NCBI GenBank assembly: GCA_904373265.1 | Contig: CAJFEE010000020.1 | Location: 1 to 48,871 of the forward strand | Direction: 5' to 3' | From: Candidatus Harrysmithiimonas galli | GTDB taxonomy: Bacteria; Bacillota; Bacilli; CAJFEE01 | Length of the DNA: 48,871 nt | Shown: piece after piece, positions 1 to 48,871 of the stretch | Position numbering within the stretch: position 1 is the stretch's first letter | Layout: each line of letters opens with the position of its first letter | The notes under the pieces: generated by a model | The model's input: only the letters and a program-made list of their open reading frames with translations | What the model was told of the DNA's origin: nothing | Database searches by the model: none | Made by a program: the position numbers and the translations under genes

Positions 1-99
1 TGAGTAAAGAAATACGCTCGCAAGTATGCTCTATTCCCAAGAAGCTCCCGCTTCAAGCGTTAAGAACCGTTAGGTTTAGCTAAGTGGTGAGTAGTTCAC
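1..99 (+). mobile_element. Right end of an IS200/IS605-type element with guide-RNA-like hairpin
   Basis: Bases 45-53 (CTCCCGCTT) pair with 82-91 (AAGTGGTGAG) with one bulged base, and a small inner hairpin is formed by AACC 65-68 and GGTT 73-76. The block ends in GTAGTTCAC at 91-99. This stem with a terminal TTCAC is the usual right end of IS605-family elements carrying tnpB, where the tnpB 3' end, the right end and the 3' part of the omega (reRNA) guide RNA overlap. A frame open from base 3 to a TAA at 81-83 could be the tnpB C terminus, but that cannot be confirmed from 26 codons. The rest of the element lies outside the window to the left. The bases from 100 onward would be the guide. Confidence 0.6.
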
Positions 100-1474
100 G
101 AAATCCTAACTGATAGATGGATGTTTGTACGACGATAATCAATAATTGAAATTCTTATAGCATGTTGTATCAATAAAGTCAACATGGGGAAAGGGTAAGT
201 GGCAAAATTCTGGTTGTAGGAAAATGAAATCTTGATTGGTAGCGGTATGATGGCTCACAAGCACCAGGAAGTTATTATACGCTAGCCAACAAGAGAGATA
301 ATTTATGTGACAAATCAGCATGTGTGTACCATGAGTCATGGAGCAAAACTGTCTGTATGGATTTGCTCTGGTCAGAGATTGCGGGATATTCTACAAAACG
401 CGTGCTCTTTATTCCTTTTGTCTTTATCTATGACCGCAACAAAAAGTACTACAGATTTTTTTGCTTTCCTGTGAAAAAACTGCAAGCATGGCTGGAACAG
501 GTAGGCATGAGGAAATGATAAAGGCTGGTTGCTTATTACAACGAAGCCAGAGAGATTACTAAAAGCCACATTGACAGATTGCGACAGCGATATGTATTGA
601 TGGTGAAGCTGTTGGTGGTTTACATTGTAGATATGTAATCGTGTTCGTTGTGTTGCGGGAAACAGCGGCGCAACAAATTGTAACCAAGAGAAGCTATTAT
701 GGATATTTTGAGTTTGGATTTTACAACACTTAATGCAGCGAAAAATAACTTGTTTATAAGATTGTGGAGTATTAAATGGACAGCGCCGCTACCTATATAA
801 AAATCCTTGCTCAGATGCGCTTTGTATTTTGTAAATACAATTTTCATCGTTAGCTACTGGATAAGCTATCGTTGTCTATTACTTGGCATTTTTGAAGATG
901 TTATAGAATACCTATGGTGTTATTTGGTGGATGGATGTTCTGTGAGGAGCTAGAAAGATTTTACCAAACAAACGGGACTTTGTATTGAGGTGTTTCCTTG
1001 TTGGCAATGACGAAGATCTGGATGAAGTAGCATGGAAAAGTATAATGAAAAGTGGAAAAATCTTTTTTATTTCAAGTTCTGTTTGCAAAAGGTGGATACG
1101 TTCAGTTATATTTTCTACCAGGTTACATTTCAAAAAATTGGTTGATATGAACTGACAGCCAGTGAATTTATGGACATATCGCCAATATCATTGGTGATTT
1201 TGTGCTGGAGCCTGTGTTCAGAAAAGATAATGGCTTATACACAGTAACGAAATTAGAACGTCACCTTTCAGAAATCTATGATTTACCAACCTTGTCATTT
1301 AGATTTTTTTATTTATAACCTTTTCAACAGAATATGGTTTAAAATTTCGTGGTAGGTATCTCCATTTGTATACAGTCCCAAGCTATATATTTTTTTATCT
1401 ACAATTACAGTCCTGTGTTTTCTATAAAATATCAATGCCTTGCAAGGTATTTAAGATAAAGTACTTTAAAGAAA

Positions 1475-1905
1475 TTAAGTAAGTTTTTCCAATTTTTCAT
1501 GTGTATTAGATCTTCTTTGTCGAAATGCTATAGGGGCTAAATATGGTTGGAATAACTGTATGTAAGATTGTTTTGGATCGTATGTATGAAGAGGACAAAT
1601 GGTTACAACAGGCATATCAAAAGATGTACAAAAGCTTATTGCAATTTGGTCTGCATCAATTTTACTTATAGAATATGGCAATTGTCCTGAAAGGATGGCC
1701 TTTTAGTAAACTTTAGCATCAATTGTACAGTTTTATATACTTCATTGGTGTTAATGTATATAAAACTTTTTGTATGCCAAGTTCTTTTGCGATTTGTATA
1801 ACATTGGCGCGTTCTTTATATTTGTATCTACATTAGATAACGGGCAAGTGTTAGAAATATAAAATGGTAGAGCGTTGCAAGATGTGAAGTTATATCACAG
1901 TCATG
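1475..1905 (-). pseudogene. Remnant of LegB-like NAD-dependent nucleotide-sugar epimerase/dehydratase
   Basis: Reading the minus strand and changing frame several times gives successive blocks typical of extended short-chain dehydrogenases: HLATLYHF near 1890, VDTNIK then ANVIQIAKELGIQKVLYI and TNEVYKT (family: VDTNVKGTLNVLQAARELG...TSTSEVYGT) at about 1750-1850, the catalytic-region block SKIDADQIAISF and FDMPVVTI..P.HTYDPKQS at about 1570-1670 (family: SKIAADQLA...RPFNTYGPRQS), then VIPTIFS in another frame at about 1520-1550 (family AVIPTII). The order is right and the frames are broken, so this is a pseudogene. The best family match from memory is the NAD-dependent 4,6-dehydratase used for legionaminic acid-type sugars. 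Its N terminus and C terminus are missing or unrecognisable. Confidence 0.6.
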
Positions 1906-1937
1906 CATGGAATCTTTTACGATACAAGGGTCACAAA

Positions 1938-2120
1938 TATCTTAAAAAGAAAAATTTATTTTGATTTTTATAAGAAAGTGATTCAGTCATCTCCATGAAT
2001 TCAATGAATGATAATAAATCAAATGCTTTTACATCTTTTTTTGTTAGTTGATCTGAATCTTTTTAAGGTTCCATAAGAAATTCTCTTTCTTTCCTTTGAA
2101 TGTCTGCTTCTTTCCTTCTG
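1938..2120 (-). pseudogene. Unidentified gene remnant with in-frame stop
   Basis: The minus strand contains a coding-like frame reading KEADIQRKEREFLMEP, then a TAA, then KDSDQLTKKDVKAFDLLSF and about 25 further residues to a TGA. Charged, regular composition on both sides of the stop suggests one former gene. No family was recognised and no ribosome binding site is evident. Confidence 0.3.
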
Positions 2121-2127
2121 ATAAACA

Positions 2128-2156
2128 TTGACTTGTCTATTTATTTAAATTAAACT
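2128..2156 (+). promoter_or_regulatory. Sigma-A promoter of the purine operon
   Basis: TTGACT at 2128-2133 and TAAACT at 2151-2156 are separated by 17 bases. The predicted start lies about 25 bases before the riboswitch aptamer. No clear pair of PurR boxes (CCGAAC-type) was seen around it. Confidence 0.6.
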
Positions 2157-2185
2157 AAGAATGTATTAAAATCAAGCATAAACTA

Positions 2186-2254
2186 CCTTATATATCTTTG
2201 AGAATAAGGCTCAAAAGTTTCTACCTAGTTACCGTAAATAACTAGACTATAAGG
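2186..2254 (+). promoter_or_regulatory. Guanine-type purine riboswitch
   Basis: All three helices of the purine aptamer can be drawn: P1 CCTTATA 2186-2192 with TATAAGG 2248-2254; P2 TTTGAG with CTCAAA around loop AATAAGG; P3 CTAGTT with AACTAG around loop ACCGTAAAT. The invariant junction AGTTTCTACC is present. The J3/1 segment reads GACTAT, with C where adenine riboswitches have U, so guanine or hypoxanthine is the expected ligand. It lies upstream of purE, where binding would be expected to reduce operon expression through the terminator at 2457. Confidence 0.93.
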
Positions 2255-2456
2255 AAATCAAAGACATAGCTTTAAATGGGCAAAAAATGCTTGTCAAAGC
2301 AAATAAATGGATGTATAAGCATAAGATATACATTCATAGACAAATTGGTTCGTCCTTGTCCGCTTTACAAAATTTTTGGTTCGTTTTCAAAAATCAAAAA
2401 GAAATATGCAGACAATTGGCAATATATTGCTTTTGATTTATTCTTTGGTTTCTTTT

Positions 2457-2503
2457 GGTTGCAACCTTTCTCCAAGAAGAGGGAGTCGTATGCAGCCTTT
2501 TTT
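2457..2503 (+). terminator. Conditional terminator in the purE leader
   Basis: GGTTGCA 2457-2463 pairs with TGCAGCC 2491-2497 (one G-U pair), an inner CTCC/GGAG pairing extends the hairpin, and six T follow. It stands 35 bases before the purE start and is the likely expression platform of the guanine riboswitch. The competing antiterminator was not resolved, and the roughly 200 bases between aptamer and terminator are otherwise unassigned leader. Confidence 0.7.
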
Positions 2504-2537
2504 CATTTACTTTATAACGATATTTGGAGGGGATGAT

Positions 2538-3023
2538 ATGACAAAAGTTGGTGTCATTATGGGTAGTCTATCAGATTGGGAAACGATGAGACATTGTTGT
2601 GAAATCTTGGATACATTTGGCATTGCATATGAGAAAAAAGTGGTTTCAGCACATCGCACGCCAGATGAAATGTTTACTTATGCAAAAAGCGCACATGAAC
2701 GAGGGCTAAAAGTCATTGTTGCTGGTGCAGGTGGTGCAGCACATTTGCCAGGTATGGTCGCTTCAAAGACAAGCCTACCAGTGATTGGGGTTCCAGTAAA
2801 ATCAAGTAATTTAAACGGTGTGGATTCTCTTTTATCCATTGTACAAATGCCTGGGGGGGTTCCCGTTGCAACGGTTTCCATTGGAAAAGCAGGAGCAACC
2901 AATGCTGGATTGTTGGCAGCACAAATTTTGGCAAGTAGCGATGAATCCTTATTTCAAAAATTACAAGATTACAAAGGGATGTTGAGAAATAAAGTCTTAA
3001 CAGAGATGGTGTTGCCAGAATGA
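2538..3023 (+). CDS. purE: N5-carboxyaminoimidazole ribonucleotide mutase
   Basis: PurE moves the carboxyl group of N5-CAIR to carbon 4 to give CAIR in de novo purine synthesis. The 161-residue product has the class I family length, an N-terminal GSLSDWETM phosphate-binding motif, SAHRTP at about residue 44, and the Gly/Ala-rich [12 protein letters not shown] loop. The frame is open further upstream to 2376, but the start at 2538 is chosen because GGAGG at 2526-2530 sits 7 bases before it and the product then begins MTKVGVIMG like the family; the upstream part lies inside the riboswitch leader and terminator. First gene of the twelve-gene operon; its stop overlaps the purK start by four bases (ATGA), suggesting coupled translation of two enzymes that act in sequence. 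Confidence 0.97.
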
Positions 3024-4138
3024 AAACCATTTTACCTCCTCAAACGATTGGAATTATTGGTGGTGGACAGTTAGGTAGAATGATGGCTATCAATGCCAAA
3101 CAGATGGGGTATCGAATTGCCTCTTTAGATCCAACACCAAATTGCCCACTTGCACAAGTTGCCGACCATGAAATTATTGGTGCGTATAGTGACCTTAAAG
3201 CGATTCAAGAACTGGCAGCAGTCAGTGATGTGATTACTTATGAGTTTGAGAATATTAGTGTAGAGGCATTGGAATGGCTGATGGAAAATGCCTATGTTCC
3301 GCAAGGGAGTCATGTTTTGTATGCAACTAAACATCGCCTTCGAGAAAAGCAAACGGTTGAATCTTTTGGGGTTTTGGTTGCTCCATATGTTGCTGTTAAC
3401 AGTCATTCTGATCTGGAAAAAGGCTTAAAGCAGCTTGGATACCCGGCGGTATTAAAAACTTGTACTGGTGGATATGACGGGAAGGGACAATCTGTGATAA
3501 AAATACCAGATGATATTCAGGATGCAATCCGGCTTTTGCAAACGGATTGCGTGCTTGAAAAATGGATTCCGTTTTTATGCGAAGTTTCTGTGATTGTTCA
3601 CCGCAGTCCTTCAGGAGAAATTTCTGCTTATCCGGTTGGTGAAAATATTCACCGAAATCAAATCTTACATGAAACCATTGTACCGGCTCGAATTCCTGAT
3701 TCGGTTTCTGTTAAGGCTTTGCAAATCGGAAAACTTATTGCAGAAAAGTTTCAGCTTGTTGGTACGCTGGCTATTGAAATGTTTGTCACCGAAGATGAGA
3801 AAATTTATGTGAATGAGTTGGCACCACGTCCTCATAACTCAGGGCACTATACGATGGAGGCTTGTGAAACTTCACAATTTGAACAGCATATTCGCGCAGT
3901 ATGCAATTTACCACTTGGAAATACAAGATTGCTTAGCCCAGTTGTTATGGTTAATGTGCTTGGTGAGCATTATGACGCTGTGATCCAAGCAAAAGATTTG
4001 TGGAAGATTGGCAAGGTGCATTTATACGGAAAAGCGGATGTAAAAACAGGTAGAAAAATGGGTCATGTGAATATTTTATGTTCGCATGTTGATTTTGCAT
4101 TGGATGCCATAAAAAATATAAAACTCTGGAATCAATAA
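3020..4138 (+). CDS. purK: N5-carboxyaminoimidazole ribonucleotide synthetase
   Basis: PurK uses ATP and bicarbonate to carboxylate AIR to N5-CAIR, the substrate of PurE. The 372-residue protein starts with the [13 protein letters not shown] nucleotide-fold motif, has the central ATP-grasp region ([13 protein letters not shown], about residues 148-160) and ends with the conserved [17 protein letters not shown] block of the ATP-grasp C-lobe. Length and order fit the family. It overlaps purE by four bases and is followed after 18 bases by purB. Confidence 0.97.
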
Positions 4139-4156
4139 AACGGGAGGAATTTATTC

Positions 4157-5452
4157 ATGATTGAACGCTATACACGTCCAGAGATGGGAGCCATTTGGAC
4201 GGAACAAAACAAATTTCAAGCTTGGCTGGAAGTAGAAATCTTGGCTTGTGAAGCTTGGTCTGAGCTGGGGATAATTCCAAAAGCGGATGTTGAGAAGCTT
4301 TGGAAAAATGCAAAATTTGATGTTGAACGCATTTATGAAATTGAAAAGGACACCCGTCATGATGTTGTTGCGTTTACGCGCGCAGTTTCCGAAACGATTG
4401 CTGGCGATGAGAAAAAGTGGATTCATTATGGGCTGACATCAACAGATGTTGTAGATACAGCACTTTCTTATCTTTTAAAACAGGCAAATGAAATTTTGCT
4501 TAAAGATATCGAACGTTTTATTGAAATTTTAAAGGTAAAAGCAAAAAAGCATAAATATACCGTTATGATGGGGCGCACCCATGGTGTTCATGCCGAACCG
4601 ACAACCTTTGGGTTGAAAATGGCATTGTGGTATGAAGAAATGAAACGGAATTTAGAACGTTTCCAAGCTGCAGCAGAAGGTATTCGGGTCGGGAAAATTT
4701 CGGGTGCAGTCGGAACTTATGCCAATATTGATCCGTTTGTTGAACAATATGTTTGTGAGAAACTTGGTTTAAAACAGGCGCCGATTTCCACGCAGACTTT
4801 ACAGCGTGACCGTCATGCAAACTATATGGGAACGCTTGCCTTAATTGCTGCTTCTATTGAAAAATTCGCAACGGAAATTCGCGGATTGCAAAAAAGTGAA
4901 CAGCGTGAGGTTGAGGAATTTTTTGCAAAAGGACAAAAAGGTTCTTCTGCGATGCCGCATAAACGCAATCCAATCGGGTCAGAAAATATGGTGGGCTTAG
5001 CTCGTTTAATTCGGGGACATATGATTACTGCATACGAAAATGTTTCCTTATGGCATGAACGGGATATTTCGCATTCTTCTGCAGAGCGTGTCATTTTGCC
5101 AGATGCAACAATTGCTTTAAATTATATGCTGAACCGTTTTATGAATATTGTAGAAAATTTAACTGTGTTTGAAGACAATATGAAGCGAAATATGGATCGA
5201 ACCTTCGGACTGATTTATTCTCAGCGTGTATTGCTTGCATTGATTGATAAAGGCTTGTCACGTGAAGAAGCCTATGATACAGTTCAGCCTAAAACCGCCG
5301 AAGCTTGGGACAAGCAAATCCAATTTCGTCCGTTGGTAGAGGCTGATCCGAAAATTACTGATATTTTATCCTCAGAAGAAATTGCTGACTGCTTTGATTA
5401 TTCTTGGCATTTGAAACATGTGGATACCATTTTCAATCGTTTAGGTTTATAA
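4157..5452 (+). CDS. purB: Adenylosuccinate lyase
   Basis: PurB releases fumarate twice in purine synthesis: from SAICAR to AICAR and from adenylosuccinate to AMP. The 431-residue protein has the three fumarase-superfamily blocks: TSTDVVDTA near residue 95, [14 protein letters not shown] near 138, and the signature loop [16 protein letters not shown] near 260 with the catalytic Ser. A GGGAGG site precedes the ATG. Size and motifs match Bacillus PurB closely. Third gene of the operon, as in B. subtilis. Confidence 0.97.
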
Positions 5453-5490
5453 AATCCAAATTCATATATTTTTAAAGAGGAGCAAATTTC

Positions 5491-6207
5491 ATGAATAAAG
5501 GGAACTTATTGTATGAAGGAAAGGCAAAGCGCATTTATCAAACAGAAGATGAAAATATTTTTTGGGTGGAGTATAAGGATGATGCAACAGCTTTTAATGG
5601 AGAAAAAAAAGCCTCGATTCAAGGAAAAGGTGTGCTAAACAATGCCATTACAAGTTTGATTTTTGAAAAATTAACAGAAGCCGGTGTAGAAAATCATTTT
5701 ATTCAAAAGCTTTCTGAAACTGAACAGTTGGTAAAAAAAGTCACCATTTTGCCATTGGAGGTTGTTGTTCGTAATGTAGTTGCTGGTTCTTTATCTAAAC
5801 GTACTGGGTTAGCAGAAGGAACCAAGCTGAAAAAGCCATTGATTGAATTTTATTATAAGGATGATGACTTGGGTGATCCGTTGTTTACTGATGCGCATAT
5901 TGAAATGATGGAAATTTGCAGTCCAAAAGATTTGGAGATACTTCGTGATTATGGATTTCGTGTGAATCAATTTTTGCAAGAAATTTTTGATGCCTGCCAT
6001 TTGAATTTGGTGGATTTTAAAATTGAATTGGGCAGAGATTCTGAAGGGAAAATCATTTTGGCCGATGAAATTTCACCAGATACTTGTCGTTTATGGGATA
6101 AAACAACAAATGAAAAGCTGGATAAAGATGTATTTCGTCGGGATTTAGGCAATTTAACTGATGCATATCAAGAAATTTTAAAAAGGCTAGGTGGCATAAA
6201 TGCGTAA
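5491..6207 (+). CDS. purC: Phosphoribosylaminoimidazole-succinocarboxamide synthase
   Basis: PurC (SAICAR synthetase) joins CAIR and aspartate using ATP. The 238-residue product begins with the family motif LLYEGKAKRIYQT, carries PLEVVVRNVVAGS near residue 90, and ends with the LADEISPDTCRLWD block that binds substrate. AAAGAGGAG precedes the start. It overlaps purS by eight bases. Confidence 0.97.
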   Translation: MNKGNLLYEGKAKRIYQTEDENIFWVEYKDDATAFNGEKKASIQGKGVLNNAITSLIFEKLTEAGVENHFIQKLSETEQLVKKVTILPLEVVVRNVVAGSLSKRTGLAEGTKLKKPLIEFYYKDDDLGDPLFTDAHIEMMEICSPKDLEILRDYGFRVNQFLQEIFDACHLNLVDFKIELGRDSEGKIILADEISPDTCRLWDKTTNEKLDKDVFRRDLGNLTDAYQEILKRLGGINA

Positions 6208-6454
6208 GGTAAAAGTATATGTAACGTTAAAAGAAAATGTTTTGGATCCGCAAGGAAGCGCGGTAGAACATGCACTTCACAGCTTAGGTTATCAAGCGGT
6301 TTCTCATGTCCGTATCGGAAAATATATGGAGCTTTTGGTGGATGAAAATGTTGAGAACATGGATGAAACCATAAAGGAAATGTGTGAGAAAATTTTATCT
6401 AATCCGGTCATTGAGGATTATACATACGAAATTGGGGAGGTTGTTTCCGAGTGA
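6200..6454 (+). CDS. purS: FGAM synthase subunit PurS
   Basis: PurS is the small structural subunit of the three-part formylglycinamidine ribonucleotide synthase (PurSQL) used by Bacilli. The 84-residue protein has the expected length and the family pattern [25 protein letters not shown] at its start. It overlaps purC by eight bases and purQ by four, in line with stoichiometric production of the complex. Confidence 0.95.
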
Positions 6455-7134
6455 AATATGCAGTGATTGTATTTCCAGGTTCCAATTGCGATGTAGATAT
6501 GTACCATGCCATTTGCGATGAGCTGGGTGAAGAGGTTGAATATGTGTGGCATACAAAGTCAAGCTTAGCAGGGTTTGATGCTATATTGCTGCCGGGTGGA
6601 TTTACCTTTGGCGATTATTTACGTTGCGGCGCCATTGCACGCTTTTCGCCAATTATGCAAGCGATTATTGAAGCTGCAAAAGCTGGGAAGCCGATTCTTG
6701 GTGTTTGTAATGGCTTTCAAATTCTTGTTGAAGCCGGACTTTTACCAGGGGCTTTGGTTAGAAATAAAAATTTAAAATTTATATGCCGGCATATCAATTT
6801 GATCGTAAAAAACAACCAAACTCTGTTTACCTCCTTGTATAAAAAGGGTGAAGTCATTGATATTCCGATTGCGCATGGGGAAGGCAGCTATTATTGCGAT
6901 GAAGAAACATTAAAGTCTTTGCAGGAAAACAATCAAATTGTGTTTTCGTATGACAGCAATCCAAATGGTAGTGTGGACAATATTGCAGGAATTATCAATG
7001 AACAAGGAAATGTTTTGGGCATGATGCCTCACCCTGAAAGAGCTGTGGATGCGCTGTTAGGCAGTGCAGACGGATTAAAAATATTTCAATCGATTTTAGC
7101 GAACTGGAGGGATACGCATGCCGCAAACGCATGA
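6451..7134 (+). CDS. purQ: FGAM synthase glutaminase subunit PurQ
   Basis: PurQ is the class I glutamine amidotransferase that feeds ammonia to PurL. The 227-residue protein contains the nucleophile elbow GVCNGFQIL (Cys near residue 86), the catalytic His in AHGEGSYY or MPHPERA, and the N-terminal [10 protein letters not shown] motif. The start is a GTG that overlaps the purS stop (GTGA); no ATG fits the N-terminal motif. The end overlaps purL by 17 bases. Confidence 0.96.
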
Positions 7135-9349
7135 ACCAACACCACAACAAATTAAAGAGCAACAGCTTTATCGTGAAATGGGTCTAAGTGATGAAGAATT
7201 TGCAAAAGTTGAAGAAATTTTAGGCCGTATGCCAAATTATACAGAAACCGGTATTTTTGCAGTGATGTGGTCAGAGCATTGCAGCTATAAAAATTCCAAA
7301 CCGGTTTTACGAAAGTTTCCGACATCTGGTTCAAGGGTACTGCAAGGCCCAGGAGAAGGTGCAGGTATTGTAGATATTGGAGATAAAAAGGCAGTTGTTT
7401 TTAAAATCGAAAGTCATAATCATCCGTCTGCTATTGAGCCTTATCAAGGTGCGGCAACTGGTGTTGGTGGAATTATTCGTGACATTTTTTCAATGGGTGC
7501 ACGTCCAATTGCGATGTTGAATTCTTTACGTTTTGGAGAGTTGGACACATCACGAACCAAATATTTATTTGAAGAGGTTGTTGCCGGGATTGCTGGATAT
7601 GGAAACTGTATTGGAATTCCAACGGTTGCAGGAGAAGTCCAATTTGATGCTTGCTATGAAGGGAATCCGTTGGTCAATGCAATGTGTGTTGGTATCATTG
7701 ATCATAAGGATATTAAAAAAGGACAGGCCAAAGGTGTTGGGAACTCTGTAATTTATGTCGGAGCTTCAACGGGTAAAGATGGAATTCATGGAGCAACTTT
7801 TGCTTCTGAAGAATTGTCTGAAGCTTCCGAAGAAAAACGTCCAGCCGTTCAAGTTGGTGATCCATTTATGGAAAAGCTGCTTTTGGAAGCTTGTCTGGAG
7901 ATTATTCAATCTGATGCATTGGTTGGCATTCAAGATATGGGTGCAGCTGGTTTAACTTCATCTTCTGCAGAGATGGCTTCAAAAGCCGGAATGGGAATCG
8001 AAATGAATTTGGATCAGGTTCCACAACGTGAGCCAAATATGACCCCCTATGAGATGATGCTTTCTGAATCACAAGAGCGTATGCTGTTGGTTGTGCAAAA
8101 AGGGCGTGAGGAAGAAATTTTTGCCATTACCCAAAAATATGATTTGGAGGCTAGTGTAGTCGGAACAGTGACTGAGGATAAAATGTTACGATTATTTTTT
8201 AAAGGTGAGGTTGCTGCTGAGATTCCGGTGGATGCATTGGCAGAAGAAGCACCTGTTTATAATAAGCCTTCTAAAGAGCCGGATTATTTTGCAAAATTCC
8301 GTCAAATGGAAAATGTAGAACCAGAAGTAGAAAGTTTAGAAGAAACTTTGCTACATTTATTGGAGCAAACAACGATTGCAAGCAAGGAATGGGTGTATGA
8401 CCAATATGACTATCAGGTGCGGACCAATACAGTTGTTTGTCCAGGATCAGATGCTGCTGTTTTACGTGTACGTGGTACCCATAAAGCATTAGCTATGACA
8501 ACCGATTGTAATTCCAGATACATTTATTTGGATCCGGTTGAGGGTGGAAAAATCGCAGTTGCTGAAGCCGCACGTAATATTGTATGTTCTGGCGGTCAAC
8601 CACTTGCTATTACAGACTGTTTAAATTACGGCAATCCAGAAAAGCCAGAAATCTTTTGGCAGCTCGAAAAATCTGCTGATGGAATTTCGGAGGCTTGTCG
8701 CGTACTGGAGACACCAGTTATTGGTGGAAATGTTAGCTTATACAATGAAACAAATGGAGAAGCAGTTTATCCAACACCAGTTATTGGGATGGTGGGGTTG
8801 ATTGAGGATCTTTCCCATATTACAACACAATATTTTAAAAAAGCTGGTGATCTGATTTATGTCATTGGCGGTACCAAAACAGAATTTGGTGGTAGCGAAC
8901 TACAAAAAATGCTGACTGGGAAAATTGAAGGAAAAGCACCTGCTATAGATTTAACGGTAGAAAAAGATCGTCAAAGACGGCTGCTTCGTATGATTCAGGC
9001 TGGATGGGTTGCCAGTGCGCATGATGTATCTGAAGGTGGATTATCCTGTGCATTGGCAGAATGTGTGATGGGAACAAACCTTGGACTGGATGTGCAGTTA
9101 TCTGGCTCTATGGTTACCACTTTATTTAGCGAATCCCAATCCCGTTTTGTGGTCAGTGTAAAGCCGGAAAATCAAGCAGCATTTGAAGTGACAATGACAG
9201 ATGCTTTACAAATTGGACAAGTAACAGATGACGGACAATATCAAATTACAGGTCAATCCAATGAAAAATGGATCCAGCTTCCAGTTTCTGAATTAACGCG
9301 TCGTTGGAAAGGAGCAATTCCGAAATGCTTGCAGAAATCAAAGGCTTAA
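7118..9349 (+). CDS. purL: FGAM synthase catalytic subunit PurL
   Basis: PurL converts FGAR to FGAM with ATP and ammonia supplied by PurQ. The 743-residue length is that of the small, Gram-positive form that needs PurQ and PurS. Visible motifs are the [21 protein letters not shown] substrate-binding block, [16 protein letters not shown] and the second-half repeat ([34 protein letters not shown]) expected from the internally duplicated PurM-like fold. It overlaps purF by 25 bases. Confidence 0.97.
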
Positions 9350-10749
9350 ATGAAGAATGTGGAGTCTTTGCTGTTTGGGGGCATAATGATGCACCACAAA
9401 TTACGTATTATGGACTTCATGCACTACAACATCGAGGTCAGGAAGCAACAGGTATGGTTGTTACCAATGGGAAAATATTGGATATTTACAAAGGCAATGG
9501 TTTGGTTACAGAAGTTTTTCAAGAGGAGTCACTTCGGAATCTAAAAGGTTGTGGGTCAATTGGGCATGTTCGATATTGTACAAGTGGTGGTGGAGGAAGT
9601 GAGAATATTCAACCGTTCTTATTTCGTTCTTCTTCAACCTATGATTTGGCGCTTGCACATAATGGAAATCTTGTGAATGCAAATGTATTAAAAGCAGAAT
9701 TGGAAAAAATGGGCAGTATTTTCCACTCTACATCAGACACAGAGGTTTTGGGACATTTGATTCGCAGAAGTACAAAAAAGCCGTTTATTGATCAAGTGAT
9801 GGAATCTTTAGTCCGATTAGAAGGTGCGTTTGCCTATTTGATTATGAAAGATGATGAACTGATTGGTGCACGTGATCCACATGGACTACGCCCGCTTTCC
9901 CTAGGTAGACTCGGAGATGGATATATTTTGACTTCTGAAACCTGTGCTTTTCATGTTGTCGGGGCGACCTTCATTCGAGATATTGAACCGGGTGAGCTCG
10001 TTTGGATGAATCAAGAAGGTATACATTTTAAACGTTTTGCACCGAAAAAAATATGGGCAATGTGTGCGATGGAATATGTTTATTTTGCACGTCCAGATAG
10101 TGATGTGGATGGCGCAAATGTTCATTCTACACGCAAAAAAATGGGGAAATATTTGGCACAGGAAACTTCAGTTGATGCGGATGTTGTAATTGGTGTACCG
10201 GATTCCAGTATTTCTTGTGCAGTTGGTTATGCCGAACAATCCGGAATTCCATATGAGCTTGGATTAATAAAAAATCGTTATGTTGCACGTACATTTATTC
10301 AACCTTCACAAGCTTTACGAGAACAAGGTGTAAAAATGAAGCTTTCACCGGTTCGCTCTATTGTAGAAGGGAAACGGGTTATTATGGTGGATGATTCCAT
10401 TGTGCGCGGAACGACAAGCCGTCGAATTGTGAATCTATTACGTGAGGCAGGCGCAACCGAAGTTCATGTCCGTATCGGCTGCCCACCGATTCGATTTCCA
10501 TGTTTTTACGGAATTGATACCTCTACAAAGGAAGAATTGATATCTGCTAAGTTTTCCAATGAAGAAGTACGGAAGCTGATTGGTGCGGATTCTTTAGAAT
10601 ATTTAAGTGAACAGGCATTGATTCGAGCGGTTCAAGAGGAAGTCAATTCTTCGGAAAATCAAGGGCTATGCATGGCTTGTTATACCGGACAATATCCAAC
10701 AGCGCTGTTTGGATTGGATCAAGAAAAGGAAGAAAAAATAAAAATTTAA
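9325..10749 (+). CDS. purF: Amidophosphoribosyltransferase
   Basis: PurF makes phosphoribosylamine from PRPP and glutamine, the committed step. The ATG at 9325 is chosen over an in-frame TTG at 9304 because AAAGGAG lies at 9308-9314 and the product then begins [12 protein letters not shown], nearly identical to B. subtilis PurF: an 11-residue propeptide ahead of the catalytic Cys12. The PRPP loop [14 protein letters not shown] is present. Cysteines in [14 protein letters not shown] and LCMACYTG match the four ligands of the B. subtilis oxygen-sensitive 4Fe-4S cluster. The product is 474 residues. It overlaps purL, and a hairpin separates it from purM. Confidence 0.97.
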
Positions 10750-10750
10750 G

Positions 10751-10772
10751 GGCGGTAAAATGGACCGCCTTT
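10751..10772 (+). terminator. Intercistronic hairpin between purF and purM
   Basis: GGCGGT 10751-10756 and ACCGCC 10764-10769 form a perfect 6-bp stem followed by only three T. It begins one base after the purF stop. The short T run argues for an RNA-stability element or weak attenuator rather than a full terminator. Confidence 0.45.
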
Positions 10773-10815
10773 ACTGGTTCTGCATAGCGAAAAATACAAA
10801 AAGGAGGACGAATGG

Positions 10816-11856
10816 ATGTCTTCAGCTTATAAACAAGCAGGTGTTGATATTGAAGCAGGCTATGAATCGGTTTCACGTATGAAAAAACATGTGGAACAAA
10901 CGATGCGTAAAGAGGTGCTAGGCGGCCTTGGGAGTTTTGGTGGTATGTTCGATTTATCTCAAATGAAAGTAAAGAATCCCGTTTTGGTTTCAGGAACAGA
11001 CGGTGTTGGAACAAAAATCAAATTGGCTTTTATGACGGATCGACATAATACAATCGGAATTGATGCGGTTGCGATGTGTGTGAATGATGTGATTGTTCAA
11101 GGCGCTGAACCATTGTTTTTCTTAGATTATATTGCCTGCGGAAAACAAGTACCAGAAAAAATCGAATCCATTGTAAAAGGTGTGGCAGAAGGCTGTAAAC
11201 AAGCGGGTTGTGCTTTAATTGGAGGAGAAACCGCAGAAATGCCAGGACTGTATGCAGAAAATGAATATGACTTGGCTGGCTTTACTGTTGGAGTTGTTGA
11301 AAAATCCCAACTGGTTACTGGTGAAAAAATTCGTCCAGGTGATGTTTTAATCGGCTTGGCTTCCAGCGGAATTCATAGCAATGGATATTCCTTGGTTCGA
11401 AAAATTTATTTTGATGAGGCAAAAATGGATTTACATACAGAGATTGAAGCGTTTGGTAAGACATTAGGGGAAGAACTTTTGGTACCAACCAAAATTTATG
11501 TAAAGGCTGTTTTGGCTGTATTGGATAAGGTGAAAATTAAAGGGATGTCCCATATTACTGGCGGTGGTTTTTATGAAAACATTCCACGTATGCTTCCAAT
11601 GGGCTGTGGAGTTGAAATTTCATATGGTTCTTGGCCGATTTTACCGATTTTTAAACATATGCAAGAACTTGCTGGATTAAAGGAAAAAGATATGTTTAAC
11701 ACTTTTAATATGGGTATTGGTTTTGTGTTGGCCGTTCGTCCCAAAAGGGTAGAACAAGCGATGGAAATTTTACAAGAATTTGGTGAAACACCTTATCAGA
11801 TTGGTGTTGTGACCGATACACCAGGTGTAAAATTTAGCGGAGGTTCTTTTGAATGA
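10816..11856 (+). CDS. purM: Phosphoribosylformylglycinamidine cyclo-ligase
   Basis: PurM (AIR synthetase) closes the imidazole ring of FGAM using ATP. The 346-residue protein has the family sequence [15 protein letters not shown] at the start, the GTDGVGTK phosphate loop, [10 protein letters not shown] and [14 protein letters not shown] at 10803 precedes two nearby ATGs; the one at 10816 is in frame. It overlaps purN by four bases. Confidence 0.97.
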
Positions 11857-12434
11857 TAAAGCTTGCCATTTTTGCCTCCGGAAGCGGAACCAATTTTGTT
11901 AAGCTTACTGAGGCGATCCAAAATAAAGAAATTGACGGAGAACTCGCTTTGCTGGTTTGTGATCGACCAGGAGCAAAGGTGATTGAACATGCCAAAAGGC
12001 TTGGAATAAAAACTTTGGTCTATCAACCGAAAGATTTTAAAAACAAAGCAGCATATGAAACCGAATTGCTTCTGAACTTACGGGCACAAGATATAAAAGC
12101 CATTGTACTTGCTGGCTATATGCGTTTAATTGGAGAAGTGCTCCTTGAAGCTTATAGCGGAAAAATCATCAATTTGCATCCGTCCTTGCTACCAAGCTTT
12201 CCTGGTAAAGATGCCATTTTACAGGCATGGAAAAAAGAGGTAAAGGTAACTGGAATTACCATTCATTTTGTGGATGAAGGAATGGATACGGGTCCGATTA
12301 TTGCACAAAAGCCATATGAGATCAAACCGACAGATACATTGGAGAGCTTAACAGAGGAAATACATAAAATCGAACATGAATGGTATCCGAAAATTGTACA
12401 ATTTGTAATCAAAAATTATTGGAAAGAGGCGTAG
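11853..12434 (+). CDS. purN: Phosphoribosylglycinamide formyltransferase
   Basis: PurN transfers a formyl group from 10-formyltetrahydrofolate to GAR. The 193-residue protein shows FASGSGTNF at the N terminus, the catalytic-site block [14 protein letters not shown] near residue 105, and [17 protein letters not shown]. All are family hallmarks. Coupled to purM by an ATGA overlap; purH begins six bases after its stop. Confidence 0.96.
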
Positions 12435-12439
12435 CTGAG

Positions 12440-13972
12440 ATGAAAAGAGCGTTAATCAGTGTTTCAGATAAAGCAGGAATCGTTGAATTTTCTCAAAAAT
12501 TGTCTGATTTAGGCATTGAAATTTTATCAACTGGCGGTACAAAAAAGTTGCTGGATGATCATAATATTCCTTGCATACAAGTCAGTGATTTTACGAAATT
12601 TCCCGAAATGCTAGATGGTCGAGTCAAAACTTTGCATCCGATGATTCATGGTGGAATTTTAGGCATTCGTAAAAATGAAGCACATATGAAGCAAATGCAG
12701 GAGCATGGAATCCAGCCGATTGATATTGTTGTTATCAATTTATATCCGTTCAAAGAGACCATCTCCAAGCCGAATGTTGCCTGGGAGGATGCCATCGAAA
12801 ATATTGATATTGGTGGTCCAGCCATGGTGCGTTCCAGTGCCAAAAACCATGAGGATGTCGTGATTTTGGTTGAACCAGTTGACTATGATGAAGTGATTGC
12901 ACAGCTTAAAGAAACTGGAACCGTCAGCTTAGCAACCAAACGCCGTTTAGCCGCAAAAGCATTTCGCCATACAGCCGCTTATGATGCGTTAATTGCTGGT
13001 TTTTTAAGTGAAGCAGTCGGAGAAGTTGCACCCCAAAAGCTTACTGTAACTTTTGAGAAGCAACAGGATCTACGATATGGGGAAAATCCGCATCAAAGGG
13101 CCTCTTTTTATCGTACACCAATGGCAGTGAAAGGCTCGATTGCATATGCCAAAAAACTGCATGGAAAAGAGCTTTCTTATAATAATATCAATGATGCCAA
13201 TGCAGCGCTGCAAATTGTAAAGGAATTTGATCGTCCAGCAGCGGTTGCTGTGAAGCACATGAATCCATGTGGTGTTGGCATCGGAGAAACCATTTTTGAA
13301 GCATTTTGCCATGCATATGAAGCGGATACAACTTCAATTTTTGGCGGAATTGTTGCACTAAATCGCGAGGTGGACAGAGAAACTGCAGAAAAGTTGCATC
13401 AAATTTTCTTAGAAATTGTTATTGCTCCTTCATTTACCCAAGAAGCTTTAGAAATTTTAACTGCAAAGAAAAATATTCGTTTATTGACTTTGGATATTGC
13501 CACAAATGAGCAGAAAGAAAAAGCGTGGGTTACTATAACTGGTGGGGCATTGATTCAAGATTTGGATCAACTCGGTTTTGCAGATGCCGACATAAAAGTT
13601 GTAACCAAGCGTGAGCCAACAGAAAAAGAATGGGAAGACCTCAAACTGGGTTGGGCAGTTGTCAAGCATGTAAAATCCAATGCCATTGTTTTAGCCAAAG
13701 ATGGAATGACAGTAGGAATTGGAGCCGGACAAATGAATCGTGTGGGCAGTGCAAGAATTGCCTGTGAACAAGCTGGGGCACGTGCAAAAGGTAGTGCATT
13801 GGCTTCGGATGCATTTTTCCCGATGCCAGATACTGTAGAATTGGCTGCAAAATCTGGGGTTACGGCGATTATTCATCCAGGTGGTTCAGTACGTGATGAG
13901 GACTCCATTCGTGTAGCGGATGAAAACAATATAGCTATGGTTATGACGGGAATTCGTCATTTTAAACATTAA
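12440..13972 (+). CDS. purH: Bifunctional AICAR transformylase / IMP cyclohydrolase
   Basis: PurH catalyses the last two steps to IMP. The N-terminal MGS-like cyclohydrolase domain begins [14 protein letters not shown] and holds STGGT and [10 protein letters not shown]; the C-terminal transformylase holds LRYGENPHQ and [11 protein letters not shown]. The product is 510 residues, the usual length. An in-frame ATG at 12380 lies inside purN and is rejected in favour of 12440, which matches the family N terminus. Confidence 0.97.
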
Positions 13973-13988
13973 TTGTTGGAGGGAAGCT

Positions 13989-15248
13989 ATGAATATTCTA
14001 ATTATTGGAAGCGGTGGACGCGAGCATGCGATGGCACAAAAAGCTGCAGAAAGCAAAAAAGTCAAGCAAGTATTTGTTGCACCAGGAAATGATGGAATGA
14101 CTGCACCGCTTCAATGTGTCAAAATAGATGTTTTGGACTTTGATGCACTCATTGCTTTTGCCAAAGAAAAGCAAATTGCTTTAACCCTTGTTGGACCTGA
14201 GGTTCCGTTAATGGAAGGTATTGTTGATCGTTTTATGGAGGCTGGGTTGAAAATTTTTGGTCCGAAAGCCAATGCAGCACTTTTAGAAGGCAGCAAAGGC
14301 TTTGCCAAAGATGTTATGAAACAATTTCAAATCCCGACAGCCGCTTATGAAACTTTTACCGATTTAGAAAAAGCAGAGAATTATATTCGTGTGCAAGGCG
14401 CACCGATTGTCATAAAAGCAGACGGTCTGGCAGCAGGGAAGGGTGTCGTTGTTGCCATGACAGAACAAGAAGCTCTGCAAGCCGTTCGGGAAATGCTTGC
14501 AGAAGGAAAATTTGGTGCATCCGGAAATTCTGTTGTAATCGAGGAATTTTTGGAAGGGCAGGAATTCAGCCTAATGTCTTTGGTACATGATACAACTGTG
14601 ATTCCGTTAGAAATTGCACAGGATCATAAGCGTGTGTTTGATGGAGACAAAGGTCCGAATACTGGTGGCATGGGTGCTTATTCACCTGTCCCACAAATTC
14701 CAGATGAAGCTGTGCAAACTGCCATGGATACCATTGTACATCCGACCGTTCAAGCTATGAAAGCACTTGGGCGCAGCTTTACAGGTATTTTATATGCTGG
14801 ACTTATTTTAACAAAAGATGGTCCAAAAGTGATTGAATTCAATGTTCGCTTTGGTGATCCAGAAACACAGCCGATTTTAATGCGTTTAAAAAGTGATTTG
14901 ATTGAGGTGCTTCTTGATTTACTAGATGCGAAAGTAACCGATCTGAAATGGAAAAAAGAAGCAGTGATTGGTGTTGTAATGGCCTCAAAAGGTTATCCAG
15001 GAGATTATGAAAAAGGCTTTGTGATCGAAGGTTTGGATACCTTAAATCCGGAAACTGGCGTATTTCATGCTGGTACCAAACGAGAAGGGGATCAGCTGGT
15101 AAATGCTGGTGGACGTGTATTATTGATTGCCAGTGCAGGTGAAACATTACAAAAAGCGCAGAAAAAAGTGTATCAAGAAATGAAGAAGATTAAAAGCGAT
15201 GGTCTATTTTATCGAACCGATATTGGCGCAAAAGCTTTTCTTTCATAA
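13989..15248 (+). CDS. purD: Phosphoribosylamine-glycine ligase
   Basis: PurD (GAR synthetase) is an ATP-grasp ligase joining phosphoribosylamine and glycine. The 419-residue product begins MNILIIGSGGREHAMA, has VIKADGLAAGKGVVVA in the ATP-grasp domain, GPNTGGMGAYSPVP and EFNVRFGDPETQ. GGAGGG precedes the start. Last gene of the operon, followed by a strong terminator. Confidence 0.97.
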   Translation: MNILIIGSGGREHAMAQKAAESKKVKQVFVAPGNDGMTAPLQCVKIDVLDFDALIAFAKEKQIALTLVGPEVPLMEGIVDRFMEAGLKIFGPKANAALLEGSKGFAKDVMKQFQIPTAAYETFTDLEKAENYIRVQGAPIVIKADGLAAGKGVVVAMTEQEALQAVREMLAEGKFGASGNSVVIEEFLEGQEFSLMSLVHDTTVIPLEIAQDHKRVFDGDKGPNTGGMGAYSPVPQIPDEAVQTAMDTIVHPTVQAMKALGRSFTGILYAGLILTKDGPKVIEFNVRFGDPETQPILMRLKSDLIEVLLDLLDAKVTDLKWKKEAVIGVVMASKGYPGDYEKGFVIEGLDTLNPETGVFHAGTKREGDQLVNAGGRVLLIASAGETLQKAQKKVYQEMKKIKSDGLFYRTDIGAKAFLS

Positions 15249-15262
15249 ATGCAGATAAGATA

Positions 15263-15298
15263 AAAAATCCGCTTGGGAGAATTCTTAAGCGGATTTTT
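15263..15298 (+). terminator. Terminator of the purine operon
   Basis: AAAAATCCGCTT 15263-15274 is a perfect inverted repeat with AAGCGGATTTTT 15287-15298, giving a stable hairpin with a T tail 15 bases after purD. Confidence 0.92.
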
Positions 15299-15550
15299 GT
15301 TATGTGCGCACTGTAAATATAATTTATAGATTATCATAAGTGAATTAATAATATGAATAATTTGGATATTTTGGTTGTATAGAAGCAGACCATTTCGCAT
15401 AAGGGACTTATTTTTCGAAGGAAACGAATACATAGGGGATTTCAAAATGGACGGAGCAATTGGATTAGATATAATAAGACTATATTCATTCATAGAAAAG
15501 AGATAAATATATGGTGTGAGAGGCCGAGGGAATCATGCCCCTCCCTCTAC
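15299..15550. other. Intergenic region between convergent operons
   Basis: No gene is supported. A minus-strand frame at 15209-15493 runs through the purD terminator and has no ribosome binding site. The minus transcript of the ABC operon can fold GAGGG/CCCTC just after its last stop (about 15515-15545), but without a T run. Confidence 0.5.
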
Positions 15551-16204
15551 TTAGATTACTGGTTTTTCTTGCTTTGTCAGGATTCCTTTGTCCATTTTGT
15601 AGATTTCATTACATAAAATTTGAATATCTTCTGAATGATGGCTGGATAATAAAATGGTTGTTCCCTCTTGTTGCAAATGTAAAAAGAGTTGACGCATGTC
15701 ATTTACGCCCTCTTCATCCAATCCGTTCATAGGTTCATCAAGGATTAAAAGCTTTGGTTTTTCCATAATTGCTTGTGCAAGCGCCAGCCTTTGCTTCATG
15801 CCAAGAGAATATTTTTTCACCGGTTTAGGATCCTCTGGATTCAATCCAACTTGAGAAATGGTTTGTTTAATCGAAATATCAGAAATTTTATTTTGAATTG
15901 AAGCAAGTAATTTCAAATTTTTAAATCCAGATAAATGTGGGATAAATCCGGGCTTATCAAACAAAATACCAAGATTTTTTGGAAATTTTCCATACTTGAT
16001 TTCTTCTTCAAATACCCAAATCTTTCCGCTTGTCGGTTGAATAAAACCACATAAGCATTTAAATAGCATGCTTTTTCCGGAGCCGTTTCTGCCGATGAAT
16101 CCGACAATTTGTCCTTCATTTATAGTAAGTTGAATGTCATTGAGTAGATCATTTTTCTTAAATTTTTTTGATAATTGTTTTGTTTGCAAAACGATTTTTT
16201 CCAT
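15551..16204 (-). CDS. ABC transporter ATP-binding protein, BcrA-like
   Basis: ATPase of a peptide-type ABC exporter. The 217-residue protein has Walker A GRNGSGKS at 38-45, the variant signature SLGMK at 133-137 found in BcrA-like antimicrobial-peptide transporters, Walker B LLILDEP at 152-158 and an H-loop SSHHSED near 188. Last gene of a minus-strand operon behind three membrane proteins and a secreted peptide gene; it starts 12 bases after the preceding stop. The most likely role is export of, or immunity to, the peptide encoded at 18901-19335; the substrate is inference. Confidence 0.88.
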   Translation of the reverse strand: MEKIVLQTKQLSKKFKKNDLLNDIQLTINEGQIVGFIGRNGSGKSMLFKCLCGFIQPTSGKIWVFEEEIKYGKFPKNLGILFDKPGFIPHLSGFKNLKLLASIQNKISDISIKQTISQVGLNPEDPKPVKKYSLGMKQRLALAQAIMEKPKLLILDEPMNGLDEEGVNDMRQLFLHLQQEGTTILLSSHHSEDIQILCNEIYKMDKGILTKQEKPVI

Positions 16205-16216
16205 ATTTTTGTTCTC

Positions 16217-17011
16217 CTAGATTTCATTTTTTATCTTCCATATTATGTCTTTGTTATATTTAAGAATCAAACGGATTCCAATATATAAAACAACAATGAA
16301 AAATGCAAAAAAAAGATATGAATAAGCAAATGATAAATGAAGCTTTTCATGTCCTTTGATCATACTGCGTACAGTCGGAAAATAGGCAGCCCATGGAAAA
16401 TCTATATATAGTCCAATCACGGAAAAATAAATCATTCCTATCACGCTAATCATGCCAATCACTAAATTCCAAGACAAGAGGAAAATCATAAAATACATTA
16501 AAAATAAAAGAAAAGCATGTAGCCACATCAAAAAAAAGATATGAATCATATGCAATGGATTTTGTGCAAATAAAGGAAGAATAGACAACAATTGGTCATG
16601 TGCCAAAAACCATTTTTTGATTCCCAAAAGGCTGACCCCAGTCGTACAAAATCCAACGAAAAAATAGATACCGATAAAAATAAAACTGATACAAAGGAAG
16701 GCATGTAACCATCTGTATATCGTTTCCACTCTGGGAAAAACATAGATAAAGTGATGATTCCATTGTTGATAAATGAAAACACCGAGCAGTGCATACAAAG
16801 GGAGCTGGTGCAAAAGCCAACTGAATAGTTCAATGCCTGGCCGGTCTACACCATAAAATTTTAAAATCAGTTCTGTAATTACCGTATGGAAGACGGTTTC
16901 TCCTGAATAAGAAGAAATAAATAAAGCACCTTGTAGACCGAAAACAATAAAAATAACGATCAAATGTTTCCATGTGAACAAATAATAGCCAAAATATTTA
17001 ATTAATTTCAT
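16217..17011 (-). CDS. ABC transporter membrane protein (third of three)
   Basis: A 264-residue, very hydrophobic protein with about six membrane segments and few charged residues except at loops; no catalytic motif. It overlaps the preceding permease gene by 14 bases and is followed by the ATPase gene, so it is a permease subunit by context. No named family was recognised; three dissimilar permeases with one BcrA-like ATPase resemble bacteriocin-associated exporters. Confidence 0.75.
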   Translation of the reverse strand: MKLIKYFGYYLFTWKHLIVIFIVFGLQGALFISSYSGETVFHTVITELILKFYGVDRPGIELFSWLLHQLPLYALLGVFIYQQWNHHFIYVFPRVETIYRWLHAFLCISFIFIGIYFFVGFCTTGVSLLGIKKWFLAHDQLLSILPLFAQNPLHMIHIFFLMWLHAFLLFLMYFMIFLLSWNLVIGMISVIGMIYFSVIGLYIDFPWAAYFPTVRSMIKGHEKLHLSFAYSYLFFAFFIVVLYIGIRLILKYNKDIIWKIKNEI

Positions 17012-17804
17012 GTTTTCCCCACGCTAAATCCCTTCTTTGAATGTACCAGGCGCCTATAGCGAGTAAAGCGATAATATAAAACAATAAAATTATAAAGCTT
17101 GTAAAAACCTGTTCAATATTCATATTCGCAGGGTTTTGATACAGTTGATTTAAAGGAAAGTAAGACGACAGAAGTATCATGCTTGGCAATTGAATAGAGC
17201 TAATGCTCAGTAAATACAGAACAACTGGAAAAGCGAAAGCGGCAATGCTGTTTTGTGTAATGATCCATCCGATCAAAAACAACAGCGCAACGATATATGT
17301 AAACAATAAAATTAGTATAAATTGAACCATAAAAAATGGGATGGGAGAAACAACAATTTGTTCCTTTGTGATTTGAAAATAGTTCAACGCATAATCTCCC
17401 CAATCAGCAGCGGGAGTCAAATACAGCCCAGACATTAGAAGCATCAGGAAAATTATGCCAAATAAATAAAAAAATGAAACAAAAAATAACATGATACAAG
17501 TTTGTTTAAACCATTTCAGCTTTGAACCAAAGCGCACGAATACATATTTTTGAAAGGACTGTCTTGGTAGAAAGAAAATAAACAATGCCAATAACGAGTT
17601 GTGAAAAATCGCAGTCAAAAAGAAATGATCACGAAATGTAATCACATAAAAATCAAAGAGCTCCGCTTGAATTGGTGCATGAGATAATCCGGCAAAATAA
17701 AACAGCAAAATAGAAACCATAACAATAAACAGACTGTATGCAAAAATGGGTGGAATATGCAGTGAAAGAAAGTTGTACATTTGCTTAATAAAGGTTTTTG
17801 ACAT
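16998..17804 (-). CDS. ABC transporter membrane protein (second of three)
   Basis: A 268-residue protein with about six predicted membrane segments (the first near residues 15-37) and a basic stretch FGSKLKWFKQ before the third. It overlaps both neighbours (20 bases upstream, 14 downstream), indicating tight translational coupling within the operon. Permease role is inferred from topology and context. Confidence 0.75.
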   Translation of the reverse strand: MSKTFIKQMYNFLSLHIPPIFAYSLFIVMVSILLFYFAGLSHAPIQAELFDFYVITFRDHFFLTAIFHNSLLALFIFFLPRQSFQKYVFVRFGSKLKWFKQTCIMLFFVSFFYLFGIIFLMLLMSGLYLTPAADWGDYALNYFQITKEQIVVSPIPFFMVQFILILLFTYIVALLFLIGWIITQNSIAAFAFPVVLYLLSISSIQLPSMILLSSYFPLNQLYQNPANMNIEQVFTSFIILLFYIIALLAIGAWYIQRRDLAWGKHEIN

Positions 17805-18495
17805 GAATTTTCACTCCAGTGACAAAAAATAGTAGACCTACTGTCAATAAAATGCTGTTATGAATGATGACCAACTCAATGGATGCACCACCGGATGCCA
17901 AGCTAAGTGCGTATGCGATAAATAAAACATAGGAAATTTTGGTTAAAACGACCCCAGAAAAAATTTTATAAAAAAACGGAAACAAAATGGTGATATATGG
18001 ATTTCTTATGATTACTGACAAACCGAGTCCAAAGGTTGCAAAGCAAAACCCCCCAATAAAAATGACCAAAAAAAGTACATACATCCACAGCAGCGGATAA
18101 GTGAGCAAAAGTTTATGAAAAACAATGGCATCAACTGGAACGATGCTGATGGTATTGAGTTCAATGCCTTCTACAACAACTAGGGTAAAAAAAGCCAAAA
18201 TACAACCCAGCAATATGCCCAAACCGCCCGCCAGTCCGTTGACCATAATTTTCGTGAAAATATATTTTGCTGGTGTCATACGTATAAGTGCATATTGAAT
18301 ATGACCCGTTTTGCAGTCTTCCAAATAAGAAGTAGCATAAGGCAAACAAGCCAGCAACGGGAAAATAACGATTAGAAATGAAAAATGATAAGAGAGAATA
18401 AATAGATTGAAAGCATTATTTGGTAAAGGAAATAATACCTCTTCTATCGCCCCAATCCAAATGCAAATAAAGGCAATGGCAATGGTTAAATACAT
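17785..18495 (-). CDS. ABC transporter membrane protein (first of three), N terminus probably out of frame
   Basis: A 236-residue hydrophobic protein with about six membrane segments. The ATG at 18495 has no ribosome binding site and the product begins inside the first membrane segment (MYLTIAIAFICIWIG). Upstream, AAAGGAG followed by TTG at 18545 opens a frame encoding NSYFVQELKRAVFQKK, a typical cytoplasmic N-terminal segment for such permeases, but this frame is shifted by one base relative to the rest at a run of eight A (18495-18502). One extra A would join them. The gene is therefore either frameshifted, expressed by slippage, or affected by an assembly error. Confidence 0.7.
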   Translation of the reverse strand: MYLTIAIAFICIWIGAIEEVLFPLPNNAFNLFILSYHFSFLIVIFPLLACLPYATSYLEDCKTGHIQYALIRMTPAKYIFTKIMVNGLAGGLGILLGCILAFFTLVVVEGIELNTISIVPVDAIVFHKLLLTYPLLWMYVLFLVIFIGGFCFATFGLGLSVIIRNPYITILFPFFYKIFSGVVLTKISYVLFIAYALSLASGGASIELVIIHNSILLTVGLLFFVTGVKIHVKNLY

Positions 18496-18545
18496 TTTTT
18501 TTGAAATACCGCTCGTTTTAGTTCTTGCACAAAATACGAATTCAA
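18495..18545 (-). other. Frameshifted permease N terminus with A8 slippery tract
   Basis: On the minus strand a TTG at 18545, 8 bases after GGAG, is followed by 16 coding-like codons and then A8 at 18502-18495. In the present sequence this frame stops at TAA soon after the tract; with nine A it would continue into the 236-residue permease frame. Confidence 0.6.
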
Positions 18546-18900
18546 ATCTATCTCTCCTTTCTTCATTAGAGTGATTGCCTAATAGATAAAGAGCGTCTAG
18601 AACAAAAGCGGTTCGACGAAATGATTTTTGAAAATAATCGTCAAAGTCCTTCGAAGTTTGCAGGTAGAATGGATCAGAGTATTTATCTCAATCTCATTTT
18701 GTCGTATTCAATGAGAAATTTGTGGTTGACTGTACGTATATATTTTAAGATCTGAAACAATGCTTGACCTGCTTTTAATGTGAGTCTGTCAAAAAACATA
18801 CCGCACAAAATAAAGTAGGCAGTTGTTAAAAATTTAAAGATTACATCTAAATCTTATTAATTTTTTCGCTTTTGTTCTATGCTCTTTATAAGGAGTGAAG
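18546..18900. other. Intergenic gap between peptide gene and permease genes
   Basis: No complete gene. The minus strand contains two coding-like fragments in different frames: one reading LTLKAGQALFQILKYIRTVN and onward to a TAA near 18691, the other reading SDPFYLQTSKDFDDYFQKSF and onward into the permease leader. They may be parts of a lost gene. No family was recognised. Confidence 0.35.
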
Positions 18901-19335
18901 TTAAGAGCCGGCCATATCTGGACTCCATTGACCATAAATATCTATGGCGCTCCATTGTGTACTTTTCAAATCCATAGTTAATCTGACGCCTTTTCCTCTT
19001 GCATCAATTGGATCATCGTACAAAAGTTCAAAGCAGCGTCCTGTATTTCCAGTATATATAGCAATGTTCGTCAGCTTTTTTTGTACGGAATCCGCAATCC
19101 ACATTCTGACACCCCAGCAATAGCTTTGTGCGATACCACTTACACAAACTCGACCATAAGGATCGGCACTCCATTTGGTTGCTTGTCCAGTAGAAACATT
19201 CACACCGTTAATGGGTACTTTTAAAGAGAAGTTGTGCCAATAGCCAGCATATGGCTGAATTTCCATCGCTTGAACCATTTTTCCGCTGAAAACAATCATA
19301 GATAATCAGAATACAAAAGTTAATATTTTCTTCAT
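18901..19335 (-). pseudogene. Secreted DUF2712-like peptide gene with in-frame TGA in the signal sequence
   Basis: AAAGGAGGTG at 19341-19350 leads to an ATG at 19335 and MKKILTFVF, then TGA at 19308-19306, then LSMIVFSGKMVQA-MEIQPYAGYW in the same frame. Across the stop this is a normal signal peptide: lysines, hydrophobic core and an A-X-A-like VQA cleavage site. The remaining 120 or so residues are rich in Trp, Tyr and Gly and end GQWSPDMAGS; the pattern of beta-strands ending in a GxW motif resembles DUF2712 proteins, which sit beside ABC transporters in Bacilli. That family link is from memory and tentative. Without readthrough, translation could restart only at internal ATG codons with no ribosome binding site. 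It precedes the three-permease ABC operon. Confidence 0.6.
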
Positions 19336-19463
19336 ATTTTCACCTCCTTTCGATAATAGAATAAAACAATTAAATTCGTTTTTCAATATTTTTTTGAAAA
19401 ATATGTATAAACATTGATTTCGATACTTAAAAAGTTTAACCATATTTAATATAAATTCAGTGA

Positions 19464-19508
19464 GGGAAATTTTCCCATGTATGAAATGGAATTTTTCCCA
19501 TATATATG
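19464..19508 (+). promoter_or_regulatory. Repeated TTTTCCCATRTAT sites upstream of the crystallin-like gene
   Basis: GGGAAATTTTCCC at 19464-19476 is a palindrome, and TTTTCCCATGTATG (19470) recurs as TTTTCCCATATAT (19493), 23 bases apart, or about two helical turns. The pair ends about 30 bases before the start of the gene at 19539. It could be a regulator site or part of a sporulation promoter; no match to a sporulation sigma factor is claimed. Confidence 0.35.
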
Positions 19509-19538
19509 CTTATAAAGAGAAGAAATGGGGGAATTTAA

Positions 19539-19973
19539 ATGGAACAAAATATGGGCTATTCTTTTCATCAGATGCCAGAGCAGGTTGATGAAATTCTTGG
19601 TGAGGATTTTTGGTGGGATATTCAAAAAACAATTCCCAAGCGCGGCCCTTGTATGGATGTATATCAAGATGTTAATCGTTATATGCTTGTTGTAGAATTG
19701 CCTGGTATTTCAGAAGCATCCGGAATTTCCGTTCGCCAAATTGGACAAAAAATTTCTATTTCCGGTGAGATTCCGTATATATATTCAATTGACAAAAAAA
19801 ATCTTATTAGAAATGAGCGTTTTATTGGGTCATTTTCACGAGAGTTTCCCATTCCATTTCCATTTCACGCAGAGCAAATCCATGCTGTGTTAAAAAACGG
19901 TTTATTGCAAATTTCCATTCCAAAAAACGAAGAACCGGAAATTACGGTTCATATTCCGGTTCAAGATACTTAA
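19539..19973 (+). CDS. Small heat-shock / alpha-crystallin family protein
   Basis: A 144-residue Hsp20-family chaperone. The crystallin domain runs from about residue 38 (MDVYQDVNRYMLVVELPGI) through ERFIGSFSREFPIPFP, the family G-x-F-x-R motif, to NGLLQISIPKNE, the GLLxIxxPK hallmark, and ends in a short tail. The N-terminal arm contains Met, Gln and a WW pair. RBS is GGGGGAATTTAA. It heads a region of GerP-like and GerT-like genes, so a spore-coat role (as for CotM, CotP or GerT of Bacillus) is plausible but is inference; a cytoplasmic chaperone is the alternative. Confidence 0.85.
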   Translation: MEQNMGYSFHQMPEQVDEILGEDFWWDIQKTIPKRGPCMDVYQDVNRYMLVVELPGISEASGISVRQIGQKISISGEIPYIYSIDKKNLIRNERFIGSFSREFPIPFPFHAEQIHAVLKNGLLQISIPKNEEPEITVHIPVQDT

Positions 19974-20025
19974 ACGAATATTTGTCTTTGGATCCTATGT
20001 TTATTTGTGTTTGTGCCAAATTGGC

Positions 20026-20538
20026 TCAAAATTGAATGTCGATTTCCGTACAAGTTTCATCATTTCGTTTGAGTAAACAAATCTCAATGGTTTCATCATA
20101 ATATTTTGCTTCAATTCCATTGGTTTTTGGTGCACAAGGAAGTTGGATTTTTACTTGGAACATATGATTTCTTTCTGTCACCAAAAGTTTACTACCCTGC
20201 AAGGAAATTTGGAGATTTTGACAGGCAACTTGTGTTGGGACATCAATTTTCACAATAATGGAATGCTGTAGTTCAAAAACTTCATACGTAATTGGTCCAT
20301 TTTTCCCAAGTGACTTGGACTTGGTTTCTGACGTTTTAAAATTTCCGTACATTTCTTGGGTTTCTAGAGTTTGTGAGATGGCATTTTGTACAAATTCATT
20401 CATTTGGTTCATATCAAAAAACGGATTTCCATTTGGAGCGGACATGGATTTTGGATTTAGCCATCCCATAGGAGAAAAACCGTTTTGAGATGGATTTTGA
20501 AACGGAGAGAGAAAACGGTTTAAAAATTTTCCGATCAT
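20026..20538 (-). CDS. Crystallin-like spore protein, GerT/CotM-like
   Basis: A 170-residue protein with a Pro/Asn/Gln-rich N terminus (LSPFQNPSQNGFSPMGWLNP) and a C-terminal half that resembles a degenerate crystallin beta-sandwich: VFELQHSIIVKIDVPTQ, LQISLQGSKLLV, then an acidic tail. The arrangement recalls GerT/CotM, Hsp20-like coat proteins of Bacillus, though the GLL-x-PK motif of chaperones is absent, so no chaperone activity is assumed. The ATG at 20538 with AGGAAGTG before it is preferred to an in-frame GTG at 20547. It is divergent from the GerP-like gene at 20573, with only 34 bases between starts. Confidence 0.6.
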   Translation of the reverse strand: MIGKFLNRFLSPFQNPSQNGFSPMGWLNPKSMSAPNGNPFFDMNQMNEFVQNAISQTLETQEMYGNFKTSETKSKSLGKNGPITYEVFELQHSIIVKIDVPTQVACQNLQISLQGSKLLVTERNHMFQVKIQLPCAPKTNGIEAKYYDETIEICLLKRNDETCTEIDIQF

Positions 20539-20572
20539 AATATTCACTTCCTAATCCAAAATGAGGTGTATC

Positions 20573-20764
20573 ATGAAAAATATACAAATTCAAGCTTTAA
20601 AAATTGAAATTTTACAACAACAATCTGCAATTTTCTCTGGGAATAACATTCAATATAAAAGTTTTCTTAAAAAGAAAGAAAACAAAGGTTTTGGCAATGT
20701 AACAGGTACTGCAAATCATTTGTTTCACCAATCATGCACAGTAAAAAATTTTGAAAAAAGTTGA
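20573..20764 (+). CDS. Small GerP-like spore protein
   Basis: A 63-residue protein starting at the ATG after ATGAGGTG; the in-frame ATG at 20561 overlaps that ribosome site and is rejected. It carries the motif shared by the small genes here: SAIFSGNN, then KKENKGFGNVTGTANHLF. GerP proteins are small coat proteins that let germinants through the spore coat; their N-terminal half typically reads hydrophobic-strand, SxxhxxG(D/N). Which Bacillus GerP member (PB, PD or PE) it corresponds to cannot be told. First of three plus-strand genes. Confidence 0.6.
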   Translation: MKNIQIQALKIEILQQQSAIFSGNNIQYKSFLKKKENKGFGNVTGTANHLFHQSCTVKNFEKS

Positions 20765-20774
20765 GTGATGAACC

Positions 20775-21137
20775 ATGACAAATTTTTTTTCAAAAAAAGA
20801 GGAAACTGAAGTTTCACAACTTGAAATTAAAAATCTGAAAAAAGAGATTGAAAGATTGCAAAGCAAAACACAGGCCGTTCATTATCATTTCCATATCGAT
20901 CATATTCAAGTTGACCATATTGATTTTGACCGACTATTATTTCAATTGGAAAGCATGCATACGGAGCATTTAAATGGTACTTTAAATTTCGGCAATAATT
21001 TTTGTGATGCAAAGTCAAAGCCACTTCATGCCTCTTTAAAACAGAATCATTTGTCATCTGATAGCGATAAAAAACAGACTGCACCAAAATCTGAAATTCA
21101 TTTTCGCTTGCGAAGCCGAGGTGAAACGAAAAAATGA
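20775..21137 (+). CDS. GerPC-like coiled-coil spore protein
   Basis: A 120-residue protein with an N-terminal coiled coil (about residues 15-35: LEIKNLKKEIERLQSKTQ), then a His/Asp-rich YHFHIDHIQVDHIDFDRL stretch and the block MHTEHLNGTLNFGNNF. GerPC of Bacillus has the same plan: coiled coil, then a strand reading IEYKFDQLKVERLEGTLNIG. The match of LNGTLNFG to that block is the main evidence. GerPC is required with the other GerP proteins for germinant passage through the coat. It follows the small gene at 20573 and overlaps the next by four bases. Confidence 0.72.
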   Translation: MTNFFSKKEETEVSQLEIKNLKKEIERLQSKTQAVHYHFHIDHIQVDHIDFDRLLFQLESMHTEHLNGTLNFGNNFCDAKSKPLHASLKQNHLSSDSDKKQTAPKSEIHFRLRSRGETKK

Positions 21138-21412
21138 GTCTATTAAAACCGACTTTTTATATTCATTCTATTTCTATCGGAATTGTTGAAGATGCTTCCT
21201 GCTTAAATTTTGGCAACAATTTTCCGATGGAGTTCCAAAGTGAAAAAAAGCAAAATCAGGGTTTTGGCAATGTGACCGGGAACGAAAATGCATTGTCAGA
21301 CTTAAAGACGCTGCTCAATGATCGCGGTGATTTTCGCATGTCTGGAGGACAACCAGAAGAAATTCCAGATTGGCTCCAAAGTTTAATTGAGGAAAAGATC
21401 CAAAAAAATTAA
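21134..21412 (+). CDS. GerP-like spore protein
   Basis: A 92-residue protein coupled to the GerPC-like gene by ATGA. Its first half (FYIHSISIGIVEDASCLNFGNNFPMEF, then KKQNQGFGNVTGNENAL) has the same motif as the other small genes here; the C-terminal 35 residues are an acidic tail ending EEKIQKN. The N-terminal strand HSISIGIVEDAS resembles GerPE (VHSLGFASVFQIGD). Its stop lies two bases from the stop of the convergent gene at 21415, so the two transcripts must overlap. Confidence 0.6.
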   Translation: MSLLKPTFYIHSISIGIVEDASCLNFGNNFPMEFQSEKKQNQGFGNVTGNENALSDLKTLLNDRGDFRMSGGQPEEIPDWLQSLIEEKIQKN

Positions 21413-21414
21413 GC

Positions 21415-21633
21415 TTATGAGGACTCGGATGAGGGGGCTGAAAAATCAATTCCATCATTGTCATATATTGTATGCTGATTTTTGAGGAAAACATTTCCTT
21501 TTCCGGCTAAATATCCAAACCCCATATTTGTTTTTGTGTTTGTATACCATTGTCCGGCTTGATTGTTTCCAATAAATACACCAGTATTGCCAATCATTTG
21601 TGTAATATGAATATTTGCCCACTCCATGTTCAT
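21415..21633 (-). CDS. GerPA/GerPF-like spore protein
   Basis: A 72-residue protein; the start at 21633 follows GAGGCG and the family-like N terminus MEWANIHITQMIGNTGVF. It shows IGNNQAGQW, KTNMGFGYLAGKGN and NQHTIYDNDGIDF, the last matching the N-x-x-x-DxDxxD end of GerPA/GerPF. Third gene of the minus-strand triplet, 13 bases after its neighbour's stop, and tail to tail with the plus-strand triplet. Confidence 0.68.
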   Translation of the reverse strand: MNMEWANIHITQMIGNTGVFIGNNQAGQWYTNTKTNMGFGYLAGKGNVFLKNQHTIYDNDGIDFSAPSSESS

Positions 21634-21646
21634 AAAAGGTAACGCC

Positions 21647-21892
21647 TCACATTTGAATATTTGGCTGTGGATTATTATATAATGTATTGTTGTAGTTTTG
21701 ATCAATGATGTCCTGATCATATATGGTATTTAAATTTTTGATCAAGTAATTGACACCTGATGTGATTCCAATGCCAAAATTATATTTTCCTTGCCAATCC
21801 CAGTCTTGCAAATTATTTTCACCATTGGAAACTGCGCAGTTTGCCTCCATTTGGTTGATTTGAATTTGTTGAAAGGAAATGCAAATCTGCAT
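21647..21892 (-). CDS. GerPA/GerPF-like spore protein
   Basis: An 81-residue protein with start at 21892 after AAGGAGG. It is a clear paralogue of the next gene at 21918: same length, ISFQQIQINQM strand, VSNGENNLQDWDWQGKYNFG, NLNTIYDQDIID and the same NPQPNI ending. The D-x-D-x-x-D near the C terminus is shared with GerPA and GerPF of Bacillus, where the two proteins are also paralogues. The canonical SPKS-x-K segment of Bacillus GerPA is not present. Confidence 0.7.
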   Translation of the reverse strand: MQICISFQQIQINQMEANCAVSNGENNLQDWDWQGKYNFGIGITSGVNYLIKNLNTIYDQDIIDQNYNNTLYNNPQPNIQM

Positions 21893-21917
21893 TTGTTTAA
21901 CCTCCTTATATGAAAGT

Positions 21918-22163
21918 TTAAAACTGAATATTTGGCTGAGGATTGAATACTTCCGGATCTGCAACGGGAAAATCAATGGCATCTGCATCAATATTAAAAT
22001 TTGCATTTCCAATAATATTGTTGATACCGACGGTCATTCCGAGTCCATAATTAAATTTTGCCTGAAATGTCCAATCTGGCTGATTGTTTTGCCCATTGTT
22101 GATGCTGGAATTTTTAGCTAAACTATTTGTATTAATTTGATTAAAAATAACAGATACAGGCAT
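21918..22163 (-). CDS. GerPA/GerPF-like spore protein
   Basis: An 81-residue protein with GGAGGTG before the ATG. MPVSVIFNQINTNSL at the start resembles the MPxxVxxhxIxxh start of GerPA/GerPF; it continues NNGQNNQPDWTFQAKFNYG, then NANFNIDADAIDF and the ending NPQPNIQF shared with its neighbour. First gene of the minus-strand triplet. GerP proteins are made late in the mother cell under sigma-K in Bacillus; no promoter of that type was identified here. Confidence 0.72.
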   Translation of the reverse strand: MPVSVIFNQINTNSLAKNSSINNGQNNQPDWTFQAKFNYGLGMTVGINNIIGNANFNIDADAIDFPVADPEVFNPQPNIQF

Positions 22164-22407
22164 TGGACACCTCCGGTTTTGCTTTTTATCATTTTATGAA
22201 TGGGTTATATTATTGTATGGATAAAATAAAAATGTGTGTCTGCCTCATACCAGTAAGCTATAACGGAGAAAATTTTTTATTCTATTAAAATGAGTCTTAA
22301 GACCTAATGAACAATTGTAATATGAAAGCTTTTTTGTTATGATAGTTGCAGGCTATGTTTTAGATGGGTTTGAAATTTATACTATAGAATGAATGGAGTG
22401 CAGTTGC

Positions 22408-23730
22408 TTGAAAAATTTAAAAATCGCAAAAAAGATTTCATTGGTGATTGTCATTTTGGTGATTATGTATATAGGAATTTTGGTTGTTGTAAATCAAGAG
22501 TTTGCAAGAATAAAAACCACTATATCTTCCCAAACGATTACAGAATCTGCTAATCTACTGAAACAAATTGACAGTGTCCAAGTTTTTTCTATTACGGTTG
22601 GGCTTGTTTCTATCTTGGTTGCCATTGTTTTAAATTATTTTGTAATTCGTTCGATTTTAAAACCAGTTCGTCAATTATTACAGGATACGAAAAGATTTGC
22701 AGATGGTGATTTCAGCAAAAAAGTTCATTTGGATACAAAAGATGAATTGAATGATTTAGGAAAACAAGTTTGCTTAATGCGACTGCATATGGTTGAAGTG
22801 CTTAGTGAAATCCAAAAAATCGTTGCAGATATCGAAAATAAAATAGCAGCATTGGAAGATTCTTCAGATCAAACAACAACGGCTACTGAAACCATTGCAC
22901 AACTTGTAGATTCTTTCTCCAAAGATTCAATGGATACATCGGTGAAATCACAGGAAATTGCTCATTATTTGAATGAAACGGTTAGCAAATTACAGCAAGG
23001 TGTATCTGCTGTAAAAAATACATTAACGATTTCCGATGAATCATTGATGTATGCACAAAATGGTCGAAATGAAATTGACCAAGTGATTCAAAATTTAAAT
23101 GATTTAAAATATGGAATTTTAGGAAATGTGATGAATTCTACCGTTGAATTGCAAAAAAATGTAAAAACGGTTGGTGATGTAATTTCTTTAATTAAAGATA
23201 TGGCAGATCAAACCAATTTACTCGCTTTAAATGCATCCATTGAAGCTGCACGTGCAGGGGAGCATGGAAAAGGTTTTGCAGTTGTTGCAACTGAAGTGCG
23301 GAAACTATCTGAAGAGACAAACAATGCAGTTGTGAAGATTGTTGAATTTATGGGTGAAATTGAAAATAAAACGGATGATGTATCTCATTTAATCGAACAT
23401 AGTATGGCAGCTTTTGAAACAAATTTAACGAAAATGGAACAGAGCAGCAGCGTCTTTGTGGAAATTACTGAAAAGGCTAGATTAACGAAAGATCGCGTCA
23501 GTGAAGTGGATACTGTTTTTCAAGACATTCAAAATTCATCTGAGAATATTAATTTGTCTGTAAAGGCCATTGTAAAAGATATTGAGAATTCTGCTGGATC
23601 TGCTGAAGAACTTTCTGCGACTACAGAAGAAACATTCGCAACAATGGAAACGGTCAATTCTTCAACCAAAGACATCAAAAATTCTATTGATAATTTGTAC
23701 AAGAAAATTAATCAGTTTAAGTTGAAATAA
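22408..23730 (+). CDS. Methyl-accepting chemotaxis protein without a sensory domain
   Basis: A 440-residue chemoreceptor. Two membrane segments (about 11-28 and 53-75) enclose an outside loop of only some 25-30 residues, too small for a ligand domain. A HAMP linker follows ([11 protein letters not shown]...DGDFSKKV...DELNDLG), then a long coiled coil with the receptor tip [22 protein letters not shown] and [13 protein letters not shown], which contacts CheA/CheW. The TTG at 22408, nine bases after GGAG, is preferred to the ATG at 22393 that overlaps that site. No other chemotaxis gene is in the window. A perfect terminator follows. Confidence 0.9.
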
Positions 23731-23769
23731 TCAAAAAGTCGAGGAAAGAAAAATTCCTCGACTTTTTGA
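23731..23769 (+). terminator. Terminator after the chemoreceptor gene
   Basis: TCAAAAAGTCGAGGAA 23731-23746 and TTCCTCGACTTTTTGA 23754-23769 form a perfect 16-bp inverted repeat with T-rich and A-rich flanks, usable in both directions. Confidence 0.92.
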
Positions 23770-23798
23770 TTGACAAAACAAAAAAACTGAAATACAAT
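23770..23798 (+). promoter_or_regulatory. Sigma-A promoter of cysK
   Basis: TTGACA 23770-23775 and TACAAT 23793-23798 with exactly 17 bases between. The -35 box begins at the first base after the upstream terminator stem. No T-box or S-box leader fits in the 45 bases to the start codon. Confidence 0.8.
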
Positions 23799-23843
23799 TT
23801 TCTTATTAATCATATAGGAATTATAAAAAATTGGAGGAGAAAC

Positions 23844-24779
23844 ATGACAAAAATTTACCAAAATGTAACCGAACTGATTGGAAAAACACCTTTATTGGCA
23901 TTGAGAAATTATGCGAAACATCATCAACTTGAAGCAACTTTATTGGCAAAATTAGAATATTTTAATCCTGCAGGCAGTGTAAAGGATCGTATTGCCAACC
24001 ATATGATCAAAACGGCTGAGGAAAAAGGACTATTGAAAAAGGATTCTGTGATTATTGAACCAACCAGTGGTAATACTGGGATTGGATTGGCTTCTGTCGC
24101 TGCTGCCAAAGGCTATCAATTAATTTTGACAATGCCAGAAACAATGAGCGTAGAGCGTAGAAATTTGTTGAAAGCTTATGGAGCGAAGGTTGTTTTAACA
24201 GAAGGTTCAAAAGGAATGAAAGGAGCCATTGCCAAGGCGGAAGAGCTTGCAAAAGAAACTCCTAATGCGTTTACACCAGGGCAATTTTCCAATTTGGCGA
24301 ATCCTGAAATTCATTATCAAACAACAGGTCCGGAAATTTGGTTAGATACGGATGGAACTGTGGATATTTTTGTAGCTGGGATTGGAACTGGCGGAACCAT
24401 TAGTGGCGTTGGTAAATATTTGAAAGAAAAAAATCCAAATATAAAAATATATGGGATCGAACCATCTGATTCGCCTGTTTTAACTCAAGGAAAAGCGGGA
24501 CCGCATAAAATTCAAGGCATCGGGGCAGGTTTTATACCAGATACCTTAAATTCTGAAATTTATCATGAAATTATTCCAGTATCTAATGAAAATGCATTTC
24601 AGACAGCGCGTGAAATTTCAAAATTAGAAGGGGTATTGGTTGGTATTTCATCTGGGGCTGCGCTTTTTGCGGCAAAAACTTTGGCACAAAAGCCAGAAAA
24701 CAAAGAAAAGACGATTGTAGTTATTTTGCCAGACACAGGAGAACGTTATCTTTCTACTGAATTATTTAAAGAAGAATAA
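23844..24779 (+). CDS. cysK: Cysteine synthase (O-acetylserine sulfhydrylase)
   Basis: PLP enzyme making cysteine from O-acetylserine and sulfide. The 311-residue protein has the PLP lysine at 47 in NPAGSVKDR, the substrate loop TSGNTG at 74-79, the phosphate-binding [10 protein letters not shown] and GISSGAA near the C terminus. The start at 23844 follows GGAGGAG; an in-frame ATG at 23766 lies in the terminator and is rejected. Monocistronic, with its own promoter and terminator. Confidence 0.95.
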
Positions 24780-24800
24780 AATACGGACTTAAAGATGAGA

Positions 24801-24839
24801 AAATGCAAATGAATGAGAAGTCATTGATTTGCATTTTTT
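24801..24839 (+). terminator. Terminator of cysK
   Basis: AAATGCAAAT 24801-24810 pairs with ATTTGCATTT 24827-24836, extended inside by ATGA/TCAT, followed by a T run. Confidence 0.85.
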
Positions 24840-25200
24840 ATATGGTTTAAAAAGAAAAGGACAAAAAGGACTTCTTTGCATTTGGTTTATTTTTCTTAAG
24901 GGAACTACAGTTTTATCGCAAAATATGGATCCTACATTGGATTTTTTCAGCCACAAGTATTTTATTTATGCACATGATTCAGAAATCAGAAAACTGCGTT
25001 TCAATTAGCATTTTTTCAGCCAAAAATTCCTTAATTATTCTGAAAATTTCAGTAAATAAACTAAGAAAAGAGTGGTAGAAAATAAAATGATTGGGTTGAC
25101 TGATCCTGAAGTATGGAATCTTTTTATTTTGGAAAAATAATAGATGATGAGATGTACCCCCATAGATAAAAGGCTAGAAGTTTAGAAATCTATCTTATAT
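24840..25200. other. Gene-free gap between cysK and lexA
   Basis: No open frame with a ribosome site. A short direct repeat TTTTTTCAGCCA occurs twice (about 24940 and 25012). Otherwise nothing recognised. Confidence 0.5.
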
Positions 25201-25821
25201 TTAGGATATGTTACGGAAAACGCCGATCACTTTCCCGATAATTTCTATCTGTTTTAATAAAATGGGTTCCAAGGCATCGTTTTCTGGTTGAAGACGAAAA
25301 TAATCATCTTCTTTATAAAAGCGTTTAACCGTTACTTCATTTTCTTCGGTCATTGCAACGACAATATCACCATTGACTGCTGTTGTCTGTTGTTTGACAA
25401 TAATCAAATCCCCGTCAAAAATTCCAGCATTTATCATGCTGTCACCAACGACATGAAGCATAAAAATTTGTCCATCCAAATGTGCGTATTCCGTTGGAAG
25501 CGGAAAATAGGATTCAATGTCTTCAATAGCTGTAATGGGTTGCCCGGCTGTTACTTTTCCCAAAATTGGAATAAATATTGTGTTTTTCATTTGCTGTGTT
25601 GGCGCATCTTCTTGTAACAGCTCAATGGCACGTGGTTTTGTCGGATCTCGACGGATAAACCCTTTTTTTTCCAATCGATCTAAGTGACCGTGAACGGTGG
25701 AACTGGACGCCAAGCCAATTGCTTCTCCGATTTCACGAACTGAAGGTGGATATCCGTTTTGATAAATGAAATGCTCTAAAAATAAATAAATTTCTTTTTG
25801 TCTTTTTGTCAGTTTTTCCAT
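25201..25821 (-). CDS. lexA: SOS repressor LexA
   Basis: LexA represses SOS genes and cleaves itself when RecA filaments form. The 206-residue product, starting at 25821 after GGTGGGG, has an N-terminal winged-helix DNA-binding domain ([23 protein letters not shown]), the cleavage site Ala92-Gly93 in KVTAGQP, the nucleophile Ser128 in GDSM and the general base Lys166 in TVKRF. These sit one residue from those of B. subtilis LexA. A longer frame to 25845 is rejected. An SOS box overlaps its promoter, so it should be autoregulated. Confidence 0.96.
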
Positions 25822-25852
25822 TTTTCCCCACCCATTCTTATGCATATAGGAA

Positions 25853-25893
25853 ATTATATCATAATTACATATAAAATAACAAACGTAAGTTCG
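25853..25893 (-). promoter_or_regulatory. lexA promoter with overlapping SOS box
   Basis: On the minus strand, CGAACTTACGTTTG (25893-25880) matches the Bacillus SOS box CGAACRNRYGTTYG at 13 of 14 positions. TTGTTA (25882-25877) and TATAAT (25858-25853), 18 bases apart, form the promoter, so the box covers the -35. Confidence 0.85.
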
Positions 25894-26003
25894 TGATCTG
25901 GTGCTGAATTAAGTTATATGTCAAGAAATATAAAAACAAGGATAAAGAAAAAGCAGTATGTATAAAGATTTGCGAAGTATAGATCAAAAGATAAGGGATT
26001 CAG

Positions 26004-26126
26004 ATGAGCAAAAAGGATTTGATTCAAAGAAAAAATGAACGACGATATAAAATTTTACATAAAGTTTTCCATTTTTTGGTCTTTTTATATTTAAAATGGG
26101 ATTATTTAAATACTCGTATTCATTGA
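26004..26126 (+). CDS. Possible small protein in the yneA position
   Basis: A 40-residue frame starting MSKKDLIQRKNERRYK with AAGGGA five bases before the ATG, then a short hydrophobic stretch HFLVFLYLKW. In B. subtilis the SOS-induced division inhibitor gene yneA lies between lexA and ynzC, but YneA is about 105 residues with a LysM domain, which is absent here. This may be a chance frame or a relic. Confidence 0.25.
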   Translation: MSKKDLIQRKNERRYKILHKVFHFLVFLYLKWDYLNTRIH

Positions 26127-26255
26127 TGCATATCAGGATGCTTGTTTTGTCTCAGTCTTATAAAGTTTATCTTTCAAAAAATCCTATGTGATTTTTTCTT
26201 AAATTGCCTAAAAATGTTGTATAATAAAACATGCATGAGAAAGGTGGGTGACAAA

Positions 26256-26480
26256 ATGCCAAAAGATGAGCTGATAACTAGAATTAATGAACTGGCAAAA
26301 AAAGCCAAAACTGTCGGATTAACTGCAAGTGAAACAGTCGAGCAAAAAAAGCTTCGAGCGCTTTATTTGAAAAAATTTCGAACAAATTTTCTTACAACTT
26401 TAAAATCCATGAAGGTCATTGATCCGGATGGCAATGATGTAACCCCTCAGAAATTAAAAAATCTACAAAAGAAAAAATAA
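26256..26480 (+). CDS. DUF896 family protein, YnzC-like
   Basis: A 74-residue basic protein with the two-helix DUF896 pattern: [21 protein letters not shown], then [27 protein letters not shown]. The function of the family is not established; B. subtilis YnzC is its structural model and its gene lies in the yneA SOS operon before tkt, as here. The start at 26256 follows AAGGTGGGTGAC; the frame extends upstream to 26142 but without a ribosome site. It ends 34 bases before transketolase. Confidence 0.88.
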
Positions 26481-26514
26481 AAGGAAAATTAATATAAAGG
26501 AGAGAATGGATTTT

Positions 26515-28506
26515 ATGTCAAATCAAATTTCACAAATTGCAATTGATACAATTCGTACATTATCGATTGATGCGATTAATCAAGCCAATTCTGGACATCC
26601 AGGAATGCCGATGGGTGCTGCACCAATGGGTTATGCATTATTTGCCCATGCAATGAACCATAACCCCAAAAATCCAACCTGGTTAAATCGTGATCGTTTT
26701 ATTCTATCTGCTGGGCATGGCTCGATGTTATTATACAGCTTGCTGCATTTAAGTGGCTATGGTTTGACAATTGAAGACTTAAAACAATTTCGTCAGGAGA
26801 ACAGTTTAACACCAGGGCATCCAGAATATGGTCATACAGTCGGGGTAGAAGCAACAACAGGTCCGCTTGGACAAGGGATTTCCATGGCTGTTGGGATGGC
26901 GATGGCAGAACGTCATTTGGCTGCAACCTATAATCAAGATCAGTTTCCGATTATAGATCATTATACGTTTGCAATTGTTGGTGATGGAGATTTGATGGAA
27001 GGAGTTTCTTCTGAAGCCTCGTCATTAGCTGGACATTTAAAATTGGGCAGGCTTGTTGTGCTTTATGATTCCAATTCAATTTCTTTGGACGGCGATTTAT
27101 CTCAATCGATGACCGAAATTGTTTCCAAACGTTACGAAGCATATGGTTGGCAATATATTCGTATAGAGGATGGAAATGATTTATCAGCTATTTTACAGGC
27201 AATTGAAGAGGCAAAGGCTGATTTAGATCATCCAACTTTAATCGAAGTTCGTACCGTTATTGGTTATGGCTCTCCAAATATGGCGGGTACATCTGCTGTA
27301 CATGGCGCACCACTTGGTACAGAGGAAACAGTTCTAACAAAAGAAGCTTATCAATGGTCACATGAACCTTTTTTTGTGCCAGAGGAGGTTTATGCAGATT
27401 TTGAAAATAAAGCCATTCAGCGTGGAGCAGAAACTGAAGCGAAGTGGCAAAAAATGTTTGCAGACTATGAAACAATGCATCCCCAAAAGGCAGCCCAGCT
27501 TAAAAATGCTGTATCTGGAAAGTTTACTTTGGATTGGGCAACTGTATTGCCAGTCTATGAAACCGGATCTTTTCATGCGACACGAAATGTCAGTGGAGAG
27601 GTTATCAATGAATTGGCGAAAGCGTTGCCACAATTTATCGGAGGCAGTGCTGATTTAGCAGGTTCTAATAAAACATTGATAAAAAATGAAAAAGATTTCT
27701 TACCAGATAGTTATGATGGTAGAAATATTTGGTTTGGTGTTCGTGAGTTTGCGATGGGAGCTGCATTAAACGGGATGGCATTGCACGGTGGAATAAAGGT
27801 ATACGGTGGAACCTTCTTTGTATTTTCTGATTACATTCGTCCAGCCATGCGTTTATCGGCACTGATGAAACTGCCAGTAACTTTTGTTTTTACCCATGAT
27901 AGCATTGCAGTTGGGGAAGATGGGCCAACACATGAACCGATTGAGCATTTGGCGGCATTTCGTGCGATGCCAGGGTTAAGTGTTATTCGTCCAGCAGATG
28001 CAAACGAAACTGTTGCAGCATGGCGTCTGGCAGTTGAATCTATTGATACACCGACAGCGTTGGTTTTAACTCGGCAAAACTTACCGACTTTAGCAGGTAC
28101 AACAGATTGCTATGAAAATGTGAAGCGTGGTGCTTACATTGTCAGCAAAGAAGCGAAAAATACCATTGATGCCATTTTGATCGCAACAGGCTCAGAAGTT
28201 AGTTTAGCAGTTCAAGCACAAGCCATTTTACAAAAGGAAGGAATGTCTGTTCGTGTTGTTAGCATGCCATCTTGGGATTTATTTGAAAAGCAATCTGACA
28301 GTTACCGTCAATCTGTTTTACCAAAAGAAGTCACCAAGCGTGTAACTTTAGAAATGGGTGCAACTTTAGGTTGGCATAAATATGCTGGAACCGAAGGCTA
28401 TGTTTTAGGCATTGATCGTTTCGGAGAATCCGCACCAGGCAACTTGCTTGTGAAAAAATATGGTTTTTATGCAGAAAATGTGGTTCGCATTGTCAAAGAA
28501 TTATAA
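26515..28506 (+). CDS. tkt: Transketolase
   Basis: Thiamine-diphosphate enzyme of the non-oxidative pentose phosphate pathway. The 663-residue product has the N-terminal [11 protein letters not shown] and [11 protein letters not shown] blocks, the ThDP/Mg motif [18 protein letters not shown] near residue 150, the pyrimidine domain with [16 protein letters not shown] near 460, and the C-terminal TGSEVSLAV. The ATG at 26515 is preferred to 26506, which lies only three bases after GGAG. Its synteny with lexA and ynzC is that of B. subtilis. Confidence 0.96.
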
Positions 28507-28523
28507 AATGAAAGCTAAAATCT

Positions 28524-28551
28524 CCTGTCTCATCGAAAGAGGCAGGTTTTG
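28524..28551 (+). terminator. Terminator of tkt
   Basis: CCTGTCTC 28524-28531 pairs with GAGGCAGG 28539-28546 (one G-U), flanked by AAAA and TTTTG. Confidence 0.75.
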
Positions 28552-28559
28552 TTATGAAA

Positions 28560-29113
28560 AAAAGAAAATCAGAATCAAACCTTTGTAATGGATTCGATAA
28601 CATGACGAAATAAATTTATGGATATCAAATCAAAAAATTTCATATATCGTATAGATGATTGTATTCATAAAATCTTTTGTATCAGATATAAAATTGGTGT
28701 TACTGTTTTTGATACAAAAGACGAATTTTTGTGAGGAATTTATAAGATATCAACGATTGTTTGCCATAATATGTGATGATTATCGTATAGTCAAGAATTG
28801 GAAAAGGGGCGTTTTGAGCATCTTTCTGAAAGGAAATTTGTCATATGAACGGGTAGCTTTTTAAAATTCTCTTGTCTGTTGTAAAGAGATAAAACTTTGA
28901 TCTTTTGTTTTGTAGCATGCAAATCGAAAATGGATGGTTTTGCATTTACAAAAGAATTCATGTCATTAAAATGACATAGAACGGCTTGTGTCCATTAGTA
29001 ATTGTCTTGAGCATGTATTTGATAGGCAGTTAATCCTCATGATTCCAGAAAAATATTCCTCTAAAAGAAAAAATATCGGAACAAATGATTTCCAAACTTG
29101 CTCCGATCTTTTT
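28560..29113. other. Gene-poor gap after tkt
   Basis: No credible gene; an open frame at 28655-28864 has no ribosome site. An inverted repeat ATGTCATT-AA-AATGACAT at 28960-28977 may be an operator or the relic of one. Confidence 0.45.
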
Positions 29114-29434
29114 TTAGCTGTTTTTCTGTTTATATCTAGTTCCCCACGCATCCATAGCATCTAAAATTGGCTTTAAGCTATAACCTGTTTCTGTCAGTGT
29201 ATACTCTACTCGTGGCGGTACTTCGGGGTAAACCTTTCTGGTAAGAAGCCCGCTTTCTTCCATTGTGCGTAAATTTGCGGTCAACACCTTTTGAGATATA
29301 TTTCCGACAGACCGCTTTAATTCTCCAAACCGTTTTGTACCATCCAATAAGTCACGAATAATCAGGACTTTCCAACGATTACTAATAAGCATTAAAGTTG
29401 TTTCTACTGGACAAACTGGCAGTTCTTTTTTCAT
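29114..29434 (-). CDS. HxlR-family transcriptional regulator
   Basis: A 106-residue winged-helix regulator of the HxlR/MarR-like type: CPVETTLMLISNRWKVLIIRDLL at the start and the wing region LTANLRTMEESGLLTRKVYPEVPPRVEYTLTETG. Cys8 in CPVE is the position used for redox or electrophile sensing in YodB and HypR of B. subtilis; sensing here is inference. Divergent from the NAD(P)-binding protein gene at 29578, which is probably its target, with a palindrome between them. Confidence 0.92.
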   Translation of the reverse strand: MKKELPVCPVETTLMLISNRWKVLIIRDLLDGTKRFGELKRSVGNISQKVLTANLRTMEESGLLTRKVYPEVPPRVEYTLTETGYSLKPILDAMDAWGTRYKQKNS

Positions 29435-29483
29435 AACCTTTCCTCATTTCTCTAATAGTTTCTAAAATGTTACTATAGAACAA

Positions 29484-29499
29484 TAAAGTGCTTACTTTA
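29484..29499. promoter_or_regulatory. Probable HxlR operator
   Basis: TAAAGT-GCTT-ACTTTA is a perfect 6-bp inverted repeat with a 4-base centre in the 143-bp divergent intergenic region. A TATAAT at about 29520 on the plus strand lies close downstream. Binding by the adjacent HxlR protein is inferred from position. Confidence 0.5.
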
Positions 29500-29577
29500 C
29501 GTTTAATCCTTACAGTCGTATTATAATTTTGCAAACAGAAAAACACAATATGAAAATCAAAATTGGAGGTAATCATT

Positions 29578-30207
29578 ATGAAAATCGCAGTTGTTTGTGC
29601 AAATGGTAAAGCAGGAAAGCGAATCGTTCAGGAAGCTGTAGAGAGAGGGATAAACGTTACCGCAATCGTACGTGATGAAAACCAGTCAGCGGCTACACAG
29701 GTTATTAAGAAAGACCTTTTTGACCTGACCGTTTCTGATTTGGAAGGCTTTGATGTCGTGATTGACGCTTTTGGTGCATGGACACTGGAAACTCTGTCAC
29801 AACATAGCACTTCCCTGAAACATCTTTGTGATCTTGTAAGTGGTAAAGAAATAAGACTTTTGGTTGTTGGCGGTGCTGGCAGTTTATATGTAAACCCAGA
29901 GCATACGGTACAGGTAATGGACAGCGCAGACTTTCCAGACATTTTCAAGCCATTGGCTTCTAATATGGCAAAAGCTCTTGATGAACTCCGCACCAGAAAT
30001 GATGTGAAGTGGACATATATCAGCCCTGCTGGAGATTTTCAGGCTGACGGAGCCAAGACTGGAAAGTACATTTTGGGTGGTGAGGAATTGACATTGAACT
30101 CTAAAGGAGAAAGTGTAATCAGCTATGCAGATTATGCGGTGGCTATGGTAGATGAAGTCGTAAGTGGAAACCATATCCAGCAGAGAATTTCTGTAGTAGC
30201 CGAATAA
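29578..30207 (+). CDS. NAD(P)-binding Rossmann protein (atypical SDR, NmrA-like)
   Basis: A 209-residue protein starting MKIAVVCANGKAGKRIVQEAV, an atypical short-chain dehydrogenase glycine motif, followed by VTAIVRDENQ, FDVVIDAFG and LLVVGGAGSLYV. Such proteins often act as NAD(P)H-dependent reductases or redox sensors and are common partners of HxlR regulators. The substrate is unknown. Start follows GGAGG at 29566; a strong terminator follows. Confidence 0.88.
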   Translation: MKIAVVCANGKAGKRIVQEAVERGINVTAIVRDENQSAATQVIKKDLFDLTVSDLEGFDVVIDAFGAWTLETLSQHSTSLKHLCDLVSGKEIRLLVVGGAGSLYVNPEHTVQVMDSADFPDIFKPLASNMAKALDELRTRNDVKWTYISPAGDFQADGAKTGKYILGGEELTLNSKGESVISYADYAVAMVDEVVSGNHIQQRISVVAE

Positions 30208-30222
30208 TTCGATCCAATATAG

Positions 30223-30256
30223 AAGCCTCTGTCCTAAAAACACAGAGGCTTTTTGT
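30223..30256 (+). terminator. Terminator after the NAD(P)-binding protein gene
   Basis: AAGCCTCTGT 30223-30232 and ACAGAGGCTT 30242-30251 form a perfect 10-bp stem followed by a T run. Confidence 0.9.
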
Positions 30257-30257
30257 A

Positions 30258-30770
30258 AAAGGGAACATGAACGAGAGCAATATTTACAGATTTTACAGCA
30301 GAATATTCATTTGGTTATCTTTGCCACAACGGATGAAAATCATTTATCAGTTATTTGTGTGATTGACATTATGTTGGGTGGTAGGAGGCTTAATATTTCT
30401 TAACTATGCGAGGGAAGAAGCAGGAATTTGATCAGAAGCGTTCTGCAGAGATCTTTAAGAAAAATCCTAATCTGGCAAAAATTTATCTTGACCATTGAAA
30501 GTCAAACGGCTCTGATTGTATACCAAATTGATAAGGGAAGCGAAGAATTCTTTCGATTTAAGCAGTCAGCCAATTTTTCTATAAACGGTTTTCGTTTGGA
30601 GAAATGGCATGCATTTTTGTATTATAGATGAATGCAATAGTTATAAACGCTACCCCTATGCTCGTCCGCAAAATCGTTAGGAACATTTTAGCTCTATCTT
30701 GCATAGATACAGCAGAAGTATCGTTTGCATTATGGAAAATGTGAAGAAATCTGTCTAATAGCGAGGCGGA
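30258..30770 (+). pseudogene. Decayed pyridoxamine-phosphate-oxidase-like protein with ferredoxin tail
   Basis: Joining frames on the plus strand gives blocks in the right order for an FMN split-barrel protein with a C-terminal iron-sulfur domain: EREQYLQILQQNIHLVIFATTDENHLSV (family: ...VALATTDEDGxPV) at about 30270-30360, GGLIFL near 30390, then LIVYQIDKGSEEFF (family: VFQIYKGxGEFFDLS) near 30510-30550, FSFGEMA near 30600, VIIDECN near 30620 (family: IIDxCIGCGKC) and IQQKYRLHYGKCEEIC near 30705-30750 (family: IQQxHCLHCGNCxEVCP). Frames are broken and most cluster cysteines are lost. It precedes the macrodomain gene and may once have belonged to the same operon. Confidence 0.6.
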
Positions 30771-30786
30771 TAGAAAGGAGAAAGCT

Positions 30787-31566
30787 ATGATACAGAGAGA
30801 ACGAAGAGTTTACCTGATTGAATACTTGAAAAACGAAGAGAACAATTTAAAAGAAATAGATATTCCCACAGATGAAGAAGCACAGAAAAGCTTGCTGCGT
30901 GCTCTAATGAATATACGCCCTCCTAGGCCTATTTCAAAAGAATTCATAACTGTACAGAACGCATATTTGACGGAGGAACAAGCCAAAAAAGGTGTTGTCA
31001 CTTTGGCAGATTTGTCCCCAATACAGTCAGGAATTTATTTATGGCAAGGAGATATTACCCGGCTTTTGGTGGATGCCATTGTAAATGCTGCAAACCGTGC
31101 AATGCTTGGCTGTTTTGTTCCTGGTCATGGTTGTATAGACAATGCAATTCACTTTGCTGCAGGTATACAGCTTCGACTGGAATGTTCCCATATTATGGAA
31201 CAACAAAAGACAGCAGAACAGGTAGGCAAAGCAAAAATCACAAAAGCTTATAATCTTCCATGCCGCTATGTCTTACATACAGTCGGTCCAATGATCCATA
31301 GTACAGTCACAAAAAGAGATTGTGAGTTACTGGCAGGCTGCTATTCTTCCTGCTTAGATCTTGCAGCGACTTACAATCTGAAAAGTGTTGCTTTTTGCTG
31401 TATTTCCACAGGAGAGTTTCATTTTCCAAATGAAAAAGCAGCAGAGATTGCCATTCGAACGGTAAAAGAATACCAACAAAAAAATCAGAATGATTTGGAG
31501 GTGGTTTTTAATGTTTTCAAAGACAACGATTATAAAATATACAAAAGATTACTTAGAGCAGATTGA
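30787..31566 (+). CDS. Zinc-dependent macrodomain ADP-ribosyl hydrolase
   Basis: A 259-residue protein: an N-terminal helical extension of about 80 residues, then a macrodomain with the ADP-ribose motif WQGDITRLLVDAIVNAAN (86-103), the substrate loop MLGCFVPGHGCIDNAIH (106-122), LHTVGP, and CISTGEFHFPNEKAA. The Cys and His residues in GCF-x-P-x-H-x-CIDN are those of the zinc macrodomains that remove SirTM-made ADP-ribose. GGAG precedes the ATG. It overlaps the sirtuin gene by 56 bases, the usual pairing of writer and eraser of protein ADP-ribosylation. Confidence 0.92.
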   Translation: MIQRERRVYLIEYLKNEENNLKEIDIPTDEEAQKSLLRALMNIRPPRPISKEFITVQNAYLTEEQAKKGVVTLADLSPIQSGIYLWQGDITRLLVDAIVNAANRAMLGCFVPGHGCIDNAIHFAAGIQLRLECSHIMEQQKTAEQVGKAKITKAYNLPCRYVLHTVGPMIHSTVTKRDCELLAGCYSSCLDLAATYNLKSVAFCCISTGEFHFPNEKAAEIAIRTVKEYQQKNQNDLEVVFNVFKDNDYKIYKRLLRAD

Positions 31567-32392
31567 ACAGCTTGCAAAAAAAATCAATTTATCGGATGCC
31601 ATTTTAGTTGGAGCAGGAGCAGGATTGTCTACCTCTGCTGGTTTTACCTATTCTGGCAGACGTTTTGAAGAAAACTTCCCAGATTTTATTGAAAAATATG
31701 GGTTTCAGGATATGTATTCAGCAGGATTTTATCCATATAAAACGCTGGAAGAATACTGGGCCTATTGGAGCCGGTATATTTATATTAACCGCTATGAACA
31801 AGTACCCAAAAAAGTGTATGATGATTTGCTTACACTGGTGCAAGGCAAAGATTATTTTGTCCTTACAACCAATGTAGACCATTGTTTTCAGAAAACTGGA
31901 TTTGATGGGAACAGGCTGTTTTACACCCAAGGAGATTATGGGTTATGGCAGTGTTCCAAGCCTTGCCACAATAGAACATATAATAATGAAGCTGTTGTCA
32001 GGAAAATGGTTGCTAAGCAAAAGAATATGCGTATTCCATCAGAATTGGTTCCATACTGTCCCATTTGTGGTGCACCTATGTCTATGAATTTACGAGCGGA
32101 TGCTACCTTTGTAGAAGATAGTGGTTGGCATAAGGCGGCTGATAGGTATCAGGATTTTTTACACAGACATAAAGGACTTAAAGTCTTGTATTTGGAATTG
32201 GGAGTAGGCAGCAATACGCCGGGAATTATTAAATATCCTTTTTGGCAAATGACTTATCAAAATCCAAAAGCGACTTATGCTTGTATCAATCTGTCAGAAG
32301 CCTATGTTCCAGTAGAAATTACACAAAAATCTATTTGTATTGAAGAAGATATAGGAAAAGTTTTAGGACAACTAATAAAGCATATAACATAG
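31511..32392 (+). CDS. SirTM-type sirtuin (protein ADP-ribosyltransferase)
   Basis: A 293-residue class M sirtuin. It has GAGAGLSTSAGFTYSGRRF (34-52) in place of the GAGIS...GIPDFR of deacetylating sirtuins, TTNVDHCFQKTGF and YTQGDYGLWQC, plus zinc-binding cysteine pairs (QCSKPCH, CPICG). In Staphylococcus and Streptococcus such enzymes ADP-ribosylate a lipoylated GcvH-like protein in response to oxidative stress, with the macrodomain reversing it. The ATG at 31511 follows GGAGGTGG. The GcvH-L and LplA2 genes that normally accompany this pair are not in this window. Confidence 0.92.
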   Translation: MFSKTTIIKYTKDYLEQIEQLAKKINLSDAILVGAGAGLSTSAGFTYSGRRFEENFPDFIEKYGFQDMYSAGFYPYKTLEEYWAYWSRYIYINRYEQVPKKVYDDLLTLVQGKDYFVLTTNVDHCFQKTGFDGNRLFYTQGDYGLWQCSKPCHNRTYNNEAVVRKMVAKQKNMRIPSELVPYCPICGAPMSMNLRADATFVEDSGWHKAADRYQDFLHRHKGLKVLYLELGVGSNTPGIIKYPFWQMTYQNPKATYACINLSEAYVPVEITQKSICIEEDIGKVLGQLIKHIT

Positions 32393-34653
<2,261 letters not shown>

Positions 34654-35654
34654 AAAAGATTGAAAAGAAATATGTTCAAGGTGGTATAGGTAATTTTATT
34701 GCTGTGGTTTGCTGCAGGTAATATTGATTTTCATGTATTCCGTTTTTGGAAATTCTAATTTATATCTTTTCGATGCAGATATAAAAAAGATGAAGGCAGC
34801 AGAAAAGGTTTGAGATATAATGATTTCTGTAATAGGGGTAGTATCAGAAAAATGTAGATGTGCAACGTTAAGTCCATAGCGAGGTAAAGCCGCTATCCAT
34901 GCGCTCGTTTCTGCTTATCTATAATTGTTGTTGCTAGCAATAAATTGGACGTTTTTTATGGAAAGAAGCTGTTTGTTAAAAACTTCATTGGTAAATAACT
35001 TTGCCCAAACTGGCTTATGTTCTTAAGTAAGTACGGTTCTGATTTTCTTGGGTTTTATGTTTATGCAAGCATTTTTTAAAAGATTGGTCTGTCCATATAT
35101 AGGATTTGCCTCCCATTTTAACATTTGTAGGCTGTTTATGTGATATACATATGATATAGAATAATTGTGTTCATTTAGGTAGGTGCAGACAACCATCTGA
35201 TATATAAAGAAATATTCTTTGCAGTAGGCAAGCTGACTTTGTTCATGTACTAGGCAATCTGGTAGGTTGTTTACAGGTTTTCCCTGTACAATGCCACAGT
35301 GAAAAGACATGGTCAGCATGTTCTCACTGTGGATGGTCACTTGGATAACAAAGGCAATTCGGCTATAAAAATAACTTGCTTGAATATATTTGGACTGGTT
35401 TATCTGCCAAGTAGGTGGTGCAGTGTTTTTTCATAGCTGGCTTGTCCGACTTCGGTCAGTCGGATTTTGACAGCATATTCTCTGTTTCAGATTTTAAAGC
35501 AGAAAAACTTTTGTTGCTAAATAATAAAACCAGCTATATGTTTTGGATAAGTAAAGCTAAGAAAAATTTCTTTACCCATTTTAAGTTTGAAATAATTGGG
35601 TTGACAAATTTCACTTCTTCAATGGTTGATGAGGATTGGACATGTGTATAGGCA
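34654..35654. other. One-kilobase decayed region
   Basis: No intact gene is supported. A minus-strand frame at 35023-35340 (105 codons, beginning with GTG) has protein-like composition and stays open upstream to about 35420, and a second frame near 35430-35470 reads KIRLTEVGQASYEKTLHHLL, so one broken gene may cover about 35023-35480. No ribosome site and no family were found. Confidence 0.4.
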
Positions 35655-36179
35655 TTATTTCTTCTCTTTTTTGTTTAAAATTTTTTCTCGGAAAGCGCTT
35701 TGATCTTCCTTTGTTTTTAATGCCTTTTTCGGAACAATGATCGCAGAAAACGGATTGAAATAAATAAAAATATGCTTGTCTGTTTCCGCAACATGATGAA
35801 TTTTTTCCCAGGGAACCTTAGTATGTGAATCATTATGTGTTTCATGGATTCCGTCATTTGTAAAGCTGAGAATATAAACTTTAGCCTCTTCAAACATTTT
35901 TTCCCGTTGAATGATTTTTTTTAATTTTTGTTTGAGCATCCACTTGGCCGCGGGTGGATAACCAAAATACCAGAGCAAGGCAAGCAGCGTATAGCAAAGC
36001 ATGGATGACCAAAATTCTGTTTGTGTAAAAAGAGATAAAAAGATTGGAATAAGCAATAAAAAAACACTTGGAATGATTCGGGTCAGCAGCATCATTCTTT
36101 TATAGAAAGGTTTATGCATAGCGTGGTACATCTGAAAGGCAATATAGTCATAAGCATTGATTTGATAACGAATTTTCAT
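35655..36179 (-). CDS. YcxB-like membrane protein
   Basis: A 174-residue protein with two adjacent membrane segments (about residues 30-50 and 57-75) and a soluble C-terminal domain ending in a run of lysines. The C-terminal pattern FTNDGIHETHNDSHTKVPWEKIHHVAETDKHIFIYFNPFSAIIVPKKAL matches the YcxB-like domain (function unknown). The ATG at 36179 is chosen because the one at 36188 directly abuts the GGGGGA site. Confidence 0.82.
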   Translation of the reverse strand: MKIRYQINAYDYIAFQMYHAMHKPFYKRMMLLTRIIPSVFLLLIPIFLSLFTQTEFWSSMLCYTLLALLWYFGYPPAAKWMLKQKLKKIIQREKMFEEAKVYILSFTNDGIHETHNDSHTKVPWEKIHHVAETDKHIFIYFNPFSAIIVPKKALKTKEDQSAFREKILNKKEKK

Positions 36180-36512
36180 GTACTGCATTCCCCCTTTTTA
36201 ATAGTTTAGCATAAACAACCATCAAAAATCATGAATTTTTGGGTGAATGCTATGTGAAAAATTAAATTCTACCATATATTGTCTTTTATTTTTAATATGG
36301 GAATCGCTTTTTTTATGTGAAAATGAGGCTGTATCATGATGAGGCAAAATTTCACATAAAGTTTTATATTTTGTTCGTCTCTTTTGACTTTATGAACGTT
36401 ATATTTTAGAATACCTATTTTGTTCCTTGTAAAGTTTGGTGTAACAGCTAAGTATGTATGTAGATGAATTGTAAAAGAGGGTCACAAATGGATTTTTTAT
36501 TTTGTATCGGTA

Positions 36513-36668
36513 TCATTCTGTTTGTTTGGCATTCACTGCATCTATATATGCTTGATAACCCACAATTGCAGCGATTAATGAGCCAATGAAAAACAGTGTA
36601 GATCCACCCAATGTAAATAGTCTACCTATATAAGTATTTTTTGCTTGTTCGATTTGTTTATCGTTCAT
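36513..36668 (-). CDS. Small membrane protein, 51 residues
   Basis: GGAGGT eight bases before an ATG at 36668 opens MNDKQIEQAKNTYIGRLFTL, then a single hydrophobic segment of about 17-38 (GGSTLFFIGSLIAAIVGYQAY) and a short polar tail ending in KQTE with TGA at 36513. Composition and ribosome site indicate a real gene. No family was recognised; an Ala/Gly-rich single-pass protein of this size might be a holin-like, toxin-like or structural small membrane protein. Confidence 0.65.
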   Translation of the reverse strand: MNDKQIEQAKNTYIGRLFTLGGSTLFFIGSLIAAIVGYQAYIDAVNAKQTE

Positions 36669-37414
36669 TGATTGTTACCTCCATACATATATGCTTATAT
36701 CATGTTATGTATAAAGTCTTAAAGTGTTCATCTTATTTTACAGACAGGGGGTTTTGTATTTCACAGACTTCTTTTCTATACTACCAAGTGAGCAAAATGT
36801 ATAAAAATGGGTCACTATATTTAAGTCGGTAGGTAGAATAAAAATTTGATAGATTGAAATATGTTGATATACAACAGTTTATAGAAATCTATTGTTATAG
36901 TTATATTTGAAAAGAAACAGGCAGAAAAATAAGCTTCGTGTTTTGAAATGGATTCAAGGAGCAGATGGAGTGGCATTGAGATACACAACTATGCAATCGT
37001 CAGTGTGACATTTTTGTTGATTATAGAAATAAAGAAAATTTTCCTCCAAATGCATGGAGAAGATGTACGCCAAATAGGTCTTGATGATGTAGAAAAATTA
37101 TATTTTACCAAGTTATAGTATTGGGGAATCGATTATTGATGCCATAATTTGTATGGTAGATGAGGTTATCTTCTTGTAAGAAAGTTAGTATAAAAGCATG
37201 AGGCTGGATTTTTTGATGTGTGTAAAAGCAATAATCATTTGCAACACCTACTTTTTTATAAATTTCTCACTCAGTATTGAATAGATCAAAAAAACAAATT
37301 TTATTGTATATAGTATTTAAAAAATATGAACATAAATTCTATATTATTTTATTTTTTTATTTGGCATAATGATATTATTGAGATTGATTGATGTTATCCT
37401 AACCAGATTTCGTT
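36669..37414. other. Gene-poor gap
   Basis: No gene with a ribosome site is visible. A coding-like fragment near 36975-37110 (HNYAIVSVTFLLIIEIKKIF and QMHGEDVRQIGLDDVEKLYF) may be a relic; no family recognised. Confidence 0.4.
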
Positions 37415-37467
37415 AAACACAGAGCAAAAAGCTGTTGGATAGCTCCATACTTTTGCTCTGTGTTTTT
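37415..37467 (+). terminator. Strong bidirectional terminator
   Basis: AAACACAGAGCAAAA 37415-37429 and TTTTGCTCTGTGTTT 37451-37465 are a perfect 15-bp inverted repeat followed by more T. It follows no intact gene, so it probably outlived a decayed one. Confidence 0.85.
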
Positions 37468-37575
37468 ATTATTTAAGTCCCAATTCAATTTTGCGTTTCC
37501 AGCAAAAGACTACAGCTTACCTTGTAGAAAAGCAGAGGAGCATTGTATCATATAAAAAGAAAGAGGGATATTAAA

Positions 37576-37837
37576 ATGGACAATGGTGAGGAATTGCTGA
37601 AAAATTTCGATAAAATTCATACGACTAAATTGGGAACAGAACGGATCAGAAGAAATCTGTCGTTGGATATAGACCATGTTGTTGAATGGTGTAAGAAGCA
37701 AATCGGTTCGTCAGAGGCATATTATAGAAAGAAGAGGAAAAAATTGGTATATCAGTACAGACAACTGCATCATAACGGTGAACGCATATAGTTATACCAT
37801 TATCACGGCACATAAAAAGAAAGAGGGAGTTTTATGA
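37576..37837 (+). pseudogene. DUF3781 family gene with frameshift
   Basis: The frame from 37576 encodes MDNGEELLKNFDKIHTTKLG and on to VVEWCKKQIGSSEA, the N-terminal two thirds of DUF3781. At about 37720 the homology shifts by one base: the new frame reads IIERRGKNWYISTDN, then CIITVNAYSYTIITAHKKK, the family C terminus, and ends with TGA at 37835-37837. In the current frame a non-homologous tail runs to 37791. Function of the family is unknown. Restoring the frame would make its stop overlap the next start (ATGA). Confidence 0.75.
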
Positions 37838-38088
37838 AAGGAGTTTCCATTCTGAAATTTATAAAAATCATACTATCTGTAGTCACCATTATTTTTGCAG
37901 GATTAGGTTTATTAAGAATTTTATCATTCGACATATCAAATCCTGTTATGCTTATTTCACTTGCCACTTTATTGCTGTTGAGAAGTGTGGAATATAAGAA
38001 TAGCAGAGATAACAACGGATTTATTCTTACCTTCATGACAGCTTTGTTTGTGTATATAGTTGTGATTTATAATGTATTTATCGGCTAA
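37834..38088 (+). CDS. Small membrane protein, DUF3953-like
   Basis: An 84-residue protein with three hydrophobic segments (about 8-27, 32-48 and 62-82) and the loop RSVEYKNSRDNNGF. Size and topology resemble DUF3953 proteins, small membrane proteins of unknown function in Bacilli; the match is tentative. GAGGGAG precedes the ATG, which overlaps the ancestral DUF3781 stop, suggesting an operon. Confidence 0.65.
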   Translation: MKGVSILKFIKIILSVVTIIFAGLGLLRILSFDISNPVMLISLATLLLLRSVEYKNSRDNNGFILTFMTALFVYIVVIYNVFIG

Positions 38089-38148
38089 AATAAATTCCGA
38101 TTTATCGAACAGTCAGCTACCAGCTTAAACAACTGAATACATCAACCT

Positions 38149-38190
38149 AGAGCAGCTATTTTCAATCAAGAAAACGGCTGCTCTTTTCTT
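38149..38190 (+). terminator. Terminator after the DUF3953-like gene
   Basis: AGAGCAGC 38149-38156 pairs with GCTGCTCT 38177-38184, followed by TTTCTT. Confidence 0.7.
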
Positions 38191-38373
38191 ATGTCTACGA
38201 GCAGAAAAGGCACGACCAACCATGACAAAGCTAAGAGATAAACTCCAAGAGAAATTAACCGCCGAGATTGAGGTGGAGCTTCATTTTATGTCCCCTAATG
38301 GATAAATCTACATCGGGATACGGATTTTAGTATCCGGGAACACAAAAGGGAATTGGGAATTATTTAATCAATT
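38191..38373. other. Short gap with a 27-codon fragment
   Basis: A frame at 38222-38305 reads MTKLRDKLQEKLTAEIEVEL and ends in SPNG; it has no ribosome site and may be a relic of a larger gene. Nothing else is seen between the terminator and the end of topB. Confidence 0.35.
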
Positions 38374-40536
38374 TTATCTTGATTTGAATTGATTGAAAAA
38401 GTCAGCAAATGGATTGTTCAGCGGTTCTTGTTCTTTATTCTGATTTTTTAAATAGCGTGAAACATCTTGCTTGGATGCTTTAGAATTTTTCTCTTTGTTT
38501 CTGCGTTCAATGAAATGGTTGCGCTTTTCACGATAGCCGCATACACAGGCAAAGGTTGCTCCATCCCCCTCGCCGCGTAGTTCCATTTTCTTTTTACATT
38601 CGGGACAACGGGCATTTGTCGTATGCGAAATGGTTTTTCTTGTGTTGCATTCTCGATCCTGGCAGATCAGCATGGTACCTTTTTTATGATTGACTTTTAG
38701 CATCAGCTTACCACAGCTCGGACATTTGGTTGATGTGATATTGTCATGACGAAAAGTTGCATCACTTTTTTTAATTTCGGACACTATGCTTTTGGTATAC
38801 TGCTGTATTTCTTCTAAAAATTCGTTTATGTTTTTTTGATTTTTAGAAATGGCAGTCAACTGTTGTTCCCAAGCAGCGGTTAAAGCAGGAGAGGTTAAAT
38901 CTTTTGGTGCAAGCTGTAAAAGCTGGCGACCTTTTTGCGTTGTATGAATTGTATTTCCTTTTTTCTCAATCAAAAAAGAATGAAATAGTTTTTCAATAAT
39001 ATCTGCTCGTGTTGCAACCGTCCCGATTCCCCCAGCTTTTTGTAAAATGGATTTTATTTGTTTATCGTTTTCTTGTATAAAAGCTGTCGGATTTTCCATT
39101 GCTTCAAGCAATGTTCCTTCAGTGAAAAAGGGCGGTGGTGTAGTTTGATTGCTTTTCTTTTTTAAAGTTTGAACCGCAATGGTATCTCCGATTTGAAAGG
39201 AAATTTTCTTTTGTTTTTCTTCCTGTTTTGTCTGTAAGCTTTTCCATCCAAGCTGAACAGTTTGTTTTGTCGTTTGTTGAAAAGATTCATTGCCGATTTG
39301 TGCCAAAATTTTTGTTTCTTCATAAACAAAGGCAGGCATCAACACTTGTAAAAATCGAGTAATGATCATATTGTAAAGTTTGCGTTCTTTGTCAGAAAGC
39401 GAAACCATTGGAACATATTCTTCAGTTGGGATGATGGCATGGTGATCGGTCACTTTTTGATTGTCTACGAAATGCTTACTTGGATAAATTCCATTTTTTA
39501 TAATTGCTGTAATGGCTTTGGATGTTTCTTTTGTTTTGACTGCTTCTAAGCGCTCTTTTAATGTCGGTACAATATCCTGTGACAAATATTGACTGTCAGT
39601 TCGTGGGTAGGTTACGATTTTGTAATGTTCATATAGTCTTTGCAAAATAGATAGGGTTTCTTTTGCACTCCAGTTGAACCGTGAATTGGCTTCTTGCTGT
39701 AGTGTTGTTAAATCATATAGCTGTGGTGATTGTTGTTTTTTCACAATTGTTTTTACATCGGTAATTTTTAGTGGCTGATTTTGACATTTTTTGAGAATGG
39801 CGTCGATTTTTTCCTCTTGAAAAGTTTGTGTTTGATTCGTTTTTTCTTGCATCCATTGAAAGCTGTTTTTTTCGGTTTCAGCAATTAACATAAAGTAGGT
39901 TTTGGGCTGGAAGTTTTTAATTTGGTTTTCTCGTGCAGCAACCATCGCCAGTGTTGGTGTCTGCACGCGTCCACATGAAAGCTGTGCATTAAATTTGGTT
40001 GTGAGTGCTCTTGTTGCGTTGATGCCAACATACCAATCGGCAGCAGCACGTGCCTTTGCACTGTTGGCCAGTCCTTCATATTGTCGACCATCTTTTAAGT
40101 TGCGAAATCCTTCTTGAATCGCTTTATCAGTAACAGATGAAATCCATAGACGTGAAATGGTTTTTTTTACCTTTGCTTTTTCAATAATCCAGCGCGCGAC
40201 CAGTTCACCTTCTCGTCCGGCGTCGGTGGCAATAATAATGCCATTTACATCTTTACGAAGCATTTGCTTTTTAATGGTTTGAAATTGCTTTGCAGTTTGT
40301 TTGATTACCACTGTTTTTAATGGATTAGGCAGCATAGGCAGCTCATTTAAGTCCCAACTGCTGTATTTTTTGTCATAGTCCTCAGGATTGGCTAAGGTAA
40401 CCAAATGACCAAGTGCCCATGTGATGATGTAATGTTTTCCTTCTATATAACCATTTCCAATTTGAGTGCATTTTAAATTTTTTGCAATATCTTTTCCAAC
40501 AGAAGGTTTTTCTGCCAAGATTAATTTTTTACTCAT
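38374..40536 (-). CDS. topB: DNA topoisomerase III
   Basis: Type IA topoisomerase that decatenates DNA and resolves recombination intermediates. The 720-residue protein begins with the Toprim motif LILAEKPSVGKDIA, has ATDAGREGELVARW near residue 105, the active-site block VTYPRTDSQYLS with the catalytic Tyr near 310, and a C-terminal zinc region (CPSCGKLML, CPECKKKM, CVCG). The start at 40536 follows AAAGGA; an in-frame ATG 18 bases upstream lacks a site. The size is that of the chromosomal Bacillus enzyme. topB also occurs on integrative elements, and the flanking DNA is decayed, but its base composition is like its neighbours. Confidence 0.95.
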   Translation of the reverse strand: MSKKLILAEKPSVGKDIAKNLKCTQIGNGYIEGKHYIITWALGHLVTLANPEDYDKKYSSWDLNELPMLPNPLKTVVIKQTAKQFQTIKKQMLRKDVNGIIIATDAGREGELVARWIIEKAKVKKTISRLWISSVTDKAIQEGFRNLKDGRQYEGLANSAKARAAADWYVGINATRALTTKFNAQLSCGRVQTPTLAMVAARENQIKNFQPKTYFMLIAETEKNSFQWMQEKTNQTQTFQEEKIDAILKKCQNQPLKITDVKTIVKKQQSPQLYDLTTLQQEANSRFNWSAKETLSILQRLYEHYKIVTYPRTDSQYLSQDIVPTLKERLEAVKTKETSKAITAIIKNGIYPSKHFVDNQKVTDHHAIIPTEEYVPMVSLSDKERKLYNMIITRFLQVLMPAFVYEETKILAQIGNESFQQTTKQTVQLGWKSLQTKQEEKQKKISFQIGDTIAVQTLKKKSNQTTPPPFFTEGTLLEAMENPTAFIQENDKQIKSILQKAGGIGTVATRADIIEKLFHSFLIEKKGNTIHTTQKGRQLLQLAPKDLTSPALTAAWEQQLTAISKNQKNINEFLEEIQQYTKSIVSEIKKSDATFRHDNITSTKCPSCGKLMLKVNHKKGTMLICQDRECNTRKTISHTTNARCPECKKKMELRGEGDGATFACVCGYREKRNHFIERRNKEKNSKASKQDVSRYLKNQNKEQEPLNNPFADFFNQFKSR

Positions 40537-40700
40537 AGGGTTCATTCCTTTCATTTAACAAGTTTATAGGCTCCATCATATCATGAATGAAATCTGAACA
40601 AAAAGAAAGAAATGAGAAAAATTTTATCAAAGCATTCTTTTGATTTTCATTTCCAAGCTTCATGATAAGGATATAAGAAAGATGATGGAGGGATATTCCT

Positions 40701-41255
40701 ATGAGAAAAGTGATTGCATTATTATTGCTTGTTAGTGGAGGGTTGTTGGGCGCTTGTACAACACAAAACGGACAAACAACGGGGTTGGATACACCAATTA
40801 TGGAAAATGAAGATGTACAAGGCAGTGTACAAGATGACCTAGGTCTGCAAGAACCAAGTGAGGATACGTTAACCAATGATTCGACTGTAGATACCCAAAC
40901 CGAGGCATCAAATGGCAATACATCAGACCAGTCAAGTACCAGTACAACGACAAATACGAAAAACTATAGTTCACAAATTCAAACGTTGAAAACAAAAGTA
41001 GAAACTGCTGTAAAGCAGGCCAATGCTTTAAAGGCAAGTAATAACTGGGATGCAGATTTTCAGACTGGATATGATATGTTGGCGCAGTTGGATTTATTGG
41101 AAAGTGAAGTCGACATGTTGGAAGATGAAATAAAATGGCAAGCACAGACGGGAAATGGTGATTATTGGAATCAGCTAGAGCAAGTGAAGCAATTGGAGTT
41201 TCAGTTGGATCAGGCAAAGAATTATATTGAATTTGAGTTTAAAATTGATGATTAA
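40701..41255 (+). CDS. Lipoprotein of unknown function
   Basis: A 184-residue protein with a type II signal peptide: MRKVIALLLLVSGG then lipobox LLGAC, Cys19 being the lipid anchor. Residues 20-85 are a disordered Thr/Ser/Gln/Asp linker; residues 90-184 form a helical, coiled-coil-like domain (LKTKVETAVKQANALKASNN...LDLLESEVDMLEDEIKWQ). GGAGGG lies nine bases before the start. Divergent from topB. No family recognised. Confidence 0.82.
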   Translation: MRKVIALLLLVSGGLLGACTTQNGQTTGLDTPIMENEDVQGSVQDDLGLQEPSEDTLTNDSTVDTQTEASNGNTSDQSSTSTTTNTKNYSSQIQTLKTKVETAVKQANALKASNNWDADFQTGYDMLAQLDLLESEVDMLEDEIKWQAQTGNGDYWNQLEQVKQLEFQLDQAKNYIEFEFKIDD

Positions 41256-41290
41256 ATGAATGTAAGAAGATATGAAATATAAGCGATAGA

Positions 41291-41350
41291 AAGCTTTGAA
41301 AAGGCAAAGGGATGGAAAGACAGACAGCCGATCTTTTCAGAGCTTTTTTG
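41291..41350 (+). terminator. Terminator after the lipoprotein gene
   Basis: AAGCTTTGAAAAG 41291-41303 pairs with CTTTTCAGAGCTT 41333-41345 (one G-U pair) with a 29-base loop, followed by five T. Confidence 0.6.
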
Positions 41351-41493
41351 CTTTGAAATTCAATAAAATGATATATTTCTCTTAAACCATCTTTCGTTAC
41401 AAATTTGTTAAATATTTTTATGTCATTTGTATGGATTTTTACAGCCTATACACATTTATGGCACAAACTGCTACAAATCCTTTTTTTGTTTTG

Positions 41494-41514
41494 AATGTGT
41501 GCTATATTCACATT
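41494..41514. promoter_or_regulatory. Operator-like inverted repeat upstream of the VTC gene
   Basis: AATGTG-N9-CACATT lies about 50 bases before the VTC start codon. It is a candidate regulator site; no regulator is encoded nearby. Confidence 0.35.
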
Positions 41515-41562
41515 ATGAACAAGTCAAAAAATGGCTCAAATTAAGTTTGGGAGGTGAATGGA

Positions 41563-42261
41563 ATGAAGCAAAAAAAATTAAAGTATCGCCACGAAGTAAA
41601 ATTTTTTATGCATGAAGGTGACTATCAGGTTTTACGAAATCATTTAAAAAACATTTTGTCACGGGATCGTTTTGCCTCAGAGGATGGAACTTATAAAATT
41701 CGTAGCATATATTTTGATAATGTATATGACCAAGCGGTCCTTGAGAAGCTCGCTGGTGTACTCAAACGGGAAAAATTTCGTTTGCGTTATTATAATCACA
41801 ATCCAGATTTTATTCGACTGGAGAAAAAGTCAAAAATTAATCAAATGGTGAATAAACGAACTGCAGCGGTGACAAAAGAACAGGTAGAACGAATTTTGCG
41901 GCTGGATGTGGATTGGATGAAAGAGACGAAGGATCCATTGCTTGTGGAGTTTTATATCAAATGGAAGCAAAACTTATTGCGACCGCGAACGATTGTTGAC
42001 TATAAAAGAGAAGTGTTTTTATATAAACCAGGCAATGTTCGCATTACAATCGATCGGGATGTGCGAAGTGGACGTTATAGTCAACGTTTTTTTGATTCGG
42101 AAATTCCAATGATGTCTTTAATGAATGAGGGGAATGTTATTTTGGAGGTCAAATATGATGCGTATTTACCGGATCTCATTAAGGATTGTATTCAATTAAA
42201 TCAAAGAAGATACAGTGCAATATCCAAATATGTTGCATCTCGTATGCTAGAATGGAGATAG
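41563..42261 (+). CDS. VTC-domain polyphosphate polymerase
   Basis: A 232-residue protein made only of a VTC domain, the tunnel-shaped catalytic domain that makes polyphosphate from ATP in the yeast VTC complex. Conserved charged residues occur in order: RHEVKFFM, IRSIYFDN, KFRLRYYN, RLEKKSK, VEFYIKWKQNLLRPRTIVDY, VRITIDRDVRSG and VILEVKYD, giving the ring of Lys, Arg and Glu that binds phosphate and metal. The ATG at 41563 is used; a GTG at 41554 overlaps the GGAGGTG site. First gene of a tight cluster with DUF4956 and CotH-like genes. Catalysis is inferred. Confidence 0.88.
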   Translation: MKQKKLKYRHEVKFFMHEGDYQVLRNHLKNILSRDRFASEDGTYKIRSIYFDNVYDQAVLEKLAGVLKREKFRLRYYNHNPDFIRLEKKSKINQMVNKRTAAVTKEQVERILRLDVDWMKETKDPLLVEFYIKWKQNLLRPRTIVDYKREVFLYKPGNVRITIDRDVRSGRYSQRFFDSEIPMMSLMNEGNVILEVKYDAYLPDLIKDCIQLNQRRYSAISKYVASRMLEWR

Positions 42262-42264
42262 AAA

Positions 42265-42963
42265 ATGGATAATATGAATGATACAACAATTAATTTCTCA
42301 GATATTTTTAAATCCTCTTTTTTAGACAAAATGTCAAACTTTACGGTTACGGATATATTGATTGCGCTTTTTCTTTCAATTGCAGTCGGTTTATTTATTT
42401 ATTTTATTTATAAAAAAACATTTAATGGTGTGATGTATTCAGAAAGCTTTTCCATGAGTCTTGTAGCGATGACAGTTATTACAAGTGTTATGATTTTAGC
42501 AATTAGCTCGAATATTATCATTTCACTTGGTATGGTTGGGGCATTGTCTATTGTTCGGTTTCGTACAGCAATTAAAGAACCAACCGACATTGTCTTTTTA
42601 TTCTGGTCCATTAGTATGGGCGTTGTAATTGGTGCAGGAATGATTCCGCTTGCAGTTATTGGCTCGATAGTGATTGGAATTATGCTGGTCGTGTTTTCCA
42701 ATAAGAAAACCCGTGAAAACCCATATGTCCTTGTGTTAACTGTTGAAGATGAAGAAACTGAAAAACAAGTGTTAAATCATGTGCGTCAATCGGTAAAACG
42801 AAGCTTATTAAAGTCTAAAACTTTATACGGTGTAAACGGAACAGAATTGACCATTGAGGTTCGTCTGAACAATCAGGATACTGGATTCATCAATCAATTA
42901 CAAAATATGCCAAAGGTACATCAGGTTATGATGGTAAGCTTTAACGGAGAATATATGGCATAA
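42265..42963 (+). CDS. DUF4956 membrane protein
   Basis: A 232-residue membrane protein with about four segments between residues 29 and 150, and the hallmark IVRFRTAIKEPTDIVFLFWSI between the third and fourth. The C-terminal 80 residues are a soluble, acidic domain. DUF4956 genes are commonly adjacent to VTC-domain genes; a role in moving or sensing the polymer is guesswork. It starts three bases after the VTC stop. Confidence 0.88.
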   Translation: MDNMNDTTINFSDIFKSSFLDKMSNFTVTDILIALFLSIAVGLFIYFIYKKTFNGVMYSESFSMSLVAMTVITSVMILAISSNIIISLGMVGALSIVRFRTAIKEPTDIVFLFWSISMGVVIGAGMIPLAVIGSIVIGIMLVVFSNKKTRENPYVLVLTVEDEETEKQVLNHVRQSVKRSLLKSKTLYGVNGTELTIEVRLNNQDTGFINQLQNMPKVHQVMMVSFNGEYMA

Positions 42964-42975
42964 GGAGCGAGTCGA

Positions 42976-44784
42976 ATGTACATACAAAAAAAACGGTGGC
43001 TCATTATTGGATTGATTTTTATACCAGCCGTTTTGCTTTCTCTTTATATCTGGTATATTTCATTTACTGAAGATTATACAGTGGTTTCTTCACAATCTGC
43101 AGCTGTGACTGCAAGTATTTCATCTGATGAAATTATGGATGTGCAAATTGAAATGGATCCAGATGATTTTCAAAATATGTTGGATACAGCAATGGAGGAG
43201 CAATATACAAGTGCAACTGTTGTGATTAATGGTGAACGTTTTGAGAATGTAGGTATTCGTCCCAAAGGAAATTCAACTCTGACACAAATTGTAAATAATC
43301 CAAATACCGACCGTTTTTCGTTTAAAATCAAGTTGGATGAGTATATAGATGGTCAAAATTATCAAGGGATGACTAAAATTGTTTTGAACAATAATATGTC
43401 GGATACAACTTATTTGAAGGAATTTATGTCCTATGAGTTGATGGAATATATGGATGTGCCAACACCGATGCATGCGTTTTCCAATATTTCTGTAAATGGT
43501 GAAACATGGGGTTTATATTTATTTGTCGAGCCGATTGAGGAATCATTTATTGAAAGAGTATATCAAACTGTTGAGGGGAATTTGTATAAGCCAGAGAGCA
43601 AGTACGGAGTACCATTTGATGATCCGGAAGGCGATGCAAAAGTATTGAGTCTGGTATATCAGGGAGAAGATGTTTCATTATATGAAGAAATTACAAGTTC
43701 GGCTGTATTTAAACAAACCAATACAGAAGATTATAATAAGTTAATCAATTTTATTCGAACGATGGATACTGGGGAAAATTTGGAATCGGTGATGAATGTA
43801 GAAGAATTTGCACGGTACTTTGCAGTGAATACATTTTTGGTGAACTTAGATCATTATTCTGGTCATATGTTGCATAACTATTATTTGTATGAAAACCAAG
43901 GGGTATTTGAAATTTTACCGTGGGATTATAATTTATCGTTTGGTACATTTGAGATTTCAGCAGCAGAAGCAATCAATTTTCCAATTGACAAGCCGACAAC
44001 AGAGAATTTGCAGGAGCGTCCGTTAATCAATAGCTGGTTGCAAAATGAAACTTACCGAACTATGTATCATACGTATTTGGCCGATATCGCATCTTATGTA
44101 GAATCTGGACAGTTTGAAAAAAGAGTTCTTCAAATGAATGAACGTATTGCTGAATATGTAAAAAATGATCCGACAGCCTTTTATACTTATGAAGAATATG
44201 AAACTGGGATTGAGCAATTGTTGATTTTTGCAAAAGATCGCACCCAAAGTATTTTGGCACAACTGGAAGGGTCACAGCCTTCCGATCAAACGGGTACTTT
44301 GGAAACCACTTTGGATATTTTAGCTTTGGGTGACAATGGAATGGGGAAGTTCTATGAGAATTTGAACGGTTTGGATTCGGAAAATGTTGAATTTGGCAAT
44401 CGGGGTGGTGAGGAGAAACCGCCTGCATTTCCAGGTGAAGCTGCTCCTTCTATTCCGTCAAATAAAGGAGAGCGTCCAGCAGCACCTCCGACGGTTAACG
44501 AAGCTGAAGTACCGTCTGCGGATAGAGTATCAGAACAAGCTACCGATAAAGCGGATACATCCGAAATACAAATAGATGAAAACAAAGCTGAAGATTCAAT
44601 TATGCCATGGCCAGATGAATTTGAAGAATCTGAAGATCTGCTTTGGGATGATTTTTCGCCAGGTCCTTTTGATGGATATTCAATGGAAATGTTAGGCAGT
44701 TTGATTGGTGGAGCAGTTGCAATCGGATTGGTTGTATTGGTTACAATTGTTTTGAAAAGATATCAACGAAAAAAATATGAGTAA
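42976..44784 (+). CDS. CotH-like surface kinase with two membrane anchors
   Basis: A 602-residue protein: membrane segment at about 7-28, an extracellular CotH-like kinase domain at about 50-430, a Pro/Glu-rich linker at about 470-550 and a second membrane segment near 573-595. CotH motifs seen are VGIRPKGNSTL, FSFKIKLDEY, KIVLNNNMSDTTYLKE, GLYLFVEPIEESF, and the catalytic block HNYYLYENQGVFEILPWDYN with its Asp. Spore CotH of Bacillus phosphorylates coat proteins; this membrane-tethered form would act on the cell surface. GGAG precedes the start 12 bases after DUF4956. Confidence 0.88.
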   Translation: MYIQKKRWLIIGLIFIPAVLLSLYIWYISFTEDYTVVSSQSAAVTASISSDEIMDVQIEMDPDDFQNMLDTAMEEQYTSATVVINGERFENVGIRPKGNSTLTQIVNNPNTDRFSFKIKLDEYIDGQNYQGMTKIVLNNNMSDTTYLKEFMSYELMEYMDVPTPMHAFSNISVNGETWGLYLFVEPIEESFIERVYQTVEGNLYKPESKYGVPFDDPEGDAKVLSLVYQGEDVSLYEEITSSAVFKQTNTEDYNKLINFIRTMDTGENLESVMNVEEFARYFAVNTFLVNLDHYSGHMLHNYYLYENQGVFEILPWDYNLSFGTFEISAAEAINFPIDKPTTENLQERPLINSWLQNETYRTMYHTYLADIASYVESGQFEKRVLQMNERIAEYVKNDPTAFYTYEEYETGIEQLLIFAKDRTQSILAQLEGSQPSDQTGTLETTLDILALGDNGMGKFYENLNGLDSENVEFGNRGGEEKPPAFPGEAAPSIPSNKGERPAAPPTVNEAEVPSADRVSEQATDKADTSEIQIDENKAEDSIMPWPDEFEESEDLLWDDFSPGPFDGYSMEMLGSLIGGAVAIGLVVLVTIVLKRYQRKKYE

Positions 44785-45210
44785 CACACTCGATATAAAT
44801 GTGAAAAATTTGTAGGATTTTGTTATAAATCAAAAGATTAAATATGAAGAAAAGATTGCCAGATTGAATAGAAATGTAAAATGTAGCTTGAATGGTACAA
44901 ATGAGATCACATGTATTTACAAGAAAGCTTTGCAATTATGAAGCAGCTTGAAATATATGTGGTTTTATTTTTATGTCAGAAAATCTAGGATTTTACTACA
45001 AAGTTATTGATGATAGAATTTGGCTATATATTATTGTAGTTTGTGAATCAAAAAGGCAATTTTTTATGCTTGATTTTGGCTTTTACAGCAGTTGTAATCT
45101 GTAAAAAATATGATTTTTTGATCGAACTACTGTTCAAGAAAATGAAAACTTGTATAATATTCTTATTGTGTGTACCCAATGGAATTTTGGAGAAGAAAGA
45201 GGATTGATTT
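44785..45210. other. Gap upstream of the YfhO-GtrA gene
   Basis: No gene. A TATAAT at about 45153 may be the -10 of the next gene. CGAAC-TACT-GTTCA at 45123-45136 near its -35 position resembles an SOS box at 11 of 14 positions, which is too weak to call. Confidence 0.4.
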
Positions 45211-48111
45211 ATGGATAATCAATTTGTAGAAAGAAAAAGGGACTGGCTCATGCAGGGACTCTTGTGTGGCTTAGGGGTTTTTACTGTACTGTTTCTGTTT
45301 CCATCTGATATGTTATATGGTTCAATGGTAGATTGGTTAAATCAGCACCAAGTATTTCCAGAATATTTTCGACAGCAATTTTATCAAACTGGAAATTTGT
45401 TTCCGGATTTTTCATGGGAAATTGGTGGTGGACAAAATCTATATCAATTTTCCTACTATGGTTTGTTTAGTCCGTGGCTGCTTGTTTTTTATGGGTTGCC
45501 ATTTCTTTCTGCGGAAATCTATTTACCGATTGCGATGGTCGGGAGCATTCTTTTTTCGGTTTGTATCGGTTATCGCTGGCTTCGGTTTCGTGGTTATTCT
45601 TTATGGACTGCATTTCTTGCTTCGTCTTGTTTTTTATGGGCAGCACCACTTTTGTTTCATACCCATCGGCATCTGATGTTTATCAGTTATATGCCATTTT
45701 TGATGCTGGCGATTTTTGGCATTGAGAAATTGGTTCATACGGTTGATTCGTTTCGCAGTAGAAAACTTACCAGTGTACAAATCACTTTGGCTGTTGTTTG
45801 TTTGATTTTATCCAGTTATTTTTTTGCGCCTAGTTGTTTGGTTGTTTTGTTAATTTATACTACGTTTTGTGTGCTAGAAACGAGTCAAGGGCTTCAGAAT
45901 TTTTCTTCTAAGCTTTTGTGGATGTATGGAAAAATCGGTTTGTTATTTATGTTGGCAATTGGAATAACGGCGTTTTTATTGATTCCGACCGCATGGACAC
46001 TTCTATTCGGTCGAACAAGTGAAGGTGCAGAACAAGCAACATCGTTTTTATCATTATTTCTTCCAAATTGGCAGCCAGAATGGTTAACGGGTAGTGCTTA
46101 TGGTATGGGTTTGACACCAGTGGTTTTTTTGGCGGCTATATATGCACTTTTTCAAAAAAATAAGGCATTTCGTTTTTTAGCTGCCATTTGTCTTTTGTTT
46201 TTACTTGTTCCGTTTTTTGTTTGGATGCTGAATGGCACCCTATATATTCATGAGAAAATTTTAATTCCGTTTGTACCGCTTTGGATTTTGCTTTTGGCAC
46301 AATTTCTATCGGCATTTGTAAAATGGGGAAATAACCATTTGCATATGAAAAGGAAGCAATGGTTATATGGGGCATTGGGGCTAGTTGTTTTATTGTCTGC
46401 TTTGTTTATACAAATTTATGTCCAACAAAAGGAAGAGTGGGTTACGCAGTCTTTTATAAAAGAATTAGATATTCCTGAAAAGACAGCTTTATTAAAAACG
46501 CTTAGACAAATGGATTCTACTTTTTATCGAACCGATGATTTGATAGAAAACACGTTTACAGTCAATCAAACTTATGGTGGGGCATATCGTTCATCAGTAT
46601 ATGCGTCTATATCCAATCAACGATATAATACGTTTTATTATGATTGGATTGAAAATCCAATTTCGGCACGTAATCGAACCATTACTTCGGCATCTCCACA
46701 AATTTTTTCTCAAACATTTCTTGGTGTAAAATATCTGTTTGCAACAGATGAAAAAATGATACCGATTGGTTACCAAAGGCTAGGAAGTGAATTGGATACA
46801 GATGCGGTTCAGGTTTACCAAAATACAAATGTTTCGTCCATTGGCTATGCTTTACCAAGCACCATTACAGAGACGAAATTTCAAAATCTACCAGTCACAG
46901 AAAGATTGTCTGCGTTGTTTCAACAAATTGTTGTCACCGAAAAGGAGAATGGAAATATAGGTAATTCAACCAAAAAAGTGTCAACAGATTGGTTTTCAGA
47001 ATTTTATGCTACGGATACAAAACAGTTTGCTCAAGCGCTTACGGATGCAGTGAAGCAAGCTGAAACAAAAGAAGTTCAAACCATCTTGCCGCTGCCAAAT
47101 GTGAAGAACGAAGAGATTATTTTGTTGACTTTTGATGTGTCTAATAAAGAAACTCAAGCCAGCTCGGATATTTTAATTACAATGAACGGAATCAAAAATA
47201 AATTGTCCAAAAAAACCGCCCCATATCCAAATGAGAATCGACAATTTATTTATATGTTTTCAGGTGTAACACCGGATTGGAGCAATCTGGAAGTCACTTT
47301 AAGCAAAGGAACTTATCAAATCCATAATATTCAACTGTATCGAATGAATTATGCTCGTCTGCAGGAGGCTGTAAAGCAACGTGATGTGTTTCTTGCCAAG
47401 CGTCCAGATCCGAAAACCGGTGTGCTTTCTGGACAAATTACAGTTCAAGAGGACGGATATTTCGCAACAACAATTCCGTATGCAAAAGGGTTTCAAATTA
47501 AAGTAGATGGTGTATTGCAAACCTATGAATGTGTCAATACAGCGTTTGTTGGTTTTCCGATTCAGGCAGGTATGCATCAAATTGAAATATCTTATCAGGC
47601 GCCAGGGAAACAGCTGGGCATAATTGTTTCGATGGTTAGTGTTTTGTTTTTTTTGATTTGGATTTTTTTTGGTAAAGAAATTTATACAAGGGTTGAGCCA
47701 ATTTTGGAACGCTATAAGAAAATGATACAAGAAATTCTATTGTATTTATTTTTTGGTGTTTTGACAACAGCAGTCAGCTTTTTAACTTTTCAATTCAGTT
47801 TATCGATATTAGGTGCTACATGGATGATTGCCAATTTGATTTCCTGGATTTTGTCGGTTTTGTTTGCATACTTTACCAATCGAACTTGGGTATTTCAGTC
47901 AAAGCAATCAAGATGGTTGACGGAATGTATGCGTTTTGCAGCTTCCAGGTTGTTTTCCCTTGTTTTAGAGATGTTTTCTCTGTGGATTTTTATCGAGGTT
48001 TTACATATGACACCGCTGATTGCAAAAATATGGGCTGCGGTTATCGTTGTGATCAGTAACTATATTTTCAGTCGGATATTTGTATTTCGTAATGGACTAT
48101 CATCAGAATAA
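45211..48111 (+). CDS. YfhO-like membrane protein fused to a GtrA domain
   Basis: A 966-residue protein. Residues 1-400 hold about ten membrane segments typical of YfhO (polytopic proteins of the GT-C type proposed to use polyprenyl-linked sugars), with the loop DFSWEIGGGQNLYQFSYYG after the first. Residues about 405-810 are a large extracellular domain. After a membrane segment near 815-830, residues 845-960 form a GtrA domain (YLFFGVLTTAVSFLTFQ...FAYFTNRTWVFQ...SNYIFSRIFVFR) of four segments; GtrA proteins flip or help transfer polyprenyl-phosphate sugars. One chain thus joins a likely transferase and a flippase helper, as expected for teichoic acid glycosylation. That role is inferred. Confidence 0.88.
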   Translation: MDNQFVERKRDWLMQGLLCGLGVFTVLFLFPSDMLYGSMVDWLNQHQVFPEYFRQQFYQTGNLFPDFSWEIGGGQNLYQFSYYGLFSPWLLVFYGLPFLSAEIYLPIAMVGSILFSVCIGYRWLRFRGYSLWTAFLASSCFLWAAPLLFHTHRHLMFISYMPFLMLAIFGIEKLVHTVDSFRSRKLTSVQITLAVVCLILSSYFFAPSCLVVLLIYTTFCVLETSQGLQNFSSKLLWMYGKIGLLFMLAIGITAFLLIPTAWTLLFGRTSEGAEQATSFLSLFLPNWQPEWLTGSAYGMGLTPVVFLAAIYALFQKNKAFRFLAAICLLFLLVPFFVWMLNGTLYIHEKILIPFVPLWILLLAQFLSAFVKWGNNHLHMKRKQWLYGALGLVVLLSALFIQIYVQQKEEWVTQSFIKELDIPEKTALLKTLRQMDSTFYRTDDLIENTFTVNQTYGGAYRSSVYASISNQRYNTFYYDWIENPISARNRTITSASPQIFSQTFLGVKYLFATDEKMIPIGYQRLGSELDTDAVQVYQNTNVSSIGYALPSTITETKFQNLPVTERLSALFQQIVVTEKENGNIGNSTKKVSTDWFSEFYATDTKQFAQALTDAVKQAETKEVQTILPLPNVKNEEIILLTFDVSNKETQASSDILITMNGIKNKLSKKTAPYPNENRQFIYMFSGVTPDWSNLEVTLSKGTYQIHNIQLYRMNYARLQEAVKQRDVFLAKRPDPKTGVLSGQITVQEDGYFATTIPYAKGFQIKVDGVLQTYECVNTAFVGFPIQAGMHQIEISYQAPGKQLGIIVSMVSVLFFLIWIFFGKEIYTRVEPILERYKKMIQEILLYLFFGVLTTAVSFLTFQFSLSILGATWMIANLISWILSVLFAYFTNRTWVFQSKQSRWLTECMRFAASRLFSLVLEMFSLWIFIEVLHMTPLIAKIWAAVIVVISNYIFSRIFVFRNGLSSE

Positions 48112-48238
48112 ACTTTAATTGATTCTTTATGCAATATACCATTTGAAATAGTCAAGTATTCGTCAACTTCAACAAACGAATATGAACCTGGTTTGATATT
48201 AAAATTCAACGATAAGAATATGAGTATTACGAATGTAA

Positions 48239-48415
48239 AAATCGCAAAAGCAGCAGGAACGCATAGACAAGCGCAATGCGGAGAATAAGGCTTTTATTCA
48301 AAAACAACAGGAGTTGTTGTCTGATTTAACACGTTCAATTGAAAGCATCGATGAAGATTTGAAGGAAATTAAACATCCGCATACAAAAATGATAAAATGC
48401 GTATACTTTTGTTGA
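48239..48415 (+). pseudogene. Start-less coiled-coil remnant
   Basis: A frame open from just after a TAA at 48236-48238 to TGA at 48413 reads QKQQERIDKRNAENKAFIQK, then QQELLSDLTRSIESIDEDLK and on, strongly coiled-coil in pattern, but contains no start codon in its first part and no ribosome site. It looks like the C-terminal piece of a lost gene. No family recognised. Confidence 0.4.
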
Positions 48416-48425
48416 GCACATATGT

Positions 48426-48510
48426 TATAATGTGCTTAGAACAACTGTGTGAGGTATGTCGCAAGGCACACCAAAAAGCCCAAGAGTACCAGTCTTGGGC
48501 TTTTATTATT
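48426..48510 (+). ncRNA. Antitoxin RNA of an Fst-like type I system
   Basis: TATAAT at 48426-48431 should start a short transcript near 48438 that ends at the terminator at 48474-48504. Its 5' part (48439-48472) is a direct repeat of 48609-48644, the complement of the toxin translation start, so the RNA can pair in trans with the toxin ribosome site as well as through the shared terminator. This is the layout of the par/Fst locus. It encodes no protein. Confidence 0.65.
48474..48504. terminator. Shared bidirectional terminator of toxin and antitoxin RNAs
   Basis: AAAAGCCCAAGA 48474-48485 and TCTTGGGCTTTT 48493-48504 form a perfect 12-bp stem with A and T tails on both sides, placed between the converging transcripts. 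Confidence 0.88.
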
Positions 48511-48543
48511 TACCTAAGGCAAATAATAAGGTTGGTTGCCGTT

Positions 48544-48633
48544 TTATACATTCTTTCTGTCCAACCATTTGCAGATGTAATAAGAAATCACACTCGCCAC
48601 GACAGAAAGAACCAACTGTGTAAGGTAAGCCAT
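48544..48633 (-). CDS. Fst-like type I membrane toxin, 29 residues
   Basis: GGAGG followed nine bases later by ATG at 48633 opens a 29-residue peptide: MAYLTQLVLSVVASVISYY, then ICKWLDRKNV and TAA. A single membrane segment followed by a short charged tail with KWLDR is the plan of Fst/Ldr-type toxins, which damage the membrane when not silenced. An extended -10 promoter (TGGTATAAT, at about 48690-48682 on minus) gives a short leader. Convergent with the antitoxin RNA and ending in the shared terminator. Toxicity is inferred from architecture. Confidence 0.72.
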   Translation of the reverse strand: MAYLTQLVLSVVASVISYYICKWLDRKNV

Positions 48634-48695
48634 GAGGACACACCTCCTTCCTGTTGCAGGAATGGAGTAGGCAACGAAAATATTATACCACGCTT

Positions 48696-48720
48696 AAGCA
48701 CTCAATAATGAGTGCTTTTT
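48696..48720. terminator. Small terminator between the two toxin genes
   Basis: AAGCACTCA 48696-48704 and TGAGTGCTT 48709-48717 form a perfect stem with a four-base loop, followed by T. It insulates the minus-strand toxin promoter from the divergent gene at 48815. Confidence 0.6.
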
Positions 48721-48723
48721 CTA

Positions 48724-48753
48724 TTTACAAAAAAAGCAATAACTTGCTAGAAT
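48724..48753 (+). promoter_or_regulatory. Promoter of the second toxin gene
   Basis: TTTACA 48724-48729 and TAGAAT 48748-48753 with an 18-base spacer, 62 bases before the start codon. Confidence 0.5.
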
Positions 48754-48814
48754 AGAAATCTAGGGTTACTATTTTGGCGGTTAGTCACTCTCTTTAATAA
48801 GGGGGTGATGCCTT

Positions 48815-48871
48815 ATGACTTGGATGGAATTTTTAACATTCTGCCTTGTTATTATAGGCGTTATTTCTCTT
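48815..48871 (+). CDS. Holin-like type I toxin (partial, cut by window end)
   Basis: After AAGGGGGTGATGCCTT an ATG opens MTWMEFLTFCLVIIGVISL, still open at the window edge. The ribosome site, spacing and hydrophobic start resemble the putative holin-like toxins (TxpA/BsrG group, Hol_Tox), usually about 30-60 residues with an antisense RNA at the 3' end. Only 19 codons are visible, so the assignment is provisional. Confidence 0.6.
   Translation, partial: MTWMEFLTFCLVIIGVISL

Follow-up and report, generated by a model that had tools for sequence, protein, structure and literature searches.

The window analysed here is an entire contig of 48,871 bp (G000:C20; 36.5% G+C) from a 2.7-Mb genome. 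On its forward strand lie four genes encoding a VTC-domain protein, a DUF4956 membrane protein, a CotH-family kinase-like protein and a fusion of YfhO and GtrA domains, all with Pfam matches far above cut-off (Table 1). Genes, domains and positions agree with the original prediction, which had been made from the sequence alone, and the tight packing that it described is exact: 3 nt separate VTC from DUF4956 and 12 nt separate DUF4956 from CotH. YfhO-GtrA follows on the same strand, as also predicted, at a distance of 426 bp across an AT-rich spacer (27% GC).

Table 1. Genes of the locus, with window coordinates and best domain matches.
Feature	Position	Strand	Domain match (E-value)
VTC-domain (triphosphate-tunnel) protein, 232 aa	41563-42261	+	PF09359 (1.6e-38)
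DUF4956 membrane protein, 232 aa	42265-42963	+	PF16316 (2e-12)
CotH-family kinase-like protein, 602 aa	42976-44784	+	PF08757 (1.3e-64)
YfhO-GtrA fusion, 966 aa	45211-48111	+	YfhO PF09586 (8.1e-50); GtrA PF04138 (4.1e-23)

A Shine-Dalgarno-like GGGAGG precedes the VTC gene, for which the program-made open reading frame begins earlier, at a GTG at 41554, and a similar sequence stands in front of the CotH gene. Scans for promoters and terminators around the genes returned about as many sites as shuffled sequences did, so the limits of the operon are drawn from spacing and conservation only. A direct-repeat search for a regulator box upstream of VTC gave nothing convincing. Also upstream are a lipoprotein-like gene (40701-41255) and a gene for topoisomerase III, and much of the remaining contig is devoted to metabolism, including a purine operon.

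Conservation of the gene cluster

We compared the window's genome with 100 relatives of the same class (101 genomes in all). VTC genes numbered 29, spread over 24 genomes, and in every case a DUF4956 gene lay directly downstream on the same strand. Both families were found together in 24 genomes, DUF4956 only in one, VTC only in none and neither in 76 (Fisher p = 2e-22, kinship ignored); the sole DUF4956 match without VTC, out of 30, falls below the family cut-off. A CotH gene lay within 4 kb on the same strand at 15 of the 29 VTC loci, following DUF4956 in eight (the window's included) and preceding VTC in seven. The single same-family genome among the relatives lacks the cassette.

A DUF4956 alignment used to scan named genomes of GTDB yielded at least 564 relatives, of which the best 80 loci were analysed. 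This set was picked by similarity to the window's kind, and its proportions describe that kind and not DUF4956 as a whole. Among these best 80 of at least 564 loci, VTC preceded DUF4956 without exception (median gap 24 nt), and the next gene encoded CotH in 60, a Cthe_2159 protein (PF14262) in 16 and neither in four. Some of these last are cut by contig ends; pairs without CotH or Cthe_2159 next to them include L081, L084 and L108. Hundreds of gut and anaerobic bacteria carry the cassette, among them Ruminiclostridium papyrosolvens and Butyrivibrio hungatei. Such packing is far beyond chance, and VTC, DUF4956 and CotH form one tight unit, in keeping with the joint function first proposed for them; positions 41563-44784 are here a stand-alone bacterial VTC cassette.

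Two-component genes were frequent neighbors: a histidine kinase and an OmpR-type response regulator occurred, in either orientation, in the 4 kb upstream of VTC at 32 of the 57 loci of the best-80 set with room for them. No such pair was found near the window's cassette.

The same three families are known from another setting. In streptococci and clostridia, genes for CotH, a poly-phosphate polymerase and DUF4956 adjoin pelDEADAFG, and the authors of that study suggested regulation by phosphorylation (PMC7112168). The window's genes might likewise be an exopolysaccharide accessory set, in which VTC and DUF4956 would sense or supply phosphate and CotH would regulate or modify the polysaccharide machinery by phosphorylation. 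Seven loci of our relatives do have the order PelG-CotH-VTC-DUF4956, with PelG a few kb upstream. However, the window's genome has no PelG match, which led us to reject a Pel polysaccharide locus at this site and is why the cassette is said to stand alone here. No pel gene families occurred among the scanned window genes, and profiles for PelG, PelF and the deacetylase matched none of the best 80 of at least 564 loci. The Pel-type DUF4956 proteins moreover fall in a side group of the tree, with weak support for a single group, and the Pel-type CotH proteins have no membrane helix at the C terminus. We regard an accessory role of this type as rather unlikely for the window's genes.

A Vtc4-like protein

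The AlphaFold model of the VTC protein (pLDDT 90.0) has as its closest solved fold that of yeast Vtc4 (3g3r; Z 20.1, rmsd 2.7 over 220 residues), which was also the top fold match by Foldseek (E = 6.8e-14). Tunnel-type hydrolases and cyclases scored 15.3 and lower. The non-catalytic tunnel domains of Vtc2 and Vtc3 score about as high as Vtc4 against the model (Z 18.9-19.3). The protein has neither an SPX nor a membrane domain. A profile alignment pairs its K13, R73, R75, K89, K98, R149 and R160 with Vtc4 residues; R73 and R75 are the counterparts of Arg264 and Arg266, which bind ATP and are essential for synthesis (PMC8749416). Each of these seven, and likewise E195, K197 and K222, is found in no fewer than 77 of the 78 VTC proteins from the best-80 loci. 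By motif, E195 and K222 correspond to Glu426 and Lys458 of Vtc4.

Four basic residues on the chain path of Vtc4 are Glu in the hydrolase AtTTM3 (PMC4641920). In the window's protein these patch positions, mapped by motif and not by superposition of coordinates, are basic at R9, K98 and K197 and acidic at E11. Three of the four positions that set Vtc4 apart from tunnel hydrolases are near-invariant among the VTC proteins of the loci. E11 is Glu as in hydrolases, being the second Glu of the ExExK motif, and aligns by motif with a Thr of Vtc4. Judged from sequence, the patch would thus favor a polymerase without settling the matter, and the conserved active-site residues would speak against an inactive protein.

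Taken together, the window's VTC protein is a probable polyphosphate polymerase, and polyphosphate synthesis by it is likely; fold and conserved residues support the polymer-making enzyme that the original prediction had placed here. A limited literature survey found no report of activity for any bacterial VTC protein. The same genome holds a PPK1-type match on another contig (G000:C28). This led us to reject VTC as the genome's only polyphosphate-making candidate, and VTC therefore probably has a special role.

A membrane partner with conserved basic residues

The DUF4956 protein was modeled with moderate confidence (pLDDT 77), with helices up to residue 145 and an alpha/beta domain at 150-230. 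It is predicted to comprise about five membrane-associated helices and a C-terminal ferredoxin/ACT-like domain. Searches of solved structures by sequence and by profile returned nothing. In the fold search only the C-terminal domain was matched, by common ferredoxin/ACT-like folds; for the membrane part nothing useful emerged and no solved channel matched. The C-terminal domain of MgtC scored Z 10.2, tied with unrelated proteins. An MgtC-like DUF4956 is plausible from weak, distant sequence matches to MgtC-family models and from the similar type of C-terminal domain.

K50, R98, F99 and R100 are invariant and K104 near-invariant in the best 80 of at least 564 loci. Yeast VTC has basic residues along the path between the Vtc4 tunnel and the membrane channel, and the vacuolar store depends on them (PMC9911596). 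By analogy, the basic residues of DUF4956 may be reminiscent of that path.

These features could also be read without any polymer export. VTC would then be a tunnel-type phosphatase or an idle polyphosphate sensor, DUF4956 an MgtC-like regulator and CotH a plain surface protein kinase using ATP. The retention of the hydrolase Glu at E11 and the MgtC matches fit such a scheme, and the two-component genes found near many of the loci would suit a signaling circuit. Yet Vtc4 is clearly the better fold match (Z 20.1 against 15.3 at most for tunnel hydrolases), three of the four patch positions are basic, and an idle domain would not be expected to keep its tunnel residues invariant. We consider this reading doubtful.

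An exchangeable surface protein in the third slot

The window's CotH protein matches the structure of Bacillus CotH (5jd9; E = 8.6e-11). Its catalytic residues D292 and D317 correspond to positions needed in Bacillus CotH, where the kinase tested uses ATP and the substitution D228Q inactivates the B. subtilis protein. Both residues are kept in all 54 CotH proteins of the best-80 loci. Hydrophobic helices at 10-28 and 575-593, the second preceded by a low-complexity tail, bear out the predicted anchoring at both ends. With both catalytic Asp kept and the kinase domain probably facing outside, the extracytoplasmic kinase of the original prediction also stands. A search of viral contigs gave no CotH relative.

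The two families that occupy the third slot, CotH and Cthe_2159, differ in their domains yet share an architecture. In the best-80 loci, an N-terminal helix is present in 51 of 53 CotH and 15 of 15 Cthe_2159 proteins. Their tails are rich in P/G/M/Q/N (0.34 for CotH and 0.41 for Cthe_2159 versus 0.21 for other genes; p = 5e-10 and 1e-8, respectively) and could serve as simple stalks. A C-terminal helix with a basic end occurs in 36/53 and 10/15, compared with 33/311 other genes of the same loci. On the DUF4956 tree, CotH and Cthe_2159 have replaced one another at least eight times, three of these exchanges being forced by well-supported branches. That the surface partner can be exchanged points to VTC-DUF4956 providing something for use outside.

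YfhO-GtrA as a separate gene

The original prediction had counted YfhO-GtrA as a fourth member of the system. Neighborhood statistics for the four families uphold the grouping of VTC, DUF4956 and CotH and leave YfhO-GtrA out of it. In the 100 relatives, no VTC gene had a YfhO or GtrA homologue closer than 15 kb. None was found near the cassette in the best 80 of at least 564 named GTDB loci (E = 1e-5, up to 10 kb on each side, many contigs being short). With no co-location with VTC in any other genome examined, we rejected the gene as a cassette member. Lack of co-conservation of YfhO-GtrA was one of the outcomes that the original prediction had named as refuting it.

YfhO, GtcA/GtrA and a CsbB-type GT2 form a three-component pathway of teichoic acid glycosylation (PMC7389260). 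All three are present in the window's genome as a YfhO-type glycosyltransferase, a GtrA flippase and a CsbB-like GT2, the last with C-terminal hydrophobic stretches and encoded elsewhere (G000:C5). The only other fused YfhO-GtrA that we noticed in 398 genomes of the class (G363, 1005 aa) adjoins a GT2 gene, on a contig of 9 kb that carries no VTC. By analogy, the window's fusion is most likely a teichoic-acid glycosyltransferase joined to its sugar-lipid flippase. A single surface-polymer system of all four genes has in its favor the shared strand, the 426-bp distance and a somewhat greater frequency of YfhO/GtrA in VTC genomes (12 of 24, the window's included, versus 13 of 77 others), which kinship may explain, but it is very improbable given that YfhO-GtrA never neighbors VTC elsewhere and that its relatives belong to the teichoic acid pathway.

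A model for the cassette

The gene unit, the Vtc4-like fold, the conserved residues and the exchangeable third slot are established. Our preferred reading, to which we assign a probability of roughly 0.4, is that VTC makes polyphosphate, DUF4956 docks or exports it and the slot-3 protein acts outside, with YfhO-GtrA as a separate gene. In the cytoplasm, VTC would build polyphosphate from the gamma-phosphate of ATP. DUF4956 would dock the polyphosphate at the membrane and take the chain to or across it, a role filled in yeast by the membrane helices of Vtc1, Vtc3 and Vtc4. The slot-3 protein, anchored in the membrane by its two ends and exposed on the outer side, would act on the exported product. 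Where this protein is CotH, exported phosphate or a nucleotide may be its donor for phosphorylating a target on the cell surface, and that target could be the protein's own low-complexity tail. Synthesis of the polymer, its export and its use by CotH are the steps that we infer.

A bolder version would make the cassette a widespread bacterial counterpart of yeast VTC that synthesizes polyphosphate and exports it through an MgtC-like DUF4956. The exported polymer would then serve an exchangeable surface protein, either a CotH kinase or a Cthe_2159 beta-helix, for instance by donating phosphate outside the cell, where ATP is scarce. We offer it as speculation and think it unlikely as it stands.

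The literature surveyed attributes bacterial polyphosphate synthesis to PPK enzymes and deals with VTC machinery in eukaryotes. The conserved VTC-DUF4956 pair, often linked to two-component genes, makes it testable whether bacterial VTC proteins make polyphosphate. With its exchangeable surface partner, it likewise opens to experiment a dedicated bacterial route of polyphosphate export and the phosphate source of extracytoplasmic CotH-type kinases.

Comparison with known systems

The trio is already known as a Gram-positive Pel accessory set (PMC7112168), and the window's cassette is a variant of that gene set. A limited literature survey found no account of the stand-alone form, of the Cthe_2159 exchange or of the two-component link. 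The same three families cluster among the Pel accessory genes and in NELoc-2 of Clostridium perfringens (PMC2879425). NELoc-2 contains VTC and CotH, and the neighbors of VTC there had been labeled tubulin/FtsZ GTPase. From their size and location we would take them for DUF4956. Compared with the Pel loci of relatives, where CotH precedes VTC, the window's CotH follows DUF4956, has a second membrane helix and belongs to a genome without PelG.

The fourth gene shares its YfhO and GtrA/GtcA domains with the CsbB-GtcA-YfhO system (PMC7389260), and a CsbB-like GT2 is present in the genome. Here, however, glycosyltransferase and flippase are fused and the GT2 lies on another contig. With the spore coat kinase CotH of Bacillus (5jd9; PMC7821199), the window's CotH shares the kinase domain and both catalytic Asp positions. 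It differs in being membrane-anchored at both ends and encoded next to VTC-DUF4956, and CotB and CotG, the substrates in Bacillus, are not expected for it.

The yeast VTC complex (Vtc1/Vtc3/Vtc4) shares with the window's VTC protein the tunnel fold and the aligned residues that bind ATP and the chain. On the side of the membrane partner, the likeness lies in the invariant basic residues of DUF4956, which has no match to Vtc1. In contrast to yeast, the window's VTC protein lacks SPX, its catalytic domain is not fused to membrane helices, and a third, outside-facing protein is added.

Genes Flanking the VTC-DUF4956 Pair

Among the best 80 of at least 564 relatives (loci L086-L165), Cthe_2159 (PF14262), a carbohydrate-binding beta-helix family, replaces CotH 3' of VTC-DUF4956 in 16, and it occupies the same position at four further loci (L080, L082, L083 and L085). 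CotH and, often, the Cthe_2159 proteins that replace it have in common a layout of two helices and a low-complexity tail. Upstream of VTC, an OmpR-type response regulator and a histidine kinase adjoin the cassette, in both orientations, at 32 of the 57 loci with sufficient upstream sequence in this best-80 set; no such pair was found beside the window's cassette. There, a lipoprotein-like gene without a Pfam match lies just 5' of the cassette.

Other Features

At L175, a DPM-like GT2 gene is divergent from a second YfhO-GtrA fusion. In the L033 frame, an N-terminal part of ~240 aa precedes the GtrA domain. The short hydrophobic frames gave no confident family match; they look like small membrane peptides, type I toxin or holin-like. 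At the window's other end, the purine riboswitch precedes a purine biosynthesis operon.

Features of the window and of related loci
Feature	Location	Size or score	Remarks
Purine riboswitch RF00167	window 2168-2269	87.8 bits	
Purine biosynthesis operon	window 2376-15248		
Lipoprotein-like gene	window 40701-41255	184 aa	N-terminal LLGACTT
Very short hydrophobic reading frames	window 48544-48633 (-) and from ~48823 (+)		near contig end
Second YfhO-GtrA fusion	L175 5540-8557	1005 aa	different genome, same class as the window's
Second GtrA domain of the window's genome	L033 763-1893 (G000:C6, another contig)	376-aa frame
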